Of a stretch of DNA of 34,860 nt, positions 1 through 34,860 are shown piece by piece (position 1 is the first letter of the stretch; the number at the start of each line of letters is the position of its first letter). The stretch comes from Burkholderiales bacterium RIFCSPHIGHO2_12_FULL_69_20 (GTDB lineage: Bacteria > Pseudomonadota > Gammaproteobacteria > Burkholderiales > Burkholderiaceae_C). The notes under the pieces were generated by a model. That model did no database searches and had not been told where the DNA came from. It was given only the letters and a program-made list of their open reading frames with translations. Both the position numbers and the translations under genes were made by a program. Location: contig MESD01000102.1 in NCBI GenBank assembly GCA_001770815.1, forward strand, positions 598 to 35,457, given 5' to 3'.

Positions 1-1195
1 GATCGCCGACAACGCAGGCCCACAGCACGCAGGCCACGCCCAGGTCGCCGGTCCACAGCGAATGGCGGCCCTGGCCGTGCAGCAAGCGCTGCTGCTCGAC
101 CTGGCCGGCGGCATGCATCGCCAGCGCGCGGGCGCGATCGCGCCAACGCACATCACCGGTGCGCCGCCACAGCTTGTGCAGCGCCAGCGCGCTGCCGATG
201 GTGCCGTGGCACAGCGATGGGCCTTTGTTCAGCGGGCCGGCGTGCCAGGTCAGTTCACCCGCCTGGTCCAGCAGCGCATCCCATTCGGCGCTGCGCGGTG
301 CGACCGCCAGCCGGCAGACGATGCCGGGCGCGCCGTGGCAATCCTGCACCAGCCGTTTCGGGTCGACCCGGCCGGGCTCGATCGCCGGCAGCCAGTTGGC
401 GCCGCCATCGGCGCGCAGCGCGGTGGCCTGCAGCGTGGCCAGCGCCCGCTCGGTGATGCGCGCCACCTGCGCGGCCGGCAGCAGCGCGGCGCCACGCAGG
501 AACGGGTAGACGTTGCCGGCAAAGCCGTGGCCGGCGCCCAGCATCCGCTGCCCCGGCCGGCCGTAGAGGTCCTGCACCCAGATCCAGGTGCCGGTCTCGG
601 GATCGGGTTCCATCTCGGCCTCCAGCGCCTCGGCGGCCTGGCGCACCAGATCGCCCCAGCGCGCCTCACCGGTGGCTTCGGCCAGAAAGATCGCCGCCAG
701 CACCGTGCCCGAATTGCCCCACAGCGCCTCGCGCGCCGTGTTGTGCAGGTTGCCGGCGATGCCGTCGTGCAGGCGCTGTGCCAGCGCCTCGCCGGGCTGC
801 ATCGTCCACAGCAGCAGGTCCATGCCGACATCGCCGAGCAGGAACGAGGCGCTGCCGTGGCGATGGTCGGCCAGGCTGGCGTGGTTGACGTCGCGCAGCC
901 GGGTCAGCAGCGGCAGGAAGTCGGGCAGCGGCCGGGTCGCATCGATGGCACCGGCCCGCGCCAGATGGTGCAGCGCCAGCACCACGCCAGCGGCGCCATG
1001 GTAGAGCGGGCGGTCGACATGGCCCGGCCCGTCGGGGTCGTCCAGCGGGTGCGTCAGCCAGCCCTCGCCGGGCCGGAATTCGGCCAGCGCGGCGTCGACG
1101 ATGCGGTGAATCGCGGCACTGGCCGCGCCGTCGCTCCAGGGGGCGCTGTGCAGCGGCTCGTGCCGCGCGGGATCGAACAGGCCGGTCATCGTCAT
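1..1195 (-). CDS. LanC-like (lanthionine synthetase C family) protein, C-terminus cut by window edge
   Basis: The minus strand is open from an ATG at 1195 to base 1, about 398 codons with no stop. Three LanC landmarks are in frame: a GAGHGFAG block with His at residue 223, a DCHGAPG block with Cys286-His287, and an LCHGTIGSAL block with Cys329-His330. In LanC enzymes Cys, Cys and His of these last two blocks bind the catalytic zinc, and all three are kept here. A final SLWTGDLG block near the edge also fits the family. GAGGGG lies about 6 bases before the ATG. Family members form an alpha/alpha toroid; true LanC cyclises lanthipeptides, while stand-alone LanC-like proteins can add glutathione or act on other Cys/dehydro-amino acid substrates. 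No precursor peptide or LanB/LanM is visible in the window. It lies 88 bases downstream of scoB on the same strand and may be co-transcribed. The function is not assignable beyond the family. Confidence 0.85.
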   Translation of the reverse strand, partial: MTMTGLFDPARHEPLHSAPWSDGAASAAIHRIVDAALAEFRPGEGWLTHPLDDPDGPGHVDRPLYHGAAGVVLALHHLARAGAIDATRPLPDFLPLLTRLRDVNHASLADHRHGSASFLLGDVGMDLLLWTMQPGEALAQRLHDGIAGNLHNTAREALWGNSGTVLAAIFLAEATGEARWGDLVRQAAEALEAEMEPDPETGTWIWVQDLYGRPGQRMLGAGHGFAGNVYPFLRGAALLPAAQVARITERALATLQATALRADGGANWLPAIEPGRVDPKRLVQDCHGAPGIVCRLAVAPRSAEWDALLDQAGELTWHAGPLNKGPSLCHGTIGSALALHKLWRRTGDVRWRDRARALAMHAAGQVEQQRLLHGQGRHSLWTGDLGVACVLWACVVGD

Positions 1196-1283
1196 GGGCT
1201 GCCCCTCGGTGGACGTGGCCGCGATGCTACGTCGTCGAAGGGGCAGCGCCATACCGTGACCAGCCGCCCGCGCGGGCGCGGGT

Positions 1284-1922
1284 TCAGACCAGCGTCACGC
1301 CGGTCTTGCTCTGCAGCTCTTCGCGGCTGATGCCCGGGGCGGTCTCGACCACCTTCAGCCCGTGCGGGGTGATGTCCATCACCGCCAGGTCGGTGATGAT
1401 GCGGTCGACCACGCCCACGCCGGTCAGGGGCAGCGTGCAAGCGGGCAGGATCTTCAGATCGAAGCCGCCGTCCTTGCGCTTGGCCACGTGCTCCATCAGC
1501 ACCACCACGCTCTTGACGCCGGCCACCAGGTCCATAGCGCCGCCCATGCCCTTGACCATCTTGCCGGGGATCATCCAGTTGGCCAGGTCGCCCTTTTCGC
1601 TGACCTGCATCGCGCCCAGGATCGACAGGTTGATCTTGCCGCCGCGGATCATCGCAAAGCTGTCGTGGCTGCCGAAGATGCTGCTGCCGGGGATGGTGGT
1701 CACCGTCTGCTTGCCGGCGTTGATCAGGTCGGGGTCGACCTCGCTCTCGTCGGGGAAGGCACCGATGCCCATCATGCCGTTCTCGCTCTGCAGCCAGACC
1801 TCGATGGCGGGGTCGACGAAGTTGGCCACCAACGTGGGCAGGCCGATGCCGAGGTTGACGTAGAAGCCGTCCTGCAGTTCCTTGGCCGCGCGCGCGGCCA
1901 TTTGATCGTGTGTCCAGGCCAT
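1284..1922 (-). CDS. scoB: 3-oxoacid CoA-transferase subunit B
   Basis: Beta subunit (212 aa, normal length) of succinyl-CoA:3-oxoacid CoA-transferase, which moves CoA from succinyl-CoA to acetoacetate or a related 3-oxoacid in the cytoplasm. The family I CoA-transferase active-site block SENGMMGIG is present; Glu47 is the residue expected to form the glutamyl-CoA thioester. The [11 protein letters not shown] block near residue 25 is also typical. It starts one base after the stop of the alpha-subunit gene, so the two are almost certainly translated together. PcaJ (3-oxoadipate transferase) is the close alternative; nothing nearby suggests a protocatechuate pathway, so the acetoacetate role is preferred. 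Confidence 0.93.
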
Positions 1923-1923
1923 C

Positions 1924-2634
1924 TCAGATCCCCTTCGGATTTTGCTTGGTGGTGCGCTTCTCGATGCGCTTCTCGGGCGTGGCGTTCAGCACCAGCCGGT
2001 GCACGTAGATGCCGGGCAGGTGCACCGCATCGGGGTCGAAGCTGCCGGTCTCGACGATCTCCTCCACTTCCACCACGCTGATCTTGCCGGCCATGATCGC
2101 CGCCGGGTTGAAATTGCGCGCCGTGCGCCGGAAGATCAGGTTGCCGGCCTTGTCGGCCTTCCAGGCCTTGCCCAGCGCCACGTCGGGCACCAGCGCACGC
2201 TCCATCACGTAGGTGTGGCCGTCGAATTCACGCTGCTCCTTGCCCTCGGCCACCAACGTGCCCACGCCGGTGCGGGTGAAGAACGCCGGGATGCCCGCGC
2301 CGCCGGCACGCAGCCGCTCGGCCAGCGTGCCCTGCGGGGTGAATTCGAGCTGCAGTTCACCGGCCAGGTACTGGCGCTCGAACTCCTTGTTCTCGCCGAC
2401 GTAGCTGCTGATCATCTTGCTGATCTGGCGCGTCTCCAGCAGCTTGCCCAGGCCGAAGCCGTCGACGCCGGCGTTGTTGCTGATCACGGTGAGGTTCTTG
2501 GCGGCGCTGTCGCGCAGCGCGTCGATCAGCGCCTCGGGGATGCCGCACAGGCCGAAACCGCCCACGGCCAGCAACTGGCCGTCGTGGACGATGCCGGCCA
2601 GTGCCGCGGCGGCGCTGGGGTAGAGCTTGTTCAT
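1924..2634 (-). CDS. scoA: 3-oxoacid CoA-transferase subunit A
   Basis: Alpha subunit (236 aa) of the heteromeric CoA-transferase whose beta subunit follows directly. The CoA-binding glycine-rich block GGFGLCGIP is at residues 25-33, and the family blocks ISNNAG and [10 protein letters not shown] follow. The gene is the first of a minus-strand pair or trio (scoA, scoB, then the LanC-like gene). It is divergent from the thioesterase gene at 2781, and the shared intergenic region holds a 20-bp pseudo-palindrome. The likely role is acetoacetate or ketone-body use and short-chain acyl-CoA traffic, for example during polyhydroxyalkanoate turnover; that role is inferred. Confidence 0.93.
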
Positions 2635-2711
2635 GGGTCGAATCCTTTGCAGGCCTTCACAGGCGTTGTCAGGCGTTGTCAGGGGTGAGCAGAACGACGG
2701 CGCGAAGCGTA

Positions 2712-2731
2712 CTACTTACTCGATTAAGTAG
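2712..2731. promoter_or_regulatory. 20-bp pseudo-palindromic operator candidate between scoA and thioesterase gene
   Basis: CTACTTACTCGATTAAGTAG reads the same on both strands at 18 of 20 positions, with 7-bp perfect arms. It overlaps a possible -35 (TTACTC, 2716-2721) that lies 18 bases before a -10-like TAGAAT (2740-2745) facing the thioesterase gene. Size and symmetry fit a TetR-type repressor site. The regulator is not in the window. Confidence 0.5.
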
Positions 2732-2780
2732 GGGTTACGTAGAATCGCCTAAGCTCGTCCGCATCATCCCAGGAGCCCCG

Positions 2781-3230
2781 ATGCCGCATGCCACAACACC
2801 TGCCGCGCCCGCTGAAACCACCGTCGATCTGGCCGCGCTGCAGGCCCTGCTGACCGACATGGTGGCGCCCTGGGTGACCGAGCTGAACCTGCGGGTGATC
2901 GAGGCACGGCCCGGCAAGGTGGTGCTGGCGCTGCCAGTGGCGCCGCGCCATGTTCACGGCGGCGGCGTGCTGTGCGGCCAGTCGATGATGGCCGCGGCCG
3001 ACACCGCGATGGTGCTGGCGATCAGCAGCCAGCTGGGCGGCTTCAAGCCGATGACCACGGTGCAGCTGCAGACCAGCTTTCTGCGACCCATCGCCGGTGA
3101 CAGCGGCGAGGCCCGCGTGATCGCCCGCGTGCTGCGCCTGGGCAAGAGCCTGGCCTTCGGCGAGATCGAGGTGCAGGACGCCGCCGGCCGGCTGGCCGCG
3201 CACGCCACCACCACTTACGCGCTGCTGTGA
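2781..3230 (+). CDS. PaaI-family hotdog-fold acyl-CoA thioesterase
   Basis: Small (149 aa) hotdog-fold thioesterase of the PaaI/YbdB group, expected to hydrolyse acyl-CoA or aryl-acyl-CoA thioesters in the cytoplasm. The family block HGGGVLCGQSMMAAADTA begins at His59; the conserved His/Gly and Asp74 match the usual HGG...D pattern. The closing TSFLRPIAGD stretch and the ending ATTTYALL are also typical. The ATG at 2781 is chosen because AGGAG lies 5 bases before it; upstream starts in the frame have no ribosome site and would run through the promoter. It is divergent from scoAB, which suggests shared control of CoA-ester metabolism. The substrate cannot be told from sequence. Confidence 0.88.
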   Translation: MPHATTPAAPAETTVDLAALQALLTDMVAPWVTELNLRVIEARPGKVVLALPVAPRHVHGGGVLCGQSMMAAADTAMVLAISSQLGGFKPMTTVQLQTSFLRPIAGDSGEARVIARVLRLGKSLAFGEIEVQDAAGRLAAHATTTYALL

Positions 3231-3260
3231 GCCCGCACGGCCGCCCGAAGGGCGAACACC

Positions 3261-3281
3261 CCGCCGTGCCCGGCACGGCGG
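3261..3281. terminator. GC hairpin between thioesterase and PAS-LuxR genes
   Basis: CCGCCGTGCC and GGCACGGCGG are perfect 10-base inverted arms separated by one base, ending 7 bases before the next ATG. There is no T-run, so it may be a weak terminator or a structure that hides the ribosome-binding region of the downstream regulator. Confidence 0.4.
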
Positions 3282-3288
3282 CTTCCCG

Positions 3289-3858
3289 ATGACCGGTATC
3301 GACCTCACGCTCGACTACCGCACCGCCTTCGACCAGGCGCCGATCGGCCTGGTGATGTCACGCCAGCGGCAGATCGTCGACTGCAACCGCCAGGTGCTGG
3401 CGATGTTCGGCGCGCAGCGTGAGCAGCTGGTGGGCCGCAGCTTCGAGGTGCTGTACCCCACGGCCGACGAGTTCGAGCGCACCGGCGCGCGCATCGTCGC
3501 CAGCCTGGACGCGCAGGGCTGGTACGCCGACGACCGGGTGATGAAGCGGGTGGACGGCCCGGCCCGCGGCGAGCTGTTCTGGTGCCATGTCAGCGGCCGC
3601 GCGCTGAATCCGGCGCAGCCGCATGCGGCCGGCATCTGGGCCTTCGAGGACCTGTCGTCCAAGCGCCGGTTGAAGGTCGACTTCACCGCCCGCGAGCGCG
3701 AGATCGCCGCGCTGCTGATCGACGGCCTGACCAGCAAGCTGATCGGCAAGCGCCTGGGCATCAGCCCGCGCACGGTGGACGTCTACCGCGCCCGGCTGAT
3801 GCGCAAGGTGGGCGCGGCCACCACGCCCGAGCTGGTCAACAAGTTACTGGCGGGCTGA
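3289..3858 (+). CDS. PAS-domain LuxR-type transcriptional regulator
   Basis: A 189-aa DNA-binding regulator. An N-terminal PAS sensor domain covers about residues 10-122 (YRTAFDQAPIGLVM, then VDCNRQVLAMFG, and the WAFEDLSSKRR end). A LuxR/NarL-type helix-turn-helix follows at about 132-188 (FTAREREIAALLIDGLTSK, then GISPRTVDVYRARLM). There is no receiver domain or membrane segment, so it is an orphan one-component sensor-regulator of the type common in Burkholderiales. The ligand (heme, small molecule or none) cannot be told. The ATG has no clear Shine-Dalgarno and follows a strong hairpin, which may limit translation. Its target is unknown; neighbours on both sides are candidates. Confidence 0.88.
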   Translation: MTGIDLTLDYRTAFDQAPIGLVMSRQRQIVDCNRQVLAMFGAQREQLVGRSFEVLYPTADEFERTGARIVASLDAQGWYADDRVMKRVDGPARGELFWCHVSGRALNPAQPHAAGIWAFEDLSSKRRLKVDFTAREREIAALLIDGLTSKLIGKRLGISPRTVDVYRARLMRKVGAATTPELVNKLLAG

Positions 3859-3977
3859 TAGCGCGAGGCCGGCTTGATGCCGGACAAGCGGCGGTGGCCC
3901 CACCTGCGCCTGCCGTCGAAAACCCTTGATCTTTGCCCGTGCACGCCCAAACTGCGGGGCATGAACGAGGAACGACC

Positions 3978-5406
3978 ATGACCCAGGCCCGCCCCGCCGC
4001 TGTGGCCGGCAGCTTCTACCCGGGTGATGCGCAGGCGTTGCGCGCTACCGTGGCGCACCACTTGGCCAGCGCATCGGCCCAGGCCGCGGGCACGCCGACC
4101 CCTGCGCCCAAGATGCTGGTGGTGCCGCATGCCGGCTACATCTACTCGGGCGACGTGGCAGCCAGCGCCTATGCGCTGCTGGCACCGTGGCGTGACCATA
4201 TCCGCCGGGTGGTGCTGCTCGGCCCGACCCATCGCGTGGCGGTGCGTGGCATGGCGGTGCCGGCCGCGTTGGCCTTCGACACCCCGCTGGGCCGCGTGCC
4301 CATCGACCAGGCCGCGCTGGCGCGCATCGCCGATCTGCCGCAGGTGCTGCAGAGCGACCGGCCGCATGCGCTGGAGCATTCGCTCGAGGTGCAGTTGCCC
4401 TTCCTGCAGGCGGTGCTGGGCAGCGGCTTCAGCCTGGTGCCGCTGGCGGTGGGCGATGCGTCGCCGCAGCAGGTCGACGAGGTGCTGGAGCGGTTGTGGG
4501 GCGGCGACGAGACGCTGGTGGTGATCAGCTCCGACCTGTCGCACTACCTGCCCTATGCCGAGGCGCGCAGCCGCGACCGCGTCACGGTGCAGCGCATCCT
4601 GGGCTTCGCCAGTGATCTGCGCGGTGACGAGGCCTGCGGCGCGATGCCGCTGAACGGCGCGCTGCGCACCGCACGCCGCCATGGCCTGCAGCCGCGCCTG
4701 CTCGATCTGCGCAACTCGGGCGACACCGCCGGTGACCGCCAGCGTGTGGTGGGCTACGGCGCGATCGCCTTCGAGCCGACCCCGGCGCCCACCGACGGCG
4801 CCACCGAAACCGAGGCCGAACCTGCCGCCGACCCCGCGACCGACCCCGACCGTAGCGATGCCGCACTGGGCCAGGCCCTGCTGACGGGCGCCCGGGCGTC
4901 GATCGCCGAAGCACTGGGCCTGAACGCACCGGCGCGCACCGACCACCCGCGCCTGCGCCAGAGGGGCGCCAGCTTCGTCACGCTGCACGATGCGCGCGGT
5001 GACTTGCGCGGCTGCATCGGCCAGCTGGAAGCCTGGCGAGCGCTGGGCGACGACGTGCACCACAACGCGCTGGCCGCCGCCTTCGGCGACCGCCGCTTCT
5101 CACCGGTGACCGCCGCCGAGTACCCCCAGCTGCACATCGAGGTGTCGGTGCTGGCGCCGATGCAGCCGCTGCCCGCCAGTGCCACGGCGGCAGAGGCCGC
5201 GGGCCGGCTGCAGCCCGGCATCGACGGCGTGCTGCTCGACTGGCGCGGCCAGCGCGGCACCTTCCTGCCGCAGGTCTGGGCGCAGCTGCCCGATGCCATG
5301 GGCTTTTTACGCGCGCTGCGGCAGAAAGCCGGGTTGCCACCCGATTTCTGGGCCACCGACATCCAGCTGTGGCGCTACCAGGTCACCGCCTTCGAGGAGC
5401 CGCGCC

Positions 5407-5423
<17 letters not shown>
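3978..5423 (+). CDS. Fused MEMO-like / AMMECR1 protein (AmmeMemoRadiSam proteins B and A)
   Basis: A 481-aa fusion. The N-terminal part (about 1-265) is a MEMO-family domain related to class III extradiol dioxygenases; it starts with AVAGSFYPGDA and has the metal-site-like blocks PHAGYIYSG (near residue 50) and GPTHR (near 82). An acidic, Pro/Ala/Thr-rich linker (about 270-300) leads to an AMMECR1 domain with the conserved LRGCIG block near residue 343. The families are usually separate genes called system proteins B and A; here they are one chain. The ATG at 3978 is chosen because GAGG lies about 8 bases upstream and the protein then opens with the family's usual start. Its last 17 bases overlap the radical SAM gene. 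The biochemical role of this three-part system is not established; a radical-based modification is the usual guess. Confidence 0.92.
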
Positions 5424-6543
<1,120 letters not shown>

Positions 6544-6567
6544 AGCGGTCAGGCCGACCGCGTTGAC

Positions 6568-6724
6568 TCAGCCGGCGCAGGGCCGCCCCAAGGCGGCTGA
6601 GCGCCCCCTCGGGGGCAGGAGCGCAGCGACGTGGGGGCGGACATCTCAGCCGGCGCAGGGCCGCCCCAAGGCGGCTGAGCGCCCCCTCGGGGGGCAGGAG
6701 CGCAGCGACGTGGGGGCGGACATT
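6568..6724. repeat. Tandem pair of 78/79-bp GC-rich hairpin repeats
   Basis: Two nearly identical direct copies lie head to tail, at 6568-6645 and 6646-6724. They differ by one extra G and one terminal C/T change. Each copy holds GCCGCCCCAAGGCGGC and GCCCCCTCGGGGGC type inverted repeats that would fold into strong stem-loops. They fill the gap between the convergent radical SAM and thioesterase genes and end exactly at the thioesterase stop codon. They look like REP-type intergenic elements that can also end transcription from both sides. Confidence 0.85.
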
Positions 6725-7156
6725 TCAGCCTATCGGCTGTCCCAGACGCTGGCGCATCGCCTCGGGAATGGCCAGCGACTTCTGCGCCTTGAAGTCGGTC
6801 CACACCACGGTGGCACCGCCGGTGGCGTGAATGACGCCGGGCTGGTCGGTGCGCTCCAGCGTGGCATAGGTGTCGACGGTGCTGCGGCCCATCGTGCCCA
6901 CGTAGTGCCGCGCCAGCACGTCGCCCGGGTACTCGAGCTGCCGGATGAAGTTGCAGAAGGCGTTGACGATGATCGGGCCCACGCCGCCGGCGGAGGCCAG
7001 GCAATCGAGATGGCGGAACCACTCGATGCGCAGGCTCTCGAGGTAGCGGAAGTAGCTGGCGTTGTTGACATGGCCCATCGCGTCCATGTCGCCCCAGCGG
7101 ATGGGGATCACCATCTCGAAGACCAGTTGCTTGTCGTCGGGAATGTCGAATCGCAT
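6725..7156 (-). CDS. YbgC/FadM-like acyl-CoA thioesterase
   Basis: A 143-aa 4-hydroxybenzoyl-CoA-thioesterase-type hotdog protein. The block IRWGDMDAMGHVNNASYFRYLE (residues 19-40) holds the D-x-D-x-x-G-H-V-N-N signature in which the Asp acts in thioester hydrolysis. A FxFxI-like core (VNAFCNFIRQLEYPGD) follows. The ATG at 7156 is chosen because the protein then starts just before the conserved core; longer starts add an unrelated Pro/Arg-rich leader overlapping the upstream gene. It is the last of a minus-strand set (SDR, YceH, thioesterase). It probably hydrolyses medium or long acyl-CoA in the cytoplasm; the substrate is inferred. Confidence 0.9.
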   Translation of the reverse strand: MRFDIPDDKQLVFEMVIPIRWGDMDAMGHVNNASYFRYLESLRIEWFRHLDCLASAGGVGPIIVNAFCNFIRQLEYPGDVLARHYVGTMGRSTVDTYATLERTDQPGVIHATGGATVVWTDFKAQKSLAIPEAMRQRLGQPIG

Positions 7157-7169
7157 GCGTCGGTACGGG

Positions 7170-7850
7170 TCAGGTCGGGGTATCGGACGGCGGCTCGGTG
7201 GGCACGCCCAGCTCGGTGGCCAGGCGGTGCACCAGTGCACGCAGCTCGGCCAGCTCGGTGGACTGCCGGGCCAGCTCGGCCTTCAGCGCCACCAGCTCGC
7301 CCACGCTGATGGCGTCGTCATCGCTGGCACCGCTGGATTCACGCGCAGCGGTCATCTGCACCTCGCCGCACAGCAGATGCGCCCAGCGCGGTTCACGCGC
7401 GCCGGGGGCGCGTGGCAGCAGCACCGCCCGCGGCGGAAAGCGCTCGGCCAGGTCGTCGAGCACCGCCTCCAGCGCCGGCATGTCGGCAAAGCGGTGCAAC
7501 CGCTCGACGCTGGCGCGCAGCTCGGCCACGGTTTGCGGGCCGCGCAGCATCAGCACCACCAGCAGCGCCACCGCGGGCGCGGGCACGTTGATGCCACGCA
7601 CCGCGTTGTGCTCGTACTTGCTGACACGCCCGCCGCTGCTCTCGAACACCAGGCTCATGCTCTTCAAGCCATCGATCGCGGCCAGCACCTCGGCATCACT
7701 GGCGTTGAGCACCGGATCACGCGCGGTCTTCTGGTTGCAGCCGGCCACCAGCGCGTTGAGCGACAGCGGATAGGTGTCGGGCACGGTGGCCTGCTTCTCC
7801 ACCAGCACGCCCAGCACGCGGGCTTCGAGGGGCGTCAGTGCACGCGCCAT
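7170..7850 (-). CDS. yceH: YceH family (DUF480) protein
   Basis: A 226-aa protein of the YceH/UPF0502 family, opening with LTPLEARVLGVLVEKQATVPDTYPLSLNALV, the family's strongest signature. The fold is two winged-helix domains, and a DNA-binding or structural role is suspected but not proven. A heptad-like stretch (VGELVALKAELARQSTELAEL, about 185-210) gives a short C-terminal coiled coil, followed by a Pro/Thr-rich tail. The stop is 13 bases before the thioesterase start and the start is 18 bases after the SDR stop, so the three genes probably share a transcript. Confidence 0.9.
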   Translation of the reverse strand: MARALTPLEARVLGVLVEKQATVPDTYPLSLNALVAGCNQKTARDPVLNASDAEVLAAIDGLKSMSLVFESSGGRVSKYEHNAVRGINVPAPAVALLVVLMLRGPQTVAELRASVERLHRFADMPALEAVLDDLAERFPPRAVLLPRAPGAREPRWAHLLCGEVQMTAARESSGASDDDAISVGELVALKAELARQSTELAELRALVHRLATELGVPTEPPSDTPT

Positions 7851-7868
7851 GTCACCAGTCCCTCGGCC

Positions 7869-8651
7869 TCAAGCGCCGAAACCGTCGTCAGCCGACAGCA
7901 CGGCGCCGTTGATGAAGTGGCTCTCGTTGGCGCACAGCATCATCAGCGCGCTGTTCAGGTCTTCGGGCTTGCCCACGCGCTTGCGCGGGGTCATGTTCAT
8001 CAGCTTCTGGCCGGCCTCGGTCTGCCAGTGGGCGTGGTTCAGCTCGGTGTCGATGTAGCCCGGGCACAGCGCGTTGGTGTTGATGCCGAACTTGCCCCAC
8101 TCCAGCGCCATCGCGCGGGTCATGTGGATCACCGCGGCCTTGCTCATGCAGTACACGCCGATCTGGCTCAGAACCTTCAGGCCGGCCATCGACGCCACGT
8201 TGACGATGCGCCCGCCGGTGAAGGTGCCGGGCGCCGCGCCGCGGCTGCGGGCGATCATGCGCTTGGCCACCTCTTGCGCCACGAAGAAGGCGCCGCGCGT
8301 ATTGGTGCCCATCACGTAGTCGTAGTCTTCCGGGCTCACGTCGACCAGCTTCTGCGTGGTGCTCACGCCGCTGTTGTTGACCAGGATGTCGATGGTGCCC
8401 ATCTCGGTCTCGGCATGCGCGACGGCCGACTTGATGCTGTCGGGGTCGGTCACGTCCAGCTCGACCACGTGGGCATCGCCGCCCATCGATTCGAGCTCGG
8501 CACGCAGGGTCTTGAGCCGCTCGATTCGGCGGGCGGCCAGCACCACGGCCGCACCCGATTGGCTCAACGTGCGGGCGAACTGGGCGCCCAGGCCGCTGGA
8601 GGCACCGGTGACGAAGGCCACGCGGCCGGAAAGATCGATGTTGTAGCTCAT
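7869..8651 (-). CDS. SDR-family NAD(P)-dependent oxidoreductase
   Basis: A 260-aa classical short-chain dehydrogenase/reductase. The cofactor block TGASSGLG is at residues 15-22, NNSG is in the middle, and the catalytic Tyr-x-x-x-Lys is in YCMSKAA near residues 166-170. FabG-like 3-oxoacyl reductases and hydroxyacyl or polyol dehydrogenases all share this layout, so the substrate is open. The ATG at 8651 gives the usual short N-terminus (SYNIDLSGRVAFVTG); the upstream start at 8702 adds residues not typical of the family. It is the first gene of a minus-strand set and is divergent from ETF-QO, sharing a 250-base regulatory region. This hints at a role in acyl-chain oxidation. Confidence 0.88.
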   Translation of the reverse strand: MSYNIDLSGRVAFVTGASSGLGAQFARTLSQSGAAVVLAARRIERLKTLRAELESMGGDAHVVELDVTDPDSIKSAVAHAETEMGTIDILVNNSGVSTTQKLVDVSPEDYDYVMGTNTRGAFFVAQEVAKRMIARSRGAAPGTFTGGRIVNVASMAGLKVLSQIGVYCMSKAAVIHMTRAMALEWGKFGINTNALCPGYIDTELNHAHWQTEAGQKLMNMTPRKRVGKPEDLNSALMMLCANESHFINGAVLSADDGFGA

Positions 8652-8790
8652 GGGAATCTCGGTCGGAAACAGTCCATCAACGATGGGTTGCAGGCCGGGC
8701 ACAGCGCATCGGCACCCGCATGCGTTTCACGATAGCACGCGCCCCTGGCGGCCCTGCCGCAGAGGTGGCGGGTGAGGCGGCCGCTTTCAA

Positions 8791-8810
8791 AATAGCACGA
8801 TCGTTCTATT
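8791..8810. promoter_or_regulatory. 20-bp pseudo-palindromic operator candidate upstream of ETF-QO
   Basis: AATAGCACGATCGTTCTATT matches its reverse complement at 18 of 20 positions, centred on CGATCG. It lies 93 bases before the ETF-QO start and 140 before the divergent SDR start, in an AT-rich patch that contrasts with its surroundings. A second half-site-like GATAGCACGCG lies near 8731-8741. Symmetry and context fit a TetR-family regulator of fatty-acid oxidation (FadP or PsrA type in betaproteobacteria); the assignment to a regulator is inference. Confidence 0.55.
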
Positions 8811-8902
8811 TTTTGAGGCCACTGGTTAGAATATTGGGTAGGGTCTGCGATGGTCAGTCAAGCGCAGGCCGCCAGATCAACCCAGCCACAGGACATATCG
8901 GG

Positions 8903-10588
8903 ATGACACCGCAGGAGATCCTCAACACGCACGGCCCACGCGAAGCCATGGACTACGACGTGGTCATCGTCGGCGGCGGCCCCGGCGGCATGGCCACGGC
9001 GATCCGGCTCAAGCAGCGCGCCGCCGCGATGGGGCAGGAGATCTCGGTGGTGGTGCTCGAAAAGGGCAGCGAGCCCGGCGCGCACATCCTGTCGGGCGCG
9101 GTGATGGACCCGATCGCCATCACCGAGCTGATCCCCAACTGGCGCGACCTGGGCGCGCCGCTGCACCAGCCCGTCACCGGCGACCAGTTGCTCACCCTGA
9201 CCGAGGACGGCACCGCCACCATCCCCGACTGGCTGATGCCCAACTGTTTCCACAACCACGGCAACTACGTGGTGCGCCTGGGCGCGGTGGTCAAGTGGCT
9301 GGGCGAGCAGGCCGAGGCGCTGGGCGTCGAGGTGTTCCCCGGCTTCGCCGCCGCCGAGGTGCTGTACGACGAGCAGGGCCGCGTGCGCGGCGTGGCCACC
9401 GGCAACCTGGGGATCGGCAAGGACGGCGAGCCGCATGACGGCTTTCAGCTGGGCATGGAGCTGACCGCCAAGTACACCGTGTTCGCCGAAGGCGCGCGCG
9501 GCCACCTGGGCAAACAGCTGGTCGCCAAGTTCAGGCTCGACGAGGGGCGCGATCCGGCCACCTACGCGCTGGGCATCAAGGAGCTGTGGGAGATCCCGCC
9601 CGAGAAGGCGCAGCCCGGCCTGGTGGTGCACACCAGCGGCTGGCCGGTGACCGACGGCAGCTTCGGCGGCGGCTTCCTGTACCACCTCGAAGGCAACCTG
9701 GTGACGCTGGGTTACGTGCTGGGACTCGACTACAAGAACCCCTGGATGAGCCCGTTCGAGGAGATGCAGCGCTGGAAGACGCACCATGCGATCCGGGCGC
9801 ACATCGAGGGCGGCAAGCGCATCGGCTACGGCGCGCGCGCCATCAACAACGGCGGCCTGCAGAGCCTGCCCAAGCTGGTGTTCCCGGGTGGCGCGCTGAT
9901 CGGCTGCGACGCCGGCTTCATGAACGCCGCGCGCATCAAGGGCAGCCATGCCGCGATCAAGACCGGCATGCTCGCCGCCGAGGCCATCGCCGAGGCGCTG
10001 GCCGCCGGCCGCAGCCACGACGAGCTGGCGGCCTACCCCGCCGCCTTCGAGCAGAGCTGGCTGCATGCCGAGTTGCTGCAGACGCGCAACTTCAAGCCCT
10101 GGTTCAAGAAGGGGCCGTTGGTCGGCACCATGATGACCGGCATCGAGCAGTGGCTGATGCCCAAGCTGGGGCTGAAGGCGCCGCCCTGGACGGTGCGCGG
10201 TGGCAAGGCCGATCACACCTGCCTGCTGCCGGCCGACCAGTGCCCGAAGATCGACTACCCCAAGCCCGACAACCAGATCACCTTCGACCGGCTCAGCTCG
10301 GTGTTCGTCAGCAGCGCCAACCACGAAGAGAACCAGCCGGCGCACTTGACGCTCAAGGACGCCAGCGTGCCGGTGGCCATCAACCTGGCCCAGTACGCCG
10401 GGCCCGAGAGCCGCTACTGCCCGGCCGGGGTGTACGAGTTCGTCAAGAACGACGACAACAGCGACCGCCTGCAGATCAACGCGCAGAACTGCGTGCACTG
10501 CAAGACCTGCGACATCAAGGACCCGACGCAGAACATCGTCTGGGTCACGCCCGAGGGCGGTGGCGGGCCCAACTACGCCGGCATGTGA
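8903..10588 (+). CDS. etfD: Electron transfer flavoprotein-ubiquinone oxidoreductase
   Basis: A 561-aa membrane-associated FAD and 4Fe-4S protein that passes electrons from reduced ETF, made by acyl-CoA dehydrogenases, to ubiquinone. The FAD Rossmann block VIVGGGPGGMATAIRL begins near residue 21. The 4Fe-4S ligands are Cys506 (in RYCPAGVYEF) and Cys530, Cys533 and Cys536 (in NCVHCKTCDIKDP), exactly the family layout, and the C-terminus is complete. The ATG at 8903 is chosen because homologues begin just ahead of this FAD block; an in-frame start at 8720 would cross the operator. It is transcribed alone and divergent from the SDR gene. The length matches bacterial ETF-QO. Confidence 0.96.
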   Translation: MTPQEILNTHGPREAMDYDVVIVGGGPGGMATAIRLKQRAAAMGQEISVVVLEKGSEPGAHILSGAVMDPIAITELIPNWRDLGAPLHQPVTGDQLLTLTEDGTATIPDWLMPNCFHNHGNYVVRLGAVVKWLGEQAEALGVEVFPGFAAAEVLYDEQGRVRGVATGNLGIGKDGEPHDGFQLGMELTAKYTVFAEGARGHLGKQLVAKFRLDEGRDPATYALGIKELWEIPPEKAQPGLVVHTSGWPVTDGSFGGGFLYHLEGNLVTLGYVLGLDYKNPWMSPFEEMQRWKTHHAIRAHIEGGKRIGYGARAINNGGLQSLPKLVFPGGALIGCDAGFMNAARIKGSHAAIKTGMLAAEAIAEALAAGRSHDELAAYPAAFEQSWLHAELLQTRNFKPWFKKGPLVGTMMTGIEQWLMPKLGLKAPPWTVRGGKADHTCLLPADQCPKIDYPKPDNQITFDRLSSVFVSSANHEENQPAHLTLKDASVPVAINLAQYAGPESRYCPAGVYEFVKNDDNSDRLQINAQNCVHCKTCDIKDPTQNIVWVTPEGGGGPNYAGM

Positions 10589-10712
10589 CGCCAGCCGGCC
10601 CGGGGCGAAAGTGCCCGGGCTGAGCGGCGCGGCGCCAGCCGGATAAGCCCGGCGTTCGGCTCGCTGATCGCGCGATGGGGCCCCCACCGCGCGCGAACAA
10701 TGCAGTCGCATC

Positions 10713-12533
10713 ATGCAAGCGCTGCGCCTCCACGAGGTACTGGCGCGCGTGGTGGCCTGGCACAACCGCCATCCGCTCGCGCGACGGATCAACGCCACGC
10801 AGGTGCACAGCATCGGCGAGGTGCTGCTGCCGTTCGCCAGTGCTCAAGCGCTGCCCTCTGGCGAGCCAGCGGCCCAAGCCGGCACCGACATCCCACCGGC
10901 GCTGCCCGCCTGGCGGCCCAGGGCGGCGCCCGCATCCGCCCCCGGACTTGCACCCGCACCTGCCGGCGATCCGGGCGAGACGGTCCAGCCCGCAGCGGCA
11001 CCTGAATCGAGCCCGGCCATCGATCCGCCACCGGAGCCCCCGGTGGTCAACCCCGGCGACGAAGACGACGGTGTCGAACTCGAGATCGACATCGATCTGC
11101 ATGCCACCGACAGCGCTGCGGTGGCGCCGGACAGCAGCGCCGCCGACGAGGACACCGCCGCAGCGGCCGACGCCGCGCCGTTCGACCCCGATGCGGCCGA
11201 CCCAGCGCCGGCACAGGGTGTCGACCGACCCGACGGGCAGGACGACGCGGCGCCAGCCACCCCGACCGTGGAAACGTCAGCCACCGATCTCGTCGACGAC
11301 CGGGCCTACGGGCCGATGGCCGCAACCGAGGCTGGGCCGGCGCAGGCGCCTGACCACGATGCCGACCCGGCGCCACGGCCCTCTTCGGGCTTGCATCGCG
11401 CCGAGGCCACCGCGGGCCCGGCCCCTGCGCCCCGCCCGACCGGGCTGCGGCGCCTGCTGCTCGCGTTGCGCACGGCGATCACCGGCCGCCAACCCGGCAT
11501 GCCGCGGCTGCGGGCGGCCTTCAGCCGTGACTTCATCTGGCCGCTGACCCCAAAGCAGGTGGCCCGCTGGGCCCAGCGCCACGGTCAGGCTCAACCCCTG
11601 GCGCCGGCCGATTGGCCGCGCCGCCGGGTCGACACCGACGGCCAACGCCTGTCGCAGGCGCGGCAGAAGGGGCTGGCGCACACGGTGCAGCTGCATGTGC
11701 TCACCGCCGCCATCGGCGTGGGCGACCGCCGCATCCGGGTGCTGATGGACGCACAGGGCGCGGTGATCGGGCCACGGGCCTACAGCCGGGCGCGGATCGG
11801 CGCCGCCACCTCGCTGCTGATGGCTGGCGTGCTGGGGGTAGGTTGGGGGCTTTGGTGGCCCACGCCAGCAGCGGACGCCGACGCGCCAGCGCTGGCCGCG
11901 TTGGCGGCCTCGGCGCCGGCATCGGCCACTGCATCGGCACCCGCCCTCGGTGACGCGGCCTCGGCCCCCACGGCGGTGGCCGCCAGCGCGGTGGTCGAGG
12001 TGCCCGTGGCGGCGGTGGTGCTGGCGCCCGCCGCATCGACAGCCTTGGCAGCGCCCGCCTTGCCGGCGTCGGCCGCGGAAACACCACGGCCAGCGCAAGC
12101 ACCTGCGTCGGCCGCACACGCCGCCGAGATGCCCGCCAATGACCAGGCCCAGGCCGAGCCCGGCAGCGATTCGGCGCCACCGGTGGCCAGCATCCGGCCC
12201 GCGCTGTCACCCGAAGTTCGGCAGCAGGCGCGCCTGCAAGGTGAACAGTTGCGCGCCAGCCCGCCGGCGGTGGCATCGGCACCTGCGCCAGCGCCGGTGT
12301 ATGCCGTGGTGTCGCGCCCCACCGCCGAGCGCAGCAGCGCCGCCCGCAGCCTGGCCCTGATGCGCGCCAGCAGCATGCGCCTGCCGCCGCCCTTGCCCGA
12401 CCACGGCGAGCTGATGCGCAGCCAGGGTGAATGGCGCGCCGCCTGGTGGCCGTTTGCCAGCCTGGCCGATGCCGAGCGCGCCCGCGTGCTGCTGGCCGGC
12501 CGCGGGCTCAAGGCCGACGTGGTGGAGTTCTGA
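10713..12533 (+). CDS. Pro/Ala-rich single-pass membrane protein with SPOR-like C-terminal domain
   Basis: A 606-aa protein of no named family. The N-terminus (LRLHEVLARVVAWHNRHPLARRI) looks folded. A long Pro/Ala/Asp-rich low-complexity region, acidic around residues 105-170, runs to about 250. A basic segment with TPKQVARWAQRHG follows, then one hydrophobic helix near 364-384 (SLLMAGVLGVGWGLWW), a second Ala/Pro-rich spacer, and a C-terminal unit (about 560-606: WRAAWWPFASLADAERARVLLAGRGLKADVV) that resembles a SPOR repeat. Such an arrangement puts the C-terminal domain in the periplasm, where SPOR domains bind denuded peptidoglycan at the septum. A cell-division or cell-envelope role is therefore possible but unproven. 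High GC and strong codon-position bias support a real gene. Confidence 0.75.
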   Translation: MQALRLHEVLARVVAWHNRHPLARRINATQVHSIGEVLLPFASAQALPSGEPAAQAGTDIPPALPAWRPRAAPASAPGLAPAPAGDPGETVQPAAAPESSPAIDPPPEPPVVNPGDEDDGVELEIDIDLHATDSAAVAPDSSAADEDTAAAADAAPFDPDAADPAPAQGVDRPDGQDDAAPATPTVETSATDLVDDRAYGPMAATEAGPAQAPDHDADPAPRPSSGLHRAEATAGPAPAPRPTGLRRLLLALRTAITGRQPGMPRLRAAFSRDFIWPLTPKQVARWAQRHGQAQPLAPADWPRRRVDTDGQRLSQARQKGLAHTVQLHVLTAAIGVGDRRIRVLMDAQGAVIGPRAYSRARIGAATSLLMAGVLGVGWGLWWPTPAADADAPALAALAASAPASATASAPALGDAASAPTAVAASAVVEVPVAAVVLAPAASTALAAPALPASAAETPRPAQAPASAAHAAEMPANDQAQAEPGSDSAPPVASIRPALSPEVRQQARLQGEQLRASPPAVASAPAPAPVYAVVSRPTAERSSAARSLALMRASSMRLPPPLPDHGELMRSQGEWRAAWWPFASLADAERARVLLAGRGLKADVVEF

Positions 12534-12567
12534 CCGGCTGATTGCGGCGTTGGCCGCCGGGCGCAGT

Positions 12568-13482
12568 TCAGCGCCGCGCCAGCCCCAGCCACACCACCGT
12601 GGCCACCACCAGCAGGCCGCCGCCCACCTGCATCGGTGCGATGGATTGACCCAGGATCGCCCAGGCCAGCACCAGCGCAAAGATCGGCTCCACGTTCATG
12701 ATGGCAGAGTTGCCCACCACGCCCAGGCGCGGCAGCACGGTGAACATGATGGTGAACGCGGTGCCGTAAAGAAAGGTCAGCGCCGCCAGTCCCCACCAGC
12801 CCGCGGGCGCGGTGGGCAGGTGCGGGCCGCCCTGCAGCGCCATCGCGGCGGCGGCCATCAGCCCCACCAGGGCCATCGTGGTGGCGGTGCGCAGACGGCC
12901 GTCGAGATCGGCCGCCTCGTGCTGGGTGAACACCAGCGCCAGGCCGAAGGTGGCGGCCGCGGCCAGCGCGAAGCCCACGCCCACGCCGATCTGCGCCCAC
13001 TGCCCCGCCGCACCCAGGCCCGAGGCGGCGCCCAGCACGTCCAGCGCCAGCGCCAGACCCAGCAGCATCACGGGCATCGCCCGCAGCACCCGCGGCTCGG
13101 GCCGGTGCTGGTAGACCAGGCGCGCCCACAGCGCCGTCCACAGCGGGTAGGTGTTGAAGGCCAGCAGCGCCAGCGCCACCGGCAGCCGTGCCACCGCCGA
13201 ATAAAGGCACAGGCTCTGCACGGCCACCAGCAGGCCGATGGCCGGCAGCGCGCGGCGATGGCGCGCCGACAGCCGCAGCGGCACGCGGTAGGCCAGCACC
13301 AGCAGCGTGACCACCGCGGCAGTGACGCCGCTGCGGAAGGTGACCGCGGTGACCACGTCCACGCCGTGGTTGAAGGCCAGGCGCGCCGCCACGTGGTTGG
13401 CGCCCATCATCAGCGCGATCAGCAGCAGCGTGGCAAAGGCCGTGCCGGTGAGCGCCGTGCTGGCGGCGCGGGGGGTCGACAT
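12568..13482 (-). CDS. EamA/DMT-family membrane transporter
   Basis: A 304-aa protein with about ten hydrophobic helices in two repeated halves, the EamA (RhaT/DMT) layout. Landmarks are the first helix TLLLIALMMGANHVAARLAF, LPVALALLAFNTYPLWTAL in the first repeat, and the repeat-two end NVEPIFALVLAWAILGQSIAPMQVGGGLLVV, which matches the family's E-P-V/I-x-A-x-L-x-A motif. It lies in the inner membrane and probably exports amino acids or metabolites; the substrate is unknown. The ATG at 13482 gives a normal N-terminus; the longer open frame upstream is the shadow of the enoyl-CoA hydratase gene. It begins 23 bases after that gene's stop, so the two may be co-transcribed. Confidence 0.88.
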   Translation of the reverse strand: MSTPRAASTALTGTAFATLLLIALMMGANHVAARLAFNHGVDVVTAVTFRSGVTAAVVTLLVLAYRVPLRLSARHRRALPAIGLLVAVQSLCLYSAVARLPVALALLAFNTYPLWTALWARLVYQHRPEPRVLRAMPVMLLGLALALDVLGAASGLGAAGQWAQIGVGVGFALAAAATFGLALVFTQHEAADLDGRLRTATTMALVGLMAAAAMALQGGPHLPTAPAGWWGLAALTFLYGTAFTIMFTVLPRLGVVGNSAIMNVEPIFALVLAWAILGQSIAPMQVGGGLLVVATVVWLGLARR

Positions 13483-13505
13483 GCGACGGGCGGGCTGAAG
13501 CGGGC

Positions 13506-14288
13506 TCAAGCGCGCGACTTCAGCGCCGCCTCGCGCGCCGCGCGCGACTCGGCACTGGCCGCCGCCAGCGCGATCTGGTCGTGCCCCATGTGGCTGCTGG
13601 CGTGGTGCAGCGCGGTGGCCACCGCGTTGACCGTCTCCTTGCTCATGCGCACCGCGGTGGCAGGCAGTGCCAGCGTCTGGGCCGCCACCTCGCGCGCCTT
13701 GCGCAGCGCCTGCCCGGACGGCGCGACGTAGTCGACCAGGCCGATGGTCAGCGCCTGCTCGGCCGGCACCCGCTCGCACAGGATGGTGAGCCGCTTGGCC
13801 CGCGCCGGCCCCACCAGACTGACCAGCCGCGGGATGGTGCCCCAGGTCAGCGGGATGCCCAGCGCGATCTCGGGCAGCGAGACGAAGGCGTCGTCGGCCA
13901 GCACGCGCCAATCACAGGCCAGCGACAGCGCCAGGCCACCGCCCACCGCGTAGCCCTCGATGGCAACGATGCTGATCTGCGGCAGCGCCTCCCAGGCCTT
14001 GCACAGCCGATAGCCCAGCGAGGCCACCTCGCGCCGCTCGGACAGCGACAGTCCCTCGTCGGCCCAGCGGCTGGCATCACGCAGATCGGCGCCGGCGGTG
14101 AAGCAGCGCTCGTCGCCAGTCAGCAGCACCACGTCGATGTCGCTGCGGTCGGCCAGCTCGCGCGCCACGGCCAGCAACTCGCGCATCAGGGCCTGCGACA
14201 AGGCATTGCGCGCCTCCGGACGCGCCAGCCGCACGGTGGCCAGGCGGCCGTCGGTGTCGAAGTGGAGGTGTTGGTGTTGGTAGGTCAT
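13506..14288 (-). CDS. Enoyl-CoA hydratase/isomerase family protein
   Basis: A 260-aa crotonase-fold protein. The oxyanion-hole blocks TAGADL (64-69) and YAVGGGLAL (113-121) are present. Of the two glutamates used by classical enoyl-CoA hydratase, the second is kept (Glu140 in SLPEIALG), but the first position, the Glu of GGGxEL, is Ala120. Proteins with this pattern are often isomerases, hydrolases or dehalogenases of the superfamily rather than standard hydratases, so the exact reaction is open. The start at 14288 is chosen over 14300 because the protein then opens MTYQHQHLHF, in line with family length. This gene was the original neighbour of tRNA-Val before the mobile element inserted. 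Confidence 0.88.
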   Translation of the reverse strand: MTYQHQHLHFDTDGRLATVRLARPEARNALSQALMRELLAVARELADRSDIDVVLLTGDERCFTAGADLRDASRWADEGLSLSERREVASLGYRLCKAWEALPQISIVAIEGYAVGGGLALSLACDWRVLADDAFVSLPEIALGIPLTWGTIPRLVSLVGPARAKRLTILCERVPAEQALTIGLVDYVAPSGQALRKAREVAAQTLALPATAVRMSKETVNAVATALHHASSHMGHDQIALAAASAESRAAREAALKSRA

Positions 14289-14414
14289 GGCGGGCAACAC
14301 TGGGGGTGATCAGGTCACCAGTGTGACCCAAGCCGGCATCGCCGGCGCGCCGCAGCGCTTCGCCAAAACGCCGGCTGATCCGGCACGAACCGCCATGCCG
14401 CGGCGCTGGAAAGC

Positions 14415-14448
14415 AAAAAAGCCCCGCAAATCCTGGAGATGCGAGGCT
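14415..14448 (-). terminator. Displaced tRNA-Val terminator left of attL
   Basis: Read on the minus strand, GCCTCGCA pairs with TGCGGGGC around a short loop and is followed by TTTTTT. It lies 7 bases outside the degenerate tRNA 3' end at 14456. It is best explained as the original terminator of tRNA-Val, carried away from the gene by insertion of the 10.4-kb element. Confidence 0.7.
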
Positions 14449-14455
14449 TCTTGAC

Positions 14456-14472
14456 TGGTGGCGGTGCAGGGT
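14456..14472 (-). repeat. Left attachment site: copy of the tRNA-Val 3' end
   Basis: TGGTGGCGGTGCAGGGT matches the last 18 bases of tRNA-Val at 24828-24845 except for one missing G in the acceptor stem. It marks the left end of the integrated element (attL). The match is short and slightly degenerate, as expected when the displaced fragment is no longer under selection. Confidence 0.7.
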
Positions 14473-14510
14473 CACGATTCACCTGTGGAACAACACTCTC
14501 GACACGACGT

Positions 14511-14531
14511 GTTGCCCCCAAAGTTGCCCCC
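14511..14531. repeat. Integrase arm-type repeats at left end
   Basis: Two direct copies of GTTGCCCCC lie at 14511-14519 and 14523-14531, 12 bases apart, about 40 bases inside attL. The same motif recurs in both orientations near attR. This is the arrangement expected for arm-binding sites of a tyrosine integrase. Confidence 0.5.
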
Positions 14532-14537
14532 AGCGTT

Positions 14538-14876
14538 TCAAGCACCCCACGGGGGTACTCTTTGGCGGGTCGGGTACAGCGTGGCTTCTTCGCCTTGATG
14601 TGAATAGAGGACGGCGCGCCGAGCGTGGCCCGAAGCCCGCGGGGCCGCATCAGCGCCGGCCGCCGGCTCGATCAGCGCCAGGTCTGCCGCCATGTCCACC
14701 AGGCGCCAGGCCGTCGAGTGGCTGCAGCTGAAGTGCCGACGAACCATCCCGCTCGCCTGGCGGCGCAGCGTGCCGCCGCGCAGCAATGCCACCGCAAACT
14801 GCAGGCGCCGGGCGCGTTCCAGCGAGGCAGGTGCAACGGTGTACACGGCTTCCAGGGTGGTCATGGATTCGGTCAT
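14538..14876 (-). CDS. Small helix-turn-helix protein of the element
   Basis: A 112-aa protein when started at 14876, where GAGG lies 8 bases upstream; a longer start at 14996 would overlap the previous gene's end without a ribosome site. The middle (LERARRLQFAVALLRGG, then VRRHFSCSHSTAWRLVDMAADL) reads as a helix-turn-helix like those of small phage and ICE proteins in which a CSHSTAWR-type recognition helix is conserved. The Arg- and Pro-rich tail looks disordered. It is the last gene before attL and lies on the same strand as the rest of the element. A regulatory or DNA-binding role is likely; the target is unknown. Confidence 0.65.
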   Translation of the reverse strand: MTESMTTLEAVYTVAPASLERARRLQFAVALLRGGTLRRQASGMVRRHFSCSHSTAWRLVDMAADLALIEPAAGADAAPRASGHARRAVLYSHQGEEATLYPTRQRVPPWGA

Positions 14877-14964
14877 GAGGGCCTCGCTGCTTGGATGCTG
14901 AGCGGCGCCGCGCCGCGGAAGATGGCTCGGAAGGCCTGGCGCTCGAACGCGGCCCGCTTCAGTG

Positions 14965-15294
14965 TCAGCATGCCGCCCCCCCGCCTTCAGGATCAATCCC
15001 GCGGTCGCCGCCTGCAGTCGACCTGCGCTGCTCGATCACCGTCCGTAAGGCCAGGTCACCCACGCCGAGGCCGAGGCCTGCCGCCAGCAGTTCCGCATCA
15101 TGGGCGGCGTTGCCGGTGGCCACGCGCTGCAACACGCCGCGCAGGAATTCCGCCCGCTCATCCGCGGGTAGCTCGCTGAGCACCGCGTCGACCTCGGCCG
15201 CAAGCGTGGCCAGTTGGGCCGGCGTCAGGTTGTCGCCGGGGGCTGGTGTTGCGCGCACCAGGCCGGCGAGAAAGTCCTTCGAGCTGCTCATCAC
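14965..15294 (-). CDS. Hypothetical protein directly downstream of the tape-measure gene
   Basis: A 108-109-aa acidic, largely helical protein with no recognised domain (LTPAQLATLAAEVDAVLSELPADERAEFL, then VATGNAAHDAELLAAGLGLGVGDLALRTV). GTG (15294) and ATG (15291) starts are adjacent; either begins within a few bases of the tape-measure stop at 15296, so translation is coupled. In siphophages small proteins on either side of the tape-measure gene are often its chaperones or tail-assembly factors. That role is possible here by position only. Confidence 0.6.
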   Translation of the reverse strand: MMSSSKDFLAGLVRATPAPGDNLTPAQLATLAAEVDAVLSELPADERAEFLRGVLQRVATGNAAHDAELLAAGLGLGVGDLALRTVIEQRRSTAGGDRGIDPEGGGAAC

Positions 15295-15295
15295 T

Positions 15296-17269
15296 TCAGA
15301 TCCCCAGCAGCAGTTGCAGACCGTCTTTGTTCACGCGAACCTGGATGGCCCGCAACAACTCCCACATGATCGCTTCGAGGTGTGGTTTCAGCCCCGCACC
15401 GTCGATCTTGATCAGCGCGTCGCCGCGCTCCAGGGATTGAGTCCGGGCCTTGATCTCGTCGATCGTCGCCTTGGTCATCTCCTTTTGAAGCGTCAGGGCC
15501 TCATCGCGTCGCTTGTTTTCGAGGTAGATCTGGCTCTCGACCGCTCGCAGGGCCCCCCACCCGAGCGGCGAGTTGAACGCGTTGATCAGATCGCCGTACA
15601 GCGATCCAAGTAAGCTTCCGGTGCTGCTCACCGTGTTGTTGATCGATGCGAATGTGGCCTCGATGCGCTTGGTGTCTGCCTCCAACTGCGCGGTGTTCAG
15701 CGTGACCTTGGCCTCGATCAGCTTGATGCGCTCGTTGCTGGCCAGCTTCTCCAGTTCGAGCTTCATCTTCTCTGCCGCGGCAGTGGCCTTATCCGTCTCT
15801 TTGGCCTGGCGCTCCAGGGCATCTGAGGTCTTGGCAGATTCCTTGGTGGTGCGGATCATTCCGTCCCACACGCCGGACTGCTTCTGGCTCAGCGCCTCGA
15901 TGGCCACGCCGTACTTGTCCGAGCCGATGGTGCCGCGCTGGAAGGCATCCTCCAGCTGGAAGCGCAGATCCTCGATGGCCTTGCTGCCCTTGATCTTGTC
16001 GAGCGTGACCAGAAAGCCAGAGAGAAACTGATCACCCGTCGTCGCCGGGTTCTTGGCCAAGTCGGCGAAGGCACTCTTCACGGCCTCGATCGGATCGATG
16101 AAGGTCTTCGGGTCGATGCCAAGCTCTTTCAGCGCCTTGTCGACGGCCTTGGTGGCATTCTCCAGATCCTTGCCCGTCAGGATGACCTTCTCGAACCCGG
16201 TGACGATCTTCGCGCCCGCGGCCTCGCCAGCTTCCCCCACCTCGATGGATTTCTGCTTGGTCTTGAAAAGCGCGTCTGAGGCGCCCTGCGTCGACTTGGC
16301 CGCGTCCGCCATGGCCTTGTCAAACCTCTGACCGAAGCCGGCCCAGTCGCCGGACTGGATTGAATAGGCGACGTTGAACGCGGTGCTGCCAAGCAGGGTC
16401 AGCGAGGCGACGATCCCGGTGATCGATGCCGTTGCGAGCTGTACACCCTTCGTCAGGTAGTCGAAGACGCCGGAATCTCCCACTTGGAGATAGGCCTCGC
16501 TGAGCGCGTTCTTGAAGCGGTTCGACGATGCGATGAAGCCATCGAAGTCGACGCCATTCAGCGCGGTGTTCAACTGCTGCGAGAACTTCAGGATTGCATC
16601 GCCACCGATCTGTCCCGCGGTGATCTGCTTGTAGAGCTCGTCGGTCGTGACGCCAAGCGACTTGGCGAACTCGCCGAAGAAGCCCGGGATGCGGTCGGCG
16701 ATCGACTTCAGGTCCTCCAGCTCGAATCGGTTCTTGCCGACGCCCTGCGACAGCTGCACCAGCGCGCCGGACACGTCGTTTGCCGAAGCCCCAAGCCTCG
16801 ACATGGTGCCGGCGATGGCCTCGAAAATGGTTTTCGCCTCATTGCTGTCGATCGTCGTTCCCTTGGCGGACGCCTGGAACTTGGCGTAGGCATCGGCCGT
16901 GCTCAGAAGCTCCAAGCCGAATTTGTTTGCCACGCCCTTGATGTAATCGAACTCGGAGGCGGCCTTCTGGGTGCTGCCGGTGGTGGCCTCCATCGACCGA
17001 CTGAAACGCTCGACCTCGACGTTTGCGTCAATGAATTCCTTCACCACCGCGGCGATCGCCAGGCCCTGAATCGTCCGGGCCAGGCTATCGGCGCTGACGC
17101 TCACTTTCTCCATCCCTGCGGCGCTGTCCTCGATGCGTTGCAGGCCGGTGGCCGCGCCTCGGGACTCGCTGTCGATGCCCTTCATCGACGCCTCGATCTT
17201 GCCGATGGCGGCGGATGCTCGATCCTCGCTCTCAAAAACGATCGATACGGTCTTGCTGATGTCTGCCAT
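15296..17269 (-). CDS. Phage tail tape-measure protein
   Basis: A 657-aa protein with the phage tape-measure N-terminal domain. The region from about residue 70 to 250 (FSRSMEATTGSTQKAASEFDYIKGVANKFG, then DVSGALVQLSQGVGKNRFELEDLKSIADRIPGFF) is its hallmark. A hydrophobic stretch near 280-300 (ASITGIVASLTLLGSTAF) fits the membrane-inserting segment, and long helical/coiled-coil segments run from about 350 to 620. The tail end (GAGLKPHLEAIMWELLRAIQVRVNKDG) looks like a natural C-terminus, so the gene is not obviously broken. Tape-measure proteins set tail length and help DNA entry. GC is lower than in neighbours (33 of 60 bases in the line starting 15601). No other tail, head or packaging gene accompanies it, which is odd. 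Confidence 0.88.
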   Translation of the reverse strand: MADISKTVSIVFESEDRASAAIGKIEASMKGIDSESRGAATGLQRIEDSAAGMEKVSVSADSLARTIQGLAIAAVVKEFIDANVEVERFSRSMEATTGSTQKAASEFDYIKGVANKFGLELLSTADAYAKFQASAKGTTIDSNEAKTIFEAIAGTMSRLGASANDVSGALVQLSQGVGKNRFELEDLKSIADRIPGFFGEFAKSLGVTTDELYKQITAGQIGGDAILKFSQQLNTALNGVDFDGFIASSNRFKNALSEAYLQVGDSGVFDYLTKGVQLATASITGIVASLTLLGSTAFNVAYSIQSGDWAGFGQRFDKAMADAAKSTQGASDALFKTKQKSIEVGEAGEAAGAKIVTGFEKVILTGKDLENATKAVDKALKELGIDPKTFIDPIEAVKSAFADLAKNPATTGDQFLSGFLVTLDKIKGSKAIEDLRFQLEDAFQRGTIGSDKYGVAIEALSQKQSGVWDGMIRTTKESAKTSDALERQAKETDKATAAAEKMKLELEKLASNERIKLIEAKVTLNTAQLEADTKRIEATFASINNTVSSTGSLLGSLYGDLINAFNSPLGWGALRAVESQIYLENKRRDEALTLQKEMTKATIDEIKARTQSLERGDALIKIDGAGLKPHLEAIMWELLRAIQVRVNKDGLQLLLGI

Positions 17270-17424
17270 GGTGGGGCCCCGTTGTCGGTTCGGTTTCAGT
17301 GCCTGGCGGTGTGGTCTCGGAGCGTGTTGGGCCGGGGGTGAGGTGTGGCCTCTTTCCCCTGCCTATGAGTCCCCTCAAGACGCGCGTGGCCGCAGAATGC
17401 AAGGCCAGGTCTAGGAGGCACAAG

Positions 17425-17895
17425 ATGTCGTTGATCGCATGCAAGGAGTGCGGGGCCAAGATCAGCACCAAGGCGCCGGCGTGCCCGAGCTGCGGCGCGA
17501 AGCGGCCCCGCGAGACATCGCGCGCCGCCAAGCTGGCCGCGCTGCTGCTCGCCGTCTTCGGTGCGCTGCTGATCTACACCAAGGCCACCGAGCCGCCCGC
17601 CACGCCTCAGCAGATCGCCGCCAAGGCATCCGACGCGAAGCGCGGCGCCCTCGCCTATGACCTGGCCGCCACGATCAAGGCCCGGGTGCGCGACCCTGAC
17701 TCGCTGAAGGTCACATGGATCGGCGTCAACAGCAGCGCCACGACCGCGTGCGCCAGCTACCGCGCGCGAAACGGATTCGGCGGGATGAACAGCGAGCGCG
17801 CCGTGATCGTCGACCGCAAGCCGCTGGAGCCGACCGAGGGGAACTGGAACACCTACTGCCCGGGCCTGCGCGACTACACCAGCGCCGCGCCGTAG
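17425..17895 (+). CDS. Zinc-ribbon single-pass membrane protein
   Basis: A 156-aa protein starting at 17425, where AGGAGG lies 6 bases upstream. The N-terminus is a zinc ribbon: Cys-x2-Cys in CKECG and CPSCG (residues 6-26). One hydrophobic helix follows (AAKLAALLLAVFGALLIY, about 34-52), then a soluble domain with DPDSLKVTW and a VIVDRKPLEP stretch, likely outside the membrane. Similar zinc-ribbon membrane proteins are found as accessory (moron-like) genes in phages and islands. It is the only plus-strand gene of the element, placed between the tape-measure and SSB genes, so it has its own expression. The function is unknown; superinfection or stress roles are guesses. Confidence 0.8.
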   Translation: MSLIACKECGAKISTKAPACPSCGAKRPRETSRAAKLAALLLAVFGALLIYTKATEPPATPQQIAAKASDAKRGALAYDLAATIKARVRDPDSLKVTWIGVNSSATTACASYRARNGFGGMNSERAVIVDRKPLEPTEGNWNTYCPGLRDYTSAAP

Positions 17896-18062
17896 CAGCA
17901 CACCCGACCACCGGAAGCTGCCGCGCGATGCGGCCGGCATAACCGGGCCCGCCACCGGCGCAGCCCGCAGGCGCCAGGTCGTCGGCGCGGCTGATTTGTC
18001 ATTACTCGCGCTCATGACCGGAACGCCCGGGCGCCGGCGCAGTAGGTCGCGCACATGAGCAG

Positions 18063-18473
18063 TCACCGACCGCCCCCGGCTGGCCAGTCGTCACCCGCCA
18101 CGCCAGGGCCTTCAGCATCGAGCGGCGGCGCGGGCGGCGCGTGATCGCCTGCAGCTGCCACGGCCTGGCGCTTGCGCTTGAGCTGGTAGGCCGTCATCAC
18201 GATGTCGGCCGTGATGCTCAGGCCGGCCCTGGGCGCGCCATCCTTGCCGGTCCATGTGCTGACCTTGGCCCGGCCGTTGATGGCCAGGGCGTCCCCCTTG
18301 GTCAGCGCGCCGATCTGCTCTGCAGCACTGCCGAAGGCGATCACGCTCACCAGCGAGTCGGCCTCGCCGTCGTGCGCGATGACCTTGGCCAGCACGAACG
18401 GTTTGCCGCCTGTGCCGGCGCGGCGCTCGGGGTTGGCAATCAGCTTGCCGGTGACGAGTGCGGTGATGCTCAT
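18063..18473 (-). CDS. ssb: Single-stranded DNA-binding (OB-fold) protein
   Basis: A 136-aa OB-fold protein opening MSITALVTGKLIANPERR, the pattern of phage and plasmid SSBs, with VSVIAFGSAAEQIGALTKGDALAINGRAKVSTWTGKDG forming the barrel core. A Pro/Ala-rich tail follows. The tip reads GDDWPAGGGR, not the DDDIPF-type end of cellular SSB, so partner recruitment may differ. The start is 27 bases after the helicase stop with AGGA upstream. With the initiator and DnaB-family helicase it completes a replication cassette of the element. Confidence 0.82.
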   Translation of the reverse strand: MSITALVTGKLIANPERRAGTGGKPFVLAKVIAHDGEADSLVSVIAFGSAAEQIGALTKGDALAINGRAKVSTWTGKDGAPRAGLSITADIVMTAYQLKRKRQAVAAAGDHAPPAPPLDAEGPGVAGDDWPAGGGR

Positions 18474-18500
18474 GGCGTCCGGTCCTGGGGTGGGGCTGGG

Positions 18501-19838
18501 TCAGCTGTTGGCGTCGTTGCCGCGGCGGCGCGCGACGCTGCTTCGCGAAGGCGCCCATCGCTGGGTCTTGCCGTCGAAGGCCAGCGCAATCCGCCCGCGC
18601 CGGCCGCCGCGGTTCTTGGCCACCTTGGCCAGCACCAGCAGATCGCCGTCTTCTTCCGTGCCCATCGGGTGCAGCAGGATCACGACATCGGCGTCCTCCT
18701 CGATCGATCCGGACTCCTTGAGGTGGTCGAGTTCGGGCTCGCCGCCGGCGTCGCGCTTGAGCTGGCTCAGCAGCAGCACGCAGACCCCAAGCTCTTTGGC
18801 CAGCGCCTTGATGCCGCGGCTGATCTGCTCGATCTGGTGGTGCCGCTTGTCCTGCGTGCTGCCGCTGCTGCACAGCTGCAGGTAGTCGACGATCAGCAGC
18901 GACAAGCCGTAGCGGCGCTGTAAGTCGCGAGCCTTGGCGCGGATGTCCAGCAGCGTCAGCGCCGGCTGGTCATCGACGTAGAACGGCAGCGCGCGGAGGT
19001 GGTCCACCGTCTCGGTGATCTGCGTCCAGTCATCGGGAGCCAGGCTTCCGGTGGTCAGGTGGTCCAGAAGCACGCCGCCACGGCTGGACATCGCACGGTC
19101 GGCCAGCTCGGCGCCGCCCATCTCCTGGGAGAGCATCAGCGCCGTGTCGCCGCCGGCCGCGATGTGCATGCCGATGGCCTGGGCGAGCGACGTCTTGCCG
19201 ACGCTGGGCCGCGCCGCCAGCACGATCACCTTGCCGGGCTTGATGCCGCCGCCGAGCGCTTCGTCGAGTGGCGCAAGGCCTGTCGCCTTGCCCGGCACGG
19301 TGTCGCCGGCGGCCAGCGCTTGCCAGTGGTCCACCTGCGAGGCGAGCAGCTCGCCAAGCCTGCAGGGCTCGCCCTTGGCCTTGGTGCGCTTCAGGCCGGC
19401 CAGAGCCGTCTGCATCTGGTCGAGGGCCTGGTCGGCAGACTCGGCCGCGTCGACGATGTCAGGCGAGCGCTCCACCGTGGCCAGGATGCGGCGCCGCAGC
19501 GCCTTGTCGGCGACGATCTCCGCATACCGCCAGATGTTCGCCGCACTGGCCACGCCCTGCGCCAGGTCGTTCAGGTAGGGCAGGCCCCCGACGTCATCGG
19601 CCGCGCCGGCGTCGCTCAGGGTCTGGAAAACCGTGAGGATGTCCGCGGGCTTGTTCGCCGCGATGTGCTGGGCGATGGCGTCGAAGATCTGGCAGTGCGC
19701 GGCGTTCCAGAAGCTGCGGGCATCGATCAGGCCGGCGACCTGAGCAAAGGCCTCGTTGTCGAGCATGAGGCCGCCCAGCACGCTCTGCTCAGCCTCGCAA
19801 CTCCACGGCAGCCGGTCGTGACTGCTCGGGCCGCTCAT
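18501..19838 (-). CDS. DnaB-family replicative helicase of the element
   Basis: A 445-aa hexameric 5'-3' helicase. The N-terminal DnaB domain opens with PWSCEAEQSVLGGLMLDNEAF. The RecA-like domain has Walker A ARPSVGKTS (about 209-217, Lys215) and Walker B LLIVDYLQL (about 314-322), with the DnaB block GGEPELDHLKESGSIEEDADVV near the end. The ATG at 19838 overlaps the initiator stop as ATGA, with GAGGGGG 9 bases upstream, so the pair is translationally coupled. The in-frame upstream extension is the shadow of the initiator gene. The chromosomal DnaB is expected elsewhere; this copy presumably serves autonomous replication of the excised element. Confidence 0.93.
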   Translation of the reverse strand: MSGPSSHDRLPWSCEAEQSVLGGLMLDNEAFAQVAGLIDARSFWNAAHCQIFDAIAQHIAANKPADILTVFQTLSDAGAADDVGGLPYLNDLAQGVASAANIWRYAEIVADKALRRRILATVERSPDIVDAAESADQALDQMQTALAGLKRTKAKGEPCRLGELLASQVDHWQALAAGDTVPGKATGLAPLDEALGGGIKPGKVIVLAARPSVGKTSLAQAIGMHIAAGGDTALMLSQEMGGAELADRAMSSRGGVLLDHLTTGSLAPDDWTQITETVDHLRALPFYVDDQPALTLLDIRAKARDLQRRYGLSLLIVDYLQLCSSGSTQDKRHHQIEQISRGIKALAKELGVCVLLLSQLKRDAGGEPELDHLKESGSIEEDADVVILLHPMGTEEDGDLLVLAKVAKNRGGRRGRIALAFDGKTQRWAPSRSSVARRRGNDANS

Positions 19839-20578
19839 CGTCGCGCCCCCTCGAAAACTTCGTCGGCGTGCAGCGGGTTGCGGCCACTCGCCTTCCGCAG
19901 GCCCGCCCAGTCGGCGCTGACGGCACCCATGAAGCCCGCATCCCAATCGCTGTAGACGTAGCCCTTTGCTACCGCCTTGAGCTTGAAGGCCTCCAGGTGC
20001 TCGGGCAGGTTGCCGAAGCCCTTCCTATCCGCCCACCGTTGAACGGATTCGCTGATCTGGAAGTCGGGCGGAAGTTGGACCTTCGAAGCCGATCGAGAAA
20101 GAGGCGCGCGCACTCTCTCTGGTGGTTCATGGTGGTTCACTGATGGTTCGTCTGAAGTGGGCTTCAGGGGTTTCGAGCTACCGGCTTCAGGGGTCCGAGC
20201 TACCGGCTTCAGGGTGACAGGCGCTTCAGGGGTGAAGCCGGCTTCAGGGGTGGGGGGTGAAGTGGGCTTCAGGGGTTTCGGTGGCTTTGCGGTGGCCGAT
20301 CGCTTCGCACCTTCGAATCCTGGGAGCGCAATCCGGTAGCGGTTGGTCCCCCTCGGGCCTTCGTTCAACCGGATCTCGAGTTCGCCGCTCTCGCGCAAGG
20401 TTGCGAGCAGGTGGTTCGCGTTTCGGCTGGACATCCGGCACTTCTCGGCGAGAGTGCTGACCGCCGGGTACGCGTTGCCGTCGTCGTCGGCAAAGTCGGC
20501 GATGGCCAGCATCAGCAGCAGCTCGGTTCCGCCGTGCTTGGAGTGGGCCCAGACCCGGGCCATGGTTCTGACGCTCAA
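19835..20578 (-). CDS. O-like phage replication initiator with winged helix
   Basis: A 247-aa protein. The N-terminus (SVRTMARVWAHSKHGGTELLLMLAIADFADDDGNAYPAVSTLAEKCRMSSRNANHLLATLRESGEL) is the winged-helix domain of phage replication initiators and helicase-loader partners. A Pro/Lys-rich linker of repeated KPLKPTS and PEAG units follows (about 105-165), then a C-terminal domain with QLPPDFQISESVQRWADRKGF and AFKLKAVAKGYVYSDWDAGF, typical of DnaB-loading partners. The TTG at 20578 is taken as start because a strong AGGGAGG (20584-20590) lies 5 bases upstream; the ATG at 20563 lacks one. Its 3' end overlaps the helicase gene. The linker codons hold six iteron-like repeats, as in the lambda O gene. 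Confidence 0.87.
   Translation of the reverse strand: MSVRTMARVWAHSKHGGTELLLMLAIADFADDDGNAYPAVSTLAEKCRMSSRNANHLLATLRESGELEIRLNEGPRGTNRYRIALPGFEGAKRSATAKPPKPLKPTSPPTPEAGFTPEAPVTLKPVARTPEAGSSKPLKPTSDEPSVNHHEPPERVRAPLSRSASKVQLPPDFQISESVQRWADRKGFGNLPEHLEAFKLKAVAKGYVYSDWDAGFMGAVSADWAGLRKASGRNPLHADEVFEGARR
20153..20280. repeat. Six iteron-like repeats inside the initiator gene; candidate replication origin
   Basis: GCTTCAGGGGT occurs at 20161, 20184, 20223, 20241 and 20266, with a one-base-shorter copy at 20206. Spacing is 17-25 bases. A 23-bp stretch at 20153-20175 is repeated exactly at 20258-20280, and a 14-bp palindrome TGAAGCCGGCTTCA sits at 20233-20246. Lambdoid phages carry their origin as iterons within gene O, and the initiator protein binds them. 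The alternative is that the repeats only reflect a repetitive Pro/Lys linker. Confidence 0.6.
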
Positions 20579-20624
20579 GCAGGCCTCCCTTTGATGACCG
20601 CGCGAAGCGTGCCGCATGGTGCGT

Positions 20625-20786
20625 TCATCGCGCCGCCCGCCATGCAGCGCGCCGCCGCACCACCGTGCTGTAGTGGCGCCGCCAGCGCGTGCACGCCAGG
20701 CAGCGCAGCTGCCCTGAGGTGCCGCAGCGGCAGGCTTCGAACAGGAGCGGGTGCACCCGGGCCGGGTCTGGTTTGGTGGTGGTCAT
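20625..20786 (-). CDS. Small Cys-rich (zinc-finger-like) protein
   Basis: A 53-aa basic protein with Cys20-x-Cys22 and Cys29-x2-Cys32 (CRCGTSGQLRCLAC), a probable small zinc-binding knuckle, and an Arg-rich C-terminus (RWRRHYSTVVRRRAAWRAAR). Its ATG overlaps the stop of the upstream gene as ATGA at 20783-20786, a strong sign of coupled translation. It ends 46 bases before the initiator start. Its size and position suggest a DNA-binding accessory or regulatory factor of the replication module. No family is recognised with certainty. Confidence 0.6.
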   Translation of the reverse strand: MTTTKPDPARVHPLLFEACRCGTSGQLRCLACTRWRRHYSTVVRRRAAWRAAR

Positions 20787-21214
20787 TCCCGAGCCCCCAC
20801 TCGATCGGCGAAGGCCTCCGCCGCGGCCAGGCCGGCCAGCTCGCGCTGCATGTTCCAGCGCGCGGCGGTGTAGTTCGGAGCGCCGGCGCCGGTTTCGTTG
20901 CGGGTGAGTGCCCAGCCGGCCAGCGCCAGCCGCGCGCGCAGCGTGGCGAATCGCTTCGCGTCGGCGCCTGGTGCGCCGGCTTGTTCGCTGGCGTCTGCTG
21001 CCGCAGAATCGGGGCTGTCCGCTCTCCCTTGATCCCTGAACCCACCAGCGCCTGCCAGGGCCTCGGTGGGTTCGTCCTTTCTGGGTGGGCTCAGGCCAGC
21101 AGGCGCAGCGCAACCGGCGCCCAGCGGTGCCAGCTCAGCAGGAATGACGCGGGCACGCTCAGGCGCGGCCAGGCCCGCCCGGCGGGCGCTTTTGTAGTGG
21201 TGGTGGGGGTCCAT
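20783..21214 (-). CDS. Hypothetical protein with conserved C-terminal helix block
   Basis: A 143-aa protein. The first 85 residues are low-complexity (Ala/Pro/Gly/Asp-rich). The C-terminal part (RFATLRARLALAGWALTRNETGAGAPNYTAARWNMQRELAGLAAAEAFADRVG) matches the pattern of a small conserved unit found in phage and ICE proteins of proteobacteria, usually RFATLRA...LAG...L...Y...RWG/N...L..L...FA..VG. The function of that unit is unknown to me. The start is 4 bases after the preceding gene's stop (TGATGCGATG), so it belongs to the early operon; the following zinc-finger-like gene overlaps it by 4 bases. Confidence 0.65.
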   Translation of the reverse strand: MDPHHHYKSARRAGLAAPERARVIPAELAPLGAGCAAPAGLSPPRKDEPTEALAGAGGFRDQGRADSPDSAAADASEQAGAPGADAKRFATLRARLALAGWALTRNETGAGAPNYTAARWNMQRELAGLAAAEAFADRVGARE

Positions 21215-21218
21215 CGCA

Positions 21219-21623
21219 TCACCCAGCCGTCGCGGTTACGGCCACCGCGGCGGCGCGGTTCGCGCGGGCCTTGTGGCTGGCCTTCGTGGCCTGCGCTTTC
21301 ATGCGCTCGGCAATCAGTGCACTGTTCGCGGACTGCTCGGCACGTGCGATCCAGAAGGCCCGCACGTCAGCCAGGCGCCAGCGAGTGCAACGCGGCTCGC
21401 GGACCACAGGGGCAGGCGCGCGGCCGGCCCTCACTTCGTCATGCCACCAGCTCACGCCCATCCCGCCCGCGGCTGCGCAGTCGGTGGCGTCGATCAAGGC
21501 CACGTCGGCCAGCGCCTCGGGTGTCGGAGGCCGCAGCTTCTGGCGGGTCGTCTTGGGCGCCGCCATCGGCGCGCTGGTGGTGCTTTGGATCTGGTGTTGC
21601 GGTGCGGTCACTGTTGGCCCCAT
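21219..21623 (-). CDS. AlpA/excisionase-like DNA-binding protein
   Basis: A 134-aa protein when started at 21623; an ATG at 21566 (MAAPKTTRQK) is an equally possible start, and neither has a clear Shine-Dalgarno. The middle (DATDCAAAGGMGVSWWHDEVRAGRAPAPVVREPRCTRWRLADVRAFWIARAEQ) has the shape of an AlpA/MerR-like winged helix-turn-helix: a recognition turn, then a wing with PVVREPRCTRWRLADV. Phage AlpA and excisionase proteins of this type control integrase or excision. The basic, Ala-rich tail looks helical or disordered. It is preceded by a hairpin-rich 95-base gap, which may hold its own control site. Confidence 0.65.
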   Translation of the reverse strand: MGPTVTAPQHQIQSTTSAPMAAPKTTRQKLRPPTPEALADVALIDATDCAAAGGMGVSWWHDEVRAGRAPAPVVREPRCTRWRLADVRAFWIARAEQSANSALIAERMKAQATKASHKARANRAAAVAVTATAG

Positions 21624-21664
21624 GCGCTGCGAATAGCAGCAGTGGCCCCAATGTCCGTGGCGCT

Positions 21665-21710
21665 CGTTGGGCCATTCAACCCTGGGCCGTTGGGCCAGTT
21701 CGGCCCAACG
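21665..21710. promoter_or_regulatory. Triple CGTTGGGCC repeat with perfect hairpin
   Basis: CGTTGGGCC occurs directly at 21665-21673 and 21688-21696 and inverted at 21702-21710. The last two form a perfect 9-bp stem with a 5-base loop. It lies just after the stop of the 214-aa gene and before the AlpA-like gene. It may be an intra-operon terminator/attenuator or a binding site for an element regulator. There is no T-run. Confidence 0.45.
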
Positions 21711-21718
21711 AGACCGAG

Positions 21719-22363
21719 CTAGCCTTTGGCATCCACGATGCGGCGGGTCGCGCGCAACCGCTTCCACGCCTTATCCATCACGTCGCGAGAGAAGCCAAGG
21801 GCGGCCCTCGTGGGCTGCTTCGCCGGCGACAGGGCGCCGAGCCGAGGCGGCCCGGGCAGGGCCAGGGGGTCGAATTCCAGCTCGCGCAGCTTGGCGAGAA
21901 TCGCCTCCTCTTGCGCCGTCTGACGCTGCACCGGCCGCCGCGGTGGCACCGCGTCCGAGGCCTTGGTGGTGCCAGTGTCAGCCGGACGCTCCGGCGGACA
22001 CCTCAGCTCGAGCGGTAGATCGAGCGCCAGCGCGCCGAGCAGCCGGCGAGCCTGACCGATGGGCACTGCCCGCTGGAATGTCCCGCCCGTGGCAATGCAC
22101 AGCGCCTTCAGGGTCAAACCGATCACGGGTCCGAGGTAGATCTCCGGCATGGCGTTGGTCAGTTCGCCGCTTTCGGCCATCGTTGGCCTACGGCTTGTGC
22201 CGTGTACCTCGCGCCAGCGCGTCGAGAGTTCGGCCTGCACACCGAGAGCGACCTGCTCAGGATCGGCGTCGTGCGCGAGACACGCCAGCTCGTACAGGTT
22301 GAGCGTGTCGCGCTGCGCGTACAGCTTTAGCGTATCGGCGGATACCCGCTCGTTCTGGTCCAT
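21719..22363 (-). CDS. Hypothetical element protein, 214 aa
   Basis: I recognise no family. The first 110 residues look folded (LKLYAQRDTLNLYELACLAHDADPEQV, and EIYLGPVIGLTLKALCIATGGTF). A Pro/Arg-rich linker follows, then a basic C-terminal helix region ending FSRDVMDKAWKRLRATRRIVDAKG. The ATG at 22363 has GGGGGA about 7 bases upstream. It sits in the run of small genes between the integrase/regulator and the replication module, where phages and islands keep early or accessory functions. Confidence 0.62.
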   Translation of the reverse strand: MDQNERVSADTLKLYAQRDTLNLYELACLAHDADPEQVALGVQAELSTRWREVHGTSRRPTMAESGELTNAMPEIYLGPVIGLTLKALCIATGGTFQRAVPIGQARRLLGALALDLPLELRCPPERPADTGTTKASDAVPPRRPVQRQTAQEEAILAKLRELEFDPLALPGPPRLGALSPAKQPTRAALGFSRDVMDKAWKRLRATRRIVDAKG

Positions 22364-22456
22364 CGCATCCCCCGATGCTCCCCATGGTGAAAGGTGCCGC
22401 GCCGGCCGGGTGGGGGCCCGGTGTTCCCTCCGTCGAGGTAGGCGCGGCGGAACTCG

Positions 22457-22846
22457 TCAGCCCTGGGCGATGCCGTCGCGGAGCACGGCCAGGTGCGCCC
22501 GCGACAGGAGGACCATGTGCAACGCCGCCGACACGGACCCGGTGATTCGTTCGTCGGTGTCCTCGTCGCACTCGACCAGGTGCAGCACCGCCGCCGCCTG
22601 CCTCAGCGCCGCATCGGCCGATTCGTAGGCGTCGTCGACTGTCACGTCAGCGCGAATCAACAGCGAGGCCAAGCCCACCCGGTAATTCTTTTCGGGCGGG
22701 TGCATGCCTGCGCCGCGCAGCATGTCGGCCACCTCTTGAGGCGCCATCAGCGCCAGCGGGCGGATATCGAGGGTTTTGACGCTCGACTCTGCCGAGCTCT
22801 GCGGCGCGGGCTTGGTCTCGACAGGCGATACATTCTCGGAAGCCAT
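22457..22846 (-). CDS. Hypothetical element protein, 129 aa
   Basis: An acidic helical protein with no recognised domain (QEVADMLRGAGMHPPEKNYRVGLASLLIRADVTVDDAYESADAALRQAAAVLHLVE). The ATG at 22846 has AGAGGAT 6 bases upstream, a good ribosome site, and codon-position GC bias is normal, so the gene is probably real. It lies between the Cro/CI-like regulator and the 214-aa gene on the same strand. No function is assigned. Confidence 0.62.
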   Translation of the reverse strand: MASENVSPVETKPAPQSSAESSVKTLDIRPLALMAPQEVADMLRGAGMHPPEKNYRVGLASLLIRADVTVDDAYESADAALRQAAAVLHLVECDEDTDERITGSVSAALHMVLLSRAHLAVLRDGIAQG

Positions 22847-22964
22847 GATTCGATCCTCTGTTGATCGGGTGGTGGTCAGGCCGGCCAGGTGCTCTTACAC
22901 CCGGCCGGCCGTCTACCGCAGGGCCGCTGCGGCGCCGGTTGCCGGATCCCGCCCGGCGCGGTCT

Positions 22965-23213
22965 TCAATCGATCGCCGCTGGCTTGCCGGGCGCGATGTA
23001 CTTCGCATGCAGCCGCGCCAGGTCCTGCATGGCCTCGAGGTAGGCCGGCACCCATGCCTGAATCGGCGTCTTGCCTGTCACCCACCGGCTGGGCGTGTCC
23101 TTCGCTACCCCGGTCTTGCGGCAGAAATCGGACTGCTTCCAGCCCAGCGCCGCCAGTGCCTGGGTGAACTCATCGGGGGTCATCGTTGGGCGGGGGTTGT
23201 CATCGGAGTGCAT
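22965..23213 (-). CDS. Small Cro/CI-type helix-turn-helix regulator
   Basis: An 82-aa protein from the ATG at 23213 (a later ATG at 23183 is possible; neither has a clear ribosome site). The core MTPDEFTQALAALGWKQSDFCRKTGVAKDTPSRWVTGKTPIQAWVPAYLEAMQDLARLH is a classic Cro/CI helix-turn-helix, with GVAKDTPSRWVTGKTPI as turn and recognition helix. It lies between the integrase and the early genes, where phage and island master regulators sit. The AT-rich region upstream (23214-23363) holds short palindromes that could be its operators. Confidence 0.75.
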   Translation of the reverse strand: MHSDDNPRPTMTPDEFTQALAALGWKQSDFCRKTGVAKDTPSRWVTGKTPIQAWVPAYLEAMQDLARLHAKYIAPGKPAAID

Positions 23214-23250
23214 GCCAGTTAGTCTAGCTGGTTTCGCGTAAAGCGTACAC

Positions 23251-23265
23251 ATAGAAGTTTTCTAT
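23251..23265. promoter_or_regulatory. Palindromic operator candidate upstream of the Cro/CI-like gene
   Basis: ATAGAAGTTTTCTAT has perfect 6-bp arms (ATAGAA/TTCTAT) around 3 bases, 38 bases before the regulator start. Nearby are TTGACA (23275-23280) and the loose inverted pair ATAACG/CGGTTAT (from 23279). The region from 23214 to 23363 is clearly richer in A+T than the genes around it. It is a likely control region for the regulator and perhaps the element's early operon. Confidence 0.45.
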
Positions 23266-23363
23266 CCGCATTAGTTGACATAACGCCCGTTGTAGACGGT
23301 TATTTCCTCGCGCATAGCTTCCTTCTATCGGGCCTGCTGCTGATGGTCTGCGCGCCGCCCCAA

Positions 23364-24650
23364 TCACGCCGCGTGCAACGGGATCACCTGGGCGCCGTCG
23401 CGCAGCCTGTCCAGGTAGTCGGCCCACGTCTGCATCATGGTGCGCCGCTGCGCCAGGTACTGCGCCCGGTCATAGGCAGCGCCCAGCGGCCCCGCCTTGC
23501 CGTGGGCCAACTGCGCCTCGATCCACTCGGGGTCAATGCCCGGCAGCCGCTCCGCGATGATGGTCCGGGCGGTCGCCCTGAAGCCGTGGGCGGTCATCTC
23601 GTCAGCCCCGAAGCCCATGCGACGCATCGCCGCGTTCATCGTCACGTTGCTGATCGGTCGGCCCTTGGTGCGCAGGTTGGGAAAGCAGTACGCCCCGACG
23701 CTGGTCAGCGGCTGCAGCTCGCGCAGCACCGCCACGGCCTGGGCAGCCAGCGGGACAACATGATCAGGCCCGCTGGCCTTTGCCTGCTTCGTGCGCTTCA
23801 TGTCCTGGGCCGGGATGGTCCACACCCCCGCGTCGAGGTCGACGTCAGCCCAGCGCATGGCCAGCACGTTGCCCGGGCGCTGGAATGTCAGCGCCGCCAG
23901 CGTCAGTGCCGCCCGGGTTACAGGGTGGCCACCGTAGCCGGCCACGGCGCGCAGCAACTCGCCCAGCTTGGCGGGGTCGTCGGTCGCCGCGTAGTGCTTG
24001 GTCAGGGGCACCGCCAGGGCGCCGCGCAGGTCAGGGACGGGGTCGCGATCGGCATGCCCGGTGGCAATGGCATAGCGGAACACCAGCCCGCAGGTTTGCT
24101 TGACCCGGTGGGCAGTGTCCAGGGCGCCGCGCGCCTCGACCTTGCGCAGCAGATCCAGCACCATCGGCGCCGTGACGCTGGCCACCGGCCGGGCGCCGAT
24201 CCACGGGAACACGTCGGCTTCAAGCTGGATGCGGCTTCGTTTCGCATAGCCGGCGCTCACCTTGGGCTCGTGCACCAGGCGCAGCCACTCACGAGCCACG
24301 TCCTCGAAGGTGCCCACCTGCGGCAGGCCCGCGGATGCGCGCGCCTGGGCATCCTGCAGGCGTTGCTTCCCGGCCTTGTCGGCCTTGCGCGTGTCGCTCG
24401 GGTCGGTGCCATTGGCCAGCTGGGCGCGGGCTTCGTCGCGGCGCCTGCGGGCGTCGGCCAGGCTGACGGCTGGGTACACCCCGAGCGATAGCCGCTTCTC
24501 CTTGCCTTGGATCCGGTACTTCAGGCGCCACCAGCGCGCGCCGTTGGGCTGCAGTTCCAGATACAGCCCGCCGCCGTCGCTCAGCTTGCGCGGCTTCTCG
24601 CCGGGCTTGGCCTTGCGGATGGCGGCATCGCTCATGGTGTCGGTGGGCAT
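23364..24650 (-). CDS. int: P4-type tyrosine integrase
   Basis: A 428-aa site-specific recombinase. An N-terminal arm-binding domain (DAAIRKAKPGEKPRKLSDGGGLYLEL) marks the P4/CP4-57 integrase class that uses tRNA genes. The core-binding domain follows, then the catalytic domain with Arg of FQRPGNVLAMRW (near 257), HGFRATART (His and Arg, near 354), LAHG (His) and the tyrosine block AYDRAQYL (near 392). All catalytic positions are kept, so it is probably active. The start at 24650 is chosen for its family-typical opening and GAGG about 8 bases upstream; an in-frame extension to 24731 would run into the att region. It lies next to tRNA-Val and is transcribed away from it, the usual layout for this class. 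Confidence 0.95.
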   Translation of the reverse strand: MPTDTMSDAAIRKAKPGEKPRKLSDGGGLYLELQPNGARWWRLKYRIQGKEKRLSLGVYPAVSLADARRRRDEARAQLANGTDPSDTRKADKAGKQRLQDAQARASAGLPQVGTFEDVAREWLRLVHEPKVSAGYAKRSRIQLEADVFPWIGARPVASVTAPMVLDLLRKVEARGALDTAHRVKQTCGLVFRYAIATGHADRDPVPDLRGALAVPLTKHYAATDDPAKLGELLRAVAGYGGHPVTRAALTLAALTFQRPGNVLAMRWADVDLDAGVWTIPAQDMKRTKQAKASGPDHVVPLAAQAVAVLRELQPLTSVGAYCFPNLRTKGRPISNVTMNAAMRRMGFGADEMTAHGFRATARTIIAERLPGIDPEWIEAQLAHGKAGPLGAAYDRAQYLAQRRTMMQTWADYLDRLRDGAQVIPLHAA

Positions 24651-24661
24651 GGGGGCACCTC

Positions 24662-24724
24662 GTTGGGGGCAGGTTCCGAGGGGTTTCCCCCTGCTGCCCC
24701 CAATGTTGCCCCTTTGTGGGGGCA
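24662..24724. repeat. Integrase arm-type repeats at right end
   Basis: GTTGGGGGCAG (from 24662), CTGCTGCCCCC (from 24691), GTTGCCCC (from 24705) and GTGGGGGCAG are near copies, in both orientations, of the GTTGCCCCC motif found at the left end (14511-14531). They lie between the integrase start and attR and overlap the integrase promoter region, as arm sites of P4-type integrases do, so the integrase may repress its own gene. Confidence 0.5.
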
Positions 24725-24760
24725 GATTCAAGCGGCCCTATGCGGTCACACTCGCGCATG

Positions 24761-24796
24761 AAAAAAGCCCTAGAGCGTTGATTCTCTAAGGCTTTT
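24761..24796 (-). terminator. Element-borne terminator now serving tRNA-Val
   Basis: On the minus strand AAAAGCCTTAGAG pairs with CTCTAGGGCTTTTTT around an 8-base loop, ending in a T-run. It lies 31 bases past the tRNA 3' end, inside the element, so the element appears to supply a new terminator for the tRNA gene it split. Confidence 0.8.
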
Positions 24797-24827
24797 CGTC
24801 TCATGCGGCCCCTTGTGGAGCCTCGTC

Positions 24828-24902
24828 TGGTGGGCGGTGCAGGGTTCGAACCTGCGACCCCTGCCGTGTGAAGGCAGTGCTCTACCGCTGAGCTAACCGC
24901 CC
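24828..24902 (-). tRNA. tRNA-Val (anticodon CAC); its 3' end is attR of the element
   Basis: The minus strand gives a full cloverleaf of 75 bases. The acceptor stem is GGGCGGT/ACCGCCC, the D arm GCTC...GAGC, the anticodon stem CTGCC/GGCAG with loop TTCACAC (anticodon CAC), the T arm GCAGG TTCGAAC CCTGC, then discriminator A and an encoded CCA. It reads valine codon GUG. The 3' end (24828-24845) is repeated at 14456-14472, so the functional tRNA now has a 3' end brought by the element. It is regenerated intact on integration. Confidence 0.95.
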
Positions 24903-24964
24903 GGTATCCCGGGGTTTGCCGGCTCGGTCAAAAACCGGCAAGCCTTGGATTGTGCCACAGCTTT

Positions 24965-25672
24965 TCAGGCCGCCAGCGCACGCCATACGGTCTTGCCACC
25001 GCTGGCCTTGTCCAGCTCGGCCAGCACGCCGTCGTGGGCGGCCAGTTCGTCGGCACTGGGCGCGATCACCGGCAGCGTGAACAGCGACAGGTCGCGCTCG
25101 GGCACGGCGTGCCGGTTGCCGGGCGAGGCATCGTCGGCCTGGATCACCAGCGAATCCTGGCCGCGCGTCAGGCGGATGTAGACCTCGGCCAGCAGCCCAG
25201 CATCGAGCAGCGCGCCGTGCAGCGTGCGGTGGGTGTTGTCGACCTCCAGCCGCCGGCACAGCGCATCCAGGCTGTTGGCCTTGCCGGGGAACATCTCGCG
25301 CGCCATCAGCAGCGTGTCGGTCACCTTGGCGGCCACGGTATGAAAGGGCTGGCGGCCCAGTCGCTTGAGTTCGGCGTTGAGAAAGCCCACGTCGAAGGCC
25401 GCGTTGTGGATGATGATCTCGGCGCCTTCGAGGAAGGCCAGCAGGTCGTCGGCCACCTCGGCGAACTTGGGTTTGTCGGCCAGGAAGGCATCGGTCAGGC
25501 CGTGCACCTTGATCGCCTCCTCGTTGCCCTTGCGCTCGGGGTTGAGGTAGACGTGGCGGTTCGCGCCGGTCAAGCGGCGGCTCACCATCTCGATGCAGCC
25601 GATCTCGACGATGCGGTCGCCGCTCTCGGGGTTCAGGCCGGTGGTTTCGGTGTCGAGGAAGATCTGTCGCAT
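24965..25672 (-). CDS. dnaQ: DNA polymerase III epsilon subunit (proofreading exonuclease)
   Basis: A 235-aa DEDD-family 3'-5' exonuclease. ExoI is FLDTETTG (Asp7, Glu9), ExoII is HNAAFD (Asp94) and ExoIII is HGALLDA (His152, Asp157), the full catalytic set of DnaQ with its general-base His. The C-terminal tail carries a proline-bearing linker and ends LDKASGGKTVWRALAA, as in betaproteobacterial DnaQ, which binds the alpha subunit. The ATG at 25672 gives the canonical MRQIFLDTETTG opening; an in-frame extension to 26212 is a shadow of lgt. It lies upstream of tRNA-Val on the same strand and 14 bases after lgt, so they may share a transcript. Confidence 0.95.
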   Translation of the reverse strand: MRQIFLDTETTGLNPESGDRIVEIGCIEMVSRRLTGANRHVYLNPERKGNEEAIKVHGLTDAFLADKPKFAEVADDLLAFLEGAEIIIHNAAFDVGFLNAELKRLGRQPFHTVAAKVTDTLLMAREMFPGKANSLDALCRRLEVDNTHRTLHGALLDAGLLAEVYIRLTRGQDSLVIQADDASPGNRHAVPERDLSLFTLPVIAPSADELAAHDGVLAELDKASGGKTVWRALAA

Positions 25673-25686
25673 GGTGGGTGGTCGGT

Positions 25687-26493
25687 CTATCGGAAGCTGG
25701 CGGTCTGGCGGCCCGCCCACAGCCACAGCGCGATGCCCGCGGCGATCATCGGCAGGCACAGCCACTGGCCCATGCTCAGGCCCAGCGCCAGCGGGCCGAG
25801 AAAGCTGTCGGGCTCGCGGAAGTATTCGGCACTGAAGCGGAAAGCGCCGTAGCCCACCAGAAAGGCGCCCGACACCTGGCCGGTGGCGCGCGGCCGGCGT
25901 GCATACACCCACAGCAACACGAACAGCAGCAAGCCTTCCAGCGCGAACTGGTAGAGCTGCGACGGGTGGCGCGCCACATCGGTGCCCGACTGCGGAAACA
26001 CCATCGCCCAGGGCAGCGAGGGATCGGCCGGGCGGCCCCACAGCTCGCCGTTGATGAAGTTGCCGATGCGCCCGCTGGCCAGGCCGGTGGGCACGCAGGG
26101 GGCGATCAGGTCGGTGACCTGCAACCAGGGCCGGCCGCGGCTGCGGGCAAAGGCGGCCATCGCCACGATCACGCCCAGCATGCCGCCGTGGAAGGACATG
26201 CCGCCCTTCCACACCGCCAGAATCTCCAGCGGGTTGGCCAGGTAGTGCCCGGGCTTGTAGAACAGCGCGTAGCCGATGCGCCCGCCCAGCACCACGCCCA
26301 GCACACCCCAGAACAGCAGGTCTTCGACGTCGCGCTTGCTCCAGCCGGCATTGGCGTACCAGGGCTGGCGCGCCCGCGCGGCGGCCAGCGCCATGAACAG
26401 CCAGAAGGCCACCAGGTAGGTCAGGCCGTACCAGTGGATCTGCACCGGGCCGAGGGACAGTGCCACCGGATCGAACTGGGGATGCACGAGCAT
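25687..26493 (-). CDS. lgt: Prolipoprotein diacylglyceryl transferase
   Basis: A 268-aa inner-membrane enzyme that attaches diacylglycerol from phosphatidylglycerol to the lipobox Cys of prolipoproteins, the first step of lipoprotein maturation. About seven membrane helices are present. The signature [13 protein letters not shown] begins at Gly141, with Arg142 matching the essential Arg of the family. His102 in SFHGG is the other conserved catalytic-region residue. The opening [24 protein letters not shown] is the usual start. The next gene upstream, a LysR regulator, shares the strand but is unlikely to be related in function. Confidence 0.96.
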
Positions 26494-26516
26494 CGTGGGG
26501 GACTCCGTCTGTGGGG

Positions 26517-27467
26517 CTACCGGCGCTGGCGTCCGGCGGGCGATTGTCGCTGCTGCGCGGTGGCTGCCAACAGGGGCGGCGTCGGCGCCTGCGACATCAC
26601 ATGGTCGATGAAGCGCTGCACCACCGGCGGCGGTGGCGCGCGCCAGATCAGGCTGGTCTCGCAGTGCAGGCCGGCGTCGTCCACCCGGCGGTAGGCCACG
26701 CCCGGCCGCTGCAGCTGGGTGACCGAGACCGGCACCCAGGCCACGCCCATGCCGGCCGAGACCAGGTTGACGATGGTCTGCATCTGGATCGCCTCCTGCG
26801 CGATGCGCGGCGTGGCGCCCTGGGCGCGGTAAGCCGCCAGCACCGCGTCGAACAGCGAGGGCGCGATCTGGCGTGGAAAGATCACCAGCGGCTCGCCCGC
26901 CACGTCGGCCAGCCGCACGGCCGGCAGCGCCGCAGCCGGGTGCGCCGCGGGCAGGGCCATCACCAGCGGCTCGGCCAACGCGGCCCAGGCGGCAAAGCCC
27001 GGCGGCGCGGCGCCCGGCGCGTGCAGCACGAAGCCGGCATCGATCTCGTCGGCGTCGAAGGCCTCGAGCTGCACGTCCAGCGTGGCCTCGCGCAACTGCA
27101 GTGCCACGTCGGGATGGGCCTCGCGGAAGCTGCGCAACCACTCGGGCAGCGGGCCGTAGGCGATGTTGGAGACGAAGGCCAGCCGCAGCTGCCCGGCCAG
27201 GCCGGCCGCCGCGGCCTGCGCCACGCGCGGCAGCCCCTCGGCCGCGGCCAGCAGGCGCCGGGCGGCGGGCAACAGCGCCGCGCCGGCCGGCGTCAGCACC
27301 ACCGAGCGGCGCGTGCGGACGAACAGCGGCACGCCGATGCTGCGCTCCAGCCCCTGTATCGCCGTGGTCAACGGTGGCTGGGTCATGTGCAGGCGCAGCG
27401 CCGCTCGGCCGAAGTGCAGCTCCTCGGCCAGGGTGACGAACTGGCGCCACAGCCGCAGCTCGATCAT
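26517..27467 (-). CDS. LysR-family transcriptional regulator divergent from ilvD
   Basis: A 316-aa LysR regulator. The winged helix-turn-helix is at residues 1-60 ([41 protein letters not shown]), and the effector-binding domain runs from about 90 to 295 with [21 protein letters not shown] and [12 protein letters not shown]. The tail is a Pro/Gln/Arg-rich extension. The ATG at 27467 is the only start that keeps the domain intact without a long leader. It is divergent from ilvD across 106 bases that hold a LysR-type box, so ilvD is its likely target; LysR members of this kind often sense a pathway metabolite. Confidence 0.92.
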
Positions 27468-27492
27468 TGATAGGTTTCGCAGATGATTTGAA

Positions 27493-27511
27493 GTCCACAA
27501 ATATATTGGAC
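27493..27511. promoter_or_regulatory. LysR-type binding site between the LysR gene and ilvD
   Basis: GTCCACAAATATATTGGAC has 5-bp arms GTCCA/TGGAC around an AT-rich centre and includes a T-N11-A spacing typical of LysR boxes. It is 62 bases before the ilvD start and 26 bases from the LysR start, in the only AT-rich patch of this region. Confidence 0.6.
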
Positions 27512-27573
27512 TCGGCACCGACACGCGGCCTATCCTCGCGCCCTTCCCGCAGCCCAGACGAAAGAAGCGCCCC

Positions 27574-29256
27574 ATGAGCATCAACCGCCGCTCCAAGAAC
27601 ATCACCGAAGGCGTGGCCCGCGCGCCCAACCGGTCGATGTACTACGCCCTGGGCTACACCGAGGGCGACTTCGGCAAGCCGATGATCGGGGTGGCCAATG
27701 GCCACTCGACGATCACGCCCTGCAACTCGGGCCTGCAGCGGCTGGCCGACGCGGCCGTCATCGGCCTGAAGGAAGCCGGCGCCAACCCGCAGATCTTCGG
27801 CACGCCGACCATTTCGGACGGCATGGCGATGGGCACCGAGGGCATGAAGTACAGCCTGGTCTCGCGCGAGGTGATCAGCGACTGCGTCGAGACCTGCGTC
27901 GGCGGCCAGTGGATGGACGGCGTGATGGTCATCGGCGGCTGCGACAAGAACATGCCCGGCGGCATGATGGGCATGCTGCGCGCCAACGTGCCGGCCATCT
28001 ACATCTACGGCGGCACCATCCTGCCGGGCAAGTACAAGGGCCAGGACCTGAACATCGTCAGCGTGTTCGAGGCGGTGGGCCAGTTCAGCGCCGGCAACAT
28101 GGCCGAAGAAGACTTCTGCGAGATCGAGCGCCGCGCCATCCCCGGCAGCGGCTCCTGCGGGGGCATGTACACCGCCAACACCATGTCGTCGGCGTTCGAG
28201 GCGCTGGGCCTGAGCCTGCCCTACGCGTCGACCATGGCCAACGTCGAGGGCGAGATCGTCGGCATGGTCGAGCACGCGGCCAAGGTGCTGGTCGAGGCGG
28301 TCAAGGCCGACCTGAAGCCGCGCGACATCGTCACCAGGGAATCGCTGGAAAACGCGGTGGCGGTGGTCATGGCCACCGGCGGCTCGACCAACGCGGTGCT
28401 GCACTTCCTGGCCATCGCGCACGCTGCCGAGGTGCCATGGACCATCGACGACTTCGAGCGGGTGCGCCGCCGCACGCCGGTGCTGTGCGACCTGAAGCCC
28501 AGCGGCCAGTACCTGGCGATCGACCTGCACCATGCCGGCGGCATTCCGCAGGTGATGAAGGTGCTGCTCAAGGCCGGCCTGCTGCACGGCGATTGCATGA
28601 CCATCACCGGCAAGACCGTGGCTGAGAACCTGGCCGACGTGCCCGACCTGCCGCGCGCCGACCAGCCGGTGATCCGCACCATCGACAACCCGATGTACGC
28701 CGAAGGCCACCTCGCCATCCTGCGCGGCAACCTGTCGCCCGAAGGCTGCGTGGCCAAGATCACCGGCCTGAAGAGCCCGGTGATGACCGGCCCGGCGCGG
28801 GTGTTCGAGGACGAACAGTCGGCACTGGCCGCCATCATGGCCAAGCAGATCGTGGCCGGCGACGTGATGGTGCTGCGCTACCTGGGCCCCAAGGGCGGCC
28901 CGGGCATGCCCGAGATGCTGGCGCCCACCGGCGCACTGATCGGCCAGGGCCTGGGTGAGAGCGTGGGCCTGGTCACCGACGGGCGCTTTTCAGGCGGCAC
29001 CTGGGGCATGGTGGTGGGCCACGTGGCGCCCGAGGCCGCCGAGGGCGGCAACATCGCGCTGGTGCAGGAGGGTGACTCGATCACCATCGATTCGCACCAG
29101 TTGCTGCTGCAACTGAACGTGGACGACGCCGAACTGGGCCGCCGCCGAGCGGCATGGGTGAAGCCGGCGCCGCGCTACAAGCGCGGTGTGCTGGCGAAGT
29201 TTGCCTACAACGCGTCGAGCGCCAGTTTCGGCGCGGTGCTCGACAAGTTCGAGTAA
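27574..29256 (+). CDS. ilvD: Dihydroxy-acid dehydratase
   Basis: A 560-aa Fe-S dehydratase that converts 2,3-dihydroxy-isovalerate and 2,3-dihydroxy-3-methylvalerate to the 2-oxo acids in valine, leucine and isoleucine synthesis. The cluster cysteines are Cys50 (TPCNSG), Cys123 (GGCDKN) and Cys195 ([12 protein letters not shown]). The ending [20 protein letters not shown] is the second family signature. The length and conserved blocks match IlvD rather than the sugar-acid dehydratases of the same superfamily. It is a single gene with its LysR regulator divergent. Confidence 0.96.
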
Positions 29257-29305
29257 TGCGGCCTGTCCGGCCCGGCGCCGGGCGTCCGGTCAGCGCTCGC
29301 TGCGC

Positions 29306-29599
29306 TCAGTTGTCGCTGCGCGACGACCGCTCTTGCTTGGGTGGCGGATTGGCGCCGCTGCCCGGGCGCGGCGCACGCAGGCCCAGCGATTCGAACTGCG
29401 CCTCGCGCCGCTTGGCGGCCTTCTCGTCTTCGCGGCGCATGGCGGCGCGCTGGGTCATGCCGGTGCCGTCGGCAAACTTCCACCACACGGCCGCCAGGGC
29501 GAACGGTGCCAGCACCACCCACCACGGCCAGCCCGCCACGAAGCCGAAGCCGGCCAGCTTCAGCAACACCAGGATCACCCCCAAGCCCACCAGCCACAT
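29306..29599 (-). CDS. Small Trp-rich membrane protein (TIGR04438 type)
   Basis: A 97-aa protein starting MWLVGLGVILVLLKLAGFGFVAGWPWWVVLAPFALAAVWWKFAD: two closely spaced hydrophobic helices rich in Trp, then a charged helical tail (MTQRAAMRREDEKAAKRREAQ) and a Pro/Ser end. This matches the betaproteobacterial small Trp-rich protein family, whose function is unknown. The ATG at 29599 is chosen because the protein then begins at the first helix. It lies convergent to ilvD and divergent from the cytochrome c gene. Confidence 0.82.
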   Translation of the reverse strand: MWLVGLGVILVLLKLAGFGFVAGWPWWVVLAPFALAAVWWKFADGTGMTQRAAMRREDEKAAKRREAQFESLGLRAPRPGSGANPPPKQERSSRSDN

Positions 29600-29720
29600 C
29601 GCCGCGCCCCTTTGTGCCAGCCCGGGCTGACAGCCTCGTGTCAACCAGTGCGGGCTAGAATTCGTTTTGGAGACTGTAGTTCAGCCCTGCCTCATTGTTC
29701 CCCCTAGTCGAAAGCACACC

Positions 29721-30026
29721 ATGAAGAAAATCGCCCTGATCGCTGCCCTGGCCGCCGTGGTGGCCGCCCCGGCCTTCGCCAACGCCGACCTGGCCCAGAA
29801 GAAGAGCTGCATGGCCTGCCATGCCACCGACAAGAAACTCGTCGGCCCGGCCTACAAGGACGTGGCCGCCAAGTACGCCGGCCAGAAGGACGCCGCCGCC
29901 AAGCTGGCCACCAAGATCCAGAAGGGTGGCGTTGGCGTTTGGGGCCAGATCCCGATGCCCGCGAATCCCGCCGTGTCCGCCGACGAAGCCAAGCAACTGG
30001 CGGCCTGGGTGCTGACGATCAAGTAA
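29721..30026 (+). CDS. Periplasmic class I cytochrome c (c551/c8 type)
   Basis: A 101-aa exported cytochrome. The first 20 residues are a clear signal peptide (MKKIALIAALAAVVAAPAFA, cleavage after AFA). The heme site CMACH has Cys30, Cys33 and His34; Met79 in GQIPMPAN is the axial ligand. The size and spacing match cytochrome c551/c552 electron carriers. It is a single gene with a strong terminator downstream. The partner (cytochrome oxidase, denitrification enzyme or peroxidase) cannot be told from this window. Confidence 0.92.
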   Translation: MKKIALIAALAAVVAAPAFANADLAQKKSCMACHATDKKLVGPAYKDVAAKYAGQKDAAAKLATKIQKGGVGVWGQIPMPANPAVSADEAKQLAAWVLTIK

Positions 30027-30085
30027 TCGACCCGACAGCCTGGCCACCCCAGAGCCCGCGCGATGCGGGTCGGGTGGCTGCCAGA

Positions 30086-30109
30086 AGCCCGCCTCGTGCG
30101 GGCTTTTTT
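30086..30109 (+). terminator. Rho-independent terminator of the cytochrome c gene
   Basis: AGCCCGC CTCGT GCGGGCT is a 7-bp perfect stem with a 5-base loop, followed by a T-run. It lies 60 bases after the cytochrome c stop. Confidence 0.9.
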
Positions 30110-30175
30110 GCGTCTGGCGTTCGTCAACATCCGATCCGTCGATGCGGCTGGGCGCTGTGGTCCGTGCCTGAAACA

Positions 30176-30201
30176 CATCGGGGCGCCGCAGCACCCCGAT
30201 G
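30176..30201 (-). terminator. Inverted repeat downstream of acs
   Basis: CATCGGGGCG and CACCCCGATG form a 10-bp stem (one mismatched or wobble pair) with a 6-base loop. Read leftwards it is followed by a short TGTTT. A smaller GGCGCC pair lies at about 30215-30228. It is a probable terminator for acs, about 40 bases past its stop. Confidence 0.55.
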
Positions 30202-30239
30202 ACCCCCCGCAAGGCGCCAAGGCGCCCTGCCTGCTGGCG

Positions 30240-32219
30240 TTACAGGTTTTCGCCCAGCTGATCCAGGATGGCCGGGTTCTCCAGCGTCGAGGTGTCCTGG
30301 GTGATGGCCTCGCCCTTGGCCAGGCTGCGCAGCAGGCGGCGCATGATCTTGCCGCTGCGGGTCTTGGGCAGGTTGTCGCCGAAGCGGATGTCCTTGGGCT
30401 TGGCGATCGGACCGATCTCCTTGCCCACCCAGTCGCGCAGCTGCTTGGCGATGGCCTTGGCCTCGTCGCCCACCGGACGCGGGCGCTTGAGCACGACGAA
30501 GGCGCAGATCGCCTCGCCGGTGGTGTCGTCGGGGCGGCCCACCACCGCGGCTTCGGCCACCAGCTCGGTGCAGCTGACCAGGGCCGATTCGATCTCCATC
30601 GTGCCCATGCGGTGGCCGCTGACGTTGAGCACGTCGTCGATGCGGCCGGTGATGGTGAAGTAGCCGGTCTTGACATCGCGGATCGCGCCGTCGCCCGCCA
30701 GGTAGTACTTGCCCTTGAAATCGTCGGGGTAGTAGCTCTTCTTGAAGCGCTCGGGGTCGCCCCAGATGTTGCGGATCATGCTGGGCCAGGGGCGCTTGAC
30801 GACCAGGATGCCGCCCTGGCCCCAAGGCACGTCCTTGCCGGTTTCATCGACCACCGCGGCCATGATGCCGGGGAAGGGCAGCGTGCAGGAGCCCGGGATC
30901 AGCGGCGTGGCGCCCGGCAGCGGCGTGATCATGTGGCCGCCGGTCTCCGTCTGCCAGAAGGTGTCGACGATCGGGCAACGGCCACCGCCCACATGCTTGT
31001 GGTACCACTCCCAGGCAGCCGGGTTGATCGGCTCGCCGACCGAGCCCAGGATGCGCAGCGACGACAGGTCGTAGCTTTTGGGGTGCACCGCGTCGTTGGC
31101 CTCGGCGGCCTTGATCAGGCTGCGGATGGCCGTGGGCGCGGTGTAGAACACGGTGACCTTGTGGTCCTGGATCATCTTCCAGAAGCGGCCGGCATCGGGG
31201 TAGGTGGGCACGCCTTCGAACACGATCTCGGTGCCGCCCAGGGCCAGCGGGCCGTAGGTGATGTAGGTGTGGCCGGTGACCCAGCCGATGTCGGCGGTGC
31301 ACCAGAACACATCCTCGGGCTTGAGGTCAAACGTCAGCTTGGTGGTCAGCGCGGCATGCAGCAGGTAACCGCCGGTGCTGTGCTGCACGCCCTTGGGCTT
31401 GCCGGTCGAGCCGCTGGTGTACAGCAAGAACAGCGGGTGCTCGGCGCCCACCCATTCGGGCTCGCAGGTGGTGGGCTGGGTGCTGATGACGTCGGCCATC
31501 CAGCGGTCGCGGCCTTCGGTCATGGCAATCTCCGAGCCCGAGCGCTTGACCACCAGCACGTTCTTCACCGTGTCGCAGCCACCCAGCGCCAGCGCCTCGT
31601 CGACGATGCTCTTGAGCGGCAGTTGCTTGCCGCCGCGCACCTGGTGGTCGGCGGTGATCACGGCCACCGCGCCGGTGTCCTCGATGCGGTCGCGCACGCT
31701 CTGTGCAGAGAAGCCGCCGAACACCACCGAGTGGATGGCGCCAATGCGCGCGCAGGCCTGCATCGCGGCCACGCCATCGATCGACATGCTGATGTAGATG
31801 ATGACGCGGTCGCCCTTGGTGACGCCCAGGCTCTTCAGCCCGTTGGCGATCTGGCAGGTCTTGGCCAGCAGATCCTGGTAATTGACCCGCGTGACCTCGC
31901 CGCCGTCGGCCTCGAAGATGATCGCGGTCTTGTCGCCCAGGCCACGCTCGATGTTGCGGTCCAGGCAGTTGTAGCTGGCGTTGAGCGTGCCGTCCTCGAA
32001 CCACTTGAAGAACGGCGCGTCGCGCTCGTCGAGCACTTTGCTGAACGGCGTCTTCCAGCTCAGCAGTTCACGCGCCTGGCGGGCCCAGAAGCCTTCGTAG
32101 TCGGCCTCGGCCTCCTGCACCAGCGCGTCGTAGGCGGCCATGCCTTGCACATGGGCACCGGCCACCGAGGCGGCGGAGGGGAGGTAGGTCTTCAACTCGG
32201 TCGGGCCATCAGCGCTCAT
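30240..32219 (-). CDS. acs: Acetyl-CoA synthetase (AMP-forming)
   Basis: A 659-aa ANL-superfamily enzyme that makes acetyl-CoA from acetate, ATP and CoA through acetyl-AMP. The ATP motif [15 protein letters not shown] and the Acs blocks [13 protein letters not shown] and [18 protein letters not shown] are present. Lys624 in [12 protein letters not shown] is the conserved catalytic lysine that Pat-type acetyltransferases modify. The start at 32219 has AGGAG 8 bases upstream. It is transcribed alone, divergent from the YqhA-family gene. A Pat-like GNAT protein lies 2 kb away and may control it. Confidence 0.97.
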
Positions 32220-32416
32220 GTTTGTCTCCTGGAGGTGAAACTGGGAAAGGTCGTTCGGCGAATACCCGGACCTTAGGCAGAGGCTCTTACGAACCCCTTA
32301 CTCGGGCACGACCGCGGGCCCGCTCGGGCCTGACCGGGCGCAAGGCCCATGCCCACCAGCGTGGCACAGACCGCGCCCTAGAATCCGCGGGATTTCCCCG
32401 AATACCCCGTCGCACC

Positions 32417-33058
32417 ATGGCACAGCCCCCTGGAAAGACCACCGCCCCCATGTCACTCCTGCCCCGCATGATCTTCGCCAGCCGCTGGCTGCAACTGCCC
32501 CTGTACCTCGGCCTGATCCTGGCGCAGGGTGTCTACGTGTTCCAGTTCTGGATCGAACTGGTGCACCTGATCGAGGCCGCCTTCGGCAACCAGGCGGCGC
32601 TGATCACGCTGGTCAAGAGCACCGGCTACCAGGCCGCGGCGATCTTCGGGCCGGATGGCAAGTCGATCATCGGCTACGAGCCGATCACCAACCTCAACGA
32701 GACCATCATCATGCTGGTGGTGCTGGCGCTGATCGACGTGGTGATGATCAGCAACCTGCTGATCATGGTGATCATCGGCGGCTACGAGACCTTTGTCTCG
32801 CGCCTGCGCCTGGACGGCCACCCCGACCAGCCCGAGTGGCTGGACCAGGTGAACGCCTCGGTGCTGAAGGTCAAGCTGGCCACGGCCATCATCGGCATCA
32901 GCTCGATCCACCTGCTCAAGACCTTCATCAACGCCGCCAACTACACCGAGAAGGTGCTGATCTGGCAGACGGTGATCCACATCGCCTTCCTGTTCTCGGC
33001 GCTGGCCATCGCGATGGCCGACCGGATCATGCATCCGGCCGGCAGCCAAGGTCACTGA
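32417..33058 (+). CDS. yqhA: YqhA/UPF0114 family membrane protein (TIGR00645)
   Basis: A 213-aa inner-membrane protein of the UPF0114 family with about four hydrophobic helices ([21 protein letters not shown], then [34 protein letters not shown], and the last [24 protein letters not shown]). The [10 protein letters not shown] block is the family signature. The function is not established. The ATG at 32417 is used; ATG at 32450 (MSLLPRM) is an alternative closer to the family's usual start. It is 8 bases ahead of the cation-exchanger gene, so they form an operon, which hints at a shared role in ion homeostasis. Confidence 0.88.
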
Positions 33059-33066
33059 GCGCCGAC

Positions 33067-34146
33067 ATGCTCAACCTGCTGCTGTTCGTGGCGGGGCTGG
33101 TGGCCCTGATCGTGGGCGCCGACCTGCTGGTGCGTGGTGCGTCGAAGCTGGCGCTGTCGTTCGGCCTGTCGCCGCTGGTGGTGGGGCTGACGATCGTGGC
33201 CTTCGGCACCAGCGCGCCCGAGATCGCGGTGTCCACCGGCGCGGCGCTGTCGGGCCAGACCGGCCTGGCGATCGGCAACGTGGTGGGCAGCAACATCTTC
33301 AACGTGCTGTTCATCCTGGGCCTGTCGGCGCTGGTGACGCCGCTGGTGGTCCACGTGCAGCTGATCCGCCAGGAGGTGCCGATCATGATTGCCGCGTCGG
33401 CGCTGGTGCTGGTGCTGGCGCTGGATGGCGCGCTGGCCCGCACCGACTCGGCCCTGCTGCTGGGGCTGCTGCTGGCCTACCTGGTGTTCCTGGTGCGGCA
33501 GTCGCGCGCGCAATCGAAGGCGGCGGTCGACGAATACACCGCCAGCTTCGGCCGCCCCGCCGGCGGTGGCTGGGACAGCCGACTGCCGGGGCAGCTGGTG
33601 CTGATCGCCGGTGGCCTGGGGCTGCTGGTGCTGGGCTCGGGCTGGCTGGTCGATGCCGCGGTGGTGTTTGCCCGCGCGCTGGGTGTCAGCGATCTGGTGA
33701 TCGGGCTGACCATCGTCGCGTTCGGCACGTCGATGCCCGAGGTGGCCACCTCGGTATTGGCGGCGGCCCGGGGCGAGCGCGACATCGCCGTGGGCAACGT
33801 GGTGGGCAGCAACATCTTCAACCTGCTGGGCTGTCTGGGCATCGCCGGGCTGGCCAGTGGCGCTGCCGGGCTGCCGGTGGCCGCGGCGGCCTTGAACTTC
33901 GACCTGTGGGTGATGCTGGCGGTGGCGCTGGCCTGCCTGCCGGTGTTCATCAGCGGGCGCGAGATTGCCCGCTGGGAGGGTGCGCTGTTTCTCGGTTATT
34001 ACATCGCCTACACCACCTACCTGGTGCTGGCCGCGCAGCAGCATGCGGCGCTGCCGATGTTCTCGGGCGTGATGCTCAGCTTCATCGTGCCGCTGACCCT
34101 GGTGACGCTGGTGGTGGTGATGCTGCGCCCGCCCGCGGGCCACTAG
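33067..34146 (+). CDS. Calcium/sodium antiporter (CaxA/YrbG type)
   Basis: A 359-aa cation/Ca2+ exchanger with about ten membrane helices in two inverted halves. The alpha repeats are VVGLTIVAFGTSAPEIAVS (near 38-56) and VIGLTIVAFGTSMPEVATS (near 211-229), each followed by GNVVGSNIFN. The acidic residue in each GTSxPE binds the cation. It lies in the inner membrane and exchanges Na+ for Ca2+ or a related ion. The last 3-4 bases overlap the stop of the convergent GNAT gene (CTAG shared at 34143-34146). Confidence 0.94.
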   Translation: MLNLLLFVAGLVALIVGADLLVRGASKLALSFGLSPLVVGLTIVAFGTSAPEIAVSTGAALSGQTGLAIGNVVGSNIFNVLFILGLSALVTPLVVHVQLIRQEVPIMIAASALVLVLALDGALARTDSALLLGLLLAYLVFLVRQSRAQSKAAVDEYTASFGRPAGGGWDSRLPGQLVLIAGGLGLLVLGSGWLVDAAVVFARALGVSDLVIGLTIVAFGTSMPEVATSVLAAARGERDIAVGNVVGSNIFNLLGCLGIAGLASGAAGLPVAAAALNFDLWVMLAVALACLPVFISGREIARWEGALFLGYYIAYTTYLVLAAQQHAALPMFSGVMLSFIVPLTLVTLVVVMLRPPAGH

Positions 34147-34860
34147 AGTTCGAGCACCACCTGGCGCGTGCCGTCCTGGGTGTCGGTGGGCGCCAGCGTG
34201 AAGCCCAGTTCACGCGCCAGATCCAGCATGCGGCGGTTCTCGGCCAGCACCAGGGCCACCAGCCGGCGCGTGCCGCGCTCGCGCAGCGTGCGGATCAGCT
34301 TGTGCATCAGCAGCTCGCCCAGCCCGGCGCCCTTCAACGATGAGCGCACGATGATGCCGAACTCGGCATCGTGGTTGTCGGGGTCGATCACCGCGCGGGC
34401 CACGCCCAGGGTGCGCTCGGCGCCGGTCGGGTCGCTGTCGGTGTCGGTCTCGGTGGCCAGGAAGGTGATCTCGCGCGCATGGTCCACCTGGGTCAGCCGC
34501 GCCAGCTCGCTGTGCGCGATGCTGCGCCGGCTGTAGAACACACGCAGCCGCACGTCCTCGGGCGCCAGGTCGGCCAGAAACGCCAGGTGCTGGGCCTCGT
34601 CCTCGGGCCGGATCGGCCGCAGCGTGATGGCGCGGCCGCGCCACGCCACCTGCTCGACCCACTGCTGCGGGTACGGCAGGATCGCGAAGTGCGCGGCACC
34701 GCCCGGCGCCGCGGCGTCCACCCGGATGCGCGCGTCCAGCGCCACCGCACCCTGGGCATCGACCAGCAGCGGGTTGATGTCGAGCTCGGCCAGCTCGGGC
34801 AGATCGGCCAGCAGGTCGGACACCGCGATCAGCACCCGGTGCAGCGCGCCGGCATCGGCG
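34143..34860 (-). CDS. Acyl-CoA synthetase (NDP-forming)/GNAT fusion, Pat-like; N-terminus beyond window
   Basis: The reading frame is open past the right edge; only the last 239 or so residues are seen. The N-terminal part visible (LADLPELAELDINPLLVDAQGAVALDARIRVD) is the end of an ATP-grasp subdomain, as in ADP-forming acetyl-CoA synthetases. A GNAT acetyltransferase domain follows with LRPIRPEDEAQHLAFLADL, the acetyl-CoA site VRSSLKGAGLGELLMHKLI and a typical end. This layout is the Pat/YfiQ type of protein lysine acetyltransferase, which silences Acs by acetylating its catalytic Lys. The position near acs supports that role, though full-length sequence is needed. Its stop overlaps the exchanger stop. 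Confidence 0.85.
   Translation of the reverse strand, partial: ADAGALHRVLIAVSDLLADLPELAELDINPLLVDAQGAVALDARIRVDAAAPGGAAHFAILPYPQQWVEQVAWRGRAITLRPIRPEDEAQHLAFLADLAPEDVRLRVFYSRRSIAHSELARLTQVDHAREITFLATETDTDSDPTGAERTLGVARAVIDPDNHDAEFGIIVRSSLKGAGLGELLMHKLIRTLRERGTRRLVALVLAENRRMLDLARELGFTLAPTDTQDGTRQVVLEL

Follow-up and report, generated by a model that had tools for sequence, protein, structure and literature searches.

A tRNA-Val element whose sole recognised virion gene encodes a siphophage-type tape-measure protein: a candidate phage satellite

What is an element that brings its own integration and replication genes and carries a full-length phage tape-measure protein (TMP) as its sole recognised virion gene? 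The question is raised by a stretch of 34,860 nucleotides (the window) from contig MESD01000102.1 of Burkholderiales bacterium RIFCSPHIGHO2_12_FULL_69_20, in which an earlier note had marked out a candidate phage satellite, with a prophage that lost its structural block as the alternative. The features are as follows (positions within the window; loci compared carry L numbers).

about 14415-14452: probable original tRNA terminator, behind the left att core
14456..24845, no strand: whole element, 10,373 bp core to core; tRNA 3'-end direct repeat and flanks read
14460..14472, minus: left att core, within the displaced 3' fragment of the tRNA; direct-repeat comparison
14538..14876, minus: p113 (112 aa from its ATG); family adjoining the large terminase in siphophages and L151
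14965..15294, minus: 109-aa protein; no relative found in family scans or loci compared
15296..17269, minus: TMP, complete, 657 aa; PF20155 (TMP_3) 105 bits against a cut-off of 41, E 5e-30; TIGR02675 above cut-off; phrog_2335 E 4e-40
17425..17895, plus: zinc-ribbon protein; PF13248 E 3e-5, below cut-off
18063..18473, minus: single-strand DNA-binding protein (SSB); PF00436 E 2e-7; 72-80% identical SSB in L089
18501..19838, minus: DnaB-type replicative helicase, 445 aa; PF03796 E 8e-64; TIGR00665 below its cut-off
19835..20617, minus: O-like replication initiator; phrog_391 E 1e-17
20625..20786, minus: 53-aa backbone protein, overlapping the preceding gene; homologues in L087, L088, L151
20783..21214, minus: 143-aa backbone protein; homologues in related elements
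21219..21767, minus: AlpA-like excisionase/regulator; phrog_66 E 2.4e-6; homologues in L050, L086, L087, L104, L151
21719..22363, minus: 214-aa backbone protein; homologues near integrases in L050, L051
22457..22846, minus: 129-aa protein; no match in family scans
22965..23213, minus: small helix-turn-helix regulator (Cro/CI-like label); weak matches only, Pfam best E 0.01, PHROG best E 2e-5
23364..24650, minus: P4-type tyrosine integrase, 428 aa when started at ATG, with the frame open from 24731; PF22022, PF13356 and PF00589 above cut-off; phrog_1 E 6e-64
24760..24802, minus: terminator-like hairpin carried by the element, behind the restored tRNA; siblings L090 and L091 have near-identical ones
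24828..24902, minus: tRNA-Val (cac), the target gene, which the element restores; ARAGORN
24833..24845, minus: right att core, within tRNA-Val; direct-repeat comparison

First of all, the ends at tRNA-Val are clear, as had been proposed. The att core measures 13 bp and is exact at both ends (ACCCTGCACCGCC in the tRNA sense), and the left copy is the displaced tRNA-Val 3' end, one base short. The hairpin that follows this copy resembles the one that immediately follows tRNA-Val in G011, a related genome; a separate, element-borne hairpin stands behind the restored gene. A fully homologous empty site, which the earlier note had advised looking for, was not found (one contig of G011 has both flanks, separated by about 27 kb), and the ends are thus placed by the tRNA repeat together with the displaced terminator. 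The genus has two sibling elements, L090 and L091, both interrupted by contig ends; they share the tRNA-Val target, the near-identical hairpin and an integrase about 76% identical. Among eight loci beyond the window, related or taken for comparison, tested for att repeats, plausible ones occur in L226, L089 and L086 (14-16 bp) and none in L105, L107, L104 or L087; the repeat in L085, 12 bp long and inside a gene, is chance-like.

Second, the gene content is largely as first described. Pfam and PHROG matches and open frames support the P4-type integrase, O-like initiator, DnaB, SSB and complete TMP, and the AlpA-like protein is supported by its PHROG match, its true start probably being internal to the listed frame. 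The Cro/CI-like label of the small regulator has weak matches behind it. All frames read in the element are open, and all listed genes lie on the minus strand, the small zinc-ribbon gene being the sole exception, in agreement with the earlier remark that most genes run on one strand. Among the window proteins scanned with Pfam, PHROG and other family scans (ten, p113 and three more), none matched terminase, portal, capsid, tail-tube, chaperone or lysis functions, and tblastn with siphophage chaperone, tail-tube, TerS, TerL, capsid and post-TMP queries found nothing in the window except p113, via its phage homologue p69. The reported lack of terminase, portal, capsid, tail-tube and lysis genes thus holds, and the TMP is the sole recognised virion gene among the proteins scanned. 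The element therefore combines integration, regulation and replication genes without a virion-building set, as satellites do, and does not have the terminase, portal, capsid, tail-tube and lysis genes of an intact prophage. It has the P4-type integrase at a tRNA that marks P4-like satellites and the AlpA-like regulator that marks PICIs; the terminase small subunit of PICIs and cf-PICIs had no window match by family scans or tblastn, and the capsid, portal and connector genes of cf-PICIs none among the window proteins scanned. The capsid-size and decoration genes of P4 are sid, psu and delta, and these families are absent from the Pfam and PHROG matches of the window proteins scanned.

The TMP could serve defence, expressed as a decoy against incoming siphophages, whose tail assembly or injection it would poison, without any packaging of the element. 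Tail assembly and the TMP are described as defence targets (PMC11364771; Rta in PMC12987554), and binding of tail-tip proteins by the conserved C-domain of the TMP is conceivable. We nevertheless regard such a role as improbable: PADLOC gave no match (six window proteins), a decoy would not need a whole 657-aa ruler, and a mobile element accounts better for the integrase and replication genes. Decoy and satellite are compatible with each other.

Third, the TMP is of siphophage type. Its frame is open end to end, and residues 1-657 align co-linearly with siphophage TMPs (55% to contig L117, 36% to MW202621), both of which carry their own tail tube, chaperone and following tail genes. A single-protein search of genome contigs found no relative, and a search with alignment A1 found one; it lies on a contig of Rubrivivax whose tail module is ordinary. 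A DNA search across 21 genomes of the genus gave no match to the TMP stretch elsewhere among the matches listed; in 200 family genomes, a protein search gave, outside the window genome, distant TMPs only (at most 30% identical); phage and plasmid records gave short DNA pieces only (at most 4% of the query). That this exact TMP-bearing element is known as one copy, with 21 genus and 200 family genomes searched, suggests some caution about a satellite.

The gene set was also sought elsewhere, as the earlier note had advised, and no complete second copy of the exact element was found, but compact TMP elements do occur at other sites. The usual setting of the TMP relatives is a siphophage tail module: of 76 distinct C-domains that could be tested, 71 are accompanied by the tail gene that normally comes next. 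The other five include four compact elements similar in design, which puts stranding of the TMP at 4 of 76 (neither the window element nor L150 counted). L226 spans 9,076 bp at tRNA-Ser with a 14-bp att repeat and encodes an integrase, a primase/helicase-type ATPase, a late-activator-like protein and the TMP; its genome gave no match to the family tail-tube model in a search in which three positive controls matched. L204 is Mu-like, with a TMP, and L179 holds integrase, initiator, DnaB and TMP. L151 (IMGVR_UViG_3300031455_000071; 15.7 kb) has integrase, AlpA, p143, p54 and DnaB together with a tail chaperone (TAC), TMP, TerS, TerL and p113. These four carry the TMP without most of the tail module, and the window element is thus not the single deleted case among full prophages that the earlier note had considered. 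The mobility systems accompanying the putatively captured TMP are a P4-type integrase with Rep-DnaB, an integrase with another helicase, and Mu-like transposition. L150 has a capsid-protease gene and ends shortly after its TMP; L222, without the usual next tail gene but with tail-tube and chaperone genes, was not counted as an element; L188 stood outside the next-gene count, with 337 bases left on its contig. For a small gene behind the TMP in L151 and L204, an SSB-like label given by eye was dropped, the L151 copy having no PHROGs or Pfam match.

The comparison with siphophages that had been called for places the six element TMPs (the window and capsid-bearing L150 included) at six places in the C-domain tree. 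As controls, the tail-tube gene was stranded in 0 of 77 cases tested and the gene after the TMP in 0 of 59. A big gene such as the TMP may survive deletions by size alone, which counts against a satellite; the tail-tube control, never stranded, suggests that size is not the whole cause. Furthermore, L179 and L188, which have a TMP in common and a similar next small gene and in neither of which a tail-tube match was found, show a TMP pN of 0.19 against a pS of 0.70, with dS near saturation, and the TMP has thus been kept under constraint. This bears on whether the TMP is a mere passenger (a moron) without a virion role, in an element that travels by conjugation or general transduction. Backbone relatives with other virion genes (L085 with TerS, L105 with an internal-virion-type transglycosylase) favour that idea. 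We hold it to be very improbable, as one tail gene family is present repeatedly, the L179/L188 TMP is constrained, and no conjugation gene was recognised among window proteins by family scans.

The replication backbone is shared piecewise with elements adjoining tRNA or tmRNA genes in related genomes, and within the genus these relatives have other virion genes or none recognised. A defective prophage, in which two or more deletions removed the head and tail block and TMP and p113 survived by chance, has to be weighed here. The order integrase-replication-[gap]-TMP-[gap]-p113-att is like that of a temperate siphophage with two deletions, L151 still has TAC, TerS and TerL, and p113 comes from a terminase-neighbour family. 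The latter is a small helical protein with a helix-turn-helix-like core, for which we claim no name (best E 1.0 on fold comparison, to DNA-binding domains, no confident match). As its family adjoins the large terminase in siphophages and L151, the window element may have arisen by reduction of a richer one, and p113 may hint at a lost neighbouring terminase and thus at decay. Full siphophage contigs of the same TMP family carry a related integrase (L186, 43%; L189, 33%) or an initiator-like domain (L141), making a temperate ancestor conceivable. On the other hand, the window frames read are open, the TMP gene would have been spared only if deletions ended at each of its edges, and the same outcome recurs across elements with different mobility modules, with tail-tube and post-TMP genes never stranded in the loci tested. 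Nor was the whole integrase-AlpA-p143-DnaB set found with a complete tail module on one contig among the loci compared. The structural-block-loss alternative of the earlier note thus keeps some force, through p113 and the three siphophage contigs, but loses ground to the recurrence in four compact elements, and we consider it unlikely.

We thus favour, with reasonable though far from full confidence, an integrated phage satellite whose TMP would compete with that of its helper, a reading well supported by comparison, if short of proof. It is suggested by the clean tRNA ends with a piecewise-shared backbone, the full-length, co-linear TMP, the recurrence in L226, L204, L179 and L151 and at six places in the tree, the stranding of the TMP and not of its neighbours, and the constraint in L179/L188. 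By analogy, it is also suggested by PLE11 of Vibrio cholerae, whose own TMP is described as entering chimeric tails and being contained in the particles (PMC12987554). The absence of a tail chaperone, which PLEs and L151 have, and of a terminase small subunit counts against it. The helpers would probably be siphophages. On siphophage infection, the satellite would excise and replicate itself, and its TMP would compete with the helper TMP, attaching to the helper's tail-tip complex through the 180 conserved residues at its C terminus. Satellite particles would then get tails built on the satellite's ruler, diverting helper tail assembly, with head, tail tube and lysis supplied by the helper; p113, from its terminase-neighbouring family, may take part in packaging. 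The suggested check for a helper prophage, made in 21 genomes of the genus, found no helper tail-tube gene belonging to this lineage, and a virulent helper is therefore more likely than a resident prophage.

Re-programming of helper tails by a TMP is already in print for PLEs (PMC12987554), and the mechanism is thus not new in kind. That 2026 work presents PLEs as the first satellites known to place their own parts into phage tails, describes the TMP as needed for efficient transduction of PLE11, PLE1 and PLE4, and notes putative tmp genes in other putative satellites, some cf-PICIs included (Extended Data Fig. 10 legend). As described there, PLEs likewise carry their own TMP, with a tail chaperone beside it, in PLE11 also a baseplate hub, and a contractile-tailed helper, whereas the window element has no chaperone match, a siphophage-family TMP, a P4-type integrase and Rep-DnaB. 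Our comparison suggests that other backbones, siphophage-type TMPs, sometimes a TMP alone, and six separate origins are new relative to that work. Putative E. coli satellites, as described in PMC10448857, are similar in being often tRNA-sited and in having a putative TMP and a baseplate part with few other tail genes; they have major capsid and decoration proteins and a RepA replicon, whereas the window has no capsid gene. These two papers were the relevant prior work in the open PMC literature, whose coverage leaves out many subscription papers and preprints; PMC12324425 and PMC10690885 concern other systems.

It is an even question whether the lone TMP is a recurrent satellite tool, elements with unrelated mobility systems having each captured a TMP of one siphophage family and so commandeered siphophage tails. 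The TMP family is stranded in elements with different mobility systems, in a siphophage and not a contractile-tail context, and is sometimes the sole recognised virion gene. If the proposal is true, one protein would be enough to redirect tail assembly, satellite particles would be recognisable by their tail length, and the conserved C-domain would indicate which lineage the helper probably belongs to. Convergent use of chimeric tails would then be widespread among satellites beyond Vibrio, with some lineages needing no satellite chaperone, and a TMP without a tail-tube gene would serve as a search rule for unseen satellites in genomes and viromes. L151 resembles the window element in its homologous integrase, AlpA, p143, p54, DnaB, TMP and p113, in similar order, and differs in its 15.7-kb length and its additional tail chaperone, TerS, TerL and acylphosphatase; its contig is probably circular, both ends lying within the chaperone gene.

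The element at 14456-24845 is likely a phage satellite that carries a single complete tape-measure protein (TMP). Its ends, described as clear in an earlier note on this DNA, are borne out by a repeat of the tRNA-Val 3' core: ACCCTGCACCGCC occurs again at 14460-14472, the two cores lying 10,373 bp apart. Two features of the locus are:

14538-14876: p113, a small protein with a helix-turn-helix-like core
24828-24902, minus strand: tRNA-Val(cac), found by ARAGORN

A hairpin and T run outside the left core copy resemble the terminator directly 3' of tRNA-Val in another genome (G011). The restored tRNA has a different hairpin behind it, with a near-identical one in two sibling elements (L090, L091), whose integrases are about 76% identical to that of the window and which both run off their contig ends. 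At the corresponding site, a related genome (L098, G209:C2) has two identical tRNA-Val genes in tandem.

In terms of gene content, the integrase, O-like initiator, DnaB, SSB and tape measure that the note had named were all recovered by Pfam and PHROG scans, its AlpA-like protein is supported by a PHROGs match, and the tape-measure domain scores above the NCBIfam cut-off. Among the ten window proteins in the PHROGs scan, those of 129 and 214 aa gave no match and that of 109 aa had a sole match at E 0.099; p113, p143 and the 53-aa protein likewise gave no PHROGs match, and six window proteins had none in PADLOC. The note saw no terminase, capsid or tail-tube gene; likewise, tblastn with siphophage tail-tube, chaperone, terminase, capsid and post-TMP proteins matched nothing in the window apart from p113, found through its phage homologue p69. 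The unnamed p113 family stands beside the large terminase in siphophages (for example L126, 13119-13328) and is the last gene in two elements; its helical core is confident, and fold matches to DNA-binding domains are only weak.

The TMP itself is an open frame of 657 aa and can be aligned over its full length with TMPs from environmental siphophages, with 55% identity to L117, 46% to L034 (up to residue 655) and 36% to the phage record MW202621. Its last 180 residues are the more conserved part, at 66% against L117 and 47% against the element L226, compared with 50% and 28% outside them. The TMP genes of MW202621 and L117 both sit within ordinary tail modules. Because none of the 72 features listed (of 80) in the MW202621 annotation names an integrase, that record suggests a virulent phage.

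We asked how often such a TMP stands without its tail neighbours. Scans of viral contigs found 142 (query A1) and 207 (query A2) relatives, of which the best 80 each were kept. D117, the usual tail gene after TMP, lies next to it in 94 of the 100 loci having at least 400 bases beyond TMP and, once identical C-domains are merged, for 71 of 76 testable ones, six further merged C-domains falling outside the test. Relatives of this TMP lie mostly in siphophage tail modules, with exceptions that include several compact elements. The five C-domains without D117 belong to L151, L194 (identical in position to L226), L204, L179/L221 and L222; the last has tail-tube and chaperone genes and was not counted as an element. 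As controls, a chaperone or TMP came next in 77/77 tail-tube loci with room downstream (3 of the 80 lacked that room), and TMP preceded D117 in 59/59 loci with room upstream (60 fetched). These controls comprise the best-scoring 80 of 269 tail-tube relatives and all 60 D117 relatives found, on contigs partly shared with the TMP set, and their sampling therefore covers no distant cases. Of 68 loci examined for capsid proteins upstream of their tail-tube gene, only 34 gave a match, a shortfall that probably reflects narrow capsid queries. Two overlapping genome sets, 399 from the order and 369 from the class, were searched with A2, and the TMP C-domain was found in 1 and 3 genomes, namely the window genome, G828 (lone TMP) and G823 (ordinary module).

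Two of the elements with a lone TMP are as follows:

L226, G828:C2:80001-100000, 3827-12916: tRNA-Ser element of 9,076 bp
L204, IMGVR_UViG_3300048930_000735: transposable element of Mu-like type, about 9.5 kb long if its ends are placed by eye

L226 comes from a genome of the same class as the window genome and of another family. A 14-bp repeat of tRNA-Ser marks its ends, the copies lying 9,076 bp apart, and it encodes an integrase, a primase/helicase-type ATPase, a late-activator-family protein (phrog_836) and an 875-aa TMP. A tail-tube model found no match in G828, and in the same run matched the positives G823, the L117 contig and MW202621. L204 has MuA-type (phrog_310) and MuB-type (phrog_296) transposition genes, a phrog_286 protein that we take to be GemA-like, and a 739-aa TMP followed by the same small gene as in L151. 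By eye, its ends are near-inverted sequences and its edge genes look cellular; the right one is presumably MraZ-like, and Pfam gave no match for the left-edge fragment. L179 combines integrase, initiator, DnaB and a 938-aa TMP; in L188, its sister in the TMP tree, a helicase with a weak match, neck-like and terminator-like genes and TMP are followed by a small gene similar to that of L179, the two TMPs being 71% identical over 920 codons (pN 0.19, pS 0.70). A tail-tube search of the L204, L179, L150 and L188 records found no match. The neck-like and tail-terminator-like genes of L188 (1536-2602) lie directly between the helicase-like gene and TMP, forming another partial tail set. L150 (IMGVR_UViG_3300032024_000228) contains an integrase-like gene (by eye), a helicase and a fused protease-capsid gene, with a 922-aa TMP two small genes later, and is cut at the contig end; it is possibly a capsid-forming satellite with its own TMP.

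The closest relative by design is L151, whose integrase and DnaB are 57% and 56% identical to those of the window and which also has AlpA, p143 and p54 in common with it. After DnaB come a chaperone and TMP, then a small gene without assignment, and finally TerS, TerL and p113; capsid, portal and tail tube were not recognised in L151/L191. Since a single chaperone gene is split between its two contig ends, short of about 50 bases, L151 is likely a circle of about 15.8 kb; IMG/VR records no end repeats. L151/L191, a 15.7-kb element, has an acylphosphatase gene in addition.

A tree of 84 C-domains, whose bootstrap had not fully settled, labels seven rows for six elements (one present twice), with L188 and L222 unlabelled. 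The labelled rows require six label changes and well-supported branches force six, and thus, L179/L188 apart, the elements did not inherit TMP from a single ancestral element. The tree fits capture and phage reduction alike. A reduced prophage is, for the window element, an unlikely reading and less likely than a satellite. In its favour, L186 and L189 combine integrases 43% and 33% identical to that of the window with ordinary TMP modules, and L141 has an initiator-like domain together with a p113 homologue; reduction of such elements from temperate relatives is therefore conceivable.

A satellite with its own TMP is a kind known since 2026. According to PMC12987554, PLE11 virions, from a Vibrio cholerae satellite, contain the satellite TMP in place of the helper's, and transduction drops strongly when tmp is deleted from PLE11, PLE1 or PLE4; a figure legend there gives putative tmp genes for PLE-like elements and cf-PICIs. 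Putative TMPs are also reported in E. coli satellites with capsid genes (PMC10448857). By analogy with PLE, the TMP of the window would serve to assemble satellite tails onto a siphophage tip. The variant described here, with a siphophage TMP by itself on several distinct backbones, was not found in the literature searched.

Backbone relatives occur in other genomes beside tRNA and tmRNA genes. The TMP stretch had no match in other genus genomes among the matches listed for 21 genomes. Some part matched in every one of these, by position mostly the flanks, integrase and DnaB. Within the genus, related elements adjoin tRNA-Arg, tRNA-Met, tRNA-Ser and tmRNA genes; those of two further genera adjoin tRNA-His. 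Repeats of the att type were found only for L089 and L086. The tail-tube gene of the putative helper lineage was not found in the 21 genomes with a model that does match positives. It looks as if the related backbone samples phage genes. No cargo virion gene was recognised by eye in L086 or L104, and the two L086 proteins scanned are replication genes. Elsewhere, the cargo is an isolated virion-type gene, either TerS accompanied by two large proteins without assignment (L085, 472-5564) or an internal-virion-type transglycosylase (L105, 7477-12748), or else a phage protein of phrog_427, to which no function is assigned (L089, 13252-16757).
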